Source: Yoonia sp. R2331 (GTDB taxonomy: Bacteria > Pseudomonadota > Alphaproteobacteria > Rhodobacterales > Rhodobacteraceae). Taken from it: DNA of 64,000 nucleotides. The stretch spans positions 2,108,001 through 2,172,000 of the forward strand of contig NZ_JBGCUN010000001.1 in NCBI RefSeq assembly GCF_041103235.1. Reading direction: 5' to 3'. How positions within the stretch are numbered: position 1 is the stretch's first letter; each line of letters starts with the position of its first letter. The position numbers were made by a program, and so were the translations under genes. Under the pieces are notes generated by a model. That model was not told the DNA's origin. It ran no database searches and saw only the letters and a list, made by a program, of their open reading frames with translations. This document shows, in pieces, positions 1 through 64,000 of the stretch.

Positions 1-1
1 G

Positions 2-814
2 CTGGCGCGCTTTGCGATTCAGGTCGTGCTACTCTTGCCGCTGGTCTGGTGGGCGGGGTTGAGCCTGCGTCTACCAAAGGGAATCATGGCGCTAACCTGG
101 ACGCGCAGCGCGCTGCATATCATTGGTATCGGCTTTATGTTCAGCGCCTTGCGCTATCTGCCGCTGGCGGATGCGCTGGCGATTGCCTTTGTGATGCCCT
201 TCATCATGCTGCTACTGGGCCATCTGGTGCTGGGCGAAGAGGTGGGCCGCCAACGGATGATCGCCTGTGGGATCGGGTTTATCGGCACCTTACTGGTCAT
301 TCAGCCGAACTTTGCCACCGTCGGCTGGCCCGCACTGCTGCCGGTGGCTGTGGCCATCGACTTTGCCCTGTTCATGCTGGTGACCCGCAAGATCGCCAAG
401 ACGCTGGACCCCATTGCGCTGCAAACTGTCAGCGGCTTGCAAGCCAGCTTGATGCTGGTGCCTGTGGCCCTGCTGCTGGGCAGCTTTCCCGTGCTGCAAT
501 TGCCGCTGCCCGGCAGCACGGCGCTGTGGCTGCTGGCGGGGCTTGGGGTGTTGGGCACCATTGCGCATCTGATGATGACATGGAGCTTGCGCTTTGCCCC
601 TGCTGCCACGCTGGCCCCGATGCAATACCTTGAAATCCCGTTTGGCACGCTGATCGGCTGGCTGATCTTCAAAGACCTGCCCAACGGACTTGCCGCGCTT
701 GGCATCTGCATCACAGTGGGTGCGGGGCTTTATATTATTGCCCGTGAACGGCGGCTGTCACAACGTCCAGCGCCGACAGAGGCACCGTCAGAAACACCCG
801 CCCCCGGGGCGTGA
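2..814 (+). CDS. DMT superfamily (EamA) transporter, 5' end outside window
   Basis: Inner-membrane drug/metabolite transporter of the EamA type. The reading frame is open to the left edge of the window, so the true start lies upstream; about 270 residues are visible against roughly 290-300 for the family. The visible part is a series of hydrophobic helices in two EamA-like halves, with a short basic/Pro-rich C-terminal tail. The substrate cannot be deduced; such proteins export metabolites or amino acids. The last 80 bases overlap, tail to tail, the 3' end of the opposite-strand thiamine pyrophosphokinase gene. Family call is firm, substrate unknown. Confidence 0.85.
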   Translation: MARFAIQVVLLLPLVWWAGLSLRLPKGIMALTWTRSALHIIGIGFMFSALRYLPLADALAIAFVMPFIMLLLGHLVLGEEVGRQRMIACGIGFIGTLLVIQPNFATVGWPALLPVAVAIDFALFMLVTRKIAKTLDPIALQTVSGLQASLMLVPVALLLGSFPVLQLPLPGSTALWLLAGLGVLGTIAHLMMTWSLRFAPAATLAPMQYLEIPFGTLIGWLIFKDLPNGLAALGICITVGAGLYIIARERRLSQRPAPTEAPSETPAPGA

Positions 815-1394
815 TCGTCACCGGTGTTTCGACCACCGCATTTGAGGGGCTGATTAGCCCGGCAGGTTGCATCGCGGCGGCGCTGAGGTTCCAGCGCAGG
901 CCGGTGGTCGTGACCTCTGCTGCTTCCATCGGCAGCAGCGAAAGCCGTGTGTTGGGGGGCAGATCAAGCGTCACTGGACGGGTCAGCAGCGTGACCGCGT
1001 CGGCGTCATTCACCAGCACAACCGGTGCCTCGGGATAGCGCGCCAGGGTGTTGAGCACGCTAAAGGTATGGTCGACCCGCCCACCCAGAAACCCCGCCGC
1101 CAGGACCAGCGGCGCGCGCGTCCGTTGCAACACCTTTTCAAAGTCGGTGCTGTTCGTGTCATCGATCCAGTGCAGCCGGTCGGCAAAGGCCGCACGCGCC
1201 GCAGCACCAACACTGTCAAGGTCGCCGATCACCGCCAAGGGTGATAGACCTGCCGCAAGTGCGGTATCCGCGCCGCCGTCGGCGGCAACCACGCACGGCG
1301 CGCGGCTTAGGCATATCTTAAGAACAGTCGGCGAAACATCGGCACCACCCAGCAGCGTGAAAGGCGCCATTTCATGCACAATCAGATCAGCCAT
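735..1394 (-). CDS. thiN: Thiamine diphosphokinase
   Basis: Transfers pyrophosphate from ATP to thiamine to make thiamine diphosphate in the cytoplasm. The 219-residue protein shows the family motifs in order: AADGGA near residue 40, GDLDS near 60, STDFEK near 85 and GGRVDH near 110, followed by the all-beta C-terminal thiamine-binding domain. I chose the ATG at 1394 (MADLIV); a TTG nine codons upstream is possible but neither has a strong ribosome site. Its 3' end overlaps the convergent transporter gene by 80 bases. The gene stands alone on its strand. Confidence 0.92.
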   Translation of the reverse strand: MADLIVHEMAPFTLLGGADVSPTVLKICLSRAPCVVAADGGADTALAAGLSPLAVIGDLDSVGAAARAAFADRLHWIDDTNSTDFEKVLQRTRAPLVLAAGFLGGRVDHTFSVLNTLARYPEAPVVLVNDADAVTLLTRPVTLDLPPNTRLSLLPMEAAEVTTTGLRWNLSAAAMQPAGLISPSNAVVETPVTITPRGRVFLTVPLSALDVVTAAVHGQ

Positions 1395-1533
1395 CAGGGA
1401 TTGTTCGCGTTTTGGCGACAAATCTTATTCTCGTCACGAAATGATCCCAAAGATATCATGAAGCCGTTCCCGGTTGAGAACCAATTGTTGGTGAACAAGG
1501 TGTCACTGGGCATGAAAGAAAGCGAGCAAAATC

Positions 1534-4080
1534 ATGGTTGAGTCGAGCAAAATCCTCACCGTTTCATACGGCACCTTTTCGTGCACGTTGGAAGGATTTG
1601 ATGATTCCTTTTCCACAATGAAGGCGATCGCAGAGTATTTTCGCGATCTGGCAGCGGATGACCGCTATTTTGGTGCAGAGCCGCCGACGCCGGACGTCGA
1701 AATGCTGGGCCGCATCGCAGAGCGCGAAATTGCGCGCCGGGTTGAGGCGAAGACGACCGAAGACGGGATCCATTTGCGCGCGTCTGCTCCCGCGTTGGCA
1801 GTTGTTGACCCCGCCATGCCGCCAGAGCCGCAGCGCCCTGCCGCAGCCCCTGACATGGCTGATCTGGCCGACATGGGCCAGGACGAGGCTGAGGCTGAGG
1901 CTGTGGTCGAGGTTGCCACGGACGCGGCACCGGCTGAGATCGTGGAACCTGTTGTCGCCGCAGCAGAGCCGATGACCGCAGAGGCGTCCGTCGCAGAGGT
2001 GGAAGCCGAGCCGACCGCAGCAGAGGCTTTCTTTGCCCAGTCGGACGAACATGAGCCAGAGCAGGACGCGGAGGTGGCTGTATTTGAGGCCCCGACCGAG
2101 GCCCCGGCACACCCCGATCCCGGCAGCGTCGCCGCCAAACTGCAGCGCATCCGCGCCGTTGTGGGGCAATCCGATACCGAAGAAGAGGCTTATGCCGAAG
2201 ATCTGACAGAGGCATTTGACGCCGAAGTCGATGTGGAGGCAGATGTCGCTGAGGTCGAGACCACGGAAGATGTGGCCATCGACATGGACATCGCAGAAGA
2301 CATCGCCGCGTTGGATGCGGAGGAAAGCGCGCCTGCGGCTGATACAGATGATGATCAGCCCGACCTTGATGCCGTTGCAGAAGACGACGCCACGGAGGCC
2401 GCTGAATTTGAGGCCGAGGACGAAGCCGCCGAAACTGAGCGCGACGTTGAGGCTGCCGAAGTTGAGGTCGAAGTTGAGGCTGAGGCTGAGGCTGAGGCTG
2501 AGGCTGAGGCTGAGGCTGAGGCTGAGGAACTGGACGTTGCGGCTGAAGACTTGCAAGCCGTCGAGGACGATCTGGCAGACGAAGCCGTCGCATCCGAAGA
2601 CATCAACCTCGACGATATGACGTTCGAGGACGAGGCCGAAGATGAGGTCCAGGATTCCAGTGCTGCCATCGCGGCATTTCTGTCCGACGCACCAGCGGCG
2701 GACGCGGCTGATGCACCCGAGATGGCCGAGACCGAAGCCGAGGCCGTGACGTCCGATGCGGCGCATGACGCACCGGACGAAACCGATGCACAGATCACCG
2801 CCGTGCTACGCAACCTTGAACGGGCGGGCGCATCCGTGCCTGACGATGTCACCATCGCGCCGGTTGGCGCAGATGCGGGCGATGAGATTGCAGACGACAA
2901 CACAGAGGATGACGCGGCTGAAGTTGCCGAAGAGCCCGTGGCAAAACCCACCTTGCGGGCGCGCATCCTGCGCGTGGCCAAACGGGTCTCGCCAATCTCT
3001 ACCACGACAGAAACACCGTCGGAAACACCATCGGACACCGACACATCTGACGCAGAGGCCATCGCGGCCGCATCAGAGGCGGCGCAAGCTGACGACGATC
3101 TGATGGCTGATGTGATGTCGGATATCGCCCAGGCCGAAGAAGAAGACGCAACCGCAGTGGCCTCGCCTTTTGCAGATGCGCTGGAAGATGCACCGGAGGA
3201 AGACGATGACGCGTTGAGCGCAGAAGCCGAGGCTGACCTGCAAGAAGCACTAAGCGACTTTGCAGACGCTGCGGAAAATGCGGATTTTGACGACGACATG
3301 GAAGGCGCGGACACCGCCGAGGCAGAGCTGGAAACTGAAGAGGCGACAGTTGAAGACGAGGTTGCTGTTGAAGACGAGGCTGCTGTTACAGAAGAGCGGG
3401 CGCCTCGGAACACATTGCCCGAAAACGACGACGCTGCAATGTCCCGGATTATGGAACAGGCCGACGAAGAACTGTCGAACCCTGAAAGCAGCCGCCGCCG
3501 TGCCGCCATTGCACAGCTCAAAGCCGCTGTGGCCGCGACAGAGGCCGCGCGCCAGTTGGGCGACAACGCCGATGATGCAAAGCCACAGGAAGACGCGTTC
3601 CGCGAGGACCTGAACAAAGTGGTTCTGCCGCGCCGCGCCGCACGTTCGGCCAGCACAGAGGCGCGCAGCGAACGCCCGCGCCCTGCCCCGCTGAAACTGG
3701 TGGCCTCGCAACGCGTAGACACAACGCCCGCATCCGACAGCGGCCCGGTGCAACCACGCCGCGTGTCGATGGCAACACCGGTCACGGAAACGGACGCCGA
3801 CAGCTTTGCCACCTTTGCCGAGGAAATGGGCGCGGTTGACCTGCCCGATCTGCTGGAAGCCGCCGCGGCTTACACGGCCTATGTCGAAGGGTCCGATGAC
3901 TTTTCCCGCCCGCAGATCATGAAAAAGGTGCAAGCCACCAGCGAGACCGGGTTCAGCCGCGAAGATGGGCTGCGGTCCTTTGGCACGCTGCTGCGTCAGG
4001 GCCGGATCAATAAGGCCGGAAACGGACGCTTTCAGGTGTCGGAAGAAACCCGGTTCAAGCCGGAACAAAAGGCAGGCTGA
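1534..4080 (+). CDS. Large acidic, Ala/Glu/Asp-rich low-complexity protein
   Basis: 848 residues of unknown function. An ordered N-terminal segment of about 90 residues (MVESSKILTVSYGTFSC...) is followed by some 650 residues dominated by Ala, Glu, Asp and Val, almost certainly disordered and extremely acidic. A C-terminal block of about 90 residues (from DLPDLLEAAAAYTAYVEG to FGTLLRQGRINKAGNGRF) looks folded. I believe proteins with similar ends and a variable acidic middle occur in other Rhodobacterales, but I recognise no domain. The middle contains a perfect hexanucleotide repeat. A strong terminator follows at 4111. No signal peptide or membrane segment, so probably cytoplasmic. Confidence 0.85.
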   Translation: MVESSKILTVSYGTFSCTLEGFDDSFSTMKAIAEYFRDLAADDRYFGAEPPTPDVEMLGRIAEREIARRVEAKTTEDGIHLRASAPALAVVDPAMPPEPQRPAAAPDMADLADMGQDEAEAEAVVEVATDAAPAEIVEPVVAAAEPMTAEASVAEVEAEPTAAEAFFAQSDEHEPEQDAEVAVFEAPTEAPAHPDPGSVAAKLQRIRAVVGQSDTEEEAYAEDLTEAFDAEVDVEADVAEVETTEDVAIDMDIAEDIAALDAEESAPAADTDDDQPDLDAVAEDDATEAAEFEAEDEAAETERDVEAAEVEVEVEAEAEAEAEAEAEAEAEELDVAAEDLQAVEDDLADEAVASEDINLDDMTFEDEAEDEVQDSSAAIAAFLSDAPAADAADAPEMAETEAEAVTSDAAHDAPDETDAQITAVLRNLERAGASVPDDVTIAPVGADAGDEIADDNTEDDAAEVAEEPVAKPTLRARILRVAKRVSPISTTTETPSETPSDTDTSDAEAIAAASEAAQADDDLMADVMSDIAQAEEEDATAVASPFADALEDAPEEDDDALSAEAEADLQEALSDFADAAENADFDDDMEGADTAEAELETEEATVEDEVAVEDEAAVTEERAPRNTLPENDDAAMSRIMEQADEELSNPESSRRRAAIAQLKAAVAATEAARQLGDNADDAKPQEDAFREDLNKVVLPRRAARSASTEARSERPRPAPLKLVASQRVDTTPASDSGPVQPRRVSMATPVTETDADSFATFAEEMGAVDLPDLLEAAAAYTAYVEGSDDFSRPQIMKKVQATSETGFSREDGLRSFGTLLRQGRINKAGNGRFQVSEETRFKPEQKAG
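2476..2523 (+). repeat. Perfect 8 x 6-bp tandem repeat (gaggct) inside a gene
   Basis: Eight uninterrupted copies of gaggct encode eight Glu-Ala pairs in the acidic protein. The unit is a multiple of three, so slippage would lengthen or shorten the Glu-Ala stretch without a frameshift. A shorter three-unit run of the same hexamer lies near 1890. Confidence 0.95.
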
Positions 4081-4110
4081 TCTGACGATCAACGATCTGA
4101 CTGTGCGCGA

Positions 4111-4140
4111 AAGGCGAAGGGCAACCTTCGCCTTTTTCCT
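4111..4140 (+). terminator. Intrinsic terminator after the acidic protein gene
   Basis: A perfect 10-bp stem (aaggcgaagg / ccttcgcctt) with a gcaa tetraloop runs into a T-rich tract, 30 bases after the stop codon. This is a textbook Rho-independent terminator on the plus strand. Confidence 0.9.
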
Positions 4141-4203
4141 TTGCAAATCAGCGCGACAAAGCGATCAGGGACCGACGGTCGCAAGAGGCGGCAGACATGT
4201 CGT

Positions 4204-4223
4204 GCAGCCCCCACAGGGGCTGC
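4204..4223. other. GC-rich hairpin between convergent genes
   Basis: An 8-bp perfect inverted repeat (gcagcccc / ggggctgc) with a caca loop lies just beyond the minus-strand DUF2842 stop codon. It could help end purA-DUF2842 transcription, but no T tract follows on the minus strand, so the role is uncertain. Confidence 0.4.
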
Positions 4224-4232
4224 GCCTTTGGA

Positions 4233-4490
4233 TCAGCCTTCGTCGTCGGGCGCGTCGGGGTCAGGCTGGCCGATCCCTTTGAAAAGGCCACGAAACGGCA
4301 ATGTCCACAGCAACCCCAGACCGATATAGATTGCAAGCTCGACCCAAAGTGACACCTTTTGCGCGGGATCGGGATAAAGCCAGTTGATCGCCGTCACAAC
4401 CGCCACGACATAGGTCGGCATACCCACCACAAGCACCACCAGCGCCCAGCGCTTGCGGGATTTGTAAGAAAGGCGGGAAAAGTCAAACAT
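4233..4490 (-). CDS. DUF2842 small membrane protein
   Basis: 85-residue inner-membrane protein with two predicted transmembrane helices (about residues 15-37 and 48-68) and a short acidic C-terminal tail. The N-terminal SYKSRKRWAL stretch, the Trp-Val-Glu-Leu entry to helix two and the final FRGLFKGIGQ match the alphaproteobacterial DUF2842 family. Its start ATG shares one base with the purA stop (TGATG), so it is probably translationally coupled to purA. Function is unknown; the coupling suggests only shared expression. Confidence 0.8.
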   Translation of the reverse strand: MFDFSRLSYKSRKRWALVVLVVGMPTYVVAVVTAINWLYPDPAQKVSLWVELAIYIGLGLLWTLPFRGLFKGIGQPDPDAPDDEG

Positions 4491-5785
4491 CAGTCGGCAA
4501 AGGGGTCCGTCACAAGGATCGTGTCATCGCGTTCAGGTGATGTGGATACGAGCGCCACGGGACACTGGATCAGCTCTTCGATCCGGCGTACATATTTGAT
4601 CGCCTGTGCTGGCAAATCCGCCCAGGACCGCGCCCCTTCGGTTGATTCCGTCCAGCCTGCGATGTCTTCATAGATCGGGGTGCAGCGCGCCTGCTGGTCG
4701 GCGGCAGTTGGCAGATAATCCAGAGCCTCACCGTCCAGCATGTAGCCGGTACAGATCTTGAGCGTCTCAAACCCGTCGAGCACATCGAGCTTGGTCAGCG
4801 AAATCCCGTTGACGCCAGAGGTCGCGCAAGTCTGGCGCACAAGGGCTGCATCAAACCAGCCACAGCGCCGCTTGCGGCCCGTGGTGGTGCCAAATTCATG
4901 GCCGCGCTCGCCGAGACGTTGACCATCGGCGTCCTCCAACTCGGTCGGGAACGGCCCTTCACCCACGCGGGTGGTGTAGGCTTTGACGATGCCCAGCACG
5001 AAGTCAATCGACCCAGGTCCGATGCCCGTCCCAGTGGCCGCCTGCCCTGCGATCACATTGGAAGAGGTCACGAAAGGATAGGTGCCAAAATCAATATCCA
5101 AGAGCGCGCCCTGTGCGCCTTCAAAGAGGATGCGTTTGCCTGCCTTGCGCTTTTCATTCAGCACCTTCCAGACAGGCGCTGCATAGGCTAGGATCTGCGG
5201 CGCAATCTCGCGCAACGCGTAAAGAAGGGCTTCGCGGTCAACAGGCGTGATCCCCAACCCTTTGCGGAGTGGATCGTGATGTTGCAAGGCGCGGTCCACG
5301 CGCGCCTCGAGCGTTGCCGGATCGGCAAGGTCAGCCACGCGCACAGAGCGGCGCCCCACCTTGTCTTCGTAAGCCGGACCGATGCCCCGCCCTGTGGTGC
5401 CGATCTTGGTGCCCTTGGACGCCGCCTCTTCCCGGGCGCGGTCAAGTTCACCGTGGATCGGCAGGATAAGGGGGGTATTTTCTGCGATCATCAGGGACTG
5501 GGGCGAAATCTCGACCCCCTGCGCGCGGATCGTCTCAATCTCTTTGAGCAGGTGCCAAGGGTCCAGCACCACGCCGTTGCCGATCACCGACAGCTTGCCG
5601 CCACGCACCACACCAGAGGGCAGCGCATGCAGTTTGTAGACAGCCTCGCCGATCACCAGCGTGTGGCCTGCGTTATGGCCCCCCTGAAAGCGCGCAATCA
5701 CATCGGCCCGCTCGGATAGCCAGTCCACGATCTTGCCTTTGCCCTCGTCGCCCCACTGCGCGCCGACCACCACCACATTTGCCAT
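4490..5785 (-). CDS. purA: Adenylosuccinate synthetase
   Basis: Joins IMP and aspartate with GTP to form adenylosuccinate, the first committed step to AMP. The 431-residue protein has the N-terminal GDEGKGK loop, GHNAGHT, the [13 protein letters not shown] signature and [11 protein letters not shown], at full family length. The ATG at 5785 ([17 protein letters not shown]) is preceded by an AAAGGG ribosome site; upstream in-frame codons are not needed. It is followed, with a one-base overlap, by a DUF2842 gene. Divergent from the DUF6524 gene across a gap of about 130 bases that must hold its promoter. Confidence 0.98.
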
Positions 5786-5914
5786 TTTACTGCCCTTTGA
5801 TGCGGAAAACCCGAGCGCCTCTATAGTCGCAGTCCTGCGGGGGCGAAACCGCAAAATCAGGTGGACAGCCTGACATGGGGACGGTCAAATGCGGCAAAAC
5901 AAGTGAGGTGCGGC

Positions 5915-6310
5915 ATGGGGTTTGCGATCAGGTGGGTGTTTGCGTTTGGCTTGCTGGCGGCGACCTATAACCCGACACAGTGGAATCTGCTGCGCTGGGG
6001 GATGCAGAACTGGGACAGTCAGCTGCCGCTGACGGTGCTGTTCGGTCTGGTGCTGCTGGTAGGTTACATCATCTATCTGCGCGCGACGCTGCGGTCGATT
6101 GGCCTGTTTGGCATGCTGCTGATTCTTGCGGTGTTGGGCACGCTGATTTGGGTGCTCTATGACTTTGGCTGGATCAATCTGGAAAACCCCACCATCAACA
6201 CCTGGATCGCGATTGTCGTGCTCTCGCTGGTTCTGGCCGTGGGCCTGTCGTGGTCGATTGTGCGCCGTCGCCTGTCGGGCCAGGCTGATGTGGATGACGT
6301 TGACGCCTGA
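5915..6310 (+). CDS. DUF6524-like four-helix membrane protein
   Basis: 131-residue inner-membrane protein with about four hydrophobic helices (near residues 5-22, 36-55, 63-85 and 98-120) and a charged C-terminal tail ending VDDVDA. The early ATYNPT motif followed by an aromatic-rich loop resembles the DUF6524 family of Proteobacteria, as I recall it. I chose the ATG at 5915 because a GAGG ribosome site precedes it. Function unknown. It is divergent from purA and just upstream of secG in the same direction. Confidence 0.7.
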   Translation: MGFAIRWVFAFGLLAATYNPTQWNLLRWGMQNWDSQLPLTVLFGLVLLVGYIIYLRATLRSIGLFGMLLILAVLGTLIWVLYDFGWINLENPTINTWIAIVVLSLVLAVGLSWSIVRRRLSGQADVDDVDA

Positions 6311-6389
6311 GTGCCGCATTTGAGGGTTGCGACATGCCGCGCGGGCCATTAGATACCCAGCGTTCCCGCATGCCCTGAAAGGCCCCGCA

Positions 6390-6737
6390 ATGGAAAACGT
6401 TGTCCTTGTCATCCACCTGATTCTGGCGTTGAGCCTGATTGGCGCCGTGTTGTTGCAGCGCTCTGAAGGTGGCGGTTTGGGCATTGGCGGCAGTGGCGGT
6501 GCTGCGGGCGCGCGGCCTGCGGCCACGGCGATGGGCAAATTCACATGGATCCTGGCGATCGGGTTTATCGCGACATCCATCGCGCTGACCATCATTGCGG
6601 CTGAAAAGTCTGCGGGTGCTTCGGTCCTTGACCGGTTGACGGATGCACCAGCCTCTGCGCCTGCAACGCCTGATCTGGGTGAGAACTTGCTGCCGCCATC
6701 TGACGGCGATGCACCCTTGGTGCCGTCGGGCAACTAA
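6390..6737 (+). CDS. secG: Preprotein translocase subunit SecG
   Basis: Accessory subunit of the SecYEG protein-conducting channel in the inner membrane. The 115-residue protein has two transmembrane helices (about residues 2-19 and 51-73) linked by the characteristic LLQRSEGGGLGIGG loop, and then an Ala/Pro-rich acidic tail. The start at 6390 (MENVVLVIHL) has an AAAGG site upstream. The next gene is pyrG, a gene order seen in other alphaproteobacteria, but a gap of about 165 bases separates them. Confidence 0.95.
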   Translation: MENVVLVIHLILALSLIGAVLLQRSEGGGLGIGGSGGAAGARPAATAMGKFTWILAIGFIATSIALTIIAAEKSAGASVLDRLTDAPASAPATPDLGENLLPPSDGDAPLVPSGN

Positions 6738-6903
6738 GCCCTTCAAAAGACACAAGTTGTGGCCGGTATCGTGATTTCGGCCACAGGATGTTGCGTTCAC
6801 GGGTTGCGCAACATGGCCGAATCCGGCTATTCTTAAACCCCGTGGAGATGCGAACCCAAAGGGTCGCACCCAGTTAAGATTTGGCACGGGAGCCTCAAAA
6901 ACA

Positions 6904-8547
6904 ATGGCGCGTTTTATCTTTATCACCGGCGGTGTTGTGTCTTCTTTGGGCAAGGGGCTGGCCTCTGCGGCGTTGGGGTCGCTGTTGCAGGCACGGGGCT
7001 ATTCGGTGCGGCTGCGCAAGCTTGATCCCTATTTGAACGTCGATCCCGGCACGATGTCCCCGTTCGAGCATGGTGAGGTGTTTGTCACCGATGACGGGGC
7101 CGAGACCGATTTGGATCTGGGCCATTACGAGCGGTTCACGGGCGTGCCTGCCAGCAAGACAGATTCGGTCAGTTCGGGACGGATCTATTCCGACGTGCTG
7201 GAAAAGGAACGGCGCGGCGATTATCTGGGAAAAACCATTCAGGTGGTTCCGCATGTGACCAACCAGATCAAGGATTTCATCAGTATCGGCGAAGATGACG
7301 TGGATTTCATGCTGTGTGAAATCGGCGGCACCGTAGGTGACATTGAAGGGCTGCCCTTCTTTGAAGCGATCCGTCAATTCAGCCATGACAAGCCGCGCGG
7401 GCAGTGCATTTTTATGCATCTGACGCTGTTGCCCTATCTGGCGGCCTCTGGCGAGTTGAAGACCAAGCCAACGCAACACTCGGTCAAGGAATTGCAGTCC
7501 ATCGGGATCGCACCCGACATTCTGGTTTGCCGGTCGGAACAGCCGATCCCCGAAAAAGAGCGCGAGAAGATCGCGCTGTTCTGTAACGTGCGCAAAGAGG
7601 CAGTGGTCGCCGCTTATGACCTGAAGTCGATCTATGAGGCCCCATTGGCCTATCACGAACAGGGGTTGGATCAGGCGGTGCTGGATGCCTTCCAGATCAA
7701 CCCGGCACCACAGCCCAAGCTGGACATCTGGCACGATGTCTATGACCGCATTCACAACCCTGAAGGTAAGGTGAAGGTCGCGATTGTCGGCAAATACACC
7801 CAGCTTGAGGATGCCTATAAGTCGATTGCCGAGGCGCTGACCCACGGCGGCATGGCCAACCGCGTGAAGGTCAAGATCGAGTGGGTCGATGCGGAGCTTT
7901 TCGACAAGGAAGACGCCGCCCCCTATCTGGAGGGGTTCCACGCCATTCTGGTCCCCGGCGGCTTTGGCGAGCGCGGCACCGAAGGCAAGATCAAGGCCGC
8001 ACAATTCGCCCGCGAAAAGAATGTGCCCTATCTGGGCATCTGTCTGGGCATGCAGATGGCCGTCATTGAAGCGGCACGCAATGTGGCGGGCATCAAGGAC
8101 GCCGGGTCAGAGGAATTTGACCATGAGGCCGGGCGCAAACGCTTTGAACCGGTGGTCTATCACCTGAAAGAATGGGTGCAGGGCAACCATCTGGTGGCGC
8201 GCAAGGCCGATGACGACAAGGGCGGGACGATGCGGCTGGGGGCCTATGATGCCGCGCTGACCGAAGGGTCGCGGGTGGCCGGGGTTTACGGGAGCACCGC
8301 AATCGAGGAACGGCATCGCCACCGCTATGAGGTGGACATCAAGTATCGCGAAAAGCTGGAGAAAGCCGGGCTGAAATTCTCTGGCATGTCGCCGGACGGG
8401 AAGCTGCCCGAGATCGTGGAATGGCAGGACCATCCCTGGTTCATCGGGGTGCAGTTCCATCCCGAGTTGAAGTCAAAGCCCTTTGCGCCGCATCCGCTGT
8501 TTGAAGGGTTCGTCAAAGCGGCGGTGGAAAATTCGCGTCTGGTGTAG
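6904..8547 (+). CDS. pyrG: CTP synthase
   Basis: Makes CTP from UTP, ATP and glutamine. The 547-residue cytoplasmic enzyme has the N-terminal synthase domain ([39 protein letters not shown]) and a C-terminal class I glutamine amidotransferase domain (LGICLGMQM with the nucleophilic Cys, VQFHPEL with the catalytic His). Full length. The ATG at 6904 has a GGGAG site. The 166 bases upstream contain a small inverted repeat (6758-6765 with 6778-6785) but nothing I can identify as a promoter. Confidence 0.98.
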
Positions 8548-8657
8548 ATTGCGCTTGGCAGCGCCCCTGCGGGGCGGGGGGGCGCGCCGCCCATAACGCA
8601 GCGCCATTTGGCGGGCGATGGCGTCGTGGATATTTTTAGCCAGAAGAAGCTGGACCG

Positions 8658-9398
8658 TCAGAAGCCGAAGGAAAAGTCACGCGTGACCACAAGGCCAACA
8701 GTGACCTGATCGGCGCTTTGGGTGATCGGGCTGCGCGCGGCGTCATTGAGCAATTCATCATAGCGCAGGGTGCCGGTCAGGCCCCAATCGGACGTAAGCG
8801 CATAATCTGCGCTGATCTCGACCCCGCGCGACATGGCACCGCCCGATGCTTCGAACGCGGAAAAGCTGCTGGCGGCGGCTTCGGCGGCGGTCACACCAAA
8901 GTAGGTGCCAGCATAATCGTCGTCACCAGCCAAAAGCCGGGGACCGACGCGCAGGGTCACAGCCTGAGATGGATAGAAGATCAGATCGCCACCCAACTCG
9001 CCCACGTAACCTTCGTGCCCGCCAAGCCCGCGTCGGGCCACGGCGTAAACTTCAAAATTGGGGCCGGTGTAGGTGACACCGCCGCCCACTTCGAGGGCGG
9101 CATCAATGTCGTTCAGGCCGGTCAGTTCGGCGTAGTCATCGGACGTGCGCGCGCCGATATAGCGGAACGACCCGGTGACCCCCAGGCCGGTCTTGTCTTC
9201 GCCGCTGGTGCCCAAAGAGCCAAAGGTGAACCGGTCAAGCGCGAAGCTGCCGGTTGGACCGGTTTGATTGCTGTCCGACCCGAAGTAACCGGGCGCAGAC
9301 TGTGCGCCGATCCCAAGTTCAAACGCGATGCCGGCAGGTCCATCCTGGGCGGTTGCGGCTGATCCAGTCAGCACAAGGGCGAGAATCGCATGACGCAT
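8658..9398 (-). CDS. MipA/OmpV family outer membrane protein
   Basis: 246-residue protein with a Sec signal peptide (MRHAILALVLTGSAATAQ, cleavage after about residue 18) and a body of alternating amphipathic beta strands ending in Phe, as expected for an outer-membrane beta-barrel. The layout (FELGIGAQSAPGYFGSDSN near the N terminus, LRVGPRLLAGDDDYAGTYFGV in the middle) fits the MipA/OmpV family of scaffold or porin-like proteins. An AAAGGAA ribosome site precedes the ATG. It is convergent with pyrG and divergent from rlmJ. Precise role unknown. Confidence 0.85.
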   Translation of the reverse strand: MRHAILALVLTGSAATAQDGPAGIAFELGIGAQSAPGYFGSDSNQTGPTGSFALDRFTFGSLGTSGEDKTGLGVTGSFRYIGARTSDDYAELTGLNDIDAALEVGGGVTYTGPNFEVYAVARRGLGGHEGYVGELGGDLIFYPSQAVTLRVGPRLLAGDDDYAGTYFGVTAAEAAASSFSAFEASGGAMSRGVEISADYALTSDWGLTGTLRYDELLNDAARSPITQSADQVTVGLVVTRDFSFGF

Positions 9399-9488
9399 GG
9401 GGCGTTCCTTTGTTCTGCCGCTAAACTAGAGGGTTATGGCCCGGCAACAAGGGTTGGCGTGGCGATTGTTTCCCCCTAAAGCAAGATC

Positions 9489-10271
9489 ATGCTGTCTTAC
9501 CAACATCTCTATCACGCCGGGAACCTTGCGGATGTGCACAAGCATAGCTTGCTGGCGTGGATGCTGGCCTATCTGACGCGCAAGGACAAACCCCTGAGCT
9601 ATCTGGAGACCCATGCGGGGCGGGCGCTGTATGATCTGGCAGCACCCGAGGCGGTCAAGACCGGCGAGGCGGCGCAGGGCATTGAAAAGGTGGCCGATTG
9701 GTTTGCCGCCGATCACCCTTATGCGCGCATTTTGGCCAAGGTCCGGGCGGAGCATGGGGCGGATGCCTATCCCGGCTCGCCACTGCTCGCGGCGGAGTTG
9801 CTGCGGTTCGAGGACAACCTGACGCTTGCGGAGCTTCACCCGGCAGAGGCCGAGGCCCTGCGCGCCGCGATGGCCCCTTATCCGACGACCGTGGTGGCCC
9901 GCGATGGTTTTGCCGAAGCGTTGAGCCGCACGCCGCCCGATCCGCGCCGGGGGCTGTTGCTGTGTGATCCATCGTTCGAGGTGAAGACGGATTATCAAAC
10001 GATCCCTGACGTTTTCGCCAAGCTGCACAAGCGCTGGAACGTGGGCATTCTGGTGTTGTGGTATCCGATCCTGACCAGCGGTGCGCATCGCGGCATGGTT
10101 GATGATCTGCGCGCCCGGTTTCCTGCTGGTGTCGCGCACGAGGTCCGCTTTCCCCCGGCCCGCGAAGGTCATGGGATGATCGGGTCGGGGTTGTTCGTTT
10201 TGAACCCGCCTTTTGGGTTTGAAAAAGAGGCGGCCTGGCTGTCCGCGAAATTTGCGACACTGCGCAGCTGA
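9489..10271 (+). CDS. rlmJ: 23S rRNA (adenine-2030-N6)-methyltransferase RlmJ
   Basis: Methylates A2030 of 23S rRNA using S-adenosylmethionine. The 260-residue protein starts with the diagnostic MLSYQHLYHAGNLADVHKH, carries SYLETHAGRALYD in the SAM region, YPGSP, and ends with NPPFG. The catalytic N6-adenine motif usually written DPPY appears here as DPSF (in LLCDPSFEVKTDY), a conservative change compatible with activity. Length is normal. A small secreted-protein gene begins about 10-20 bases downstream, probably in the same transcript. Confidence 0.92.
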   Translation: MLSYQHLYHAGNLADVHKHSLLAWMLAYLTRKDKPLSYLETHAGRALYDLAAPEAVKTGEAAQGIEKVADWFAADHPYARILAKVRAEHGADAYPGSPLLAAELLRFEDNLTLAELHPAEAEALRAAMAPYPTTVVARDGFAEALSRTPPDPRRGLLLCDPSFEVKTDYQTIPDVFAKLHKRWNVGILVLWYPILTSGAHRGMVDDLRARFPAGVAHEVRFPPAREGHGMIGSGLFVLNPPFGFEKEAAWLSAKFATLRS

Positions 10272-10292
10272 TTGCGTGGTATGCTGCGCCCT

Positions 10293-10934
10293 ATGTGGCG
10301 TTTGATCCTGCTTTTTCTGCCTTTGCCCGCGTTTGCCTGCGACCGGCCTGTTTGCCTGATCCCGGCCGAGGACCAGTTCTTTGCGCGCGAGGTCACCTTT
10401 GACGACCAGCCCAGCGGATTTGGCGCAGGCCGGCAGGTGCATGGGCTGATGATGCTGGATGGTGTGCAGATCGGCGAGCGGTTTGCCGGTCAGCTTTTGC
10501 GCAACGAGGGTGGTTTTGACCGGGTCGAGGGGCCGCCATTGGCGCCTTTGCAGCTGTTACCGGGGGCGGAGACCCAGAACATGACTGTGATCCGGCTTGC
10601 TGATACGGCGGTGCTGTCTGGTGATGGACCTGCGGGATACCCCAAGCGCGAAGCGACGGGCGAAGGCGCGCTGGCGGTGCTGTTTGATCGCGATCAGGTT
10701 GCGGTGCGGTTTGATATTCGCGGCGGCGAAGGTGGCGCGGCGACCGTGCTGTTCCTACGGCGCGACGGCAGCCTGATCGACACCGCCGAATTGGAACCAC
10801 TGTCAGAGGCGGTCTATGCCTTCACCCGCCAAGGTGGCCTGCGCGATATTGCCGGGTTGGTGCTGACCAATGCCGATCCCGACGGGATTGCGCTGGATAC
10901 GCTGTTGTTTGATGGGGTGGATCAACTGAGTTGA
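10293..10934 (+). CDS. Secreted or periplasmic protein of unknown function
   Basis: 213 residues from the ATG at 10293 (217 if the ATG at 10281 is used). The start MWRLILLFLPLPAFACDRP is a good Sec signal peptide with cleavage near AFA-C; the Cys could in principle make it a lipoprotein, but a proper lipobox is lacking. The rest is beta-rich with Gly/Asp turns (RFDIRGGEGGAATVLFLRRDG), reminiscent of lectin-like or DUF-type periplasmic modules, though I recognise no family. It follows rlmJ closely and precedes a TerB-domain gene. Confidence 0.75.
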   Translation: MWRLILLFLPLPAFACDRPVCLIPAEDQFFAREVTFDDQPSGFGAGRQVHGLMMLDGVQIGERFAGQLLRNEGGFDRVEGPPLAPLQLLPGAETQNMTVIRLADTAVLSGDGPAGYPKREATGEGALAVLFDRDQVAVRFDIRGGEGGAATVLFLRRDGSLIDTAELEPLSEAVYAFTRQGGLRDIAGLVLTNADPDGIALDTLLFDGVDQLS

Positions 10935-10952
10935 TGGTCCTATATCGACACC

Positions 10953-11387
10953 ATGTTTGGTGATTTCCTCAAGCGGTTAACCGCCCCGACCCCTGCCCCG
11001 TTGCAAGATGATGATGCAAGGCTGGCCCTTGGTGCGCTGCTGGTGCGGCTGGCCCGCGCAGACGGGTATTTCGATGCCGATGAGAAGGCACGGATCAAGG
11101 CGATCCTTGCGCAGCGGTATGCCCTGCCCGATGCCAGCGCGCTGCTGGCCGATTGCGAAGTGCTGGAATCCGAAGCCCCTGACACCGTGCGCTTTACCCG
11201 CGCGATCAAGGATGCGGTCGCTTACGAGGATCGCCTGGGCGTGATCGCGGCCATGTGGCAGGTGGTGCTGGCAGACGGCAAGCGAGATGACGAGGAAAAC
11301 AGCCTGATGCGCATGGTGGCCCCGATGTTGGGTGTGACCGATCAGGACAGCAACGCCGCGCGACGCAGGATCGAATCCGAGCAATGA
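10953..11387 (+). CDS. TerB-domain (tellurite resistance-like) protein
   Basis: 144-residue cytoplasmic all-helical protein. The two acidic-helix repeats LVRLARADGYFDADEKARI (about residues 29-47) and VVLADGKRDDEENSLMRMV (about 104-122) are the TerB/DjlA N-terminal signature, a predicted metal-binding bundle. Despite the name, such stand-alone proteins are not evidence of tellurite resistance. Its stop overlaps the next start (ATGA), so it is translationally coupled to the PhnD-like gene that follows. Confidence 0.85.
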   Translation: MFGDFLKRLTAPTPAPLQDDDARLALGALLVRLARADGYFDADEKARIKAILAQRYALPDASALLADCEVLESEAPDTVRFTRAIKDAVAYEDRLGVIAAMWQVVLADGKRDDEENSLMRMVAPMLGVTDQDSNAARRRIESEQ

Positions 11388-12136
11388 TTGCCTGCCTGCC
11401 GATGTACGACCGCCCGGCCAATGCTGCGGCGCATGACCGTTTGTGGGCGGCGATCCGCGAAGGGCTGCGTGACCGTGGAATTGATGCGCCAGATGGCCTG
11501 AGCCGCGATGTGCTGTATCGCGACAGCTGGGCGCGCGACGATCTGGTGCTGGGGCAGATTTGCGTGTTGCCGTGGAAGCTGCGGTTCGAGGAGCAGCTGA
11601 CCCTGATCGGGGCCAGCGACTATGGCGTGGATACGTGCCCGCCGGGGTTTTTCAATGCGGTGATGTTGGCGCGCGCCGATGACCCGCGCGACACAGCCGC
11701 GCTCTTTCAAAGTCGGTTTGTTGCCAACGCGCGGCATTCGCAGTCGGGTTATGGCGCGGGCCGAAACTTTGCCAATCGCATTGGATTGAGATTGCCAGAG
11801 CCCGAGATCACCGGCGCGCATGATGTCAGCGTGCAGCGTGTGGCCGATGGCACGGCTGATTTCTGTTTTGTCGACGCGCATACCTTTTGGATGCAGCAGC
11901 AGGATCTGCCCGCCGCCCGCGCCTGCCGCGTTGTGCACCGCACGCGGCCGGTGCCGGGGCAAAGCCTTGTCACCCGCAAGGGTGCCGATCCCGCGCCGTT
12001 TCTTGCGGCGATCAAGCAAGCGATTGCCGCACTTGCCACGGAGGACCGTGCGGTGCTGGGCCTGCGCGATGTGATCCGCCTGCCCGACGCCGCTTATGAC
12101 ATCACCATTGCCGAAGGCGTTGCATTTCCGGGCTAA
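11384..12136 (+). CDS. PhnD-like phosphate/phosphonate-type binding protein, no signal peptide
   Basis: 250 residues resembling the PhnD/PtxB class of periplasmic solute-binding proteins: GASDYGVDTCPPGFFNAVM, the small-residue loop RHSQSGYGAGRNF and the VADGTADFCFVDAHTFWM hinge. It begins MIACLPMYDRP with no signal peptide, so it is presumably cytoplasmic; no phosphonate permease or ATPase of the PhnCE type lies nearby. It overlaps the TerB-domain gene by four bases and sits 36 bases ahead of an amino-acid ABC ATPase gene. It may be a cytoplasmic ligand sensor, which is inference only. Confidence 0.75.
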   Translation: MIACLPMYDRPANAAAHDRLWAAIREGLRDRGIDAPDGLSRDVLYRDSWARDDLVLGQICVLPWKLRFEEQLTLIGASDYGVDTCPPGFFNAVMLARADDPRDTAALFQSRFVANARHSQSGYGAGRNFANRIGLRLPEPEITGAHDVSVQRVADGTADFCFVDAHTFWMQQQDLPAARACRVVHRTRPVPGQSLVTRKGADPAPFLAAIKQAIAALATEDRAVLGLRDVIRLPDAAYDITIAEGVAFPG

Positions 12137-12172
12137 CTGCGCCCTACTCGCCCGAACACAGAAGGGACCGTC

Positions 12173-12943
12173 ATGACATCGCCGGTGATTGAAATTCGTG
12201 GTCTGCACAAGGCCTATGGGGCGCTTGAGGTGCTCAAGGGCGTTGATATCAGCGCGCCGCAGGGGCATGTCGTGTCGCTGATCGGGTCCTCGGGGTCGGG
12301 CAAATCCACCCTGCTGCGCTGCGCCAACCTGCTGGAGGACAGTCAACAGGGCGAGGTCGTCTTCTGCGGCGAACCGGTGTTGTGGAAAGGGTCCGGCATG
12401 TCGCGGCACCCCGCTGACAAGGCTCAGATGATCCGCATTCGCACCAACCTGTCGATGGTGTTCCAGCAGTTCAATCTGTGGGCGCACATGACGATTTTGC
12501 AGAACGTGATGGAGGCACCCGTCACCGTGCTGGGCCGCGACCGGGCCGAGGTTGAGGACAAGGCGCGCGGCTATCTTGCCAAGGTGGGCATCGGTGACAA
12601 ATGCGACGTCTACCCCGCGCAATTGTCCGGAGGCCAGCAGCAGCGCGCGGCGATTGCCCGTGCGCTGTGTATGGAACCCAAGGCGCTGCTCTTTGATGAA
12701 CCGACCAGCGCGCTGGACCCTGAATTGGAACAAGAGGTGGTCAAGGTCATCAAGGCATTGGCCGAGGAAGGCCGCACGATGCTGATCGTCACCCACGACA
12801 TGCGTCTGGCCCATGATGTCAGCGACCACATGGTGTTCCTGCATCAGGGCAAGATCGAGGAAGAAGGCGCGCCTGCCGATCTGTTTGGCAACCCGCAGTC
12901 CGAGCGTCTGCGCGGCTTCTTGTCGGCCACCGTGCCAGCCTGA
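12173..12943 (+). CDS. Polar amino-acid type ABC transporter ATP-binding protein
   Basis: 256-residue ATPase of the HisP/GlnQ/OccP class that powers uptake of amino acids, opines or polyamine-like compounds. Walker A GSSGSGKST (about residue 38), Q-loop FQQFNLW, signature LSGGQQQR, Walker B ALLFDEPTSALD and H-loop VTHDM are all present. The HPADKAQMIRIRTNLSMVFQ insert is typical of this class. A strong AAGGGA site precedes the ATG. The partner binding protein (14160) and permeases (15018, 15913) lie downstream, separated by an RNA methyltransferase gene. Confidence 0.93.
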   Translation: MTSPVIEIRGLHKAYGALEVLKGVDISAPQGHVVSLIGSSGSGKSTLLRCANLLEDSQQGEVVFCGEPVLWKGSGMSRHPADKAQMIRIRTNLSMVFQQFNLWAHMTILQNVMEAPVTVLGRDRAEVEDKARGYLAKVGIGDKCDVYPAQLSGGQQQRAAIARALCMEPKALLFDEPTSALDPELEQEVVKVIKALAEEGRTMLIVTHDMRLAHDVSDHMVFLHQGKIEEEGAPADLFGNPQSERLRGFLSATVPA

Positions 12944-12944
12944 C

Positions 12945-14048
12945 ATGGTTGATTTCGAGATTTTCCTGACCGGCACACCGGGGCTGGATGATGCGCTATT
13001 GGCCGAGGCGCAGGCGCTGGGGTTTGCCGCATCCGGCGTGCCGGGTGGCGTAGTAATCGACGGCAATTGGCCTGATGTCTGGCGTGCCAATCTGCAGTGC
13101 CGCGGGGCGACGCGGGTGTTGGCGCGGGTTGGCAGTTTTATGGCGTTCCATCTGGCGCAACTGGACAAGCGCGCGACCAAGTTCGACTGGGCGGCGGTCC
13201 TGCGCGTGGATGTGCCGGTGCGGGTCGAGGTGACCAGCCGCAAGTCGAAGATTTACCATGCGGGGGCGGCCACCCAGCGGATCGAAAAGGCGTTAAAAGA
13301 CAATGGCTTTCGTGTCGAAGCTGACGCGCCGGTGCAGATCAAGGTCCGCATTGATGACAACCGAGTGACGATCAGCGTCGATACCAGCGGCGAGAGCCTG
13401 CACAAGCGCGGCCACAAGGTTGCCGTCAACAAGGCCCCGATGCGCGAAACACTGGCCGCGCTGATGCTGCGGCGCTGTGGCTATGACGGGACAGAGCCGG
13501 TGGTGGACCCGATGTGCGGCTCTGGCACCTTTGTGATCGAAGCGGCCGAAATGGCGCGTGGCCTGTGGCCCGGACGCAGCCGCGCGTTTGCCTTTATGCA
13601 GTTGGCCACTTTTGATGCGGCGGGGTTTGCCGACCTCAAGGCCGGGATGTCACCCCGCCCTGTTTCGGGCATCGCATTTTATGGATCAGACCGGGATCAG
13701 GGGGCCACCCAGATGGCGGGCCAGAACGCCGAACGCGCGGGCGTGGCCGACCTGACCCGGTTCGTCTGTCAACCGTTCAGCGATTTGCAGCCGCCAGACG
13801 GGCCAAGGGGGCTTGTCATCATCAACCCGCCCTATGGTGGCCGGATTGGCAAGAAACACATGCTGTATGGGCTTTATGCCGGGCTTGGAGAGGTGCTGAA
13901 AACCCGCTTTGCAGGTTGGCGCGTTGGTGTGGTGACCAGCGAGCCGGGTCTCGCCCGCGCGATGGGGCTGCCCTTTGGCGATTCTGGTCCGGTGATCGCG
14001 CATGGGGGGCTGAAAGTGCGGCTTTATCAGACCGGTCCGCTGCCTTGA
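12945..14048 (+). CDS. THUMP-domain class I SAM-dependent RNA methyltransferase (RlmL/TrmN-like)
   Basis: 367 residues. An N-terminal THUMP RNA-binding domain (about 1-160, containing TSRKSKIYHAGAATQRIEKAL) precedes a Rossmann methyltransferase with DPMCGSGTFVIEAAEMA (SAM binding, near residue 185) and the catalytic INPPYGGRIG near 290. It resembles the N-terminal half of RlmL, which makes m2G2445 in 23S rRNA, and related TrmN-type tRNA enzymes; which RNA it modifies cannot be read from sequence. It begins one base after the ABC ATPase stop, splitting the transporter operon. Confidence 0.88.
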   Translation: MVDFEIFLTGTPGLDDALLAEAQALGFAASGVPGGVVIDGNWPDVWRANLQCRGATRVLARVGSFMAFHLAQLDKRATKFDWAAVLRVDVPVRVEVTSRKSKIYHAGAATQRIEKALKDNGFRVEADAPVQIKVRIDDNRVTISVDTSGESLHKRGHKVAVNKAPMRETLAALMLRRCGYDGTEPVVDPMCGSGTFVIEAAEMARGLWPGRSRAFAFMQLATFDAAGFADLKAGMSPRPVSGIAFYGSDRDQGATQMAGQNAERAGVADLTRFVCQPFSDLQPPDGPRGLVIINPPYGGRIGKKHMLYGLYAGLGEVLKTRFAGWRVGVVTSEPGLARAMGLPFGDSGPVIAHGGLKVRLYQTGPLP

Positions 14049-14159
14049 CGCTAGGGCAAGCGGCACAACATCTAGCCCCTTGTAAAACAGGCAGATTCGC
14101 AACAATCTGCGCAGCATCAAGCGCGGGACCACTGACCGCGATCAAAACGGGAGACAACA

Positions 14160-14888
14160 ATGAAGAACCTTATTCTGGCAAGTGCTGCACTTGCCCTGAC
14201 CGCTGGTGCGGCCTTTGCCGATGCACATTCGGTTGTGCGCATGGGAACCGAGGGCGCTTACCCTCCGTATAACTTCCTCAACGACGATGGTGAAGTTGAC
14301 GGGTTCGAGCGTGAGCTGGGCGATGAGCTGTGCGCACGCGCCGAGCTGACCTGCGAATGGGTCACCAACGAGTGGGACAGCATCATCCCCAACCTGGTGT
14401 CGGGCAACTATGACGTCATCATCGCGGGCATGTCTGTGACCGATGAGCGCGACGAAGTCATCGACTTTTCCGAGCAGTACACCCTGCCTGACCCTTCGGC
14501 CTATATGGTCATGAACGACGCAACCGACCTGACCACCGGTGTGATCGCCGCACAGGCAGGCACCATTCAGGCGTCTTACATCGCGTCGACCGGTGCGACG
14601 TTGCTGGAATTCGCAACACCTGATGAGACCATCGCGGCGGTTAAGAACGGCGAAGCAGACGCGGTTCTGGCCGACAAGGCCTTCTTGTTGCCGGTCGCAG
14701 AGGCCGACGGAGAACTGTCGCTGGTAGAGCAAGAAGTGCTGATCGGTGGCGGCATCGGCCTTGGCCTGCGCGAAAGCGACGGCGAGCTGCGCGAAAAGTT
14801 CAACGCAGCCATCGTGTCCATGAAGGAAGACGGGTCGCTGAATGCTTTGATTACCAAGTGGCTGCCTGAATCGGGCACCTTCGAATAA
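14160..14888 (+). CDS. Amino-acid type ABC transporter periplasmic binding protein
   Basis: 242-residue family 3 solute-binding protein. A signal peptide (MKNLILASAALALTAGAAFADA, cleavage near residue 21) precedes MGTEGAYPPYNFLNDDGEVDGFE, the standard lobe-one ligand motif, and NLVSGNYDVIIAGMSVTDER. Ligand class (amine, polar or basic amino acid) is not evident, but the many acidic residues in the mature protein and the neighbouring gamma-glutamyl ligase genes suggest a cationic ligand. A GGGAG ribosome site precedes the ATG, and a terminator-like hairpin follows the gene, consistent with higher expression than the permeases. Confidence 0.93.
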   Translation: MKNLILASAALALTAGAAFADAHSVVRMGTEGAYPPYNFLNDDGEVDGFERELGDELCARAELTCEWVTNEWDSIIPNLVSGNYDVIIAGMSVTDERDEVIDFSEQYTLPDPSAYMVMNDATDLTTGVIAAQAGTIQASYIASTGATLLEFATPDETIAAVKNGEADAVLADKAFLLPVAEADGELSLVEQEVLIGGGIGLGLRESDGELREKFNAAIVSMKEDGSLNALITKWLPESGTFE

Positions 14889-14896
14889 GACCATTG

Positions 14897-14922
14897 GGGG
14901 TCGCGGCAACGCGGCCCCTTTT
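14897..14922 (+). terminator. Hairpin terminator/attenuator between binding protein and permease genes
   Basis: A 9-bp stem (ggggtcgcg / cgcggcccc, one wobble) with gcaa loop followed by tttt lies eight bases after the binding-protein stop. Partial termination here would give more binding protein than permease, as known for other periplasmic transport operons. Confidence 0.85.
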
Positions 14923-15017
14923 GATTGGGGTAACTTCAGATTTTTACATTTTGTACCGAACCCGCCGCCCTTGAGGGGCTGCAATGGCTCAGCTGCTACC
15001 TGACGACGGGTAAGCAC

Positions 15018-15824
15018 ATGAACCTGTATTATTCGGTCGGTACGGTTTTGTTATTGTTGGCGATTACTGCACCGACCGCACTTGCATTCGGGTTTGGCGG
15101 GGCCTCGGCCGCGCGCAGCCAGATCGCGCCGCTGCGCTGGTTCGGCAAGGGCTATATCGCGATTGTGCGCGGCGTGCCGGACATCGCCTTTTTCCTGTTC
15201 TTCGTCATCGCGCTGGATCAGGCGTTTGAATATCTACGCCACCGCGTGAAATGCCCCGACTGGGAAGAACCGGTGCGACAGGGCAGCGATTTTGTCGTCT
15301 GTCAGGCAGCGAAGCTGCCGTTGGGCAATGCGCCGCAATGGGTGCATGAGACTTATGGCTTTGCGCTGGCGGTGCTGACCTTTGCCATCGTCTTTGGCGC
15401 CTTTGCGGCGAATGTGTTGTTTGGCGCGATGCGCGCTGTGCCGCGGGCGCAGCTTGAAACGGCAGAGGCTTATGGCATGACCCGCAAACAGGTGACCCGC
15501 CGGGTGTTGATCCCGCAGATGTGGGTCTATGCCCTGCCCGGTCTAAGCAACCTGTGGATGGTGCTGATCAAGGCCACGCCGCTGCTGTTTCTGCTGGGGG
15601 TCGAGGATATCGTCTATTGGGCGCGCGAATTGGGCGGGCAGAAGACGCCGCAGTTCACCGACTACCCGCATGGCGACTGGCGCATGTGGTATTTCCTGTT
15701 TCTGCTGGTGTTCTATCTGTGCTTCACCAAGGTCAGCGAGGTCGTCCTTGACCGGATCATGACCCGCCTGACACGCGGCCAGGCCACCGCAGGCGGCGAA
15801 GCGCAGAGAAAGGCCGCGGCATGA
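15018..15824 (+). CDS. Amino-acid type ABC transporter permease (HisQ-like)
   Basis: 268-residue inner-membrane permease. A first hydrophobic segment, the RGVPDIAFFLFFVIAL stretch and the EAA loop ETAEAYGMTRKQVTRRVLIPQM (about residues 150-171) are typical of HisQ/HisM-type permeases. An unusual periplasmic insert of about 45 residues after the third helix contains two Cys (KCPDWEEP and VVCQAAK) that could form a disulfide. Its stop codon overlaps an ATG of a 31-codon reading frame that leads into the second permease. Confidence 0.9.
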   Translation: MNLYYSVGTVLLLLAITAPTALAFGFGGASAARSQIAPLRWFGKGYIAIVRGVPDIAFFLFFVIALDQAFEYLRHRVKCPDWEEPVRQGSDFVVCQAAKLPLGNAPQWVHETYGFALAVLTFAIVFGAFAANVLFGAMRAVPRAQLETAEAYGMTRKQVTRRVLIPQMWVYALPGLSNLWMVLIKATPLLFLLGVEDIVYWARELGGQKTPQFTDYPHGDWRMWYFLFLLVFYLCFTKVSEVVLDRIMTRLTRGQATAGGEAQRKAAA

Positions 15825-15923
15825 GTTGCGCCCAGCACAGCATCCGGGTGCCGCACGCATTTGCTGCGCAAACGCTTTCGCGCACACGTCGCACCCTGCG
15901 GGAGCGACGGGCATGAGTTGCGC
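15818..15923 (+). repeat. 14-bp direct repeat bounding a 92-bp insertion between two permease genes
   Basis: The string ggcatgagttgcgc occurs at 15818-15831 and again at 15910-15923. Both copies carry an ATGA stop/start junction. The intervening DNA looks like an insertion or duplication remnant that pushed the second permease start 92 bases downstream. Confidence 0.85.
15821..15916 (+). CDS. 31-residue coupling peptide or duplication remnant between permeases
   Basis: A 31-codon reading frame starts within the upstream permease stop (ATGA at 15821) and stops within the downstream permease start (ATGA at 15913). It begins MSCAQ, exactly as the following permease does, and continues as an Arg-rich peptide ending RERRA. 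It may only serve to keep ribosomes on the message after a 92-bp insertion split an original four-base overlap. There is no evidence that the peptide itself has a function. Confidence 0.4.
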   Translation: MSCAQHSIRVPHAFAAQTLSRTRRTLRERRA

Positions 15924-16719
15924 ACAGACATTCGCGGACTACGCGCTGCGGTCCATTGGCATCGGCGAACGCCTGCTGCCACGGGGCGATTTCACCCTTT
16001 GCCAGCAGTTCACGCTGATCGGGTCGGGCATGATCTGGAATATCTACTTCGGCATCTGCGCGCTGCTGATTGGCTTTGCGCTGGCGACCGCCGTGGCCGT
16101 GGGCAAGGCCAGCGGCAACCGCGCGATCCGCAAGGCCTCTGAATGGTTCATCTTTGTGTTCCGAGGCTCGCCGCTGTTTATCCAGTTCTTCTTTGCCTAT
16201 TTCCTATTCCTGTCGCTCAAGGGCGTCTGGCCATTCTTCAGCCCGCTGACATCCGCCGCCTATGGCGCGCTGGTGGTGCTGATCCTGAACACCGCCGCTT
16301 ATTCGGCAGAGATCTTTTACGGCGCGCTGCTGTCGATCCCCAAAGGCGATACGGAGGCCGCAGACGCCTATGGCATGTCCGGCTGGTCCCGGTTCCGCAG
16401 GGTGATCTGGCCCACGATGCTGCGGCTTGGCTGGCCCGCCTACACCAACGAGGCGATTTTTTTGTTTCACGCCACCACGCTGGTCTATTTCAGCGGGTTC
16501 CCGGCCACGCAGCAACGGGGTGATGCGCTGTATTACGCGAACTACTTTGCCGACAAGACATTCAACCCCTTCATCCCCTACCCGATCCTTGCGGGGTATT
16601 TCATTCTGCTGACACTGGTGGTGATTGGCATGTTCGGTCTGATCAACGCGCGGCTGAACCGGCATCTGCCGCAAGAGACCCGCGCCAAGATCAAGCTGCG
16701 CCCGAACCTGATCCGCTGA
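15913..16719 (+). CDS. Amino-acid type ABC transporter permease (HisM-like)
   Basis: 268-residue inner-membrane permease pairing with the preceding one. RGSPLFIQFFFAYF and the EAA loop DTEAADAYGMSGWSRFRRVIWPTML are clear. The start at 15913 (MSCAQTFADYAL) has a GGGAG site nine bases upstream. The same MSCAQ start occurs 92 bases earlier in a short frame, so a duplication has touched this junction. Both permeases have the same length, as expected for a heterodimer. Downstream, 61 bases away, begins the first gamma-glutamyl ligase gene. Confidence 0.9.
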   Translation: MSCAQTFADYALRSIGIGERLLPRGDFTLCQQFTLIGSGMIWNIYFGICALLIGFALATAVAVGKASGNRAIRKASEWFIFVFRGSPLFIQFFFAYFLFLSLKGVWPFFSPLTSAAYGALVVLILNTAAYSAEIFYGALLSIPKGDTEAADAYGMSGWSRFRRVIWPTMLRLGWPAYTNEAIFLFHATTLVYFSGFPATQQRGDALYYANYFADKTFNPFIPYPILAGYFILLTLVVIGMFGLINARLNRHLPQETRAKIKLRPNLIR

Positions 16720-16780
16720 TCCCACTGGCCAAACGCTGTGGAAACGGGCAAAGCTTGCCCGACCCAAGACAGGTAAGATC

Positions 16781-18112
16781 ATGAGTTGGCTGGACGACTA
16801 CCCCAATGTGCGCAACGTCCGTTGTGGTGCGGCAGACCTGAACGGTCAGGCCCGTGGCAAGCGCGTCCCGCGCCGGTTTGCAGGCAAGCTGGAACAAGAA
16901 GGCACGCGGTTTCCACTGTCGGTGCTGAATTTGGACATCTGGGGCGAGGATATCGACGACAGCCCATTGGTCTATGAAACAGGCGATCCCGATGGCGTGC
17001 TGATGCCAACCGAGCGTGGCTATGTGCCGATGCCCTGGCTGGATACCCCGTCGGTCCTGCTGCCGCTGTGGATGTATTACGAAGATGGCACCGTCTTTCC
17101 CGGCGACCCGCGCCATGCGCTGGCCGCCGTCGTCGCGCGCTACAAGGAACGTGGACTGACCCCCGTTGTCGCAACCGAGATGGAGTTCTATCTGGTTGAC
17201 GATTCTGGTCGCGAAATCCGCCAGCCGCGCAGTCCAAGGTCTGGCAAGCGGCGGCCCGGCGCAGAAATCCTGAGCCTACGGGCGCTGGATGCTTTTGATA
17301 ACTTTTTCAACGACCTTTATGACGCCTGCGAGCAGATGGATATCCCTGCAGAGGCCGCCATTTCAGAGGTGGGCCTGGGCCAGTTCGAGATCAACATCGA
17401 ACATGTGCCGGATGCGCTGAAGGCGGCGGATGATGCCTGGTTCTTCAAGATGCTGGTGCGTGGGCTGGCCCGTAAACACGGCATGGCCGCCAGTTTCATG
17501 GCCAAACCCTATGCCGATCATGCGGGCAATGGGTTGCACACCCATTTTTCGGTGGTCGACGCAGAGGGCAACAATCTGCTGGCCAATGGCACCCATGAAG
17601 GCAGCGCGATGCTGCGTAACGCCATTGGCGGTTGCCTTGCGGGCATTCCCGATTTGGCGCTGATCTTTGCCCCCCACGGCAATAGCTATGACCGGCTGGT
17701 GCCAGACAGCCATGCGCCCACTGGCATTTGCTGGGCCTATGAAAACCGCACTGCCAGCGTCCGCGTACCGGGGGGCAATCTGGCCGCGCGCCGGGTTGAG
17801 CACCGCGTGGCGGGGGGTGATGTGAACCCCTATCTGTTTCTGGCCGCTGTCCTTGGCTCTGCCCTTGTGGGGATCGAGGATGCGCTGACCCCGCCGCCGC
17901 CGATCACCGGCAACGCCTATGACCAAAAGCTGCCGCAGATCCCCAGCACTTGGGAAGGGTCGATTGACGCATTTGAGGCCAGCACCATCGCGCGGCGCAT
18001 CTTTCCGCAGATGTTGATCGACAATCTGGTGATGACCAAACGGCAAGAGTTGCAATACTTGCGCGAACTGACCCCTGAGCAGCAGCTAGAACTATACCTC
18101 GACACGGTTTGA
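16781..18112 (+). CDS. Glutamine synthetase-like gamma-glutamyl-amine ligase (PuuA-like), copy 1
   Basis: 443-residue member of the GlnA superfamily of the PuuA / GlnA-like type, which ligate glutamate to amines such as putrescine with ATP. Metal and substrate motifs are intact: ATEMEFYLV (about residue 130), VGLGQFEINIEH, FMAKPYADHAGNGLHTH and YENRTASVRVPG. The N-terminal beta-grasp domain is shorter than in true glutamine synthetases. It sits directly after an amine-type ABC transporter and before an amidotransferase and a second ligase. Substrate is inferred from context only. Confidence 0.88.
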   Translation: MSWLDDYPNVRNVRCGAADLNGQARGKRVPRRFAGKLEQEGTRFPLSVLNLDIWGEDIDDSPLVYETGDPDGVLMPTERGYVPMPWLDTPSVLLPLWMYYEDGTVFPGDPRHALAAVVARYKERGLTPVVATEMEFYLVDDSGREIRQPRSPRSGKRRPGAEILSLRALDAFDNFFNDLYDACEQMDIPAEAAISEVGLGQFEINIEHVPDALKAADDAWFFKMLVRGLARKHGMAASFMAKPYADHAGNGLHTHFSVVDAEGNNLLANGTHEGSAMLRNAIGGCLAGIPDLALIFAPHGNSYDRLVPDSHAPTGICWAYENRTASVRVPGGNLAARRVEHRVAGGDVNPYLFLAAVLGSALVGIEDALTPPPPITGNAYDQKLPQIPSTWEGSIDAFEASTIARRIFPQMLIDNLVMTKRQELQYLRELTPEQQLELYLDTV

Positions 18113-18170
18113 GGACGCTTGCGCGGGACAATGCAGCGCCATAGATTACGGCAAATCATTCTGGTGACTT

Positions 18171-18854
18171 ATGAAAATCGGCATCCTGCAATGCGGCCAC
18201 ACGCCTGACGCGATCCGTCCGGTGCTGGGTGGCTATGGGCAGCTTTATCCCGCCATGCTGGACGGGCACGGCTTTACCTTCGAGACCTTCAGCGTGGTCG
18301 ATATGGCGTTTCCCGATGACATGCACCAGGCCGATGGCTGGCTTGTCTCAGGCTCCAAACATGGGGCTTACGAGGATCACGCCTTCATTCCGCCGCTGAT
18401 GGATTTCATCCGCGCCGCCTATGCCGCTGATGTGCCGCTGGTTGGCGTCTGCTTTGGGCATCAGATCATCGCCAAGGCCCTTGGCGGTGACGTGGTCAAG
18501 TTTGATGGCGGGTGGTGCATCGGGCGGCAGAGTTATGATTTTGGCGGCGAAACGCTGGCGCTGAACGCTTGGCATCAGGATCAGGTTGTGACCCTGCCGC
18601 CAGACGCGGAGGTTGTCGCCTCAAACGACTTTTGCAAGAACGCAGCATTGGTCTACGGCAAAAAGGCGTTCAGCGTGCAGCCGCACCCCGAATTTCAAAG
18701 TGCCTTTATCGCGGGATTGGCCACCCATGTAGGCGACGGCAAGCTGCCGCCAGACCAGTTGGCCGAGGCGCGCGCCAAGCTGCCACTGCCCAATGACAAC
18801 AACCGCATGGCCGCGATGATCGCGCGGTTCTTCAAGGAACGGGTTGCCGCATGA
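18171..18854 (+). CDS. Class I glutamine amidotransferase, probable gamma-glutamyl-amide hydrolase
   Basis: 227-residue class I amidotransferase domain alone. The nucleophile elbow VCFGHQ (about residue 94), NAWHQDQV and QPHPEF supply the Cys and His of the triad. Genes of this kind beside PuuA-like ligases are thought to remove the gamma-glutamyl group after oxidation, the role of PuuD in putrescine breakdown, although PuuD itself belongs to a different subgroup. Its stop overlaps the start of the second ligase (ATGA). A clear paralog lies at 44650 beside another ligase. Confidence 0.85.
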   Translation: MKIGILQCGHTPDAIRPVLGGYGQLYPAMLDGHGFTFETFSVVDMAFPDDMHQADGWLVSGSKHGAYEDHAFIPPLMDFIRAAYAADVPLVGVCFGHQIIAKALGGDVVKFDGGWCIGRQSYDFGGETLALNAWHQDQVVTLPPDAEVVASNDFCKNAALVYGKKAFSVQPHPEFQSAFIAGLATHVGDGKLPPDQLAEARAKLPLPNDNNRMAAMIARFFKERVAA

Positions 18855-20203
18855 GCTGGATCAACAAAATCCCCGATGCAGCGCGCGCCTATCTGGACAG
18901 CACTCGTCTGGATGAGGTGGAATGCCTGATCCCCGACCTGCCCGGCATTGCGCGCGGCAAGGCGGTGCCTGCGGGCAAATGGGAAAAGCAAAGCCATTTC
19001 CATCTGCCCAATTCGATCTTCTTCCAGACGATCACCGGTGACTGGGGCGAGGCCGCAGGGCCGGATGGATTTCTGGAACCCGACATGATCCTTAAGCCGG
19101 ATTTGTCGACCGCGACCGCCGCGCCGTGGGCCACGGATGGTACGCTGCAGGTGATCCACGACGCCTTTGACCAAAAAGGCAAACGTGTCGGCCCCTCGCC
19201 CCGCAACGTATTGCACCGGGTCTGCGAGCTTTATCGCAAAGAGGGCTGGAAACCCGTCGTGGCGCCCGAGATGGAGTTCTATCTGGTCGCCCGCAACGTC
19301 GACCCAGCCAAACCGATTGAGCCGATGATGGGCCGCACCGGCCGCGCCGCCGCCGGGCGGCAGGCCTATTCGATGACCGCGGTGGACGATTATGGCCCGG
19401 TGATCGACGACATCTATGAATACGCCGAAATCCAGGGGTTTGAGATTGACGGCATCACCCAGGAAGGCGGCGCTGGTCAGCTGGAAATCAATCTGCGTCA
19501 CGGCGATCCGATCAAGCTGGCCGACGAGGTGTTTTTCTTCAAACGTTTGATCCGCGAGGCGGCGCTCAAGCACGATTGCTTTGCCACCTTCATGGCGAAA
19601 CCGATTGAGGGCGAGCCCGGGTCGGCGATGCATGTGCATCATTCGGTCTTGGATAAGGATGGCCGCAATATCTTTACCGGGCCACAGGGCGGCGAGACGG
19701 ACGCCTTTTTCCACTTTATCGGCGGCTTGCAGGAATACATGCCCGCCGCCATCGCGCTGATTGCGCCCTATGTGAATTCCTATCGCCGCTATGTGCCCGA
19801 CAGCGCGGCCCCGGTGAACCTGGAATGGGGCCGCGACAACCGCACCACCGGCATTCGCATCCCGATCTCTGACCCCGCCGCGCGGCGTATTGAAAACCGC
19901 CTGCCGGGCATGGATTGCAACCCCTACCTGTGCATCGCCGCCTCTTTGGCCTGCGGCTATCTGGGGATGAAGAACGAGGTCCGCCCCGACAAACGCTGGC
20001 GTGGTGAAGCCTACGAATCGGAGGCTGAGATCGCAGGATCCCTGTGGGAAGCGCTGGAGCTTTTTGACGCCTGCGCCCCTCTGCATAAGGTTCTGGGCAA
20101 GGATTTCTCGCGCGTTTATTCGATCGTCAAGCGCGCCGAATACGCGGAATTCCTGCAAGTGATCTCTCCCTGGGAGCGCGAACATCTGCTATTGAACGTT
20201 TGA
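18851..20203 (+). CDS. puuA: Glutamine synthetase-like gamma-glutamyl-amine ligase (PuuA-like), copy 2
   Basis: 450-residue GlnA-superfamily ligase closely fitting gamma-glutamylputrescine synthetase. Motifs: LPGIARGKAVP in the beta-grasp part, APEMEFYLVA, GGAGQLEINLRHGDP, FMAKPIEGEPGSAMHVHHS, NSYRRYVPDSAAPVNLEWGRDNRTTGIRIP and ENRLPGMDCNPYL. It overlaps the amidotransferase gene by four bases and is itself overlapped by a 37-codon membrane-peptide gene. Two ligases in one operon suggest either two amine substrates or a hetero-oligomer. Symbol is by analogy with the E. coli Puu pathway. Confidence 0.88.
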   Translation: MSWINKIPDAARAYLDSTRLDEVECLIPDLPGIARGKAVPAGKWEKQSHFHLPNSIFFQTITGDWGEAAGPDGFLEPDMILKPDLSTATAAPWATDGTLQVIHDAFDQKGKRVGPSPRNVLHRVCELYRKEGWKPVVAPEMEFYLVARNVDPAKPIEPMMGRTGRAAAGRQAYSMTAVDDYGPVIDDIYEYAEIQGFEIDGITQEGGAGQLEINLRHGDPIKLADEVFFFKRLIREAALKHDCFATFMAKPIEGEPGSAMHVHHSVLDKDGRNIFTGPQGGETDAFFHFIGGLQEYMPAAIALIAPYVNSYRRYVPDSAAPVNLEWGRDNRTTGIRIPISDPAARRIENRLPGMDCNPYLCIAASLACGYLGMKNEVRPDKRWRGEAYESEAEIAGSLWEALELFDACAPLHKVLGKDFSRVYSIVKRAEYAEFLQVISPWEREHLLLNV

Positions 20204-20316
20204 TGAGAAACCAAACGACATTCTGGCTGGTGATGCTGGTCGCCGCGATCCTGTGCTGGTATTTGGCCGCGCAGTTTGCTGGGTCGATGGCGGATGCCGT
20301 GACTAATGGGTCCTAA
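20203..20316 (+). CDS. 37-residue single-pass membrane peptide
   Basis: A small frame coupled by TGATG to the preceding ligase gene. It encodes MRNQTTFWLVMLVAAILCWYL followed by a short tail ending VTNGS, with one convincing transmembrane helix at about residues 7-27. No homolog comes to mind. The coupling, the hydrophobic helix and a hairpin that starts at its stop codon support a real last gene of the operon. It may anchor or modulate the transporter, which is speculation. Confidence 0.55.
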   Translation: MRNQTTFWLVMLVAAILCWYLAAQFAGSMADAVTNGS

Positions 20317-20336
20317 AGTCGGGGTTTCCTGACTTT
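20315..20336 (+). terminator. Hairpin at the end of the transporter/ligase operon
   Basis: A 9-bp stem (aaagtcggg / cctgacttt, one wobble) with a gttt loop starts inside the stop codon of the small membrane peptide. No long T tract follows, so it may be a weak or Rho-assisted terminator. Confidence 0.5.
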
Positions 20337-20508
20337 CGGGCGAGGGCCTAACCCGCGATGGTGACGCGGGGGCGCAACGCCAGTTTTGGCTGGCCCGCGC
20401 AAAGGTCGCTATGTTTCATCTGACCGAATTTCTGTTCCTGCTCGATGCGGTCCGCACCGGAGCACGGGCACTGTTTCTGCTGTTTTTTGTGTGCCACTCT
20501 CTGAGCCC

Positions 20509-21015
20509 ATGATGGTCGACCGCGCCAATCTGGCCGCGCATCAGCCACAAGCCTTTTCTGCTGTCGTTTCACAGGAGGTTGGTGCGCAAGGGCAGTGGCG
20601 AACCGACAGGTATCGCGTGGCCGAAGTGACCCGCCCGGACCTGCTGTCGTGCCTGATTCCATTTCCTGATGGGTCGGTCTCACTGACGTCGTCCGATTGG
20701 CCGGGCTTTGCGTCCGTAAACGAAATCGAAGTCTGCCTCTACCAGGTTGCCACCTACCTCGACGGGCCGCAGGAGATGATCCATTGGCTCAAATCGGTCG
20801 GGATGGATCGAACCTTCATGCGTGGCCTTTATGATGATGAAGAGCACCGATGGAACGGTGTCCGAGTATATGGGGTCACACCACGCAAAACACGGTATTT
20901 TCATATGAACAAGAAGCTCTTTTTCGAAGCTTTGGTGGCGCATAGTTTTGTCGTTTATATCCGCTACCAGGATGCGGCGATCACCCAGGTCGAGGTCGAT
21001 ATGAACTACAAATAG
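20509..21015 (+). CDS. Hypothetical protein of about 168 residues
   Basis: The frame starting at the paired ATG codons 20509/20512 gives a soluble protein with no signal peptide and no motif I know (segments such as YQVATYLDGPQEMIHWLKSVGMD and RVYGVTPRKTRYFHMNKKLFF). An upstream TTG at 20386 in the same frame is less likely because the added residues have no protein-like character. No good ribosome site is seen before either. The gene lies between the ligase operon and the puuB-like oxidase but has no obvious connection to them. The 190 bases before it hold only a hairpin or two. Confidence 0.55.
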   Translation: MMVDRANLAAHQPQAFSAVVSQEVGAQGQWRTDRYRVAEVTRPDLLSCLIPFPDGSVSLTSSDWPGFASVNEIEVCLYQVATYLDGPQEMIHWLKSVGMDRTFMRGLYDDEEHRWNGVRVYGVTPRKTRYFHMNKKLFFEALVAHSFVVYIRYQDAAITQVEVDMNYK

Positions 21016-21061
21016 CGGGTTTTCACTGGTCAACCGTCGCGTTCGACGACAGATTGCCCCC

Positions 21062-22366
21062 ATGAACCCACTCTATCGCAATGACAGCCCCGGCACTTTC
21101 CCCGAAAGCTGGTATGCCGCCACCACCGATCTGCCCGCCCAGCGGCCAGAGCTGAGGGGCGAGGTACGTGCGGATGTCTGCATTGTTGGGGCGGGCTATA
21201 CCGGGCTGACGGCGGCGCGGCATTTGGCAGAGCGCGGGATGAAAGTGGTGGTGCTGGAGGCGCATCGCGCGGGGTTTGGCGCGTCGGGGCGCAATGGCGG
21301 GCAAGTGGGCAGCGGGTTCAACTGGTCGCAAAAGGACCTCGCGGCCAAGATGGGTGACGGCCCTGCGCGCGCTGTGTGGGACATCGCAGAGGCGGCAAAG
21401 GCAGACCTGCGGGATTTTGTTGCAGCTCATGCGCCAGAGGCCTCATACAAACCTGGCGTGGCTTATGGCACTTATGCCAGCGGTGACATCAAGAAGCTGC
21501 GGCAAGAGGCTGATTTTCTGGCCAAAAACTACGGCTACGATCAGATCACGCCGCTGGACAAGGCAGGGTTTCATGATCTGGTCAGGTCGCCGCATTATGT
21601 TGGCGGGCAGTTGGATCTGGGGGCCGGACATATCCACCCGTTGCGCTATGCCGTGGCGCTTGCCAAGGCCGCTGAGACAGCAGGTGCGGTGATCTTTGAG
21701 GGATCCGCGGTGCATCATTTGGCCCACGGCACCCCGGCCAAGGTGCAAACCGGGCGCGGCCATGTGCTGGCCGACCATGTGATCCTTGCCGGCAACGGCT
21801 ATTTGCCGGGGATCGCGCGGCAGGTTGCCGCCAAGGTGATGCCGATAAACTCTTTCATCTGTGCGACGGCCCCCTTGGGGGATCGCGCGACAGAGGTTCT
21901 GACGCGCGACATTGCCGTGGCCGACAGCAAGTTCGTGGTGAATTATTACCGCCTGTCCGAGGACAAGCGCCTTTTGTTCGGCGGGCGCGAAAGCTATTCG
22001 ATCGGGTTCCCCAAGGATATCGCGACCGCACTGATCGCGCGGATGGAAAACATGTTCCCGCAGATCAAAGGTGTGGGCATTGATTATGTCTGGGGCGGCA
22101 CGCTGGGGATCACCATGACCCGCCTGCCCGCCTTGCAGCGTGTGGCACCCAACATCTTGTCCGGGGCCGGTTTTTCCGGCCACGGTGTGGCGCTATCAGG
22201 CTTGGCGGGCCGCATCATGGCAGAGGCCATCGCCGGTCAGGCCGAACGCTTTGACACGATGGCAGCGCTGCCCGTCCCGAACTTTCCCGGCGGCGCAATC
22301 GCCCGCGCACCGCTGCTGACGCTAGCAATGAGCTGGTACGCCCTGCGCGACCGGCTGGGCATCTGA
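21062..22366 (+). CDS. puuB: FAD-dependent amine oxidoreductase (gamma-glutamylputrescine oxidase-like)
   Basis: 434-residue DAO-family flavoenzyme. The N-terminal dinucleotide fold CIVGAGYTGLTAARHLAERG is at about residues 39-58; RNGGQVGSGFNW and the C-terminal GAGFSGHGVALSGLAG are typical of PuuB/OrdL-like oxidases. In the Puu pathway this enzyme oxidises gamma-glutamylputrescine to the aldehyde with oxygen. The nearby ligases and amidotransferase support that role. I see no aldehyde dehydrogenase (PuuC) in the window; the aminotransferase at 23470 or a gene elsewhere must complete the route. Confidence 0.85.
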   Translation: MNPLYRNDSPGTFPESWYAATTDLPAQRPELRGEVRADVCIVGAGYTGLTAARHLAERGMKVVVLEAHRAGFGASGRNGGQVGSGFNWSQKDLAAKMGDGPARAVWDIAEAAKADLRDFVAAHAPEASYKPGVAYGTYASGDIKKLRQEADFLAKNYGYDQITPLDKAGFHDLVRSPHYVGGQLDLGAGHIHPLRYAVALAKAAETAGAVIFEGSAVHHLAHGTPAKVQTGRGHVLADHVILAGNGYLPGIARQVAAKVMPINSFICATAPLGDRATEVLTRDIAVADSKFVVNYYRLSEDKRLLFGGRESYSIGFPKDIATALIARMENMFPQIKGVGIDYVWGGTLGITMTRLPALQRVAPNILSGAGFSGHGVALSGLAGRIMAEAIAGQAERFDTMAALPVPNFPGGAIARAPLLTLAMSWYALRDRLGI

Positions 22367-22452
22367 CCGCCAAATTTTCCCACCCACGCCCCATTCCGAC
22401 CACAAAACACAGTCAAATTGTTGCTCAAACGGACCCAATAGAGGTTTTCAAA

Positions 22453-23400
22453 ATGAGCAGGCTCGACCCCCTTTATCGCCCGGCATTCCTGCCCGGAGAG
22501 ATCATTTTGCTGGTGCTGACCGCGCTGATTGCAGCTGCGGCCATATTGTCGAGCGTGATTGGCGGGCAACCCGTTGACTGGCTGGGCTTTGCGCCGCCGA
22601 TGATCGGCGGGATGCTGTTGGTGGTCGTCGGTGCCTTTGTGCGACAAGCGCGCGGGATGGAGCGGCTGGCGCTTTTGCTGATTGGTGTCTCGATCTATCT
22701 GACATTTGGCGCCTTTGTCGCCATCTTCATCTTTATGTTCTTCCCGATCACCGGCGTCCCGATTGACCCGGTGTTGATGCAAATTGACGCCACGGTCGGC
22801 TATTCTTGGCCCGATGCGGTGCGCTGGCTGGCGCAATATCCATCGCTCGGCAAGGCGCTGGCCTTTGTCTACAACTCTTCGCTTTGGCAGCTTCTGGCGG
22901 TGATCGGCCTGCTGGCATTGCTGCGGCGCGAGGCGGATATGCACCGGTTCATCCTGACCGGCGCGCTGGCCTTGCTGGGCACCTTGGGCATCTGGGTCGC
23001 AGCGCCCAGCTTTGGTCCTGCGGCGTTTTTCACGGTCGGCCCAGAGGTCGAGGCGGCTGCCAGTCTTGTGGTCAACGAGGCCTATGGCGCACGTCTGATG
23101 GACCTGGCGCGCAATGGTGTGGGCATCATCACGCCAGAGACGATCATCGGGTCGATTGCATTCCCGTCCTATCACACGCTGATGATGTGCCTGACGGTAT
23201 GGTTTGTGCGCAAGACACCGTTCTTCTGGCCTGTGGCGCTGATCAACATCCCGATGGTGCCCGCGATCCTGATCCACGGCGGTCATCACATGATTGACAT
23301 GGCCGGAGGCGTGGCAATGTTTGCCGCCGCGATGGTCGTGTCCCGCTGGGTGGTGAACCCCGCACGGCGCAGCCCGGCCTTCCGTCACCGCCCGATCTAA
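22453..23400 (+). CDS. PAP2 superfamily membrane protein (inositolphosphotransferase/Aur1-like)
   Basis: 315-residue multi-pass inner-membrane protein with about seven hydrophobic segments. The phosphatase motifs are present as AFPSYHT (about residue 237) and GGHHMIDMAGG (about 277), giving the two active-site His. This layout is that of PAP2 phosphatases and of lipid phosphotransferases related to inositolphosphorylceramide synthase. The lipid substrate cannot be deduced. It lies between the oxidase and the aminotransferase genes in the same direction but is probably unrelated to amine catabolism. Confidence 0.78.
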   Translation: MSRLDPLYRPAFLPGEIILLVLTALIAAAAILSSVIGGQPVDWLGFAPPMIGGMLLVVVGAFVRQARGMERLALLLIGVSIYLTFGAFVAIFIFMFFPITGVPIDPVLMQIDATVGYSWPDAVRWLAQYPSLGKALAFVYNSSLWQLLAVIGLLALLRREADMHRFILTGALALLGTLGIWVAAPSFGPAAFFTVGPEVEAAASLVVNEAYGARLMDLARNGVGIITPETIIGSIAFPSYHTLMMCLTVWFVRKTPFFWPVALINIPMVPAILIHGGHHMIDMAGGVAMFAAAMVVSRWVVNPARRSPAFRHRPI

Positions 23401-23469
23401 GCCACGAAAGACCCATTGCCCGCGCATCTGCGCGCGCCTAACGTGGCTGCAAAGATCAAAGGTGCAGCC

Positions 23470-24837
23470 ATGACAAAACACGCCGCTAACTCCTGGGAAG
23501 CCCGCGCTGATGCGCATTCATTCTATGGCTTTACAGACCTGCCCACGGTGGCCGACCGGGGCACAATTGTCCTGACCCACGGCAAGGGGCCTTATGTCTA
23601 TGACGTGCATGGGCGGTCCTATCTGGACGGAAATTCCGGCCTTTGGAACATGGTGGCGGGCTTTGACCATCCGGGGCTGATTGCCGCCGCCAAGGCGCAA
23701 TACGACACCTTTCCGGGTTACCACGCTTTCTTTGGCCGCATGTCGGATCAGACGGTGATGCTGTCCGAAAAGCTGGCCGAAGTGTCGCCGTTTGAGCGGG
23801 CCAAGGTGTTCTACACCAACTCTGGCTCTGAGGCGAATGACACCATGGTTAAGATGCTGTGGTTTTTGGGCGGGGCCGAGGGCAAGCCTGAGCGGCGCAA
23901 GATCCTGACCCGCAAGAACGGCTATCATGGCGTCACGGCGGTCAGCGCCTCGATGACGGGGAAGCCTTACAACGGTGTGTTTGGTCTGCCGCTGGATGGG
24001 TTCGTTCATTTGACCTGTCCGCATTACTGGCGTGAGGGGCGCGACGGCGAAAGCGAGGCAGCGTTTACCGCGCGGATGGCGCAAGAGCTGGAAGATGTGA
24101 TTGCCCGGGAAGGGGCCGACACCATCGCGGGGTTCTTTGCAGAGCCGGTGATGGGCGCAGGCGGCGTGATCCCGCCTTCGGAGGGGTATTTTCAGGCGAT
24201 CCAACCGATCTTGCGCAAACACGGCATTCCCCTGATCGCCGACGAAGTCATCACCGGCTTTGGCCGCACCGGCAGAACCTGGGGCTGCGAAACCTATGGC
24301 TTCATGCCCGATGCGATCATCTCGTCCAAGAACCTCACCGCCGGGTTTTTCCCGATGGGAGCGGTAATTCTTGGCCCTGAACTTGCGGACCGTTTGCAGG
24401 CCGCATCCGAAGCGATTGAAGAGTTTCCGCATGGGTTCACAGCCTCTGGTCACCCGGTCGGCTGCGCGATTGCCCTCAAGGCGATCGATGTGGTGATGAA
24501 CGAGGGGTTGATTGAAAATGTGCAAGCGCTGACCCCGATGTTTGAGGCCGGACTAGCCCGGATCGCAGAAAAAGCCAACATTGGCGAATGGCGCGGCAAG
24601 GGTTTGATGGGCGCAGTGGAGGCTGTGAAGGACAAGGACAGCAAGACGCCCTTTGATGGATCGCTGTCGGTGAGCGAACGGATCGCCAATGCCTGCACCG
24701 ATCAGGGGTTGATCTGCCGCCCGCTGGGTCAGGCGGTCGTGTTGTGCCCCGCGTTCATCATGACCGAGGGGCAGATGGACGAGATGTTCGACAAGTTGAA
24801 CCGCGCATTGGACGGGGTTTTTGCTCAGGTCGGATGA
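23470..24837 (+). CDS. Class III aminotransferase (omega-amino acid/polyamine:pyruvate type)
   Basis: 455-residue PLP enzyme. LIADEVITGFGRTGRTWG gives the PLP-ring Asp and SSKNLTAGFFPMGAV the Schiff-base Lys; NSGSEANDTMVKM and the AVSASMTGKPYN stretch bind phosphate and substrate. The pattern matches the putrescine or beta-alanine:pyruvate subgroup (SpuC/Omega-APT-like). With the ligase/oxidase genes upstream it may deaminate a diamine or the GABA-like product. I chose the ATG at 23470 (MTKHAANSWEARA). It is convergent with the thiolase gene across 76 bases. Confidence 0.88.
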   Translation: MTKHAANSWEARADAHSFYGFTDLPTVADRGTIVLTHGKGPYVYDVHGRSYLDGNSGLWNMVAGFDHPGLIAAAKAQYDTFPGYHAFFGRMSDQTVMLSEKLAEVSPFERAKVFYTNSGSEANDTMVKMLWFLGGAEGKPERRKILTRKNGYHGVTAVSASMTGKPYNGVFGLPLDGFVHLTCPHYWREGRDGESEAAFTARMAQELEDVIAREGADTIAGFFAEPVMGAGGVIPPSEGYFQAIQPILRKHGIPLIADEVITGFGRTGRTWGCETYGFMPDAIISSKNLTAGFFPMGAVILGPELADRLQAASEAIEEFPHGFTASGHPVGCAIALKAIDVVMNEGLIENVQALTPMFEAGLARIAEKANIGEWRGKGLMGAVEAVKDKDSKTPFDGSLSVSERIANACTDQGLICRPLGQAVVLCPAFIMTEGQMDEMFDKLNRALDGVFAQVG

Positions 24838-24869
24838 CCTGCGATTGAGGCCCCGATTGGCCGAAGCAC

Positions 24870-24889
24870 GGGGTGAGGTGGTCCGCCCC
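24870..24889. terminator. Possible hairpin between convergent aminotransferase and thiolase genes
   Basis: A 6-bp stem (ggggtg / cgcccc, one wobble) sits in the 76-base convergent gap and is followed on the plus strand by ttggcttt. It is the only candidate terminator there and is weak. Confidence 0.3.
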
Positions 24890-24913
24890 TTGGCTTTGAG
24901 GGATAATGGCTGG

Positions 24914-26113
24914 CTAGATACGCGCCAACGCCACAGAGACACCTTGCCCAACGCCGACACACATCGTGCAAAGCCCGGTGCTAAGGGCTTTGGCGTGCAG
25001 GTGGCGTGCGGCTGATCCGATGATCCGCGCGCCGCTCATGCCAAGTGGATGCCCAAGCGCGATGCCGCCGCCATGCGGATTCACGCGGCCATCATCGGGG
25101 ATTTCCAACGCGGCAAGGACCGCCAGAACCTGGGCTGCAAAAGCTTCGTTGAGCTCGACGACGTCAAAATCCGTCGGCTTCAGGCCGAGCCGCGCGCAGA
25201 GTTTCTGTGTCGCAGGAACAGGGCCAATCCCCATGACGCGCGGCGCAACACCGGCAGAGGCCGCGCCCGTGATCCGCGCCATTGGCGTTAGGTTGTAGTC
25301 CCGCACAGCCTGCGCCGAGGCGATCAGCAAGGCGGCGGCACCATCGTTGATTCCAGATGCGTTTCCGGCAGTCACGACGCCATTTTCACGAAACGGCGCA
25401 GGCAGATTTGCCAGACGTTCCAAGGTGGTGTCGCGTGGATGTTCATCCGCGCGCACGACAATGGGATCGCCCTTTCGCTGAGGGATTTCGACCGGCGTGA
25501 TTTCGTCCACAAAGTGACCTGCGGCAATTGCAGCCAGCGCCTTTTGCTGACTCGCAAGCGCAAAGGCGTCCTGTGAGGCGCGGTCAATGCAGAATTCAGC
25601 AGCAACGTTTTCGGCGGTTTCGGGCATGGAGTCGATGCCATATTGGGCTTCGATGGTCTTGTTCACGAACCGCCAACCGATTGTTGTGTCATGAATTTCG
25701 GCACGCCGCGAAAAGGCGGCGTCGGCTTTGGGCATGACCATTGGCGCGCGGCTCATGCTTTCGACGCCGCCGGCGATGATCAGGTCTGCCTCACCGGCCC
25801 TGATAGCCCGCGCACCAGCGATCACGGCATCCATGCCCGACCCGCACAAACGGTTGAGAGTGATGGCCGGAACGCTGACCGGCAGCCCGGCCAGAAGCGT
25901 GGCCATACGGGCGACATTGCGATTGTCTTCGCCAGCCTGATTGGCGCAACCCATGTAAACCTCGTCAACGTTTGCCGGATCAAGCTGCGGGCTGCGCGCG
26001 ATCAAGGACCGCAGCACATGAGCGGCAAGATCGTCGGGTCGTACCGCAGACAAGGCCCCGCCATAGCGTCCAATCGGGGTCCGTTGAAAATCGCAGATGA
26101 AGGCCTCTGACAT
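24914..26113 (-). CDS. pcaF: 3-oxoadipyl-CoA/acetyl-CoA thiolase
   Basis: 399-residue thiolase splitting 3-oxoadipyl-CoA to succinyl-CoA and acetyl-CoA. The acyl-accepting Cys is in [11 protein letters not shown] (near residue 90), followed by [41 protein letters not shown] and the second Cys in [10 protein letters not shown]. The GVESMSRAP and [30 protein letters not shown]-like start match the PcaF/PaaJ subgroup rather than PhaA. It is the last gene of the nine-gene anthranilate operon and shares one base with the RidA stop codon (TAATG). It would finish the beta-oxidation of the ring-derived acid. Confidence 0.9.
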
Positions 26114-26517
26114 TACTGATCGGATCCAATGAAGGCTGTCGCCTCGATTTCAAGCAAGGCGTCGTCTTCGACCAGCCCTGCCACGATCAACATGGACATC
26201 GCTGGGAAATGGCGGCCAAGCACACGGCGGTAGACCTCTCCGACCTCGCGTTGGCGCGCCAGATATTCCTTTTTGTCGATCACGAACCACGTCAGGCGCG
26301 TGATGCTTTCCGCTGTGCCGCCTGCCGCTTCGACAATATCCAGAATGTTGCGCAGCGCCTGTTCCATCTGCCCGATGAAATCGTGGCTTTCAAAAACCTG
26401 GCGCGCCGTCCAGCCGATCTGCCCACCGATATACAAGGTGCCATCAGGCGCATGCACACCATTGGCATAGCCCTTTGCCGGCGCCCAGCCGATCGGTTGG
26501 ATGATTTTCGATGTCAT
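26113..26517 (-). CDS. RidA/YjgF family protein (enamine/imine deaminase)
   Basis: 134-residue Rid-family protein. DGTLYIGGQIGWTARQVFE, NILDIVEAAGGTAESITRLTWFV and the C-terminal VEDDALLEIEATAF are family hallmarks; the Arg normally in RVEVEV-type Rid strands is not obvious, so it may belong to a Rid1-7 subgroup. Rid proteins hydrolyse reactive enamines and imines. In the 2-aminobenzoyl-CoA pathway the ring product is itself an enamine (a 2-amino-enecarboxyl-CoA), so a role in its deamination is plausible. It is coupled on both sides: ATGA with the thioesterase gene and TAATG with the thiolase gene. Confidence 0.85.
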   Translation of the reverse strand: MTSKIIQPIGWAPAKGYANGVHAPDGTLYIGGQIGWTARQVFESHDFIGQMEQALRNILDIVEAAGGTAESITRLTWFVIDKKEYLARQREVGEVYRRVLGRHFPAMSMLIVAGLVEDDALLEIEATAFIGSDQ

Positions 26518-26918
26518 GTCGTGCTCCGATGGTACGGTGTGAAAGCTGTTTTCAGGTCGGCGGGCCACGGTGCCGCGCGGCCTGTTTCGTTGATATAGAC
26601 AAGGGTCGAGGAGCAGGAAAAGCGACACTCACGGCCTGCATGAGCGTCGATTTCGAGCCCAAGGCTGGAGCGTCCGACGCGCGCCACTGCAAGCGTCAAA
26701 AGCAATTCATCGCCATGTCGGCTGGGTGCGGAAAAGCGGGTTTCGATCTGCGCTGTGGGCACGCCCGACTGCTTGTGGATGTCCTCAAACGGGAAACCGA
26801 GCTTTGCAAAGAACGCCTCGACGCAATCGTTGATCATCTCGAAGTATCGCGGATAGAAAACGATGCCCGCAGGGTCGCAGTGCCGGAACAGCACCTTTTG
26901 AGGGAAGGTAAAGACCAT
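26514..26918 (-). CDS. Hotdog acyl-CoA thioesterase (4HBT family)
   Basis: 134-residue thioesterase of the 4-hydroxybenzoyl-CoA thioesterase type. FRHCDPAGIVFYPRYFEMINDC (about residues 12-33) holds the catalytic Asp and the substrate-proximal loop. In CoA-dependent aromatic degradation such enzymes act as housekeeping hydrolases that release CoA from dead-end thioesters; this gene class was reported in anthranilate clusters of Azoarcus evansii, as I recall. It overlaps the RidA gene by four bases and follows the ligase gene by 12 bases. Confidence 0.88.
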   Translation of the reverse strand: MVFTFPQKVLFRHCDPAGIVFYPRYFEMINDCVEAFFAKLGFPFEDIHKQSGVPTAQIETRFSAPSRHGDELLLTLAVARVGRSSLGLEIDAHAGRECRFSCSSTLVYINETGRAAPWPADLKTAFTPYHRSTT

Positions 26919-26930
26919 CGCGAAGCAGCC

Positions 26931-28541
26931 CTATGCCTTCAACAAAAATCGCTGAATTTTGCCCGTTTGCGTTTTGGGCAATGCATCGCAGAACTTGATG
27001 CTGCGCGGGTATTTATAGGGGGCAATTGTTGCTTTGACATGGTCTTGCAAGAGGCTAGCCGTCTGTGCGTCCGGGGTGCCCTTGGCAAGCACCACATGCG
27101 CTTCGACGATCATGCCGCGTTCGTCGTTCGGCACCCCAATGACCGCACATTCGGCCACATGCGGGTGGGACATCAGGGCGGCCTCCACCTCTGGCCCGGC
27201 GATGTTGTAGCCCGCGCTGACGATCATGTCGTCATTGCGTGCCGCAAAGTACAAATAGCCGTCTTCGTCCATTGAGAAGGCATCGCCGGTGATGTTCCAG
27301 CCGTCCTGCACGTACTTGGATTGGCGATCATCGTTCAAATACCGGCAGCCGGTTGGCCCGCGCACGACCAAACGCCCGACCTCGCCGCGCGGCAGTTCCT
27401 GCCCGTCGGCATCAACCACCTTGGCTACGTATCCGGTGAGAGGCCGCCCGGTACAGGCCGGTTTATGATCATCAAACCGGTTGGAGATAAAGATATGGAG
27501 CATCTCTGTCGCCCCAATGCCATCGAGCATCGGTTTGCCTGTCTTTTCCATCCAATCCTTGTAGATCGGGGCCGCGAGCGTTTCGCCCGCAGACACAGCC
27601 GCCCGCAAACTGGAAAGATCTGCGCCGTCTTCCATCGCGGCCAGCATTGCGCGATATGCGGTGGGTGCGGTGAAACAGACCGTTGCATTATACTTTTGAA
27701 TGATCTCGATCATGTTTGGCGGCGACGCAGTCTCGAGCAAGGTCGCGGTGGCACCAAACCGAAGCGGGAAGATCGCCAAACCGCCAAGGCCAAACGTAAA
27801 CGCCAAGGGGGGTGAGCCGACAAAGACGTCATCGGGTGTCACGCCCAGAACCTCTTTGGCGTAGCCATCCGCGATAATCATCAGGTCCCGGTGAAAATGC
27901 ATCGTCGCCTTGGGCGATCCGGTTGTGCCGGATGTAAACCCCAGCAGCGCGACATCATCGCGGCCTGTCTTGACCGCATCAAATCTGACCGGTTTTTCAA
28001 GGGCCAGTTGGTCCAGTTCGGCGTCGTGGTTGGATGTCCCATCAAACGCAACGACCCTTTTCAGGAAGTCGCTGGTCGCCGCACAGCTTTCCATTTCTTC
28101 CATCAGGCGGGTATCGCAGAGGGCAAATGCGATTTCGGCCTTGTCAACGATCTGGCCCAATTCCATCGCCCGCAGCATCGGCATGGTGTTCACAACCACC
28201 GCGCCCACCTTGGTGCAGGCAAGCCAGCAGGCCACCATCGCAGGGTTGTTGGCAGACCGGATCAACACGCGATTGCCGGGCTTCACGCCCAGATCATCCA
28301 CCAGCACATGCGCGAGGCGATTTGTCCAATCGCTGAGTTCCTTGAACGTCCGGCGGCGGCCATTGCCAATCAGCGCTGTATTGTCGCCAAGGCCCTTTGC
28401 AACCAGAACATCTGTCAGTTCGACCCCGGCGTTCAACTGCTCTGGATACTGGAACCCGTCCAACAGAAAGTCGGGTTGCTGGTCTTGGGGCGGAAGATTG
28501 TCGCGGGCGAATGTATCGGTATGGGCGCTGGCGCTAAGCAT
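26931..28541 (-). CDS. abmG: 2-aminobenzoate (anthranilate)-CoA ligase
   Basis: 536-residue AMP-forming acyl-CoA ligase of the benzoate-CoA ligase subgroup. The ATP loop FTSGTTGSPKATMHFH (about residue 193), GATEMLHIF, the D-loop GDAFSMDEDG and the C-terminal KTQTGKIQRFLL Lys are intact. Co-occurrence with the two-domain flavin monooxygenase gene at 31718 identifies the substrate as 2-aminobenzoate more probably than benzoate. It begins the aerobic hybrid pathway by forming 2-aminobenzoyl-CoA. Symbol follows the Azoarcus evansii naming from memory. Confidence 0.82.
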   Translation of the reverse strand: MLSASAHTDTFARDNLPPQDQQPDFLLDGFQYPEQLNAGVELTDVLVAKGLGDNTALIGNGRRRTFKELSDWTNRLAHVLVDDLGVKPGNRVLIRSANNPAMVACWLACTKVGAVVVNTMPMLRAMELGQIVDKAEIAFALCDTRLMEEMESCAATSDFLKRVVAFDGTSNHDAELDQLALEKPVRFDAVKTGRDDVALLGFTSGTTGSPKATMHFHRDLMIIADGYAKEVLGVTPDDVFVGSPPLAFTFGLGGLAIFPLRFGATATLLETASPPNMIEIIQKYNATVCFTAPTAYRAMLAAMEDGADLSSLRAAVSAGETLAAPIYKDWMEKTGKPMLDGIGATEMLHIFISNRFDDHKPACTGRPLTGYVAKVVDADGQELPRGEVGRLVVRGPTGCRYLNDDRQSKYVQDGWNITGDAFSMDEDGYLYFAARNDDMIVSAGYNIAGPEVEAALMSHPHVAECAVIGVPNDERGMIVEAHVVLAKGTPDAQTASLLQDHVKATIAPYKYPRSIKFCDALPKTQTGKIQRFLLKA

Positions 28542-28553
28542 GATTGGATCCCC

Positions 28554-29714
28554 CTAAGCTGGCATTTGGCCAAGTGTTTGACGGGCGATGACCACACGCT
28601 GAACGTCTGATGCGCCTTCATAGATGCGCAATGCCCTGATTTCGCGGTATAAAGCCTCGACCGTTTCGCCCGAGCGCACTCCGTCGCCACCATGCAGTTG
28701 CACGGCTTTGTCGATGACTTTTTGCGCCTGATCGGTGGAAAACAGTTTTGCCATTGCCGCCTCGCGCGTGATGCGCGGCGCGCCGTTGTCCTTGGTCCAG
28801 GCGGCGCGGTAGATCAGCAAGGCGCTGGCGTCGATATCGACGGCCATATCCGCAATATGGCCCTGCACCATTTGCAGATCAAACAAGGGCGCACCCTGAA
28901 CGTGGCGGGTGGTGACGCGGGTCAATGCCTCGTCCAGGGCGCGGCGTGCAAAACCAAGGGCGGCGGCGGCGACGGTGGACCGGAAGACATCCAGAACCGA
29001 CATGGCGATTTTGAAACCCCAGCCGCTTTGGCCGATCAGCGCGTCCTTGGGCAGACGGCAATCCGCAAAGCGCAAGGTTGCCAAAGGATGCGGCGCGATG
29101 GTCTCAAGCCGCTCAACCACCGTCAGGCCGGGCGTATCGGCAGGCACCACAAAGGCCGACAGCCCCTTTGCCCCCGCCCCATCGCCGGTGCGGGCAAAGA
29201 CCGTGTAGACATCCGCGATCCCGCCGTTGCTGATCCAGGTCTTGTCGCCATTCAGGACGTAGTGATCGCCGTCCAGGGTCGCTGTCATCGTCGCGTTCGC
29301 CACGTCCGAGCCTGATTGCGGTTCGGTCAATGCAAAGCCGAAGATCGCCGCACCGCTGCGCACCTTCGGGAGCCAAGCGCGTTTCTGCGCATCTGTCCCA
29401 AACAAGGACAAAGCACCGGTGCCAAGGCCCTGCATTGCAAAGGCAAAATCGGCCAGCCCATCATGCCGCGCAAGGGTTTCGCGGATCAAACACAAGCTGC
29501 GGACGTCAAGCGGGGCATCCCCGTCTGGATCGACAGCCGCGTGGGACAACCAGCCGGCTTTGCCCAGCGCCGACACAATCGCGCGGCAGGCCGCATCTGT
29601 ATCGCTGTGGTCGATCTGGGTCATGTTGTCCTTGGCCCAGATGTCCACGGCGGCGGCAAGATCACGGTGGAGATCGTCAAAGAAGGGCCAGTTCAGGAAC
29701 GTGGTATCAGCCAT
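28554..29714 (-). CDS. Acyl-CoA dehydrogenase of the anthranilate operon
   Basis: 386-residue FAD-dependent acyl-CoA dehydrogenase. [20 protein letters not shown] (FAD/substrate site, about residue 127), [15 protein letters not shown] and the C-terminal [12 protein letters not shown] with the catalytic-base Glu are all present. It would introduce the double bond in the ring or ring-opened CoA ester during beta-oxidation-like steps after 2-aminobenzoyl-CoA is dearomatised. It shares one base with the upstream enoyl-CoA hydratase stop codon (TGATG) and lies 12 bases before the ligase gene. Confidence 0.9.
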
Positions 29715-30514
29715 CAGTCACCTTTGAACACGGGTGTTTCTTTGGCGACGAAGGCGTTGAACGCGCGTTCGAAATCCGCCGTTTGCATGCAGATCGCCTG
29801 CGCCTGCGCTTCTGCTTCGATGGCCTGTTCGATCGACATCGACCATTCCTGCGCCAGCATTGTTTTGGTCATCATGTGCCCAAAGTTCGGACCCGCCGCG
29901 ATGCGCGTGGCCATCTTGTGCGCTTCGCCTGGCAGGTCATCCGCCGGGACCACCTTGTTGAGGAACCCCCATGCGGCACCCTCCTCTGCGGACATGGCGC
30001 GGCCCGTGTAGAGCAATTCGGCAGCGCGGCCCTGGCCGATGATCCGGGGCAGAATTGCGCAGGCCCCCATGTCACACCCCGCAAGGCCGACCCGCGTGAA
30101 CAAAAAGGCCGTCTTTGCCTCTGGCGTTGCAATCCGCAAATCAGAGGCCATCGCGATGATCGCCCCGGCGCCAACGCAGACCCCGTCAATCGCGGCGATC
30201 ACGGGTTTGCCGCAGTTCACAATTGCCTTGACCAGATCACCGGTCATGCGGGTGAACGCCAACAGCTCTTTCATGGACATTTTCGTGAGCGGCCCGATGA
30301 TGTCATGCACATCCCCGCCAGAGCTGAAATTCCCACCATTGGATGCAAACACAACTGCGTTCACATCGTCCGCATAGACCAGATCACGAAACCAATCGCG
30401 CAACTCGGCATAGCTTTCGAATGTCAGCGGGTTCTTGCGGTCTGGCCGATCCAGGGCCACGGTCGCAATCCCATCCGTGATCTCACATTTGAAGTGTTTG
30501 ACGTCCGTGCGCAT
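29714..30514 (-). CDS. Enoyl-CoA hydratase/isomerase family protein
   Basis: 266-residue crotonase-fold enzyme. The oxyanion-hole segments are [17 protein letters not shown] (about residue 57-73) and [20 protein letters not shown]. The usual catalytic Glu of hydratases in the PEV-G-L-P loop is replaced: the region reads [18 protein letters not shown], so it may be an isomerase, ring hydrolase or hydratase with an Asp base. I chose the ATG at 30514, which overlaps the MarR stop (TGATG); a GTG one codon earlier is possible. Likely acts on the ring intermediate of the anthranilate pathway. Confidence 0.85.
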
Positions 30515-30987
30515 CACGTGTCCTTTTCTGCAAGTGCCGCTTCGAGGCTTTCTAAACGCACCCCGATATCAACGGCTTCGGCGGCGGAAAAATCCGCGAG
30601 CATGTCATTGATCCAGGCCTCATGGGCCTGCGCTTGTCGGGCAAATTCTTCGCGGCCGCGTTGTGTCAGCCGCACCAATGACGCCCGCCGATCCCCTGGC
30701 ACGGCCACCCGCAGCAACAAACCGTCATCGGTCAGGCGGTCCACGATGCCGGTGACATTTCCGTTGGACACACGCAGCACACCGGACAGGGCGCTCATCT
30801 TCAGGCCGTCTTCGTACCGCGATAAGGCGGCCATGACGTCAAAGCGGGGCAAGGTCGTCGCAAACTCGTCCCGCAGGTTTTCACGCAAATTGGATTCGAT
30901 TGACCGGCTTGCTTTCAACAGACGCAGCCAAAGGCGTAGCCGTTCCTTGGACGCAGAATTGTGGGTCACTGGTGACTGTTCCGACAT
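30514..30987 (-). CDS. MarR family transcriptional regulator of the anthranilate operon
   Basis: 157-residue winged-helix regulator. The recognition-helix and wing region [41 protein letters not shown] (about residues 72-112) is typical MarR. Similar regulators in aromatic-CoA clusters respond to the CoA thioester substrate. It is embedded inside the operon, coupled to the dehydrogenase upstream and the hydratase downstream, so it is likely autoregulated with the pathway. A candidate operator is the palindrome at 34069-34095. Confidence 0.88.
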
Positions 30988-31721
30988 CAGATTTCGCCCC
31001 CCGAAAGGCTGAGCGTGTGGCCATTGATCGACCGCGCCGCGTCAGAGCAGAGCCAAAGGGCCGTTCCTGCGACTTCATCGGTCTGAATGAACCGCCGTTG
31101 CGGATTGCCTTTGGTCAGGGATTTTGCCGCGTCTTGCGCGCTCATCCCGGTCTTGTCGACGATATTGGCGATGGAGCGTTCGGTCATCGGGGTTTCGATG
31201 AAGCCGGGGCAGATGGCGTTCACGGTGATCCCCGTGGATGCAAGTTCAAGGGCCAGCGCGCGGGTCAATCCGATGACGCCATGCTTGGCCGCGCAATAGC
31301 CTGCCACATAGGGATAACCCTTGAGGCCAGCGGTCGACGCGATTGCAATCATGCGCCCGTTTTGGGCCGCCTTCATGTCTGGCAAGGCCGCCTGCCAGAC
31401 GTTGAACACCCCTGCCACGTTGACGTCCATCATCGCCGTCAGATCGGCGGCGGTCATTTTGGCAAACGGAACGCTGTTCGCCGCACCAGCATTGGCGACT
31501 ACGACGTCAATTGCGCCCTGTGTGTCGCGGGCCGCGTCAAACGCCGCCGCGACCTGAGCCGCGTCCGTCACATCACAGACCCGATAGGGCAAATTCTGTG
31601 CCTTGAGCGAGTCTTCGGTCCGGCCCATGATCGTCACGCGATACCCAGCGCGGGCAAAATGACGCGCGGTTTCGGCGCCAACGCCGCTGCCGCCGCCGGT
31701 GATAACAACGTGTCCGGTCAT
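30987..31721 (-). CDS. SDR family 3-hydroxyacyl-CoA dehydrogenase-like oxidoreductase
   Basis: 244-residue classical short-chain dehydrogenase. [20 protein letters not shown] binds the cofactor, NAGAAN follows, and Ser-Tyr-Lys are found in [23 protein letters not shown] with YCAAK as the catalytic pair. The C-terminal [10 protein letters not shown] and LSLSGGEI fit the BadH/HBDH type that oxidises ring hydroxyl groups of CoA esters. The ATG at 31721 overlaps the monooxygenase stop (ATGA), and the gene's own stop overlaps the MarR start. It probably oxidises a hydroxy intermediate after 2-aminobenzoyl-CoA monooxygenation/reduction. Confidence 0.88.
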
Positions 31722-34012
31722 ACTTTGCCCACCATTTCTGCCTCGCGATCTGCCAGCCGCCATGCCTGGTCGCGGCCAGCCTCGTAAGGTTGCGGCCAGA
31801 TTTCCTGACGATCCCCAAGTCCGGTGGCTGCGTGCAATGTCCAATAGGGATCGTTCAGATGTGGCCGCGCAAGGCAGACCAGATCAGCGCGGCCCGCCAT
31901 CAGGATCGAATTGACGTGGTCGGCCTCGTAGATATTGCCGACCGCCATCGTCTTGATGCCCGCCACGTTGCGGATGCGGTCCGAGAACGGCGTCTGGAAC
32001 ATGCGACCATAGACGGGCTGGCTGAGGGTCGAGGTTTGCCCCGCTGACACGTCAATGATGTCCGCGCCCACGGCTTCGAACATCTGCGCGATCTGCACCG
32101 CATCTTCGGCGGTGACGCCATCATCACCGGCCCAATCGCTGGCGGAGATGCGGACAGACATTGGTTTTTCCGCGGGCCACACTGCGCGCATGGCGCTGAA
32201 CACCTCAAGCGGATAGCGCATCCGGTTTTCCAAGCTGCCGCCATAATCGTCTGTCCGGACATTGGACAAAGGCGAGATGAAAGAGGAGATCAGATAGCCG
32301 TGCGCTGCGTGCAGTTCGATCATGTCAAAGCCGCTGGCTGCAGCCATTTTTGTGGCCGCGACAAATTCTGCCTTCACCCGCGCCATATCTGCGCTGTCCA
32401 TCGCCTTGGGCACAGCGTTGTCGTCAGACCAGGCCATCCCAGAGGCCGACAGAAGCGGCCAGTTGCCGGACGTCATAGGCTGGTCCATGCCCTCCCACCC
32501 GAGGCGGGTTGACCCCTTGCGGCCTGCGTGGCCGATCTGGCAACAGGTTTTCGCCTGCGTTTCGGCATGGATGAAGTCGTTCAATCGTGTCCACTGGGCC
32601 TGATGTTCAGGCGCGTAAAGCCCCGGACAGCCGGGCGTGATCCGGCCATCAGCAGAGACGCAGGTCATTTCGGTATAGACCAATCCCGCGCCGCCCTTGG
32701 CACGTTCGCCGTAGTGGATCAGGTGCCAGTCCGTCGGGGCGCCATCCACGGCCTTGTATTGCGCCATTGGTGACACCACGATGCGGTTCTTGAGCGTCAT
32801 GTCGCGCAGGCTGAACGGCGCGAACATGGGTGCGCGCGCGGGTCCGTTCACCTGAACACCCGCCTGCGCCATGAACCATTCTTCAGCGGCACCCAGCCAC
32901 ACCGGATCGCGTTCGCGCAGGTTTTCGTGGCTGATCCGCTGCGACCGCGTCAACATGGAGTAATTCAGTTGCACCGGATCAAGATGCAGATAGCGTTCCA
33001 CATCCTCGAACCATTCAACCGAATTGCGCGCGGCAGATTGCAGGCGCAACACCTCAAGCCGGCGACTTTCTTCGTATGTTTCAAAGGCGGTGGCCAAATC
33101 TGGTGTCGCGGTGATTTCAGCGGCCAGCGCAATCGCGCTTTCAAGGGCAAGCTTTGTGCCGGACCCGATTGAGAAATGCGCCGTGGCAGAGGCGTCGCCC
33201 AGCAGAACCACGTTCTTGTGACTCCAGTTTTCGCACAGAACGCGCGGGAACCTGATCCAGGCGGAGCCGCGAATGTGGTTGGCGTTGGTCATCAAAGGAT
33301 GACCGCCAAGGTGATCTTTGAAAATCTCTTCGCAGATCGCGATGCTGGCTTTCTGATCCAGATCACCAAAGCCGTATGCATCAAATGTCTCTTGCGCGCA
33401 TTCGACGATGAATGTCGCGGTGTCGTCGTCAAACTGGTAGGCGTGCGCCCAGACCCAGCCTTTGTCTGTGTCCTCAAAGATGAATGTGAAAGCATCGTCG
33501 AACTTCTGATGCGTGCCCAGCCACACGAATTGACAAAGCCGCGTGTCGATGTCCGGTTTGAACACGTCTTCGAACTCTGTCCGGGTTCTGGAATTCAGCC
33601 CGTCTGCAGCGACGACAACGTCGTAATCCGCCATTAGGTCAGAGGCCGCAATGTCACCGGATTCAAACCTCAGATCGACGCCAAGGTCGGCGGCGCGGGC
33701 ATGCAGGACCTGCAACAGCTTTTTGCGCCCGATGCCGCAGAACCCGTGACCGGAGGACACGAGTTTCTGGCCCTGATGGTGAAGAGCGACATCATCCCAA
33801 TAGGCAAAATGCGCGCGGATTTCCTTGGCGCTGACAGGGTCGTTCGCTTCGAGGTTTGAAAGGGTTTCGTCGGACAGGACCACGCCCCAGCCGAAGGTAT
33901 CATCGGGCCTGTTCCGCTCGAACACGACAACCTCTGCGGCGGGTCTGCGCAGCTTGACCGAAATCGCGAGATAGAGGCCAGCTGGCCCTCCTCCGAGACA
34001 TGCAATGCGCAT
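31718..34012 (-). CDS. abmA: 2-aminobenzoyl-CoA monooxygenase/reductase, two-domain flavoenzyme
   Basis: 764 residues in two fused halves. Residues 1 to about 380 are a PHBH-type FAD monooxygenase ([15 protein letters not shown] at the N terminus, then [24 protein letters not shown]). Residues from about 395 form an Old Yellow Enzyme-like FMN barrel ([47 protein letters not shown]). This architecture is that of 2-aminobenzoyl-CoA monooxygenase/reductase and of salicylyl-CoA 5-hydroxylase. It hydroxylates and reduces the ring of 2-aminobenzoyl-CoA with NADH and oxygen. The adjacent ligase gene supports the anthranilate assignment. First gene of the operon; start ATG at 34012. Confidence 0.88.
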
Positions 34013-34068
34013 TTGACACCCCTGGATCAAGTTGTTGCTTTTTCACGCTATGAACATCGCTGTTAAAT

Positions 34069-34095
34069 TTCAAGCTCAAATATTTTAGGCTTGAA
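34069..34095. promoter_or_regulatory. Candidate MarR operator between divergent aromatic operons
   Basis: A perfect 7-bp inverted repeat (ttcaagc / gcttgaa) with a 13-base AT-rich spacer containing aaatattt lies between the start codons of abmA (34012, minus) and the gcdH-like gene (34151, plus). Size and symmetry suit a MarR dimer, and the site is placed to control both operons. Confidence 0.5.
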
Positions 34096-34150
34096 GTAAA
34101 TTTCGAACGCGGTAGCGTTGTCTGAAACATCGCTGAATGGTGCGCCGGAC

Positions 34151-35386
34151 ATGAACCAAGATACGAACCCCATTGTGACAACAGATCTGGCGCAAGCCCG
34201 TAGAAAACCTGCCAAACTGGTTTGGGATGACCCCTTTCTGATCGAAAATCAGCTGTCCGAAGAAGAGCGGATGATTCGGGATGCGGCACATGCTTATTGT
34301 CAGGATCGCCTTGCCAGTCGGGTGATGATGGCCAACCGCAACGAGGTGTTTGATCGCGATATCATGTCCGAGATGGGTGAACTTGGGCTGCTTGGCGCGA
34401 CCATCCCAGAAGCCTTTGGCGGCGTCGGCGCGAACTATGTGTCCTACGGCCTTGTTGCGCGCGAAGTTGAGCGTGTGGACAGCGGATATCGTTCGGCGAT
34501 GTCCGTGCAAAGCAGCCTCGTGATGCATCCGATCTTTGCATATGGCACGGATGCGCAGCGCAACACGTACCTTCCCAAACTTGCCAGTGGCGCACTTGTG
34601 GGGTGTTTTGGCCTGACCGAACCGGACGCAGGGTCTGACCCTGCCGCGATGCTGACACGAGCCAAAAAGGTCGACGGCGGCTACATGATCTCTGGTGCGA
34701 AAAACTGGATCACCAACGCGCCTATTGCGGATGTGTTTATCGTTTGGGCCAAGTCAGATGACCATGACAGCAAGATCAAAGGGTTCATCCTTGAAAAAGG
34801 TATGAAGGGCCTGCATGCGCCGAAGATCGAAGGCAAATTTTCATTGCGGGCGTCAATTACCGGCATGATCCAGATGGCGGATGTCTTCGTGCCCGACGAA
34901 AACCTGCTGCCGCATGTCAGTGGGTTAGCGGGGCCATTCGGGTGTCTGAACCGCGCCCGGTTTGGCATCGCGTGGGGCGCGATGGGGGCGGCGGAGGCCT
35001 GTTTTCATGCAGCGCGCAGCTATACGATGGATCGCAAACAGTTCGGCAAGCCCCTGGCCCAAACCCAACTGATCCAGAAAAAGCTGGCCGATATGCAAAC
35101 CGAAATCGCGCTTGGCCTGCAAGGGGCGCTGCAACTGGGCCGCATGTTCGACGATCACGTGGCCTCTGCCGAAGCGATCAGCCTGATGAAACGCAACAAT
35201 TGCGGCAAGGCGATTGCGATTGCGCGTGAAGCCCGTGACATGCACGGCGGCAACGGTGTGAGTGATGAATACGGGGTGATCCGCCACGTGATGAACCTTG
35301 AAGCGGTCAACACTTATGAAGGCACCCATGATGTGCACGCCTTGATCTTGGGGCGCGGCATCACTGGCCTGCAGGCGTTTTCCTGA
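34151..35386 (+). CDS. gcdH: Glutaryl-CoA dehydrogenase-like acyl-CoA dehydrogenase
   Basis: 411-residue flavoenzyme close to decarboxylating glutaryl-CoA dehydrogenase, which gives crotonyl-CoA and CO2. [20 protein letters not shown] at the N terminus, [54 protein letters not shown] with the catalytic Glu and the substrate-binding Arg of GRAR-type helices are typical. I chose the ATG at 34151; a TTG at 34118 in the same frame has no ribosome site. It ends one base before the next gene. Together with that gene it could process a glutaryl-CoA or related dicarboxyl-CoA from ring cleavage. Confidence 0.87.
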
Positions 35387-37339
35387 ATGACTGTCACCGT
35401 TACATCCCAAGACGGTGTGGCGGTGGTCACCATCGACAATCCACCCGTGAACGCGACCTCGCAGGCTGTTCGTCAGGGATTGGTCGATGCAAAACGCCAG
35501 ATCGAAGGCGATGCAACGATCAAGGCGGCGGTCCTTTACTGCGCGGGCCGAACGTTTATCGCGGGCGCGGACATCAGGGAATTTGGCGCACCTGCAAAAT
35601 TGCCGCACCTGCCGGACGTGGTTTTGGTGTTGGAAGGTGGCACCAAACCCTGGGTTGCAGCAATCCACGGCACAGCACTGGGCGGCGGATTGGAGGTTGC
35701 GCTGGGGTGTGACTATCGCATCGCAGTGCCTGCAGCGAAAATGGGTTTGCCAGAGGTCACACTTGGGCTGATCCCCGGCGCTGGCGGCACCGTGCGCCTG
35801 ACGCGTCTGATCGGGGCAGAAGCCGCGTTGGACATGATGGCCAGTGGCAAGCCGATCTTGGCCGCCCGCGCCCGAAGTCTGGGCCTAATCGACGAGATCA
35901 GCGCGTGTGAACTGCTGGAGGATGCCATTGCATTTGCCAAACGTATCGCAAGCCTGCCGCGCCCGGCCCCCATCCTGACACGGATGGCGGATCACGATCC
36001 CGCCGCACTGGGCAAGAAGATCGCGGCGATCACTGCAAAGGCCCGCGGGCAGAACAGCCCTGTCGCTGTCTGTCAGTCCATTCGCAATGCGGTGGCGATG
36101 TCGGCGCAAGACGCTTTGGAGGCGGAACGCGCCCTGTTTCTGACCTTGAAAGACGATCCGCAATCGCGCGCCTTGCGGCATATCTTCTTTGCGGAGCGGG
36201 CCACGGCAAAAATTCCCGCGATTGAGGGTGTCACCCCTGCCCCGCTTCACCAGATTGGCGTGATTGGTGGTGGCACGATGGGCGCGGGTATCGCAGCGGC
36301 TTGCCTCTTGGCAGGGTGTGATGTGGTGATGATTGAACGCGACGACGCAGCCCTGACGCTTGGCATGCGCCGCACGAAAGATGTGTTGGCCGACAGTCTG
36401 ACACGCGGAATAGTCACGCAGGCCAAACACGACGACATGGTTTTGGCGTTCTCTGGGGCCAGCGCATTTGCCGCTGTCGCCAACGCCGATCTGGTAATTG
36501 AAGCCGTGTTCGAGGACATGAACGTCAAGACATCCGTGTTTGAAGCGCTTGATAAGGCCTGCAAGCCAAATGCGCTTTTTGCATCCAATACCTCTTATCT
36601 GGATATCCATGACATCGCGCGCGGCACGGCTGATCCAAGCCGCGTCATCGGGCTGCATTTCTTTTCGCCCGCGCATATCATGAAGCTGCTGGAACTGGTG
36701 ATCCCGAAAGTCGCGTCACCTGTTGCGGTGGCAACGGGCGTTGCTTTTGGCAGGCGCCTTGGCAAGATCACCGTGCCTGCGGGCGTGTGTGACGGGTTCA
36801 TCGGCAACCGGATCATGTCTGCCTATCGGCGCGCCTGTGACCACATGATAGAAGACGGAGCCATGCCCGAGAAGGTTGATGCGGCGATGCGGGCGTTTGG
36901 TTTTCCGATGGGGATTTACCAGATGCAGGACCTCGCGGGCCTCGACATTTCATGGGCCATGCGCAAGCGACGCGCGGCGACGCGCGACCCGCACGAACGC
37001 TATGTCGCAATCGCTGATCGGCTGTGTGAAATGGGCCGTTTCGGGCGCAAGACGGGGGCAGGATGGTACCGATACGTCGACGGCAAAGCGACAATTGATC
37101 CGACCGTCACGGCCCTTATTCTAGAGACAACGAAGACCAAAGGCATTCAGCGAAAGCGCATGACGGAGGACGACATTATGGCGCAAATTCTGGCGACCAT
37201 GCGCGCCGAAGCCAAAGCGATTCTCCAAGAGGGAATTGCCAAATCCGCACACGACATCGATGTTGTTATGGTTAACGGCTACGGCTTCCCCCGCTGGCGG
37301 GGTGGACCGCTGTTCATGGGTCAAGAAGTGGTCAGCTAA
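35387..37339 (+). CDS. Bifunctional enoyl-CoA hydratase/3-hydroxyacyl-CoA dehydrogenase, short C terminus
   Basis: 650-residue FadJ/FadB-like alpha subunit. Crotonase domain: AGRTFIAGADIREF, GTALGGGLEVALGCDYRIA and PEVTLGLIPGAGGT (hydratase Glu pair). Dehydrogenase domain from about residue 284: IGVIGGGTMGAGIA, SNTSYLDI and GLHFFSPAHIMKLLELV. It ends FPRWRGGPLFMGQEVVS, about 40-50 residues before the usual end of the family, where a final helix normally follows WRGGP. The reading frames beyond do not continue the family sequence, so this looks like natural truncation. Begins immediately after the gcdH-like stop. Confidence 0.9.
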   Translation: MTVTVTSQDGVAVVTIDNPPVNATSQAVRQGLVDAKRQIEGDATIKAAVLYCAGRTFIAGADIREFGAPAKLPHLPDVVLVLEGGTKPWVAAIHGTALGGGLEVALGCDYRIAVPAAKMGLPEVTLGLIPGAGGTVRLTRLIGAEAALDMMASGKPILAARARSLGLIDEISACELLEDAIAFAKRIASLPRPAPILTRMADHDPAALGKKIAAITAKARGQNSPVAVCQSIRNAVAMSAQDALEAERALFLTLKDDPQSRALRHIFFAERATAKIPAIEGVTPAPLHQIGVIGGGTMGAGIAAACLLAGCDVVMIERDDAALTLGMRRTKDVLADSLTRGIVTQAKHDDMVLAFSGASAFAAVANADLVIEAVFEDMNVKTSVFEALDKACKPNALFASNTSYLDIHDIARGTADPSRVIGLHFFSPAHIMKLLELVIPKVASPVAVATGVAFGRRLGKITVPAGVCDGFIGNRIMSAYRRACDHMIEDGAMPEKVDAAMRAFGFPMGIYQMQDLAGLDISWAMRKRRAATRDPHERYVAIADRLCEMGRFGRKTGAGWYRYVDGKATIDPTVTALILETTKTKGIQRKRMTEDDIMAQILATMRAEAKAILQEGIAKSAHDIDVVMVNGYGFPRWRGGPLFMGQEVVS

Positions 37340-37415
37340 AACCGCCCAAAAACAATACTTTACGCCGCATTCTTCGGCATCTCGTTCACGAAATCCATGT
37401 CAAAAGCAAAAAAGA

Positions 37416-37459
37416 TTGACATGATGTCACACCATCGAACTTACTAAACCGTATAGTAA
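37416..37459 (+). promoter_or_regulatory. Promoter/operator region of the TTT-NicX-ligase operon
   Basis: TTGACA at 37416-37421 lies inside a TGACAT-G-ATGTCA palindrome (37417-37429). A second perfect palindrome, TTACTA-N7-TAGTAA (37441-37459), covers the region where a -10 element should be (TTACTA sits 19 bases after TTGACA). The arrangement suggests a repressible promoter; the TetR domain encoded in the operon is the natural candidate to bind it. Confidence 0.5.
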
Positions 37460-37478
37460 AATAAACAGGGAGATAAGA

Positions 37479-38423
37479 ATGAAAACGTTGACATCCACCG
37501 CCTATCTGATCGCGGCAACGGTGCTTGCGTCTGCAAGCCCTGCCTTGGCCGAATATCCCGAAAAGCCCGTGTCCTTTGTGGTTCCCTTTCCGCCCGGCGA
37601 TGTTGAAGACGTGCTGACACGGATGATCGCCGAAGACTTCGAGGCGGCCTATGGAATCCCCGCAGCTGTTGTAAACAAGCCAGGTGGCGGCGGCGGCCCC
37701 TTCCCCGGCGCAATCGAAGTCGCGGGTGCACCTGCAGATGGCTACACTATCGGGTCTTTTGTTATGGACGTGCCGCTTGTCGGGCCGCTGATCGGTATTC
37801 CACCTTTGAACCCGAACCCGTTCGAGCCTGTTGGCATTTTCGTAGCCTACCCAATGGTCATCGCGACAACGAACGACGCACCCTATCAGACCATGGAAGA
37901 ACTGGCGGCTTATGCGGCCGACAATTCTGTCGTTCTGGCACATTTTGGACCAGATCTGACACCAACGCAGGTGACCTTTGCCATGGCGTCGCAGATGGGC
38001 TTTGAATATGGTGCCGAGGCTGCGTTTGATGCCATTGATTGCAATACCTTCGCATCTGGCGATGCGGATGTCGGCAACACGTCCATCCAATTGTTGCTGC
38101 CCTGTCTGGACGACATGACGATCCTTGCAACTTTGACAACTGATCGTCTTCCGATGACGCCAGACAGCCCGACGGTTGGCGAAATCCGGCCCGAGCTTAA
38201 TCTGGGAATGTGGAACGGTCTGTTCGTCCATGCGGACACACCAGCAGACGTGCGCGAAAAGATCGCAGCCGTCGCAGCCAAGACAATGGCGTCAGATCGC
38301 GCCAAGGAGTTCGCGGCGCAAACAGGTGCTGTCGTCTATTGGCAGAACGCCGAAGAAGCTGCTGCTCAGATCGATGCCGACATGGTCGTTATGGGCACGA
38401 TGGCTGAAATCCTCGGTCAATAA
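37479..38423 (+). CDS. tctC: Tripartite tricarboxylate transporter substrate-binding protein (TctC)
   Basis: 314-residue periplasmic Bug-family receptor. Signal peptide MKTLTSTAYLIAATVLASASPALA (cleavage near 24), then YPEKPVSFVVPFPPGD, PGGGGGPFPGAIEVAGAPADGYTIGSF and DSPTVGEIRPELNLGMWNGLFVHADTP. The Gly-rich segment and PADVREKI are typical. Two internal Cys near residue 190 and 210 are unusual and could form a disulfide. It lies at the head of the operon while the membrane subunits are about 7 kb downstream, an unusual bracketed arrangement that ties all intervening genes to the imported compound. Confidence 0.9.
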   Translation: MKTLTSTAYLIAATVLASASPALAEYPEKPVSFVVPFPPGDVEDVLTRMIAEDFEAAYGIPAAVVNKPGGGGGPFPGAIEVAGAPADGYTIGSFVMDVPLVGPLIGIPPLNPNPFEPVGIFVAYPMVIATTNDAPYQTMEELAAYAADNSVVLAHFGPDLTPTQVTFAMASQMGFEYGAEAAFDAIDCNTFASGDADVGNTSIQLLLPCLDDMTILATLTTDRLPMTPDSPTVGEIRPELNLGMWNGLFVHADTPADVREKIAAVAAKTMASDRAKEFAAQTGAVVYWQNAEEAAAQIDADMVVMGTMAEILGQ

Positions 38424-38435
38424 TCGAAAAACGGC

Positions 38436-38459
38436 GTGCGCGCGCCGATGCGCGCGCAC
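38436..38459 (+). other. Strong GC hairpin between tctC and the NicX-like gene
   Basis: A perfect 10-bp stem (gtgcgcgcgc / gcgcgcgcac) with loop cgat starts 13 bases after the tctC stop. No T tract follows, so it is more likely an RNA-stabilising or partial attenuation structure that raises the tctC share of the message than a full terminator. Confidence 0.6.
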
Positions 38460-38485
38460 CTTGTCCCAATCAGAAAGCTCGGCAG

Positions 38486-39532
38486 ATGATGCAAGAAATC
38501 CCAGAGGGAAAGTGGGTCTCTTCGTTCAAGCGCGTGTTCACGCTAAACGGCATAGGGCCCGGCACTCAGGTCGCGATTGTCGCGGAGACACAGTCGCGCC
38601 CCGTGCTGGGGCAATTGGCTGGCCTTGCCCTGCATGATCTGGGCGCAGAGTATTCGACGATTGTTCTGCCAACCGCGGCGCAAACCGCACCTGTGCCTGT
38701 GAAATCGACCGGAACCAGTGACGCGATCCAGCACAAGCGCCACGTGATCGAGGCGCTGAAACACGTTGAAGTCATTGTCGATGTCACCGTCGAAGGCCTG
38801 ATCCATGCCGAAGAAATGGCAGAGATCGAACAGGCGGGCACGCGGCTGCTTGTGATCTGCAATGAACACCCCGAAATTCTTGAACGCACCGAGCCGCGCG
38901 CAGAGCTTGGCCCCAAGGTCGCGCTTGGTATTCAGATGCTGAACGACGCCTCGGAGATGCGCGTGACCTCGGATGCGGGCACCGATCTGACGATCAACAT
39001 CAAAGACGCACCTTGCGGCGGCACGCCCGGTTTTTCCACACGCCCCGGCGCGGTTGACCATTGGCCCGGTGGCTTGTGCCTGTGTTTTCCCGGTGAAAAC
39101 GCTGTGAATGGCACGGTTGTCATGGACGTGGGCGACATGAACCTGACGTTCAAAGACTATTTGCGCAATCAAGTCGCGATGACGGTCGAAAATGACTACG
39201 TCACGGACATTCGGGGCGACAACCTCGACGCTGAATTGTTCCGCGAATACCTTGCTGCGTGGGACGACCCCAAGGCCTATGGCTTTTCGCATGTTGGCTG
39301 GGGCATGAACCCCGCCGCCCGGTGGGAGAGCCTTGCGCTTTATGACAAGGGCGACATTCAGGCGACCGAATTCCGCGCTTGGGCGGGCAATTTCTTGTGG
39401 TCCACAGGTTCAAATCAATACGCAGGCCGTTTCACGCTGGGGCATTTTGACCTGCCGATGCGCGGCTGCACCATTTCACTTGATGGCACGCCGGTTGTCA
39501 TCAAAGGCAAACTTCAAGGAGATCTGGCATGA
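38486..39532 (+). CDS. NicX-like M29-fold ring-cleaving dioxygenase
   Basis: 348 residues aligning by eye along its length with 2,5-dihydroxypyridine 5,6-dioxygenase (NicX), an Fe(II) extradiol-like enzyme built on the M29 aminopeptidase fold. Shared blocks: DHWPGGLCLCFPGE, GTVVMDVGDMNLTFKDY, DPKAYGFSHVGWGMNP, WAGNFLWSTGSNQYAG and GHFDLPMRGC. His269, His320 and Asp322 fall where I recall the NicX iron ligands His265, His318 and Asp320. No nicC or nicF gene is near, so its substrate may differ from 2,5-dihydroxypyridine. It ends in ATGA overlap with the next gene. Confidence 0.8.
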   Translation: MMQEIPEGKWVSSFKRVFTLNGIGPGTQVAIVAETQSRPVLGQLAGLALHDLGAEYSTIVLPTAAQTAPVPVKSTGTSDAIQHKRHVIEALKHVEVIVDVTVEGLIHAEEMAEIEQAGTRLLVICNEHPEILERTEPRAELGPKVALGIQMLNDASEMRVTSDAGTDLTINIKDAPCGGTPGFSTRPGAVDHWPGGLCLCFPGENAVNGTVVMDVGDMNLTFKDYLRNQVAMTVENDYVTDIRGDNLDAELFREYLAAWDDPKAYGFSHVGWGMNPAARWESLALYDKGDIQATEFRAWAGNFLWSTGSNQYAGRFTLGHFDLPMRGCTISLDGTPVVIKGKLQGDLA

Positions 39533-40839
39533 CCACGTTCCACGACTATTACGACACCGACGGGTTCGCGCCAGAGTTCTTGCGGATGATGGAACTCGCC
39601 AATGAGCTTGGCCCGACAATCGCGGAACGCGCCGTACAGGTCGACAAGGACGCGTCTTTCCCCACCGAAAACTACGAAGACTTTGCCAAGCACGGCTTTC
39701 TGCGCCTTGTGATCCCGAAAGAGTTTGGCGGTTTCGGGTTCTCACTTGGTCAATATGCAATGATCGGCGCGGAGATCGGCAAATACTGCGGCGCGACGGC
39801 CCTGACGTTCAACATGCACACCTCATCCATGATGTGGTCACGATTCATGTATGAGCTTCCCAACCTGACCGATGCAGACCGCGCGGCCTTTGCCCCGCTG
39901 CGCGAACGTCAGTTCCGCAATGTTGTCGACAACAACGCGATCTATTCGCAGCCCATTTCCGAAGGTGGCACCAATTGGACATCGAAACCGATCCAGACCA
40001 ACTGCAAGAAGGTTGATGGCGGATACCTGATCAACGGGTTCAAGAAATTCGCCTCGCTTGCGGGGTATTGTGACTATTACTCTATCGTCTGCACCGAACA
40101 TTTTGAGGGGGTCGAGCCGCGTCACGAAGATGCGATGAACTTTGCTGTTCACAAGGATTCACCCGGCTTGCAGGTTGTTGGCGAGTGGGATCCGATCGGT
40201 ATGCGCGGCACACATTCCAAAGACCTGATCCTTAAGGACGTGTTCGTCACGGAAGAAGAGATGATGATGCCGCAGGGTCTGTTCGTGCGCACATTGCCCC
40301 ATTGGCCGCATATGATGGCCACGCTGACGCCAGCCTATATGGGCGTGGCACAGGGCGCATATGATTACACCGTCAAGTATCTGAGCGGTAAAGTTGACGG
40401 GTTGCCGCCGATTGACCGCCGGGTTTATCCGACCAAACGTGCCACCGTCGCGAAGATGTATCAAAAGCTGATCGAGATGCGCACATTGTGGCACACGGCC
40501 TTTATGGAAGCGCGCGGCTTCCCGACCAAGGGACAGGTCATGCGACTTTATGCGGCGCAATATGCGGTGATGGAAGGCGTTCAAGAGATGACCGCGCTGG
40601 CGATCCGGACCTGTGGTGGTCAATCCATGCTGAAGTCCCTGCCGCTGGAACGCATGTATCGCGATAGCCGTTGCGGCGCGCTGATGCTTCCCTACACCAC
40701 TGAAATCATGGAAGACTACCTGTCTATGATGACGCTTTATGACATGGACGAAATCGACACCGTTGGCGCAGACCCGGAAGCTGTGCGCGCGCGTGTGTCC
40801 ATGTGGCGGCCAGCATCACCCGAAGCACCAAAGGCCTAG
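39529..40839 (+). CDS. Acyl-CoA-dehydrogenase-fold flavoprotein, possible flavin monooxygenase
   Basis: 436-residue ACAD-superfamily protein (LRLVIPKEFGGFGFSLGQYAMIGAEIGKYCG, GTNWTSKPIQTNCKKVDGGYLINGFKKFASL, GMRGTHSKDLILKDVFV, TCGGQSMLKSLPLER). The C-terminal position that carries the dehydrogenase catalytic Glu (YEGT-type) reads LPYTTEI at residues 387-393, without that Glu. Members of this fold that lack it often act as FMNH2-dependent monooxygenases with a separate reductase (HsaA, DszC types). A flavin reductase gene is encoded in the same operon at 44150. Function remains inferred. Overlaps the NicX-like gene by four bases. Confidence 0.8.
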   Translation: MTTFHDYYDTDGFAPEFLRMMELANELGPTIAERAVQVDKDASFPTENYEDFAKHGFLRLVIPKEFGGFGFSLGQYAMIGAEIGKYCGATALTFNMHTSSMMWSRFMYELPNLTDADRAAFAPLRERQFRNVVDNNAIYSQPISEGGTNWTSKPIQTNCKKVDGGYLINGFKKFASLAGYCDYYSIVCTEHFEGVEPRHEDAMNFAVHKDSPGLQVVGEWDPIGMRGTHSKDLILKDVFVTEEEMMMPQGLFVRTLPHWPHMMATLTPAYMGVAQGAYDYTVKYLSGKVDGLPPIDRRVYPTKRATVAKMYQKLIEMRTLWHTAFMEARGFPTKGQVMRLYAAQYAVMEGVQEMTALAIRTCGGQSMLKSLPLERMYRDSRCGALMLPYTTEIMEDYLSMMTLYDMDEIDTVGADPEAVRARVSMWRPASPEAPKA

Positions 40840-40847
40840 GATCAAGC

Positions 40848-42809
40848 ATGCGCGAGACGGTTCACTGCATTTCTCAGTCGACAGCCCCCCCAGACGATGT
40901 CTGGGCGACGGTCGCTGATTTCAATGTCGACTGGCACCCGATGGTGGCCTGGTCGAAGATCGAACCGCCCGCAAACGCCCAGATCATCCGCCGTTTTGCA
41001 ACCGGTGACAACGATGCGATCATGCGCGAACGGCTGACCTATTACAGCGCGAGCGATCATACGATGTCCTATGATATGGTCGAGGGGATCGCGGATGCGA
41101 AATCTTACAAGGCACGGTTGAAAATCTCGGAAAACGGGACGGGTTCGACCGTGACGTGGAACGCAGAGATCAACGCAAGCGCGGCCCGCGCAAAGGATAT
41201 TGCGGACGGCACGCGCGCCATTTTTGAAGCTGGCCTGGAAACACTTGTCTCGCCCCAAAGATCAGAGGCCCAAGGACATGAACCATTGCCTCAAAGCTCG
41301 GTTCGGCACCTGACATTAGGGAAAACGCCCTGTCTTGGCCTGAGCGTCGCACCCGAGGGGCTGGAGGCCGCCGAGACAATCTGCCTGTTCCTGCACGGAA
41401 TCGGGGGCAACCGCAGGAACTGGGACGATCAGGTCGCCGCTTTGGCGCATATCATGCCCACCGTTGCCCTTGATCTGCGAGGATATGGGGAAAGCACGCT
41501 GGGGTTTTCGCCGTCCCAATTGGACAGCTATTTCGATGATATTCAGACCGTTATGGCCAAGTTCGGTGCAAAAAAGGTCGTGCTGTGCGGGTTAAGTTAC
41601 GGGTCATGGATCGCGGCAAGCTTTGCATTAGCGAATCCCGACAAGATGTCCGGTTTGGTGTTGTGCGGCGGCTGTACGGGCATGTCCGAGGCGGACCCCG
41701 ATGAACGCGAGTCGTTCCGCGTCTCAAGGGAAGTGCCGCTGGATGCCGGTCAGACCCCCGCAGATTTTGCGTCAGGAGTGGTCGACATCATCGCCGGTCC
41801 GTCTGCATCGCCAGAGATACGCGCGAAGCTGCACGCATCAATGGCAAGGATTCCTGCCGCAACGTATCGCGATGCGTTGAATTGTTTTTGCAACCCGCTA
41901 GAAAAGCTCGACTTTGCCAATGCCAGCTTCCCCGTTCTTCTGATGACGGGGGAGCACGACAGATTGGCACCGCCCGCAGAAATCCGCACTGTCAGCCACC
42001 GCTTTGCGGATGCGAACGCGCCACTGGTGATGTTTGAGGTCATTGCTGATGCGGGCCATGTCTGTAACCTTGAGCAGCCCGATGCTGTGAACGCCCAATT
42101 GGCAAAATTCCTGAAGGTTGTGAGCCCCCCTGCCAGCGCGTCGCCCAAGACCGCGCGAAAGAGCACCAAACACGCCCGCATTCTGGACGCCGCCCTGCGC
42201 GAGTTTTCAAAGAACGGCTATTCCGGTGCATCCATGCAGGCGATTGCGGAGCGTGCCGAAGTCTCAAAACCGACGCTTTATCAGTACATTGGCCGTAAGG
42301 AAGACATCTTTCGCGCGGTCCTTGATCAGGGGCGCGCCAAGATCCTGGCACCCTTGGCCGGATCCGGTGATACGCCGATGGTCACAACCCTTTGGAACTT
42401 TGCATGGGGTTATGCCCGCTATGTTTTGCACCCCGACAACCTGTCGATTGCCCGTCTGATCATTGGCGAAGCCGAGCGCGTGCCGGACATTGCACGTCAG
42501 TTCCATGACGCCGGTCCCGCACGTGCGCACGCGGGGATCTGTGACTATCTTGAAACGCAACGCACAAACAAGAAACTGTCGTTTGAGCGCCCCGGCATCG
42601 CGGCAGAACACCTTTGGTCCTTGATCCTGTCGGGGCCGCGCAACCACGCGCTTCATTTTCCGCATGATTTGCCGGATCACGCGACGATTTCAGAGACAAT
42701 CATCAGCGGATTGCAGGTGTTCCTGCGCGCCTATTCCACCGATCCCGAGACTGACCTGGCTGCTTTGGCCGATCTTGGCCAAGACAGCCCCCCACGGAGA
42801 ACGACATGA
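40848..42809 (+). CDS. SRPBCC - alpha/beta hydrolase - TetR three-domain fusion protein
   Basis: One uninterrupted 653-residue frame. Residues 1 to about 135 are an SRPBCC/polyketide-cyclase-like ligand-binding domain (DDVWATVADFNVDWHPMV). About 150-425 is an alpha/beta hydrolase with LFLHG at 180-184, Ser250 in GLSYGS, Asp371 in GEHD and His404 in DAGHV, so the triad is complete. About 440-640 is a TetR regulator: ARILDAALREFSKNGYSGAS, then AEVSKPTLYQYIGRKEDIF as recognition helix. The ATG at 40848 has an AGGA site; an upstream GTG or ATG start is less likely. Overlaps the next gene by ATGA. An enzyme joined to a DNA-binding repressor is very unusual. Confidence 0.85.
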   Translation: MRETVHCISQSTAPPDDVWATVADFNVDWHPMVAWSKIEPPANAQIIRRFATGDNDAIMRERLTYYSASDHTMSYDMVEGIADAKSYKARLKISENGTGSTVTWNAEINASAARAKDIADGTRAIFEAGLETLVSPQRSEAQGHEPLPQSSVRHLTLGKTPCLGLSVAPEGLEAAETICLFLHGIGGNRRNWDDQVAALAHIMPTVALDLRGYGESTLGFSPSQLDSYFDDIQTVMAKFGAKKVVLCGLSYGSWIAASFALANPDKMSGLVLCGGCTGMSEADPDERESFRVSREVPLDAGQTPADFASGVVDIIAGPSASPEIRAKLHASMARIPAATYRDALNCFCNPLEKLDFANASFPVLLMTGEHDRLAPPAEIRTVSHRFADANAPLVMFEVIADAGHVCNLEQPDAVNAQLAKFLKVVSPPASASPKTARKSTKHARILDAALREFSKNGYSGASMQAIAERAEVSKPTLYQYIGRKEDIFRAVLDQGRAKILAPLAGSGDTPMVTTLWNFAWGYARYVLHPDNLSIARLIIGEAERVPDIARQFHDAGPARAHAGICDYLETQRTNKKLSFERPGIAAEHLWSLILSGPRNHALHFPHDLPDHATISETIISGLQVFLRAYSTDPETDLAALADLGQDSPPRRTT

Positions 42810-44146
42810 AAGACATACTGGACGCCAACAAAACGCGCTTTATCACGGTTGCGATGACGGACACCAATGGCCTTTTGCGCGGGCAGAAAGTGTCCCGCAA
42901 GTCGTTTGAAGGTATTTTGAAGGCCGGTATGGGGATGGCGCCGGTGACGTTCGCGCTCGACCCGACGGACGAATTTCTGGACATTCCGGGCGTGACCGAT
43001 GAAAGCGCCGATTTCCATGACAGTCCGCTAACGGTTGATCCAAGCACGGTCCGCGCGATCCCGTGGGAAAAGGACGGCGATGACCTGTTGGTCTTGTCGA
43101 ACTACACCGGTGAGACGGCGGGCATGTGCCCGCGGTCCTTGCTGGCGTCGGTTCTGGACAAAGGGGCGAACGCGGGGCTGAACCTGAAATACGGGCTAGA
43201 GCTGGAGTACATGCTGTTCAATGAAACGGCCGAAACCCTGCGGGAAAAGGGGTTTCGCAACCTCACCCCCGCCACCACGCACGCCAGCCACGACCTGTTG
43301 ATCTATCAAACCACCCAATCGCAATGGTATTCGGACGTGGCCGACATGTGCGAGGCGCTCAAGATTGATCTGGCCAAGATGCATGAGGAAATCGGCGCGG
43401 GCTTCATGGAGGCCTGCACCGGTGCCGGCACCGGGCTTGCGCCAGCCGACCAGACCGTCTTGCTGAAGAATTTCATGCGGGCGCTGGCCACCCGGCAGGG
43501 CAAGACCATCACCTATATGGCGCGCTGGTCGGAAGAGGCTGACAGTCAATCGGCCCATGTTCATCTGTCGCTGATAGGGGCCGATGGCACACCGCTGTTC
43601 TGGGACGAAAGCAAGCCCGACAATATGTCAGACACGTTTCGCCACTTTCTTGGGGGGATGCAGACCTACCTTGGCGAGATGATGTTGCTGTTTGCACCAA
43701 CCGTGAATTCGTACCGTCGTTTTGCGCCGGGTACCTTTGCGCCGCCTGCCCTGACCTGGGGGATCGAGAACCGCACCACATGCTTGCGGGTTGTTGGCCA
43801 TGACGCGGGGTCCTTGCGGGTTGAAAACCGCTTGCCCGGATCGGATGCAAATCCTTACCTGACCGTTGCGGCAACGCTGGCCGCCGGGTTGGCCGGGATC
43901 GCCGAAAAGATCGAGCCGGACGCCGCCGTCGTGGGCAATGGCTATGTGCCGTCCGATACCGAACCGCGGGATTACCCGCGCAACATGCGCGACGCCATTG
44001 CAGCCCTTCGCGCCAGTGCATTTGCACGCGAATGGCTGGGGGATGTCTTTGTTGATGCCTTCACTGCGACCCGTGAAAGTCAGGACAATGCCTTTATGGG
44101 TATGGTCCCGGACACAGAGCTGCGTCGCTTTTTCGAGTTAGGATAG
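42806..44146 (+). CDS. Divergent glutamine synthetase-like gamma-glutamyl ligase
   Basis: 446-residue GlnA-superfamily protein. It keeps YGLELEYMLFN, a His-rich AHVHLSL strand, NSYRRFAPGTFAPPALTWGIENRTTCLRVVG and VENRLPGSDANPYLTVAA, but differs from the two Puu-like ligases at substrate positions: GPGQFEIN is replaced by GAGFMEAC, FMAKP by YMARW and GSGMH by SQSAH. It therefore probably conjugates glutamate to a different, perhaps aromatic, amine, as AtdA1/TdnQ do in aniline degradation. Starts inside the fusion gene stop codon and is followed three bases later by the flavin reductase gene. Confidence 0.82.
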   Translation: MKDILDANKTRFITVAMTDTNGLLRGQKVSRKSFEGILKAGMGMAPVTFALDPTDEFLDIPGVTDESADFHDSPLTVDPSTVRAIPWEKDGDDLLVLSNYTGETAGMCPRSLLASVLDKGANAGLNLKYGLELEYMLFNETAETLREKGFRNLTPATTHASHDLLIYQTTQSQWYSDVADMCEALKIDLAKMHEEIGAGFMEACTGAGTGLAPADQTVLLKNFMRALATRQGKTITYMARWSEEADSQSAHVHLSLIGADGTPLFWDESKPDNMSDTFRHFLGGMQTYLGEMMLLFAPTVNSYRRFAPGTFAPPALTWGIENRTTCLRVVGHDAGSLRVENRLPGSDANPYLTVAATLAAGLAGIAEKIEPDAAVVGNGYVPSDTEPRDYPRNMRDAIAALRASAFAREWLGDVFVDAFTATRESQDNAFMGMVPDTELRRFFELG

Positions 44147-44149
44147 ACC

Positions 44150-44653
44150 ATGCTGCGCGCGCAATTTATCGACGGAATGGCCAATGCAGCCTGTTCTGTC
44201 TATGTCGTAACAACGGACGGGATTGCGGGCCGCCGCGGTGTGACGGTCAGCGCCGTATCTTCTGTCTCTGCTGACACGCCGAAGCCGACGTTGTTGACTT
44301 GTGTCCACCACCTGTCGCCTGCCGCCGCAGCCATCCGCACCAACCGCACGTTTTGCGTCAACCTGTTGCGCGATGATATGACGACCATCTCAAACGCGTT
44401 TGCCGGGCGCACGGAGGCCAAGGATGAAGCAAAATTCGACTGTGCCACGTGGACCAAAGGCGAGACAGGCAGCCCTATGCTGGATGGGGCGCTGACCGCA
44501 TTCGATTGTGTGGTGCAGCATGACATCATGTGCGGCAGCCACCATATTTTTGTGGGCGAAGTCCAGCAGGTGAAGATGTCATCTGGCGAAAAGGCCCTGA
44601 TCTACGCCAATCGCGGCTATAACAACGCCCAACCACTTGATGATCTTATATGA
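44150..44653 (+). CDS. Flavin reductase (HpaC-like, FMN-binding split barrel)
   Basis: 167-residue protein of the flavin reductase domain family. FIDGMANAACSVYVVTTDG, GVTVSAVSSVSADTPKPTLLTCVH and NRTFCVNLLRDDM (about residues 63-75) are the standard flavin/NADH elements, followed by GEVQQVKMSSGEKALIYANRGY. It would supply reduced FMN or FAD to a partner oxygenase, the best candidate being the ACAD-fold protein at 39529. Its stop overlaps the next gene start (ATGA). Confidence 0.88.
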   Translation: MLRAQFIDGMANAACSVYVVTTDGIAGRRGVTVSAVSSVSADTPKPTLLTCVHHLSPAAAAIRTNRTFCVNLLRDDMTTISNAFAGRTEAKDEAKFDCATWTKGETGSPMLDGALTAFDCVVQHDIMCGSHHIFVGEVQQVKMSSGEKALIYANRGYNNAQPLDDLI

Positions 44654-45387
44654 AGATCGGCGTTCTTGTCGCAGGCGTCTTGCCTGAAAAACTGTCGCAG
44701 CGGTTCGCGGGCTATGGCGAGATGTATGCCGCGTTGTTGGGTGGGTTGGGTTACACGTTTCGCCATTACGATGTCCGTAACGGCGATTTTCCGGCAGCAG
44801 CGGATGAAGCCGATGCCTGGCTAATCACAGGGTCCAAAAACGGGGTTTATGAGGATGAGCCTTGGATCAAGACCCTGAAAACCTGCCTATCCGATATCCT
44901 GAAATCGGACCGGCCGGTTGTGGGTATCTGTTTCGGCCATCAAATCCTTGCAGATGTTCTGGGCGGAAGGGTCGCAAAATTCGACGGCGGCTGGACGGTC
45001 GGACGGACCCGGTACTGCCTGCGTCAGGGCACGACACTGCACGCAATTGCCTGGCATCAGGATCAGGTGCTTGCGCTTCCACCCGGTGCTGTTCGGCTTG
45101 CCAGCTCTGACAGCTGCGAAAACGCGATGATGATGGTGGGTGGCCATGTCCTTGGCATCCAACCGCATCCGGAATTTGACGCGGCAATCATGCGCATAGC
45201 TCTTGACGCCTATGGCGACATCTTACCTGCAGATCTTTCCCAAGCTGCGCGCGCCACAGCGCATGAACCCGTTGCACGCGATGCTTTGGTCGCGATGATC
45301 GATACGTTTCTGCGGTCCAAGGTGCGTGCGCCTGACCAACTGCAGCAAAAGGTGCTTCAAGCCATGTCTCGGTCAGAGGCAGCCTAA
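44650..45387 (+). CDS. Class I glutamine amidotransferase, paralog of the Puu-region hydrolase
   Basis: 245-residue amidotransferase with nucleophile GICFGHQ (about residue 97), AIAWHQDQV and IQPHPEF. It matches the protein encoded at 18171 along its length (AGYGEMYAALLGGLGYTF, ITGSKNGVYED, GRVAKFDGGWTVGR), so the two are paralogs. Placed beside the divergent ligase at 42806 it probably hydrolyses a gamma-glutamyl amide intermediate, as AtdA2/TdnT-type partners do in aniline pathways. The tctB start lies five bases after its stop. Confidence 0.87.
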   Translation: MKIGVLVAGVLPEKLSQRFAGYGEMYAALLGGLGYTFRHYDVRNGDFPAAADEADAWLITGSKNGVYEDEPWIKTLKTCLSDILKSDRPVVGICFGHQILADVLGGRVAKFDGGWTVGRTRYCLRQGTTLHAIAWHQDQVLALPPGAVRLASSDSCENAMMMVGGHVLGIQPHPEFDAAIMRIALDAYGDILPADLSQAARATAHEPVARDALVAMIDTFLRSKVRAPDQLQQKVLQAMSRSEAA

Positions 45388-45391
45388 CGTC

Positions 45392-45937
45392 ATGGCATCG
45401 TCACGCACCACCCAGTTTGTCCGCCTGTTTCACCGCGAACGCCGCCGAGGAGATTTGGTTTTTGCCGTCGTCTTCCTTGTCTTCTCTGCGTTCATGTTCG
45501 CATCCATGGGATCGCAGACAATATGGGCTGAAGGAACGGCCCTTTATGCGCAGCCAAGGTTCTGGCCAGCAGTTTCACTGGCTGGCATGACCTTCTTCGC
45601 GACGCTCCACTGGATCGGGTCCGCATTATCGCCGCGCCTGCCTGGCCGGTGGCAGGAAATCTGGCTATGGGCGCGTTCGGTCGAGTACGCGGCGTGGTTT
45701 CTGGGGTATGTCCTTTTGGTTCCCTTTTTGGGCTACCTGATCGCCACGCTGTTGGCTGGTGCGGCCCTGATGATCAGAGTTGGCTACCGTAGTTTTGCGG
45801 CCATTGGCGGCATGATCCTGACGAATTTCATCATCGTCCTGACTTTCAAATCAACCCTGAAGGTCAATCTGCCCGGTGGCGCCATCTACGAATATCTTCC
45901 CACCGCATGGCGCAGCTTTATGCTGACCTACTTCTAA
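45392..45937 (+). CDS. tctB: Tripartite tricarboxylate transporter small membrane subunit (TctB)
   Basis: 181-residue protein with four predicted helices and the TctB layout: an N-terminal basic stretch, VFLVFSAFMFASM, YAQPRFWPAVSLAGM and a C-terminal FKSTLKVNLPGGAIYEYLP that precedes the last amphipathic segment. Chosen start is the ATG at 45392 (MASSRTTQFVRLFHRE). Works with TctA and the TctC receptor at 37479. The tctA gene follows after 12 bases. Confidence 0.87.
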   Translation: MASSRTTQFVRLFHRERRRGDLVFAVVFLVFSAFMFASMGSQTIWAEGTALYAQPRFWPAVSLAGMTFFATLHWIGSALSPRLPGRWQEIWLWARSVEYAAWFLGYVLLVPFLGYLIATLLAGAALMIRVGYRSFAAIGGMILTNFIIVLTFKSTLKVNLPGGAIYEYLPTAWRSFMLTYF

Positions 45938-45949
45938 GGAACCTCATTC

Positions 45950-47425
45950 GTGGACATCCTGCTTTCAGGTTTTGGAATTCTGGCGCGATGGGATGTCGTG
46001 GCCGCCCTGCTTGTCGGGTCGATTGGGGGCGTCATCATCGGCGCGATCCCCGGTGTTGGTGCCGCTGTTGCGATTGCCATTTTGCTGCCCGCGACGTTTG
46101 CCTTTGACCCAATTGTGGGCCTGACGGCGCTGCTCGGGATTTATGGGTCATCCATGTATGGCGGGGCCATTCCCGCGATCCTGATCAACACACCCGGCAC
46201 AGCCGTGAACGCGCTGACCACTTATGACGGCTATCCGATGACCAAGCGGGGCGAGGCACCGCGGGCGCTGTCACTGGCCTATTCCGCCTCTTTCTTTGGC
46301 GGCATTTTCTCTGTGTTGTGTCTGATGATCCTGTCGCCCTTGCTGGCATTGATCGCGCCCCATTTCGGCGCGCGGGAGATATTCCTTGCGGCGCTTTTGG
46401 GTGTCATCCTTGTGATTATCGCCCACCGCGGTCAGGTCTTTGCCGCAGGGATGTTGGCGTGTTTCGGGATCTTCTTGCAGACAATCGGGCTGGAGCCGGT
46501 CAAATATTCCACCCGATATACCTTTGACCAAACATGGCTGGCCTCTGGCCTTGACCTGATCGTGGTTGTTCTGGGGCTTTTTGCCTTCTCTCAGGCATTC
46601 TTGTTGTTGGTCGAAGACAACGTAACGCCGCATCCCCAGCCTGTGAAAGGCCAGCTGACCGCGGGGCTGAAAGAGCTGATGGGACACAAACGCCTTGCGT
46701 CCGTGTCATCGTCATTTGGTGTCCTGATGGGCATGATTCCGGGCGTCGGTGAGTTTACGGCGCAGTTCATGTCCTACACTTATGCGCAAAAGAAATCGGC
46801 AGCGCCTGAGCTGTTCGGCAAAGGGGCACCCGATGGATTGATCGCGTCCGAAGCGGCAAACAACGCCGTCCCTGCTGCGGCGATGATCCCGCTTTTGGCC
46901 TTGGGCATTCCGGGCGAGGCGCTGACCGCGATGATGCTGTCAGTGTTCTACGTTCACAACGTCGTGCCTGGCCCACAATTGTTCCAGAACGACATGGATT
47001 TCGTGATGGCCATTTATCTGGCCATGCTGATCCTGAATGTTCTGGTGATCGGCTTTTTGCTGGTGTCCACAAACCTGCTGACCAAGATCATTCAGATACC
47101 GACGCGCCCGCTTGGTATTGTCATTCTGATCCTGGGGTTTGTCGGTGTCTATTCACTGCGCAATTCCATCACGGATTGTGCCATCGCTGCAGGGTTTGGT
47201 GTGTTTGGGTTGGTGCTCAAGCGTCTCAACCTTCCCGTTGTGCCGATCATCCTTGGCATTGTTCTGGGCGGCATCATGGAATCCAAGCTGCGCATCGCGA
47301 TGGGGCGGGTCGAGACTCCGCTGGACTTTATCAATCGCCCGATCGCCGGATTCCTCTTTGTCGTGATTTGCGTCATTCTTGCGCGGCAGGCATTTGCGTT
47401 CAGCCGCGGCCTGCGCGCACGCTAA
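45950..47425 (+). CDS. tctA: Tripartite tricarboxylate transporter large membrane subunit (TctA)
   Basis: 491-residue permease with about eleven helices. GAIPGVGAAVAIAILLPATFAFDP near the N terminus, GIYGSSMYGGAIPAILINTPGTAVNALTTYDGYPM and the repeat GMIPGVGEFTAQFMSYTYAQKKS are the TctA signature. The start is a GTG (45950) preceded by TAAGGA. Last gene of the operon; beyond it the phaR gene is convergent, 43 bases away, with no clear terminator in the gap. Substrates of this class include aromatic and dicarboxylic acids, so the imported compound is probably an acid. Confidence 0.93.
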   Translation: MDILLSGFGILARWDVVAALLVGSIGGVIIGAIPGVGAAVAIAILLPATFAFDPIVGLTALLGIYGSSMYGGAIPAILINTPGTAVNALTTYDGYPMTKRGEAPRALSLAYSASFFGGIFSVLCLMILSPLLALIAPHFGAREIFLAALLGVILVIIAHRGQVFAAGMLACFGIFLQTIGLEPVKYSTRYTFDQTWLASGLDLIVVVLGLFAFSQAFLLLVEDNVTPHPQPVKGQLTAGLKELMGHKRLASVSSSFGVLMGMIPGVGEFTAQFMSYTYAQKKSAAPELFGKGAPDGLIASEAANNAVPAAAMIPLLALGIPGEALTAMMLSVFYVHNVVPGPQLFQNDMDFVMAIYLAMLILNVLVIGFLLVSTNLLTKIIQIPTRPLGIVILILGFVGVYSLRNSITDCAIAAGFGVFGLVLKRLNLPVVPIILGIVLGGIMESKLRIAMGRVETPLDFINRPIAGFLFVVICVILARQAFAFSRGLRAR

Positions 47426-47468
47426 AGCCGTATCTGGCCTGCCTGTGGCAATTGAGGGCGATGGCGCC

Positions 47469-48014
47469 TTACCCCATCTTGTTCAGCTTGTCCTGCATCG
47501 CCTTCAACTGCGCCTTGATGTCATCCAGATCGCCGTCGTCCTCGGGCTCTTCCTTGGCGGGGCCAGAGGAGCCGGGGATCATACCGCCGGTCATGGCCTT
47601 GAAGAACGCCTCTTGCTGCGCGCGCATGGCGTCGAAACCCGGCATCGCGGACATGGGGCTGGCTTTGGTCATGTTTTCCATCGCCTTTGACTGCCCCTCA
47701 CGCAGCATCTCGAAGCTGGCTTGCAGGAACGACGGCACGACAGAGGCGGCCTGCGTGGTGTAGCTGCGGACCAGATCGGTCAGGATATCGGTGCCCAGCA
47801 CGCTTTCGCCGCGGCTTTCGTGTTCAGCGATGATTTGCAGCAAATACTGGCGGGTCAGGTCATCGCCTGATTTGAGATCGACAATCTGCACCTCACGGCC
47901 ATCGCGGATAAACGCGGCGATGTCTTCCAGTGTGACATAGTCACTGGTTTCGGTGTTATAGAGCCGCCGACTGGCATAGCGCTTAATCAGCAGGGGTTTA
48001 TCGGTCGAAGCCAC
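47469..48014 (-). CDS. phaR: Polyhydroxyalkanoate synthesis repressor PhaR
   Basis: 181-residue DNA-binding protein. The N-terminal domain IKRYASRRLYNTETSDYVTLEDIAAFIRDG (about residues 10-39) is the diagnostic PHB-accumulation regulator domain, and the C-terminal half has the Met/Gln-rich helix and acidic tail ending LKAMQDKLNKMG. The start is a GTG at 48014, supported by the strong GGGAGGGA site ahead of it. PhaR binds DNA until displaced by PHB granules, repressing phasin and synthase genes; matching boxes lie upstream of phaP and between phaC and phaZ. Confidence 0.95.
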   Translation of the reverse strand: MASTDKPLLIKRYASRRLYNTETSDYVTLEDIAAFIRDGREVQIVDLKSGDDLTRQYLLQIIAEHESRGESVLGTDILTDLVRSYTTQAASVVPSFLQASFEMLREGQSKAMENMTKASPMSAMPGFDAMRAQQEAFFKAMTGGMIPGSSGPAKEEPEDDGDLDDIKAQLKAMQDKLNKMG

Positions 48015-48124
48015 GGGCGTCCCTCCCAAGACGTGTTGCAGTGCAGAGAAGCCTAAGCGGCGTTGCAGCAAAATGAAAGTGTCGCGTGACCAATTGCGCG
48101 CACAACCTTGCGTCCGCAAGCGCG

Positions 48125-48661
48125 TCAGACAGCGATTTCCAAGGCCTCTGCCATCGCGCGCCCAGTGCTGGAGGCACAATAAAGCGGGCGTAGCGGTGTC
48201 TGATCGGGATCAATATCGCGGACAATCCAATCGCGGGCCTGCAGATGATGCAGGGACTGTGACAGGGCACGATCGGTGATCGGATGCAAATGCTGGCGCA
48301 AGCTCGCGAAATGCCGGGGTGTCTTGCTGACTGCCAGAATAGGCAGTGACCAGACCCGGCGGATCAACCGTGCGTCCGTCGGATCAGGCAATAGCGATTT
48401 GACCCGTGATGCCGCCTGCCCCGCCGCTTGCCCTGCGGGCGTCAGCCGAAACTCTGGCCGCAGCGGATGACCGTGGCCCGGATTGCGTTCGACCAGACCC
48501 AGCGAGACCAGATGCGCCATGCTTTGGGCAAAGGCATTCCGGCTGGCACCGGTCGTCGTGAGCAGCTGCGCCTGCCGCCCCGGTGTGCCGTCCGACATGG
48601 CCGCCAGAATATCCAGGCTCCAAGCGCGCGCAGTAAGCTTGACAAGTTGGTCAATGTTCAT
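48125..48661 (-). CDS. Tandem winged-helix (HxlR-like) regulator
   Basis: 178-residue regulator made of two similar winged-helix halves: residues 1-75 (ARAWSLDILAAMSDG... LVSLGLVERNPGHGHPLRPEF) and about 95-175 (RRVWSLPILAVSKT... LQARDWIVRDIDPDQTPLRPLY). Each repeats the Arg-x-Trp-Ser-Leu start, the HTH and a PLRP wing. HxlR-family regulators are usually single-domain dimers; here a duplicated chain may replace the dimer. Divergent from a VOC-family gene, with a palindrome (48666-48678) five bases before its ATG. Confidence 0.78.
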   Translation of the reverse strand: MNIDQLVKLTARAWSLDILAAMSDGTPGRQAQLLTTTGASRNAFAQSMAHLVSLGLVERNPGHGHPLRPEFRLTPAGQAAGQAASRVKSLLPDPTDARLIRRVWSLPILAVSKTPRHFASLRQHLHPITDRALSQSLHHLQARDWIVRDIDPDQTPLRPLYCASSTGRAMAEALEIAV

Positions 48662-48665
48662 AAAG

Positions 48666-48678
48666 TATAGTTACTATA
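48666..48678. promoter_or_regulatory. Palindromic operator upstream of the tandem winged-helix regulator and VOC gene
   Basis: TATAGT-T-ACTATA is a perfect 6-bp palindrome around a central T, located in the 40-base gap between the divergent regulator and VOC genes. It overlaps the likely -10 area of the plus-strand promoter, as expected for a repressor site. Confidence 0.6.
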
Positions 48679-48701
48679 TTTTTTGACCAAAGGAAAGTGC
48701 C

Positions 48702-49079
48702 ATGGCCGTCGCAGAACTTGATGAAACAATCACAATCGCCCTCTCTGTTCGGGACCGCCACGCAAGCGCGGCCTGGTACGAAAAGATGCTGGGGTTTGCA
48801 CTTGTCTACCACGCGGACGAGGCCGGTTGGAGCGAGGTCAGCACCAAGACCGCTGGTGTCACGCTTGGCCTTGGCGAACAGGCAGAGCCGACGCCTGGCA
48901 ATTCGGTGCCCGTCTTTGGCGTGGCCGACATCGATATAGCGCGCGCGGGGCTTGAGGCGGAAGGCGTGAAATTCGACGGCCCGAATGATGTTGTCGAAGG
49001 CATGGTCAGCACCGCCACCTTCTATGACCCCGACGGCAACGCGATGATGCTGGCGCAGGATCTGACCGGCGGCGCATGA
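48702..49079 (+). CDS. VOC (glyoxalase/bleomycin resistance) family protein
   Basis: 125-residue vicinal oxygen chelate protein: ALSVRDRHASAAWYEKMLGF, EVSTKTAGVTLGLGEQ, VFGVADIDIARAGLEAEGVKFDG and FYDPDGNAMMLAQ cover the two beta-alpha-beta-beta-beta modules. The second module ends in NAMMLAQ rather than NxxE, so a metal-ligand Glu may be missing and the enzymatic status is unclear. AAGGAAAG precedes the ATG. Expression is probably governed by the divergent regulator. Confidence 0.85.
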   Translation: MAVAELDETITIALSVRDRHASAAWYEKMLGFALVYHADEAGWSEVSTKTAGVTLGLGEQAEPTPGNSVPVFGVADIDIARAGLEAEGVKFDGPNDVVEGMVSTATFYDPDGNAMMLAQDLTGGA

Positions 49080-49086
49080 CAAGAAA

Positions 49087-49111
49087 GGCGCATCCGGGAA
49101 TGGGGTGCGCC
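49087..49111 (+). terminator. Hairpin repeat A after the VOC gene
   Basis: A 9-bp stem (ggcgcatcc / gggtgcgcc, one wobble) preceded by aagaaa, seven bases after the VOC stop. A near-identical element follows the next gene at 49952, so these are copies of one terminator-like repeat. A short T tract is missing. Confidence 0.6.
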
Positions 49112-49203
49112 AAAGTCCTGAAAATGCCAATGCAACCCCGTGCGATCCCTTGCCCCTTACGACCGAGAGGCTATGTTTCAACCTGTTAACTTTGGGATGG
49201 GAC

Positions 49204-49920
49204 ATGACATTTTTGCGTAAATATGCAGCTGCGACTGCACTGGCGGTTTTGGCCGCACCTGCGATGGCTGCACCAGTCACGCCGACATTCACAACCTTTG
49301 GCGCGTTGCCGGGCGCGAGTTTTGGCGGAACAGGGATCCCCAACGACCAAGTCGCGATTTCGACCTTTGATGTGGCGGGCGGCGTCCTCACACTGGGGCT
49401 GGCTGCGACACCGCGCTATGTGCTGGACCCTGCGTTGAGCAATGATGGCGCAGGCACCTACACCGCGCCGACCGGGTCGGAACTGCGCGGGCCAAATGCC
49501 ACTGATGGCGCGCTTTGGAACTTTAGCTTCTTTGCCGAAACCACCGGCACCCAGACGCTCGCCGATCTTGGCATTGTTCTGTTTTACGACACCGATGCCG
49601 GTGCCGCGACAGACAAGGCTGATCTTGGCACGCTGAATGTGTCGGGCTTGAACGCGCTGCTGCAGGGTGATCCCAAAAAGCTGGAGGGGTCGCAAAACCT
49701 GCTGTTTGGATATCTGGGCGTTGATGGGATCGGCGTGCGCGCACCGTCAAACCCGTTCGACCCCAATGCCGCGGGCGAATACAGTTTTGAGCTGTTCTCG
49801 ACCCAAGGCAGCGTTGCAATCAACGTCAACACCATCGCCGCGGTGCCCCTGCCCGCCTCTGGTGCGCTGTTGCTGGCCGGGCTTGGCCTGCTGCTGATCC
49901 GGCAACGCCGCAAGGACTAA
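49204..49920 (+). CDS. Secreted VPLPA-CTERM surface protein
   Basis: 238-residue exported protein. Signal peptide MTFLRKYAAATALAVLAAPAMAA (cleavage near 22) and a C-terminal sorting tripartite signal VPLPASGALLLAGLGLLLIRQRRKD: motif, helix and basic tail. The VPLPA-CTERM tag is the alphaproteobacterial variant of PEP-CTERM and is expected to be processed by an exosortase. The body is Gly/Asn/Thr-rich and beta-type with no Cys and no known catalytic motif. Flanked on both sides by the same hairpin repeat. Confidence 0.88.
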   Translation: MTFLRKYAAATALAVLAAPAMAAPVTPTFTTFGALPGASFGGTGIPNDQVAISTFDVAGGVLTLGLAATPRYVLDPALSNDGAGTYTAPTGSELRGPNATDGALWNFSFFAETTGTQTLADLGIVLFYDTDAGAATDKADLGTLNVSGLNALLQGDPKKLEGSQNLLFGYLGVDGIGVRAPSNPFDPNAAGEYSFELFSTQGSVAINVNTIAAVPLPASGALLLAGLGLLLIRQRRKD

Positions 49921-49951
49921 GCCGCCAAACAGTATGTCAGCCAAGAAAAAT

Positions 49952-49975
49952 GGCGCATCCGGGATCGGATGCGCC
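49952..49975 (+). terminator. Hairpin repeat B after the VPLPA-CTERM gene
   Basis: A perfect 9-bp stem (ggcgcatcc / ggatgcgcc) with loop gggatc, followed by taagttttg. It shares stem and flanks with the repeat at 49087, with the tract after it T-rich enough for an intrinsic terminator. Confidence 0.75.
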
Positions 49976-50019
49976 TAAGTTTTGTCATGGCCGCAGGGAG
50001 GTCGGGCCCGACAGGGAGT

Positions 50020-50463
50020 TTACTTTGCAGTTGCCTTCTTGGCAGCGGCAGTCATCTCGTCAGTGGCCTTCTTTGCAGCAGCAGTCAGGTCCTCAGAGGC
50101 GTCTTTGCCAGCGGCCATCATCAGTTCCATTGTCTTGGTCTGAACCGATTTAGCGATCTCAGCGAAAGCAGCCATGTGCTCTGCAGCGGCTTCGGCAGAA
50201 GCAGATGCGAAGTCAGTCATCGACTTGGCGTAGTCGGCTGGCTCTTTCTTGGCTTTGGTCAGGTCCTGCATCTTGGACAGGGTGTCGGCAGCCCACTTTG
50301 CGGACAGTTCAGTCGACTTGGAAGCCGCGTCGATGTTCACAGCCGACAGCTTTTCAGCCAGGGTTGTCTGCGACTTGAAGGCATCTTCCATTGCTTTGGT
50401 GTCGACGGGGAATGCGCCCATCATGTCTTTGAACACAGCGGTGAAGTCTTGTTGCTTAGCCAT
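50020..50463 (-). CDS. phaP: Phasin, PHB granule-associated protein
   Basis: 147-residue amphipathic helical protein coating PHB granules. AKWAADTLSKMQDLTKAKKEPADYAKSMTDFASASAEAA and the Lys-Ala-rich C-terminal tail (DEMTAAAKKATAK) are typical of short alphaproteobacterial phasins. The start at 50463 has an AAAGG site. Regulated by PhaR, for which two CTGC-N3-GCAG boxes lie at 50533 and 50560 next to a recognisable sigma70-like promoter. Confidence 0.93.
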   Translation of the reverse strand: MAKQQDFTAVFKDMMGAFPVDTKAMEDAFKSQTTLAEKLSAVNIDAASKSTELSAKWAADTLSKMQDLTKAKKEPADYAKSMTDFASASAEAAAEHMAAFAEIAKSVQTKTMELMMAAGKDASEDLTAAAKKATDEMTAAAKKATAK

Positions 50464-50522
50464 TGTCTTTACCTTTCGGGTTTTCGGTGCGGTGGGAGAA
50501 ACCGCGTTAATCTCGTGACACA

Positions 50523-50551
50523 GAGATACGTGCTGCACCGCAGCATTTCAA
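50523..50551 (-). promoter_or_regulatory. phaP promoter with PhaR box in the spacer
   Basis: On the minus strand TTGAAA (50551-50546), then a 17-base spacer, then TATCTC (50528-50523), a good sigma70-like pair about 60 bases from the phaP start. The spacer contains CTGC-GGT-GCAG, matching the PhaR consensus CTGC-N3/4-GCAG that I recall from Paracoccus denitrificans. Confidence 0.75.
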
Positions 50552-50559
50552 GTATTTTT

Positions 50560-50570
50560 CTGCACCGCAG
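50560..50570. promoter_or_regulatory. Second PhaR box upstream of phaP
   Basis: A second copy of CTGC-ACC-GCAG, exactly the inverted repeat found in the phaP promoter spacer, 27 bases away. Two spaced identical boxes suggest cooperative PhaR binding. Confidence 0.7.
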
Positions 50571-50696
50571 CATAATTTTTTCTGCGCGCGCGCAATCGCC
50601 TGAAAAGACAGCGTTTTTCAGCGCACACCCATAAAAATAGGGGGTCTAAGGCAAGGGATTGTGGCAAAAACGCCCCAAAGTTTCACCCTTAGGTTG

Positions 50697-52505
50697 TCAG
50701 GATTTGGAGCCTTGCGCCTTGACGTAAGTGCCCGGAGCCGCCTCAAGCACCGGATGTTTCGCGTCGCCAGGCACCCGTGCCGCGACCTTTTTGCCGGACC
50801 GTTTCGACAACCACTTGTCCCAGAGCGGCCACCACGACCCCTCGTGCTGATCGGCATCTGCTTGCCAGTCTTCCGGGGTCAGGTTCAGGTCGGGGTTGGT
50901 CCAATGGCCATATTTGTTCTTGGCGGGCGGATTGACGATCCCCGCGATATGGCCAGAGCCTGCAAGGATAAAGGTCTTGTCCTTTGATCCCATCTTCTGA
51001 ATGCCGCGATAGCTGCTTTTCCACGCCGCGATATGGTCCGTTTCGCAGGCAATCGCGCAAAGCGGCACATCCACGTCCGCGATATGGGCGCGGTCGCCTG
51101 CCACCTCGAACCCGGTGGTGGCAAATTCATCGCCCTGACACAGACCGCGCAGATATTCCTTGGCCATGCGTGCGGGCAGATTGGTGCCATCGCCGTTCCA
51201 ATACAGCAAATCAAACGCAGGTGGCGCCTGCCCCATCATGTAGCTTTTGATCGCGGGGCCATAAATCAGATCATTGGACCGCAGATAGCTGAAGGTGCGC
51301 GACATGTAGAAGCTGTCGAGCACCCCGGCCTGATCGACTTCTGCCTCGATCCCCTGCACGAAATCCTCATCCAGAAAGACACCCACCTCGCCCTGATCAG
51401 AAAAATCTGTGAGCGTGGTGAAGAACGTGGCAGAATTCACTGTTTTGTCGCCGCGATGCTTCATAAGGGCCAGCGTCAGCGACAGCGTGGTGCCTGCGAT
51501 GCAATAGCCGATTGTGTTGATCTTCTTGACGCCGCAGATGTCTTTGACCTCTGCCATGGCCTTCAGATAGCCCTCTTCGATGTAGTCACTCATCGAGGTG
51601 TCGCGATAGCTGGCATCGGGGTTCACCCAGGAAACAACAAACAGCGTGTAGCCCTGATCGACGATCCATTTGATCAGCGAGTTCTGCGGTTTGAGGTCGA
51701 GGATGTAGAATTTGTTGATCCACGGCGGGAAGATCAGCAAAGGCGTGGCATGCACTTTTTCGGTGGTCGGCGCATATTGGATCAGCTCGAACATGTGGTT
51801 GCGATAGACCACTGACCCTTCGGTCGTGGCGAGGTTTTCGCCCACATTAAAGGCATCCTTGTCCGCCAGCGTGACAACCAGATCACCGTCGTTTGCTTCC
51901 AGATCGCGGACAAGATTTTCCAGCCCTTTCACAAGGCTTTCGCCTTCGGTTTCGACCGCCAGCGACAAAGCCTCGGGGTTGGTGGCTAGGAAATTGGTGG
52001 GGCTGAACAGATCCACGATCTGCTGGCTGAAGTATTCAAGCCGCTTCTTTTCGCCCGCATCAAGGTCGGTCACGTCCTGCACCGCCTGCTGCACGGCCGC
52101 AGCGTTGATCAGGTATTGCTGCTTGATAAAGTTGAAATAGGGGTTGGTGTCCCACAATTCATTCTTGAAACGACGGTCTTTGGGGCCGGGATCTTCGGGC
52201 GCCGCGATCTTGCCTTGGGCCAGCACATGCTGCGCCTCGACAAAGTGCTTTACCGATTGCGACCAATAGCCCATCTGATGCTCGATCAGCTTGGCCGGGT
52301 TCTGCATCATTTCGGTCCAATAGGCCCCGGCGGCCTTCAAATAGAGGTCCTGACTTGGCCCTTGAAGCGCTGGTGGCACCGCCCGCGACTGACCGATCGC
52401 GCCCAAAAGACGCTGCGTCAACGCCTCGACCCGCGCAAGATTTGCCTCTAGTTTTTCAAGATTTTTACCAGATGTTGCGTCGTCTGTGACATCTTTAGTT
52501 GTCAT
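50697..52505 (-). CDS. phaC: Class I poly(3-hydroxyalkanoate) synthase
   Basis: 602-residue synthase that polymerises hydroxyacyl-CoA. The lipase-like box is GYCIAG (usual G-x-C-x-G with Cys nucleophile), catalytic His in GSGHIAG, Asp in ETDHIA; FFTTLTDFSDQG and WNGDGTNLPARM are typical class I elements. N-terminal coiled segment and the C-terminal basic tail complete the length. Transcribed on the minus strand, divergent from phaZ. Two PhaR-like sites lie in the divergent gap. 230 bases beyond its stop lies the phaP start, with the phaP promoter in between. Confidence 0.97.
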   Translation of the reverse strand: MTTKDVTDDATSGKNLEKLEANLARVEALTQRLLGAIGQSRAVPPALQGPSQDLYLKAAGAYWTEMMQNPAKLIEHQMGYWSQSVKHFVEAQHVLAQGKIAAPEDPGPKDRRFKNELWDTNPYFNFIKQQYLINAAAVQQAVQDVTDLDAGEKKRLEYFSQQIVDLFSPTNFLATNPEALSLAVETEGESLVKGLENLVRDLEANDGDLVVTLADKDAFNVGENLATTEGSVVYRNHMFELIQYAPTTEKVHATPLLIFPPWINKFYILDLKPQNSLIKWIVDQGYTLFVVSWVNPDASYRDTSMSDYIEEGYLKAMAEVKDICGVKKINTIGYCIAGTTLSLTLALMKHRGDKTVNSATFFTTLTDFSDQGEVGVFLDEDFVQGIEAEVDQAGVLDSFYMSRTFSYLRSNDLIYGPAIKSYMMGQAPPAFDLLYWNGDGTNLPARMAKEYLRGLCQGDEFATTGFEVAGDRAHIADVDVPLCAIACETDHIAAWKSSYRGIQKMGSKDKTFILAGSGHIAGIVNPPAKNKYGHWTNPDLNLTPEDWQADADQHEGSWWPLWDKWLSKRSGKKVAARVPGDAKHPVLEAAPGTYVKAQGSKS

Positions 52506-52525
52506 ATTGTATTCCCGTGACTACT

Positions 52526-52551
52526 TTGCAGGTGCAGCATTGCAAGTGCAG
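52526..52551. promoter_or_regulatory. PhaR-like tandem sites between phaC and phaZ
   Basis: Two 12-base direct repeats, TTGCAGGTGCAG (52526-52537) and TTGCAAGTGCAG (52540-52551), each one mismatch from the CTGC-N4-GCAG PhaR consensus on the other strand. They occupy the 69-base gap between divergent phaC and phaZ and could couple control of both. Confidence 0.55.
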
Positions 52552-52574
52552 TGCAACATCAGGAGCGTTCCGTA

Positions 52575-53861
52575 ATGAAGTATATGATGACCTATGACCT
52601 GATGGAAGCCACGCGCAACACGAACCAGTGGTTAGGGGCGACCGCGCGCGCATTTGCAAGCTATCCGGCCATGGCCATGACGGCCAATCCGTTCATGGAT
52701 TGGCTGGGCGCTTGGGGCGAGGTGACAGAACGCACATTCGCCCGCATGGTCGTCAAGCCGGACTGGAATATCCCCACCATTTCGATGGAAGACGGGCAGG
52801 ATCACGTGGTTGATGTGCAAACTGTTGTCAGCCGTCCCTTTGGTGATCTGATCCACTTTGACGTTGTCGGGCGCAAGCCGCTGTCCCGCCGCGTCCTGCT
52901 TGTGGCCCCGATGTCGGGCCACTATGCAACGCTGCTGCGCAAAACGGTGATCAGCCTGCTGCCCGATTGCGAGGTTTATGTCACCGACTGGCACAACGCC
53001 CGCGACATTCCTGTCAGCGCAGGAAAGTTCGATGTCGAGGATTACACGCTTTACCTTGTCGACTTCATGAAGGAACTCGGCAGCGATCTGCATATCATCG
53101 CCGTTTGTCAGCCTGCCCCGCTGGCGCTTGCCGCCACCGCCTATCTGGCCGAGGAAGACCCCAAGGCCCAGCCGCGCAGTCTGACCCTGATCGGCGGGCC
53201 GATTGATCCAGAGGCGAACCATACCGAAGTCACCGATTTCGGCCGCTCTGTCACGATGGGCCAGCTGGAAGAAACCATGATCCAACGCGTCGGGTTCAAA
53301 TATGCGGGCGTGGGCCGCATGGTCTATCCGGGGCTTTTGCAACTCGCCTCTTTCATCTCGATGAATGGTGAGATGCACAGCACCGCCTTTCGCGACCAGA
53401 TCATGAAGGTGGCGTCGGGCGAAGCCTCTGAACACGACAAGCACAACGCGTTTTATGACGAATATCTGGCCGTGATGGATATGACGGCTGAATTCTACCT
53501 GTCCACGGTGCAGCGCATCTTCAAGAACCGCGATATTGCGCGCAATGATTTTGAGGTTGCGGGCCGCACGGTCGACATTGGCAAGATCACCACCGTGGCG
53601 GTCAAGATTGTCGAGGGCGAAGATGATGACATTTCGGCCCCTGGTCAGTGCCTTGCCGCCCTTGATCTGCTGACCGGCCTGCCTGACAGCAAGAAAGCCG
53701 CACATCTGGAACCGGGCGCGGGTCACTACGGTATTTTTGCCGGTGGCAAATGGCGGCGCAACATTCGCCCCCTTGTGCTGGACTTTATTGACGCGAATGC
53801 CAAGGCACCCGCCACGCGCAAACGCGCCAAGACGGGCGGCAAGGTCGTCAACCTCAAGTGA
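52575..53861 (+). CDS. phaZ: Intracellular PHB/PHA depolymerase
   Basis: 428-residue intracellular depolymerase that hydrolyses storage PHB. The family has a Cys nucleophile rather than Ser; here it is in AVCQPAPLAL near residue 180, with SGHYATLLRKTVISLLPDCEVYVTDWHNARDIP earlier and EPGAGHYGIFAGGKWR supplying the His. Start at 52575 is backed by an AGGAG site nine bases upstream. The C-terminal tail is Lys/Arg-rich. Divergent from phaC. Confidence 0.93.
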   Translation: MKYMMTYDLMEATRNTNQWLGATARAFASYPAMAMTANPFMDWLGAWGEVTERTFARMVVKPDWNIPTISMEDGQDHVVDVQTVVSRPFGDLIHFDVVGRKPLSRRVLLVAPMSGHYATLLRKTVISLLPDCEVYVTDWHNARDIPVSAGKFDVEDYTLYLVDFMKELGSDLHIIAVCQPAPLALAATAYLAEEDPKAQPRSLTLIGGPIDPEANHTEVTDFGRSVTMGQLEETMIQRVGFKYAGVGRMVYPGLLQLASFISMNGEMHSTAFRDQIMKVASGEASEHDKHNAFYDEYLAVMDMTAEFYLSTVQRIFKNRDIARNDFEVAGRTVDIGKITTVAVKIVEGEDDDISAPGQCLAALDLLTGLPDSKKAAHLEPGAGHYGIFAGGKWRRNIRPLVLDFIDANAKAPATRKRAKTGGKVVNLK

Positions 53862-53973
53862 GTCTCTGCGGGCACAGTTGACCCGCGCGTAAATCGGGCC
53901 CCTTCGAAAAGTGGACCGCGCCGCCGCATCCCGTGATAAGATGCTGCAAAGGCGTGCGACGATCAGAGGGACC

Positions 53974-54549
53974 ATGACCGACAGCACCACGTTTTCCTGC
54001 GCTTGTGGCACAATCCACGGTGTCCTGACGGATGTGTCCGAAAAGACCGGCACGGGTATCGTCTGCCATTGTTCCCAATGCCGCGCGGCAGAGGTTTATC
54101 TGGATCAACCCGATCCCGAAGACGACGGCGTTGCGATCTTTCAAACCACCTGTGATCACGTCACCTTTCATACCGGTGCCGACAAGATGTATGCCTTCAG
54201 CTTTGAAGAGGGCAAGCTGATCCGCTGGTATGCAAGTTGCTGTAAAGTCCCGCTTTTCAACACGATGGCCGAACCCAAAAGTGGCTTTGTCGGGGTGATC
54301 GTGGACCGGTTGGCCGACACCAGCCCGTTGGGGCGCATCCGCGCGATGCTGTATCAGCGTGATGAAAAGGGCAAGCAATCGCATAGTGGTTTGCGCCATG
54401 TCATTGCAGGCGGAACCAAGCGCGCGGCGCGAATGCGGTTGACCGGAAAATGGAAGAAGAGCCCCTTTTTCGGCAAGTCAGGCAAGCCGATCAAGAAGGT
54501 GCATGTGCTCAGCGATATTGAAAAGCATCAATTGCCGCTGAAAGACTGA
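53974..54549 (+). CDS. GFA-like zinc protein (DUF6151 family)
   Basis: 191-residue protein with the Cys pairs of the glutathione-dependent formaldehyde-activating (GFA) fold: CACGTIHG (residues 9-16), CHCSQCR (about 31-37) and WYASCCKVPL (about 86-95), which together form two zinc sites. The extended C-terminal half with basic residues sets it in DUF6151, as I recall. No formaldehyde pathway genes are near. A good ribosome site (GAGGGACC) precedes the ATG at 53974. Function unknown beyond zinc binding. Confidence 0.75.
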   Translation: MTDSTTFSCACGTIHGVLTDVSEKTGTGIVCHCSQCRAAEVYLDQPDPEDDGVAIFQTTCDHVTFHTGADKMYAFSFEEGKLIRWYASCCKVPLFNTMAEPKSGFVGVIVDRLADTSPLGRIRAMLYQRDEKGKQSHSGLRHVIAGGTKRAARMRLTGKWKKSPFFGKSGKPIKKVHVLSDIEKHQLPLKD

Positions 54550-54582
54550 CGCGAGGCCGTTTCCGGCCCCGCGCCCATTTCA

Positions 54583-56871
<2,289 letters not shown>

Positions 56872-57795
56872 ATGAAAAACGTCACCCTCAAGCAGTTCCG
56901 CTATTTTGAGGCTTTGGCCCAGACCGGCCACTTTGGGCGGGCGGCGGATATCTGCGGCATCAGCCAGCCGGCCCTGTCGATGCAGATCAAAGAGCTGGAG
57001 ACATCGCTGGGGGCGGTGCTGTTTGAGCGTGGCCCCCGGCAGGTGCAATTGTCGCAGTTTGGGGAATCGCTACGCAGCCGCACCCGTGACATCCTGCGCG
57101 CGGTGGACGAGCTAGGCGATCTGGCGCGCGCCAGTCAGGACGGCATGGTCGGCCGCATCCGGATTGGCGTGATCCCCACGATTGCCCCTTATTTGCTGCC
57201 GCGCTTGATCGGACAGTTGCAGGACCAGCACAGTGGGCTGGACATTCACATCCGCGAAACCCTGACCCCGCGCCTGATTGAAGAGTTGACCGATGGCCGG
57301 ATTGATACCGCCATTGTGGCCTTGCCCGTGTCAGAACCTGCCTTTGAAGAAGTGGCCTTGTTTGAGGAAAACTTTGTCCTGATCCGCCCGGCCGCCGAGA
57401 CCGACCGCCCGGTGCCCAACGCAGATGCCCTGCGCGAAATGCGCCTGTTGCTGCTGGAAGAGGGCCATTGCTTTCGCGATCAGGCCCTGTCGTTTTGCAG
57501 CCTGCCGACCGTGCGCCCGCACGAAGGGTTGGACGGCAGTTCGCTGTCGACATTGGTTCAGATGGTCGGCGCAGGCCTGGGTGTAACGCTATTGCCCGAC
57601 ATGGCGGTCAGTGTCGAAACCCGGTCCGCAGATGTGGCTGTCGCGCGGTTTCCCGCGCCGCAACCAACCCGCACCATCGGGATGATCTGGCGCAAGACCA
57701 GCCCGCTGACCGAACAGCTGACCGAGATTTCGCGGGTGGTTAAGGCCGCCGCTAGCGCAGGATCAGTGGGGCGCTCATCCAGTCGCGCAGGATGA
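56872..57795 (+). CDS. oxyR: OxyR, LysR-type peroxide sensor
   Basis: 307-residue LysR regulator. N-terminal HTH: FRYFEALAQTGHFGRAADICGISQPALSMQIKELE. The redox pair is preserved: EGHCFRDQALSFC has Cys residues nine apart, the spacing of Cys199-Cys208 in E. coli OxyR. Peroxide would form the disulfide and activate katG, divergently transcribed. Its last 44 bases overlap, tail to tail, the 3' end of the opposite-strand alpha/beta hydrolase gene. Confidence 0.95.
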   Translation: MKNVTLKQFRYFEALAQTGHFGRAADICGISQPALSMQIKELETSLGAVLFERGPRQVQLSQFGESLRSRTRDILRAVDELGDLARASQDGMVGRIRIGVIPTIAPYLLPRLIGQLQDQHSGLDIHIRETLTPRLIEELTDGRIDTAIVALPVSEPAFEEVALFEENFVLIRPAAETDRPVPNADALREMRLLLLEEGHCFRDQALSFCSLPTVRPHEGLDGSSLSTLVQMVGAGLGVTLLPDMAVSVETRSADVAVARFPAPQPTRTIGMIWRKTSPLTEQLTEISRVVKAAASAGSVGRSSSRAG

Positions 57796-58465
57796 TGTTC
57801 GTTGCCACAGGTTCTTCGAGCGTGGGCAAGTGCCCGGCGCCTGCGATCACTTCAAGCTTACCGTAGGGGATCAGTTCTGACATGAATTCGTGCCGCCTGA
57901 CCGGCAGCAAGGTGTCATCCTGCCCGCAGATCACAACGGCGGGCTGTTTGATCTTGCGCAGCGTGGTCTGCTGATCGCGCCTGCGCTGCATGGCGCGGGC
58001 CTGTTTGACGTAGGCCTCTGCCCCGTTGGAATGGGCCATATCAGTGACCATCTGGTTGATCGCCATGCGCAACGGTCCCGGAGACAGGTAATCAGGGCTC
58101 ATTTCAGTGGCGATGACATCTGCGAACCGCCCGGATCGCGCGGCCACAATCAAGGGTTCGCGCGCCGATGCGGCCTCTGGCGTGTCGGCCTGGGCGGTGG
58201 TGCTGATCAGCGCAATGCGGTTGACCCGCTCAGGCGCGCGGCGCAGCACCTCAAGCGCCACAGCGCCCCCCATGCCCATGCCTGCCAGTGCGAATTTTGG
58301 CGGGGCCCAATCGAGAATCTGGCTGGCGATTTCTTCTGTTCGCTCGCCAAAGTGGGTTGGCGCGAACATGATCGGATAGTCACGGGACAGCCCGTCGATC
58401 TGCGGCGAAAACACCCGCGCATCGCACAGCATCGGTGGCACCAGCACCAGTGGTTCGCGTGTCAT
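57752..58465 (-). CDS. Alpha/beta-hydrolase-fold protein lacking the nucleophile Ser
   Basis: 237-residue alpha/beta hydrolase. The nucleophile elbow, normally G-x-S-x-G, reads G62-M63-G64-M65-G66, so Gly replaces Ser. The acid (GQDDTLLP, about 181) and His (GAGHLPTLEEP, about 208) remain. Either the protein is a non-hydrolytic member (binding or lyase-type) or it uses another residue. Overlaps the oxyR 3' end. Substrate unknown. Confidence 0.78.
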   Translation of the reverse strand: MTREPLVLVPPMLCDARVFSPQIDGLSRDYPIMFAPTHFGERTEEIASQILDWAPPKFALAGMGMGGAVALEVLRRAPERVNRIALISTTAQADTPEAASAREPLIVAARSGRFADVIATEMSPDYLSPGPLRMAINQMVTDMAHSNGAEAYVKQARAMQRRRDQQTTLRKIKQPAVVICGQDDTLLPVRRHEFMSELIPYGKLEVIAGAGHLPTLEEPVATNIILRDWMSAPLILR

Positions 58466-58534
58466 GACTGCCCTGTATCCCGTTCTTTTGCCGCACTGTG
58501 CCGCGCGGGCGCGCGGGCGGCAAGTGCCAAAGGG

Positions 58535-59884
58535 TCAGCCGTGCGAGGATACGTGTCGCGACGCAGGACGGTAGATCGCCAGAAGGCCCAGAATGGACAG
58601 CACAAAGATGCCCGCAGGCACCAGCGTCAGTGCCAGTTTCAGCGCGCCCAGCGCCTCGGGCGTCTGATCCACAACGCCCGATGTGGACGACACCCAGCCA
58701 GAAGCTGACAGGATCAGGCCCAGCACCAGAGGTGCCACCGCATTGGCGACCTTTTGACCAAAAAGCCAGACCGCGGAAAACGCGCCTTCGATCGCCTCGC
58801 CCGTCTCGGACCGGGTGACATCCATCAAGTCTGGATACATCGCCCAGGGAATTTGCTGGTAGGCCCCGTTGGTAAACCCCGCGCACAGGAACAAGAGCGC
58901 CATGACGGTCACCCCTGTCGCTGGGAGCGACAGCCAGATCACGACCAGCACCCCGATATAAAGCACAACCCCCACAATCAGCGCCCATGTCTTGCCCAAC
59001 CCGGCAGAGGTTTTGACCCATACATATTGCGACAGCACAGATCCCACGATGAACATCGCAAAGAGGGAGGAAAAGATGCCAAGCGCCGATGCCAACCCCG
59101 ACAAAGGGCTGCTGCCATCATCCGCCATCAGGTAAAGGGCGGCCAATTGCAGCCCTGCCGCTATCATCGCCACGGCCAGCGTCAGCAGGCCGTAGAGCAG
59201 CACCAGAATAACAAAGGCGCGGTTGCCCAGCACCAGACGCAGCACAGTCGTAAATTGACCTTGGGCTGCGGCCTCGATCTTGGGCGCGCGGCGGGTAAAC
59301 CACAACATCCCCCAGATCGTGAGCACCACAACCGGCGAGACCATCAGCACCGCGCTGAAATAGCCCGCGCGCGTATCGCCCGCCAGTGCGGGCACCAAAG
59401 CCCCCGCCGTCAGTAAGCCAAGCGAGGCAAAGGTCATGCGAAAGGCCATCATCGTGGATCGTTCGCGCGGGTCCTGCGTCATCTCTCCGGCCATTGCGCC
59501 ATAGGGGATGGCGACAAACGTAAAACCAATGGTCGCGACCCCGAAAAAGGCAATGACCCAAAGGGCGTTGGATTGCCACGTCATGCCTTCGGGCACGGCA
59601 AAAAGGCCCACAATCCCGCCTGCCAGCACCAGTGCGCCGATGAATATCCATGGTACCCGGCGGCCCCAGCGGCTGTTGGTGCGATCCGAAAAGAACCCGA
59701 CCAACGGGTCCGTCACCACGTCAAAGGCCAGCACCGCAAAGGTCACAAGCCCCGCCACATCCGCAGGCACGCCCAGAAATGTGGTCAGGTAGGTAAAGAC
59801 CAGCAGTTGCTTGACCACCACAAAGACGTTGATGCCCATGTCGGCCAGGCCCCAGCCTGCCTTTTGCCCCAGTGATAGCGCCAT
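58535..59884 (-). CDS. MFS transporter of the GPH (MelB-like) cation symporter family
   Basis: 449-residue inner-membrane protein with about twelve helices. KAGWGLADMGINVFVVVKQLLVFTYLTTFLG at the start and DVVTDPLVGFFSDRTNSRWGRRVPWIF between helices two and three are typical of MFS_2/GPH transporters, which move glycosides, carnitine or other solutes with a cation. No substrate can be named. The start at 59884 has a GGGAGGGG site. A short gap of 69 bases separates it from the hydrolase gene on the same strand. Confidence 0.87.
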   Translation of the reverse strand: MALSLGQKAGWGLADMGINVFVVVKQLLVFTYLTTFLGVPADVAGLVTFAVLAFDVVTDPLVGFFSDRTNSRWGRRVPWIFIGALVLAGGIVGLFAVPEGMTWQSNALWVIAFFGVATIGFTFVAIPYGAMAGEMTQDPRERSTMMAFRMTFASLGLLTAGALVPALAGDTRAGYFSAVLMVSPVVVLTIWGMLWFTRRAPKIEAAAQGQFTTVLRLVLGNRAFVILVLLYGLLTLAVAMIAAGLQLAALYLMADDGSSPLSGLASALGIFSSLFAMFIVGSVLSQYVWVKTSAGLGKTWALIVGVVLYIGVLVVIWLSLPATGVTVMALLFLCAGFTNGAYQQIPWAMYPDLMDVTRSETGEAIEGAFSAVWLFGQKVANAVAPLVLGLILSASGWVSSTSGVVDQTPEALGALKLALTLVPAGIFVLSILGLLAIYRPASRHVSSHG

Positions 59885-60078
59885 TGTCCCCTCCCCCAAG
59901 GATTTTGAGCACCCTAGGGCGGGGGTCGCTTTGCCACCAGTAAGACGTGGCGTCGATTTGCATCGCGGGCCAAGCAGCCTCTGCTGTTGACACGCTTGCC
60001 CAGTTGCGAAAAAAGCGCGGCACGACATAACCCGCAACCGGGCGTTCCGTGGGCGCCAAACTGACGAGGAGAGCCGAT

Positions 60079-62073
60079 ATGGCCCAAATCTCTCTGACAT
60101 TTCCTGACGGCAATAAACGTGACTATGACGCGGGCATTACCCCTGCGGATGTGGCGGCCGATATCTCATCCAGCCTGCGCAAGAAAGCGATCAGTGCGAC
60201 CGTGAACGGTCAGCACTGGGATTTGCAGTGGCCGATTGAGGCGGATGCCGACATCGCCCTGCACACGATGAAGGACGAAGATCAGGCGCTGGAACTGGTG
60301 CGCCATGACCTTGCGCACATCATGGCCCGCGCTGTGCAAGAGATTTGGCCCGATGTGCAGGTCACTATCGGCCCGGTGATCAAGGACGGCTGGTACTATG
60401 ACTTTGACCGCAAAGAGCCGTTTGTGCCCGAAGACCTTGCCGCGATCGAAAAGAAGATGAAAGAGATCATCAACAAGCGTGATGAGGTCCGGACAGAGGT
60501 TTGGGACCGCGACCGCGCGATCAAGCATTATCAGGAGGCGGGCGAGCCTTATAAGGTGGAACTGATCGACGCCATTCCCGGCGACGAGCCGCTGCGCATG
60601 TATTGGCACGGCGACTGGCAAGACCTCTGCCGTGGTCCGCATTTGCAAAACACCGGTCAGGTGCCCGGTGACTGTTTTAAGCTGATGTCGATTGCCGGGG
60701 CCTATTGGCGCGGTGATTCAAACCGCCCGATGCTGCAACGGATTTATGGTGCGGCCTTCACCAACAAGGAAGGTCTCAAGCAGCATATGCACCGGCTGGA
60801 AGAGGCCGCCAAACGCGACCACCGCAAGCTGGGCCGCGAAATGGGTCTGTTCCACATGCAGGAAGAAGCCCCCGGTCAGGTGTTCTGGCACCCCAACGGC
60901 TGGACAATCTATACCGAGTTGCAGGACTTTGTGCGCCGCAAGCAACGCGCTGGCGGCTATGTCGAGGTGAACACACCGCAGGTCGTGGACCGCAAGCTGT
61001 GGGAGCAATCCGGCCATTGGGAAAAGTTTCAGGAAAGCATGTTCATCGTTGAGGTGGACGAGAGCCGGACAGAAGACGGTGAAAACGCCCAGAACTTTGA
61101 CGAACGCGTCAATGATCCCAAACACACGCGGGTCAATGCGCTGAAACCGATGAACTGTCCCTGTCACGTGCAGATTTTCAATCAAGGCCTGAAATCATAT
61201 CGCGACCTGCCCTTGCGCATGGCCGAGTTCGGATCATGCGCGCGCTATGAACCATCCGGCGCGTTACATGGCATCATGCGGGTACGGGGATTCACGCAGG
61301 ACGATGGGCACATCTTTTGCCGCGAAGACCAGATCGAATCTGAGACAGCTGTCTACATCGACTTTCTGTCGTCCATGTACCGCGACCTTGGGTTTACTGA
61401 ATTCAAGGTCAAATTCAGCGACCGCCCTGAAAAACGGGCCGGCACGGACGAGACGTGGGACAAGGCCGAACAGGCGTTGCTGTCCGCGACCCGCGCGGCA
61501 GGCATTGAGCCTGAATTGAACCCCGGCGAAGGGGCGTTCTACGGGCCGAAGCTGGAATTCGTGCTGACCGATGCCATTGGCCGGGACTGGCAGTGCGGCA
61601 CCCATCAGGTAGATTTCGTGCTGCCCGAACGGCTGGACGCGGATTACATCGGTGAGGACGGCAACAAGCACCGCCCCGTCATGCTGCACCGCGCGACGCT
61701 GGGGTCATTTGAGCGTTTCATCGGCATCCTGATCGAAGAACACGCCGGTAAACTGCCGTTCTGGTTGGCCCCGCGTCAGGTGGTTGTGGCGACGATTGTG
61801 TCCGACGCAGATGATTATGCGCTGGAAGTGGTCGAGATGCTCAAAGCCGCTGGCGTTAGGGCCGAGGCTGATCTGCGCAACGAGAAGATCAATTACAAGG
61901 TCCGCGAACATTCCGTCGGCAAGGTGCCGGTGATCCTGGCCATTGGTGCGCGCGAAGTGGAAGAGCGGACCGTGTCCATGCGGCGGCTGGGCGAAAAGCA
62001 ATCCAGCGTCGATGGGATTGAGGCCGTCACGGCGGCGCTGAAGCTGGAAGCAACACCACCTGATCTGCGCTAA
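60079..62073 (+). CDS. thrS: Threonyl-tRNA synthetase
   Basis: 664-residue class II synthetase charging tRNA-Thr. TGS domain at the N terminus ([19 protein letters not shown]), editing domain with [18 protein letters not shown] (HxxxH) and DLCRGPH, catalytic core with [41 protein letters not shown] and a C-terminal anticodon domain from about residue 560 ([10 protein letters not shown]). AGGAG precedes the ATG. Alone in its direction, with its own terminator. Confidence 0.98.
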
Positions 62074-62148
62074 GGCCGGCCTGTAACAATCCGTGAGCGC
62101 CATTTTCGCGACCCGCCAGAGTGTTACAAACCAAAGCCCGAAATTGAA

Positions 62149-62179
62149 ACAAACCCGCCGTCCAGCACAGCGGGTTTGT
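62149..62179 (+). terminator. Hairpin terminator after thrS
   Basis: A perfect 10-bp stem (acaaacccgc / gcgggtttgt) with an 11-base loop, followed by cattttcgg, 76 bases after the thrS stop. No gene is visible between it and the bufferin start at 62362; the remaining leader of about 180 bases holds no promoter I can name. Confidence 0.75.
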
Positions 62180-62361
62180 CATTTTCGGCCCTTTTTCGCC
62201 TGTGACCGCCTGTCGCAGGCCAAATTCGGCTCACTTGACCTCACCGACGCGTGACCCACGCCTCTGTGAGTGGATTGCGCAGGGCTGCCACGTTTAGTGT
62301 TTGGTCATCCCCTGATGGGATACGACCTGAACTGAACCAAAGTCCAAAAGGAAAACTCCTC

Positions 62362-62664
62362 ATGTCTAAGATGACCAACACTCTGCTCGTTGCTTCTGCT
62401 GTTGCTACCGCTGTTGCCGGTGTCGCCACAAACGCAACCGCACAAGAAAACGAAAAGTGCTACGGTGTCTCGCTGGCTGGCGAAAACGACTGTGCTGCTG
62501 GCCCCGGCACAACTTGCGCCGGTACATCCACTGTTGACTATCAGGGCAACGCCTGGACCCTGGTGCCTGCTGGCACATGTGCTGACATGGAACTGCCTGC
62601 ACAGGCTGACGGTTCTGCACGCATGGGTTCGCTGGAAGCACAAGACCGCGACCTGCCTGCATAA
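62362..62664 (+). CDS. bufA: BufA1-type bufferin precursor (DUF2282)
   Basis: 100-residue precursor of the copper-binding peptide class called bufferins. A signal peptide (about residues 1-27, ending NATAQ) precedes the core with four Cys in the patterns [22 protein letters not shown] and VPAGTCADM. BufB modifies such Cys to thiooxazole-type heterocycles that bind copper; the peptide then acts in the periplasm. The order bufA-bufB-bufC in the window matches known operons. The AAGGAAAAC site precedes the ATG. Confidence 0.9.
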
Positions 62665-62723
62665 GTATGCTAACAGGGTGGGCAAAATGCCCACCCTACC
62701 CTGACGTCCAAAGGTCCGAACCG

Positions 62724-63575
62724 ATGTTTGATGCGCCGCAAAACACTCTGCCAGCCAAACCCGGTGTCGGCTACAAACCCCAGCATTACAGCGATATTAC
62801 CACGTCACCCGGCCCCTTGGGCTGGCTTGAGGTCCACGCCGAAAACTATATGGGTGACGGTGGCCGCCCGATTGCGCAACTGCGCCACCTTTCCGAACAA
62901 TTCCCGATCTCTGTGCATGGTGTTGGCCTGTCGATCGGCGGCGAAGGCCGCCTTGATCCGGACCACCTTGCCCGTCTGAAACATCTGGTGGGCTGGCTGA
63001 ACCCGGCCAGCTTTTCGGAACATTTGGCGTGGTCCACCCACGACAGCCATTTCCTGAACGACCTGCTGCCCCTGCCCTATACGCCCGCCACCGTGGCCCG
63101 CGTCGCGGACCACATTGATGAGGTGCAGAATGTGCTGGGCCGTCAGATGCTGCTGGAAAACCCGTCCAGCTACCTCGCCTTTGCGGAAAGCGAGATGTCC
63201 GAGACCGATTTCCTGCGCGAGGTTGTGGCCCGCACCGGCTGTGGCCTGTTGCTCGACGTCAACAATGTCTTCGTCAGCGCCACCAATCTGGGCTTCACCC
63301 CGCAGGGCTATATCGACAGCTTTCCCCTTGATAAGGTGGGTGAAATCCATCTGGGCGGCCATGATGAAGACCACGACGATCACGGCGCGCCGCTGCTGAT
63401 CGACAGCCATGGACGCGAAGTGGCAGATCCGGTTTGGGCGCTGCTGGACTATACGCTCGCCAAGACCGGCCCCCGGCCCTTGCTGATCGAATGGGACACC
63501 GATGTGCCTGAATGGCCGGTGCTGGCCGCTGAGGTTGACCGCGCCGCTGCCGCATTGGACCTGGTGCCCGCATGA
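62724..63575 (+). CDS. bufB: MNIO-family bufferin-modifying oxidase BufB (DUF692)
   Basis: 283-residue multinuclear non-heme iron oxidative enzyme on a TIM-barrel fold. Iron ligands come from His, Asp and Glu in [49 protein letters not shown] and [10 protein letters not shown]. It converts bufferin Cys residues to heterocycles with oxygen, needing BufC as partner. It starts 60 bases after bufA and overlaps bufC by four bases (ATGA). Confidence 0.92.
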
Positions 63576-64000
63576 TCGTCACGCAAACGGAGTTTACGGC
63601 GGGGATACTGGACCCCAGCTTGCCCGCACCCGAAGGCCTGCAAGATGGCACTGGTGCGCCCACGTCCAAGCGGTTTGATGTCTACCGCAACAATGTTGCC
63701 GTCAGCCTGACCGATGCGCTGATCAGCGCCTTTCCGGTGATCTACAAGCTGGTCGGTGATGCGTTTTTTCGTGCAATGTCAGGCGTTTATCTACGCACCC
63801 ACCTGCCTGACACCGCATTGATGATGTACTATGGCGATAAGATGCCGCAGTTTCTCAAACGGTTTGGCCCGGCACAATCCCTGCCCTATCTGCCCGATGT
63901 GGCGCGATTGGAAATCGCGATGCGCGAAAGCTATCACGCAGCAGACGCAGCACCTGTGTCAGCCGACGCATTGTCCGCCATTGCGCCCGATGCGCTGATG
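63572..64000 (+). CDS. bufC: BufC partner protein (DUF2063), 3' end outside window
   Basis: 143 codons are visible, running off the right edge. [38 protein letters not shown] is the diagnostic start of the DUF2063 domain, followed by [22 protein letters not shown]. BufC-type proteins present the precursor to the MNIO enzyme. Its ATG lies in the bufB stop codon, so the pair is translationally coupled. Confidence 0.9.

Follow-up and report, generated by a model that had tools for sequence, protein, structure and literature searches.

Gamma-glutamylation pathways make use of amine ligases with a glutamine-synthetase fold, as in the Puu cluster for putrescine in E. coli. Aniline and isopropylamine are also broken down via gamma-glutamylation, and in several of these pathways a class I amidotransferase occurs together with an oxidation of the capped amine. 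Two-component monooxygenases with an ACAD fold, such as HpaH/C2, HsaA, DszC and the nitrososynthases, carry no catalytic Glu at the aligned column and work with a flavin reductase partner. Annotated nic clusters contain a TetR gene and a gene for an alpha/beta hydrolase besides that of the dioxygenase NicX (EC 1.13.11.9). NicX is presented as the type member of its class of dioxygenases, and activity on compounds other than 2,5-dihydroxypyridine has not been reported for it (PMC7910607). For 1-naphthylamine, a pathway using gamma-glutamylation was described as well (PMC11335346). No published description of the gene set reported here was apparent in the literature searched, the coverage of which was partial.

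In the window (the whole stretch of 64,000 nucleotides that was analysed), nine genes lie on the + strand at 37479–47425, encoding TctC, a NicX-like protein, an ACAD-fold flavoprotein, an SRPBCC/hydrolase/TetR fusion, a glutamine-synthetase-like (GS-like) protein, a flavin reductase, a class I amidotransferase, TctB and TctA. This is the order first described, and the single direction with tctC first and tctBA last was found as claimed. Pfam models above cut-off back eight of the nine products, the exception being the NicX-like one. The tripartite tricarboxylate-type (TTT) importer is complete, with all subunits above the Pfam cut-off: the receptor tctC (37479–38423, + strand; PF03401, 61 bits, cut-off 27), the small membrane subunit tctB (45392–45937, + strand; PF07331, 43 bits, cut-off 29, run from GTG 45326) and the large membrane subunit tctA (45950–47425, + strand; PF01970, 420 bits). 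The starts ATG 40848 for the fusion and ATG 45392 for TctB were adopted from translations and letters. Four-base ATGA overlaps occur at three of the eight junctions (nicX/acad, fusion/ligase and reductase/amidotransferase), and the other five are gaps of 3–62 bases; the statement that most genes overlap in this way was thus too strong. No RNA families were detected in the window (Rfam, gathering threshold).

The core of the unit is the NicX-like dioxygenase, the ACAD-fold monooxygenase, the SRPBCC-hydrolase and TetR, and it recurs across marine and soil bacteria, cultured isolates of Shinella, Mesorhizobium, Sulfitobacter and Phaeobacter among them. Of the 84 alpha- and gammaproteobacterial loci, 82 have the ACAD gene directly downstream of the NicX-like gene, and the hydrolase was found in 82 loci as well. 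A sample of 248 genomes of the window's family (Rhodobacteraceae), one per genus, served as baseline, searched at E 1e-60 for the NicX-like protein and 1e-100 for both ACAD and the ligase. The NicX-like protein (≥69% identity) and the ACAD (≥68%) share the same 16 genomes, with one stop interrupting the ACAD match in two of them (G056 and G191). The ligase was found in 11 of these 16, at that locus only. A neighbourhood check for separate conservation without co-occurrence found that the genes travel together, in line with the conserved catabolic unit proposed in the initial annotation. Other members are more variable: the ligase occurs at ≥50% identity in 57 of the 84 loci, flavin reductase kin in 48, a second reductase type in 22 and an APC-family permease in 32, and tctC kin were found in other loci of the unit too. 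The ligase is absent from 27 loci, at least five of which are incomplete downstream; six of the 27 hold a second GS-like gene, and six others an MgsABC/GlxBCD-like trio (named by eye; one member matches glutamate synthase). As the ligase is not universal, capping may be dispensable for the core.

The GS-like protein (42806–44146, + strand; PF00120, 281 bits) was aligned as a set of 55 sequences with E. coli GlnA and PuuA. The residues D50, Y179 and E327 of GlnA, which we take to be the ammonia site, are replaced by S/A, S and F in all 55 (P, T and Y in PuuA), while E129, E131, E212, E220, H269, R321, R339, R344, E357 and R359, presumably the glutamate, ATP and metal sites, are kept in every one. 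With the ammonia site lost and the other residues kept, the protein should be a gamma-glutamyl-amine ligase similar to PuuA and not an ammonia-assimilating enzyme, a prediction that agrees with the gamma-glutamyl conjugation first suggested. The class I amidotransferase (44650–45387, + strand; PF00117, 45 bits, cut-off 23) is a probable gamma-glutamyl hydrolase. The window's protein shows both the Cys and the His-Glu motif; among 11 amidotransferases (one of 12 was left out) the Cys motif was present in all and the His-Glu pattern also in five, two of which are the window itself.

The ACAD-fold protein (39529–40839, + strand; Pfam ACAD domains) has no Glu at the aligned position of the ACAD catalytic base in any of 80 sequences, the loop being loosely aligned and two of 82 translations with stops left out. 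A flavin reductase of the RutF/HpaC type (44150–44653, + strand; PF01613, 125 bits; 141 bits with the RutF model, which falls short of the cut-off of 255) lies in the same operon. Fold, absent Glu and reductase match the two-component ACAD-fold monooxygenases, and a hydroxylating two-component flavoprotein, as first proposed, remains the probable assignment. In contrast to the described members, the unit's ACAD scores far below the cut-off of every one of the 18 NCBIfam models that it matched (best 111 of 600 bits). Two features set the unit apart from known gamma-glutamylation pathways: a two-component flavin oxygenase with an ACAD fold and, in the same operon, a NicX-like ring-cleaver. The fusion (40848–42809, + strand; PF10604, PF00561 and PF00440/PF14246) is genuine. 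The arrangement could be decided in 80 of the 84 loci: in 21 of them hydrolase and TetR share one continuous frame, which in one case (L021) continues much further, and in the remaining 59 the two are separate. Since the one-frame arrangement recurs in 21 loci, it is not a sequencing slip. In the hydrolase, GxSxG was present in 75 of 75 sequences and Ser, Asp and His are conserved (four of 79 translations with stops were left out). Its best match to the hydrolases of two nic clusters reached only E 0.26, against 3e-5 for the hydrolase of the sister cluster described below, so it is not recognisable by sequence as a NicD deformylase.

Neither Pfam nor NCBIfam models matched the NicX-like protein (38486–39532, + strand) at E 0.01, but over residues 12–342 it matched the P. 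putida NicX structure (E 9e-56); a nic-cluster control and a tree place it in a separate subfamily. It shares the dioxygenase superfamily with NicX, and the iron ligands H265, S302, H318 and D320, identical to those of the nic cluster, are kept in 84 of 84 proteins, likewise H105 and H189. An Fe(II) ring-cleaving dioxygenase therefore appears probable from these residues. In NicX, Glu177 and His189 hold the ring nitrogen and the 2-hydroxyl group; His189 is retained, but Glu177 is replaced by Thr in 84 of 84, whereas it is present in NicX and in all three nic-cluster proteins checked. The pocket of the NicX-like protein also has Val at 187 and Gly at 175. Since this recognition residue is altered throughout, 2,5-dihydroxypyridine is an unlikely substrate. 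The unit further differs from the nic cluster in its ACAD-fold monooxygenase, in the gamma-glutamyl-type ligase of 57 of 84 loci and in the presence of maleate isomerase in only two. Of the initial annotation, the unit, glutamyl conjugation, hydroxylation and iron dioxygenase were upheld, and the dihydroxypyridine or nicotinate-type substrate was not.

A sister cluster (L098–L102) is arranged as NicX-like/hydrolase/ACAD/AMP-forming CoA ligase and shares the three-enzyme core, with 42–48% identity to the unit in the NicX-like protein and 48–50% in the ACAD. Glu177 is lost there too (Val/Ile in 7 of 7, including L103 and L104). In contrast to the unit, a CoA ligase replaces the gamma-glutamyl ligase, the hydrolase of about 260 residues is without the SRPBCC part, and apparent TRAP importer genes occur in some loci. 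With slightly less than an even chance, this large NicX-fold branch (the unit and its CoA-ligase sister) has given up dihydroxypyridines and acts on aromatics that are capped with glutamate or activated with CoA, opening their carbocyclic or benzo-fused rings in an undescribed aromatic-amine pathway of marine and soil bacteria. The same iron site with altered ring recognition, beside a nearly constant monooxygenase and often a gamma-glutamyl-type ligase, offers a testable route to new ring-cleavage chemistry and to what becomes of an aromatic nitrogen compound in the sea and the rhizosphere.

We read the operon, with a probability of about 0.5, as a conserved unit that breaks down either an aromatic amine of the biogenic type or an aromatic amino acid, following a gamma-glutamyl-capped ring-cleavage route. 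The substrate would be imported via TctABC (via other permeases at other loci) and its amine capped with glutamate by the ligase to a gamma-glutamyl amide. The ACAD-fold monooxygenase with the flavin reductase would then hydroxylate the ring, and the NicX-like dioxygenase would break the ring next to the hydroxyl just introduced. The SRPBCC-hydrolase might cleave the ring-opened product, the amidotransferase-type enzyme might take off the glutamyl cap, and the fused TetR could sense substrate or product; the order of these steps is conjectural. The import of an acidic N-aromatic compound, as previously put forward, rested on the TTT importer; an APC-family permease is present in 32 of the 84 loci.

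The genomic context suggests aromatic amines or aromatic amino acids as substrate. On the amine side it comprises the APC permeases and, in loci without the ligase, the second GS-like genes and the MgsABC/GlxBCD-like trios. In one locus (L013), HpaF, HpaE, HpaD, a PLP decarboxylase, HpaG and HpaH lie upstream of nicX on the same strand, in L115 the same six genes stand at a distance of about 12 kb, other genes intervening, and one or a few genes of the Hpa type are present in L016, L032, L051, L056 and L114. Of the 16 genomes with the unit, 15 have HpaD, against 67 of the other 232 (Fisher p 3e-7, kinship ignored); at the curated cut-off, below which the window's own match falls, the figures are 14 and 65. 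For the PcaH control they are 8 and 144 (p 0.43). Only two of the 16 genomes (G056 and G121) have HpaD as close to nicX as about 16 kb. A substrate of the phenol- or catechol-ethylamine type is tentatively favoured, although the assignment is doubtful, and an indole-type substrate ranks second.

An indole or benzo-fused N-heterocycle could alternatively be degraded to anthranilate, the monooxygenase yielding a 3-hydroxyindole-like ring in which the NicX-like enzyme cuts the C-OH/CH-N bond, the hydrolase deformylating an N-formyl anthranilate type product and a CoA ligase or a cupin/FAH module finishing the route. The local bond geometry would be that of 2,5-dihydroxypyridine, and a fused ring would gain space where Glu177/Trp187 are lost. 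Next to the operon, a divergent cluster (24914–34030, – strand; PRK08255, 1269 bits, cut-off 1078; pcaF, 628, cut-off 597) encodes a CoA ligase, a monooxygenase/reductase, a hydratase, a thiolase and others of an aerobic salicylyl-CoA/2-aminobenzoyl-CoA type pathway; we take it to be of the 2-aminobenzoyl-CoA type. The same cluster is present in L009, a CoA ligase 75–79% identical to its own in L004, L028, L029, L075, L083 and L087 (within the flanks covered), and a 47% relative of its monooxygenase/reductase in L018; in L105 such a cluster lies in tandem with cupin/FAH/reductase genes. A tryptophan 2,3-dioxygenase above cut-off adjoins the CoA ligase in L004 and has relatives of 87–92% in L028 and L029. 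As a context nearly as strong as that of HpaD, 12 of the 16 unit-bearing genomes have an aminobenzoate-type CoA ligase, against 71 of the other 232; KynA is likewise in 12 of the 16, against 101 of the others. However, four of the 16 lack both at the limits used, and the action of the neighbouring CoA ligase on 2-aminobenzoate is deduced from its gene neighbours, its best NCBIfam model being the benzoate-CoA ligase family (352 bits, below the cut-off of 375). This route, which also leaves the gamma-glutamyl ligase, the amidotransferase and the Hpa link unexplained, is regarded as unlikely.

Homarine or another N-methylated pyridine carboxylate appears quite improbable. Its opening and deformylation would release methylamine or N-methylglutamate for the GS-like or MgsABC-like genes, and NicX does open a pyridine ring; the loss of Glu177 would fit an N-methyl ring with a C2 carboxylate. 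The MgsABC-like trio in six loci and a betaine-type ABC transporter look-alike (by eye) upstream in L072 count in its favour. But the ligase only weakly resembles solved methylamine ligases (9qur, E 6e-25; 7cql, presumably a methylamine ligase structure, E 9e-31; against 6e-55 for 5dm3), and the HpaD association is left unexplained. A conserved homarine pathway involving Mgd was reported in 2026 (10.1038/s41564-026-02313-7), and Ruegeria pomeroyi is reported to draw down homarine; no Ruegeria title was found among the 80 loci kept of 112 (exact peptide seeds), where MAG titles may hide the genus. Hardly credible is a variant nicotinate/hydroxypyridine pathway on 2,5-dihydroxypyridine: the NicX homology is full-length and a true maleate cis-trans isomerase lies upstream of nicX in L073 and L075, but isomerase relatives were found only in these two of 84 loci, no gene of the NicF or NicC type stood out by eye in the listed loci, and, besides the uniform loss of Glu177, a NicX E177A/H189A double mutant is reported to be inactive. 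Equally remote, and already disfavoured, is a loose mosaic in which unrelated oxygenases merely stand next to an importer and a ligase for nitrogen assimilation. Transporter type, ligase and accessory genes do differ between loci, but the core order is constant in 82 of 84 loci from two bacterial classes, the ligase was not found beyond the locus in 248 genomes at E 1e-100, and its ammonia site is lost.

Around the conserved catabolic unit, a gentisate-dioxygenase-like cupin and an FAH-family gene occur together in the same 27 of 84 loci, and the cupin (≥79% identity) was found in 13 genomes, 5 of the 16 with the unit and 8 of the other 232. Since 8 of these 13 cupin genomes have no close NicX-like gene, the cupin/FAH module was dropped as a pathway part and is considered only associated. 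Downstream in L024 and L043, genes that by eye resemble flavin amine oxidases each proved to have no relative in the other loci. Relatives of N-methylamine oxidoreductase queries were found near the unit in some of the 84 loci, those of the DMGDH/GcvT type in L006, L015, L035, L041, L064 and L072 and those of the OYE type in L006, L015, L040, L080 and L083; an N-methyl substrate suggested by such neighbours was set aside and the genes were given no weight, because they are common and there is no baseline.

The nine forward-strand genes listed in the initial annotation (37479–47425; tctC, a NicX-like Fe(II) dioxygenase, an ACAD-fold monooxygenase, an SRPBCC/hydrolase/TetR fusion, a glutamine-synthetase (GS)-like ligase, a flavin reductase, an amidotransferase, tctB and tctA) were confirmed by coordinates and family searches. 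Overlaps, said there to join most of them by ATGA, exist, but 4-base overlaps were found at only three of the eight junctions. The genome measures 4.03 Mb, and the window is part of its contig 1. No match to the NicX-like protein was obtained in Pfam or NCBIfam, and it aligned to the solved NicX over nearly the whole length (E 9e-56). A species-genome scan with this protein identified 112 relatives; the best 80 of them, together with four of the six plasmid records with 60–80% identity, make up the 84 loci analysed. One of these, from the uncultured Rhodobacteraceae isolate 516-3Z (L008), carries a 100% identical NicX-like protein and is the window's own genome.

The genes were found to be conserved as a unit. 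In 82 of the 84 loci, the ACAD-fold gene follows nicX in the same orientation at a distance of at most 250 bases (exceptions L011 and L041). The hydrolase was likewise found in 82 loci, all but L011 and L012 (the latter on a cut contig). Across the 84 loci, hydrolase and TetR were fused in 21, separate in 59 and undecidable in four. The ligase (at least 50% identity) was present in 57 loci, the flavin reductase (at least 40%) in 48, an amidotransferase (at least 25%) in 14 and an APC permease in 32. Among the 27 loci lacking the ligase, six had a second GS-like gene, and six others a trio resembling MgsABC/GlxBCD, named by eye. Separate conservation of the genes, which the initial annotation had named as refuting its reading, was not what the searches revealed, because close homologues of the NicX-like and ACAD proteins occurred side by side in the same 16 of 248 Rhodobacteraceae genomes (one per genus; one stop in the ACAD match in two of the 16), and the ligase, searched at E 1e-100, was found in 11 of the 16 and in none of the other genomes of the 248.

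According to the available part of the source (PMC7910607), NicX binds iron through His265, Ser302, His318 and Asp320, and Glu177 and His189 hold N1 and O1 of the ring; a double mutant of these two residues is inactive. The iron ligands, His105 and His189 were kept in all 84 NicX-like proteins, and Val175 was exchanged for Gly and Trp187 for Val in every one, as was Glu308 for Tyr in 83 and for Phe in one. In contrast, the three NicX proteins of annotated nic clusters retained Glu177, Trp187 and Glu308. His105 of P. putida NicX is Phe in NicX of three nic clusters (L119, L120 and L121), the first of which is canonical-looking and lies on a plasmid of the diatom-associated Pseudosulfitobacter pseudonitzschiae (L119:491-10536); a NicX relative was found in 39 Pseudosulfitobacter plasmid records. 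Just upstream of nicX in two loci (L073:8032-9866 and L075:7891-9746), a relative of Nit6803-type nitrilases was observed together with a true maleate cis-trans isomerase, the latter matching PDB 4fq7 in L075 (E 8e-97).

The acyl-CoA dehydrogenase catalytic Glu was missing at the aligned column, within a loosely aligned loop, in all 80 ACAD-fold proteins and was present in the neighbouring acyl-CoA dehydrogenase gene (34118–35386). A RutF/HpaC-type reductase is encoded within the operon. GxSxG was found in 75 of 75 hydrolases (four of 79 were left out for stops), with Ser250, Asp371 and His404 (fragment numbering) at least 95% conserved; comparison with the hydrolases of two nic clusters gave no recognisable kinship (best E 0.26). 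By alignment against E. coli GlnA and PuuA, the residues presumed to bind glutamate, ATP and metal were kept in all 55 ligases, and GlnA D50, Y179 and E327, which we take to be the ammonia site, corresponded to S/A, S and F in the 55 aligned and to P, T and Y in PuuA. Such a pattern is expected of a ligase acting on amines rather than of an enzyme that makes glutamine.

In the tree, where several long branches were flagged by the program, the 84 NicX-like proteins grouped together (support 100/99) with seven proteins of a second cluster as sister, all seven with Val or Ile at position 177. This sister cluster (L098–L102) combines a NicX-like protein (42–48%), an ACAD-fold protein (48–50%), a hydrolase without SRPBCC, an AMP-forming CoA ligase (checked against NCBIfam in one case) and, in some loci, TRAP-importer-like genes. 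Thus, the three-enzyme core is paired with two different activating enzymes, a CoA ligase there and a gamma-glutamyl-type ligase in the operon.

Two lines of genomic context were identified, neither universal among the unit loci. The first concerns homoprotocatechuate. In L013, nicX is preceded on its strand by an amidotransferase, a P450, a second GS-like gene, HpaF, HpaE, HpaD, a PLP decarboxylase, HpaG and HpaH; HpaD scored above its curated threshold, and the other Hpa names were given by eye. Relatives of these genes (at least 45%) were found in L016 (decarboxylase, HpaG, HpaH), L056 (HpaG, HpaH), L051 (HpaH) and L032 (HpaE). Of two genomes chosen because HpaD lay near, L114 had HpaE, HpaG and HpaH relatives, and L115, which extends further upstream than L037, apparently on the same contig, carried all six of the Hpa/decarboxylase genes at a distance of about 12 kb from nicX. 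Phylogeny being ignored throughout, HpaD was found in 15/16 unit-bearing versus 67/232 other genera (p 3e-7), at the curated cut-off in 14/16 versus 65/232 (p 3e-6), and with seven sister-NicX genomes added in 21/23 versus 61/225; the control PcaH gave 8/16 versus 144/232 (p 0.43). HpaD lay near nicX in only two of the 16 genomes.

The second line concerns anthranilate. A cluster of the salicylyl-CoA/2-aminobenzoyl-CoA type accompanies the unit in L009 and in the window. The window's cluster (24914–34030, reverse strand, divergent from the operon) is of the aerobic type and apparently complete, and its genes include one of the Rid family, one for a MarR-type regulator and one for a pcaF thiolase. 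Its CoA ligase had relatives (75–79%) next to the unit in six further loci, and three Shinella among the loci with such relatives carried tryptophan 2,3-dioxygenase. The CoA ligase was found in 12/16 unit-bearing versus 71/232 other genomes (p 6e-4), and KynA (E 1e-60) in the same 12/16 versus 101/232 (p 0.02); 69 of the 113 KynA matches exceeded the curated threshold, whereas that of the window fell short of it. Genes for a gentisate-dioxygenase-like cupin and an FAH-family protein (at least 60%) shared the same 27 of 84 loci, upstream of nicX and in its orientation in 24; the cupin also occurred in genomes without the unit. A cupin/FAH/flavin-reductase module stands in tandem with a salicylyl-/2-aminobenzoyl-CoA-type cluster at L105:6650-18259. 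At L110:3773-11036, cupin and reductase adjoin, by eye, an apparent indolepyruvate ferredoxin oxidoreductase and a kynurenine-formamidase-type gene.

These observations are explained most economically if the operon handles an aromatic amine or amino acid via gamma-glutamyl capping. Judged from the enzyme families, the compound would be capped as a gamma-glutamyl amide and then ring-hydroxylated, the ring would be opened by the NicX-like enzyme, and the product would be hydrolysed and uncapped. A plain dihydroxypyridine route is disfavoured because Glu177 is lost, being replaced by Thr in 84 of 84 NicX-like proteins. An indole/anthranilate route and a homarine-type route are rivals to gamma-glutamyl capping; a conserved homarine pathway was reported in a 2026 Nature Microbiology paper, as cited in the accessible part of PMC13390433. 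Glutamylation of an aromatic amine as first catabolic step is already in print for 1-naphthylamine, according to the part available of PMC11335346. In the literature searched, judged from listings and with the 2026 homarine paper left uncompared, no paper describing the same gene set was found.

Directly upstream of the operon on the same strand lie a FadJ-like gene and the acyl-CoA dehydrogenase gene that retains the catalytic Glu (34118–37339), for which only one close relative (67%, L056) was found among the fetched loci outside the window's genome. On the reverse strand, 47469–52505 holds what by eye is a polyhydroxyalkanoate-like set with PhaR, phasin and PhaC.
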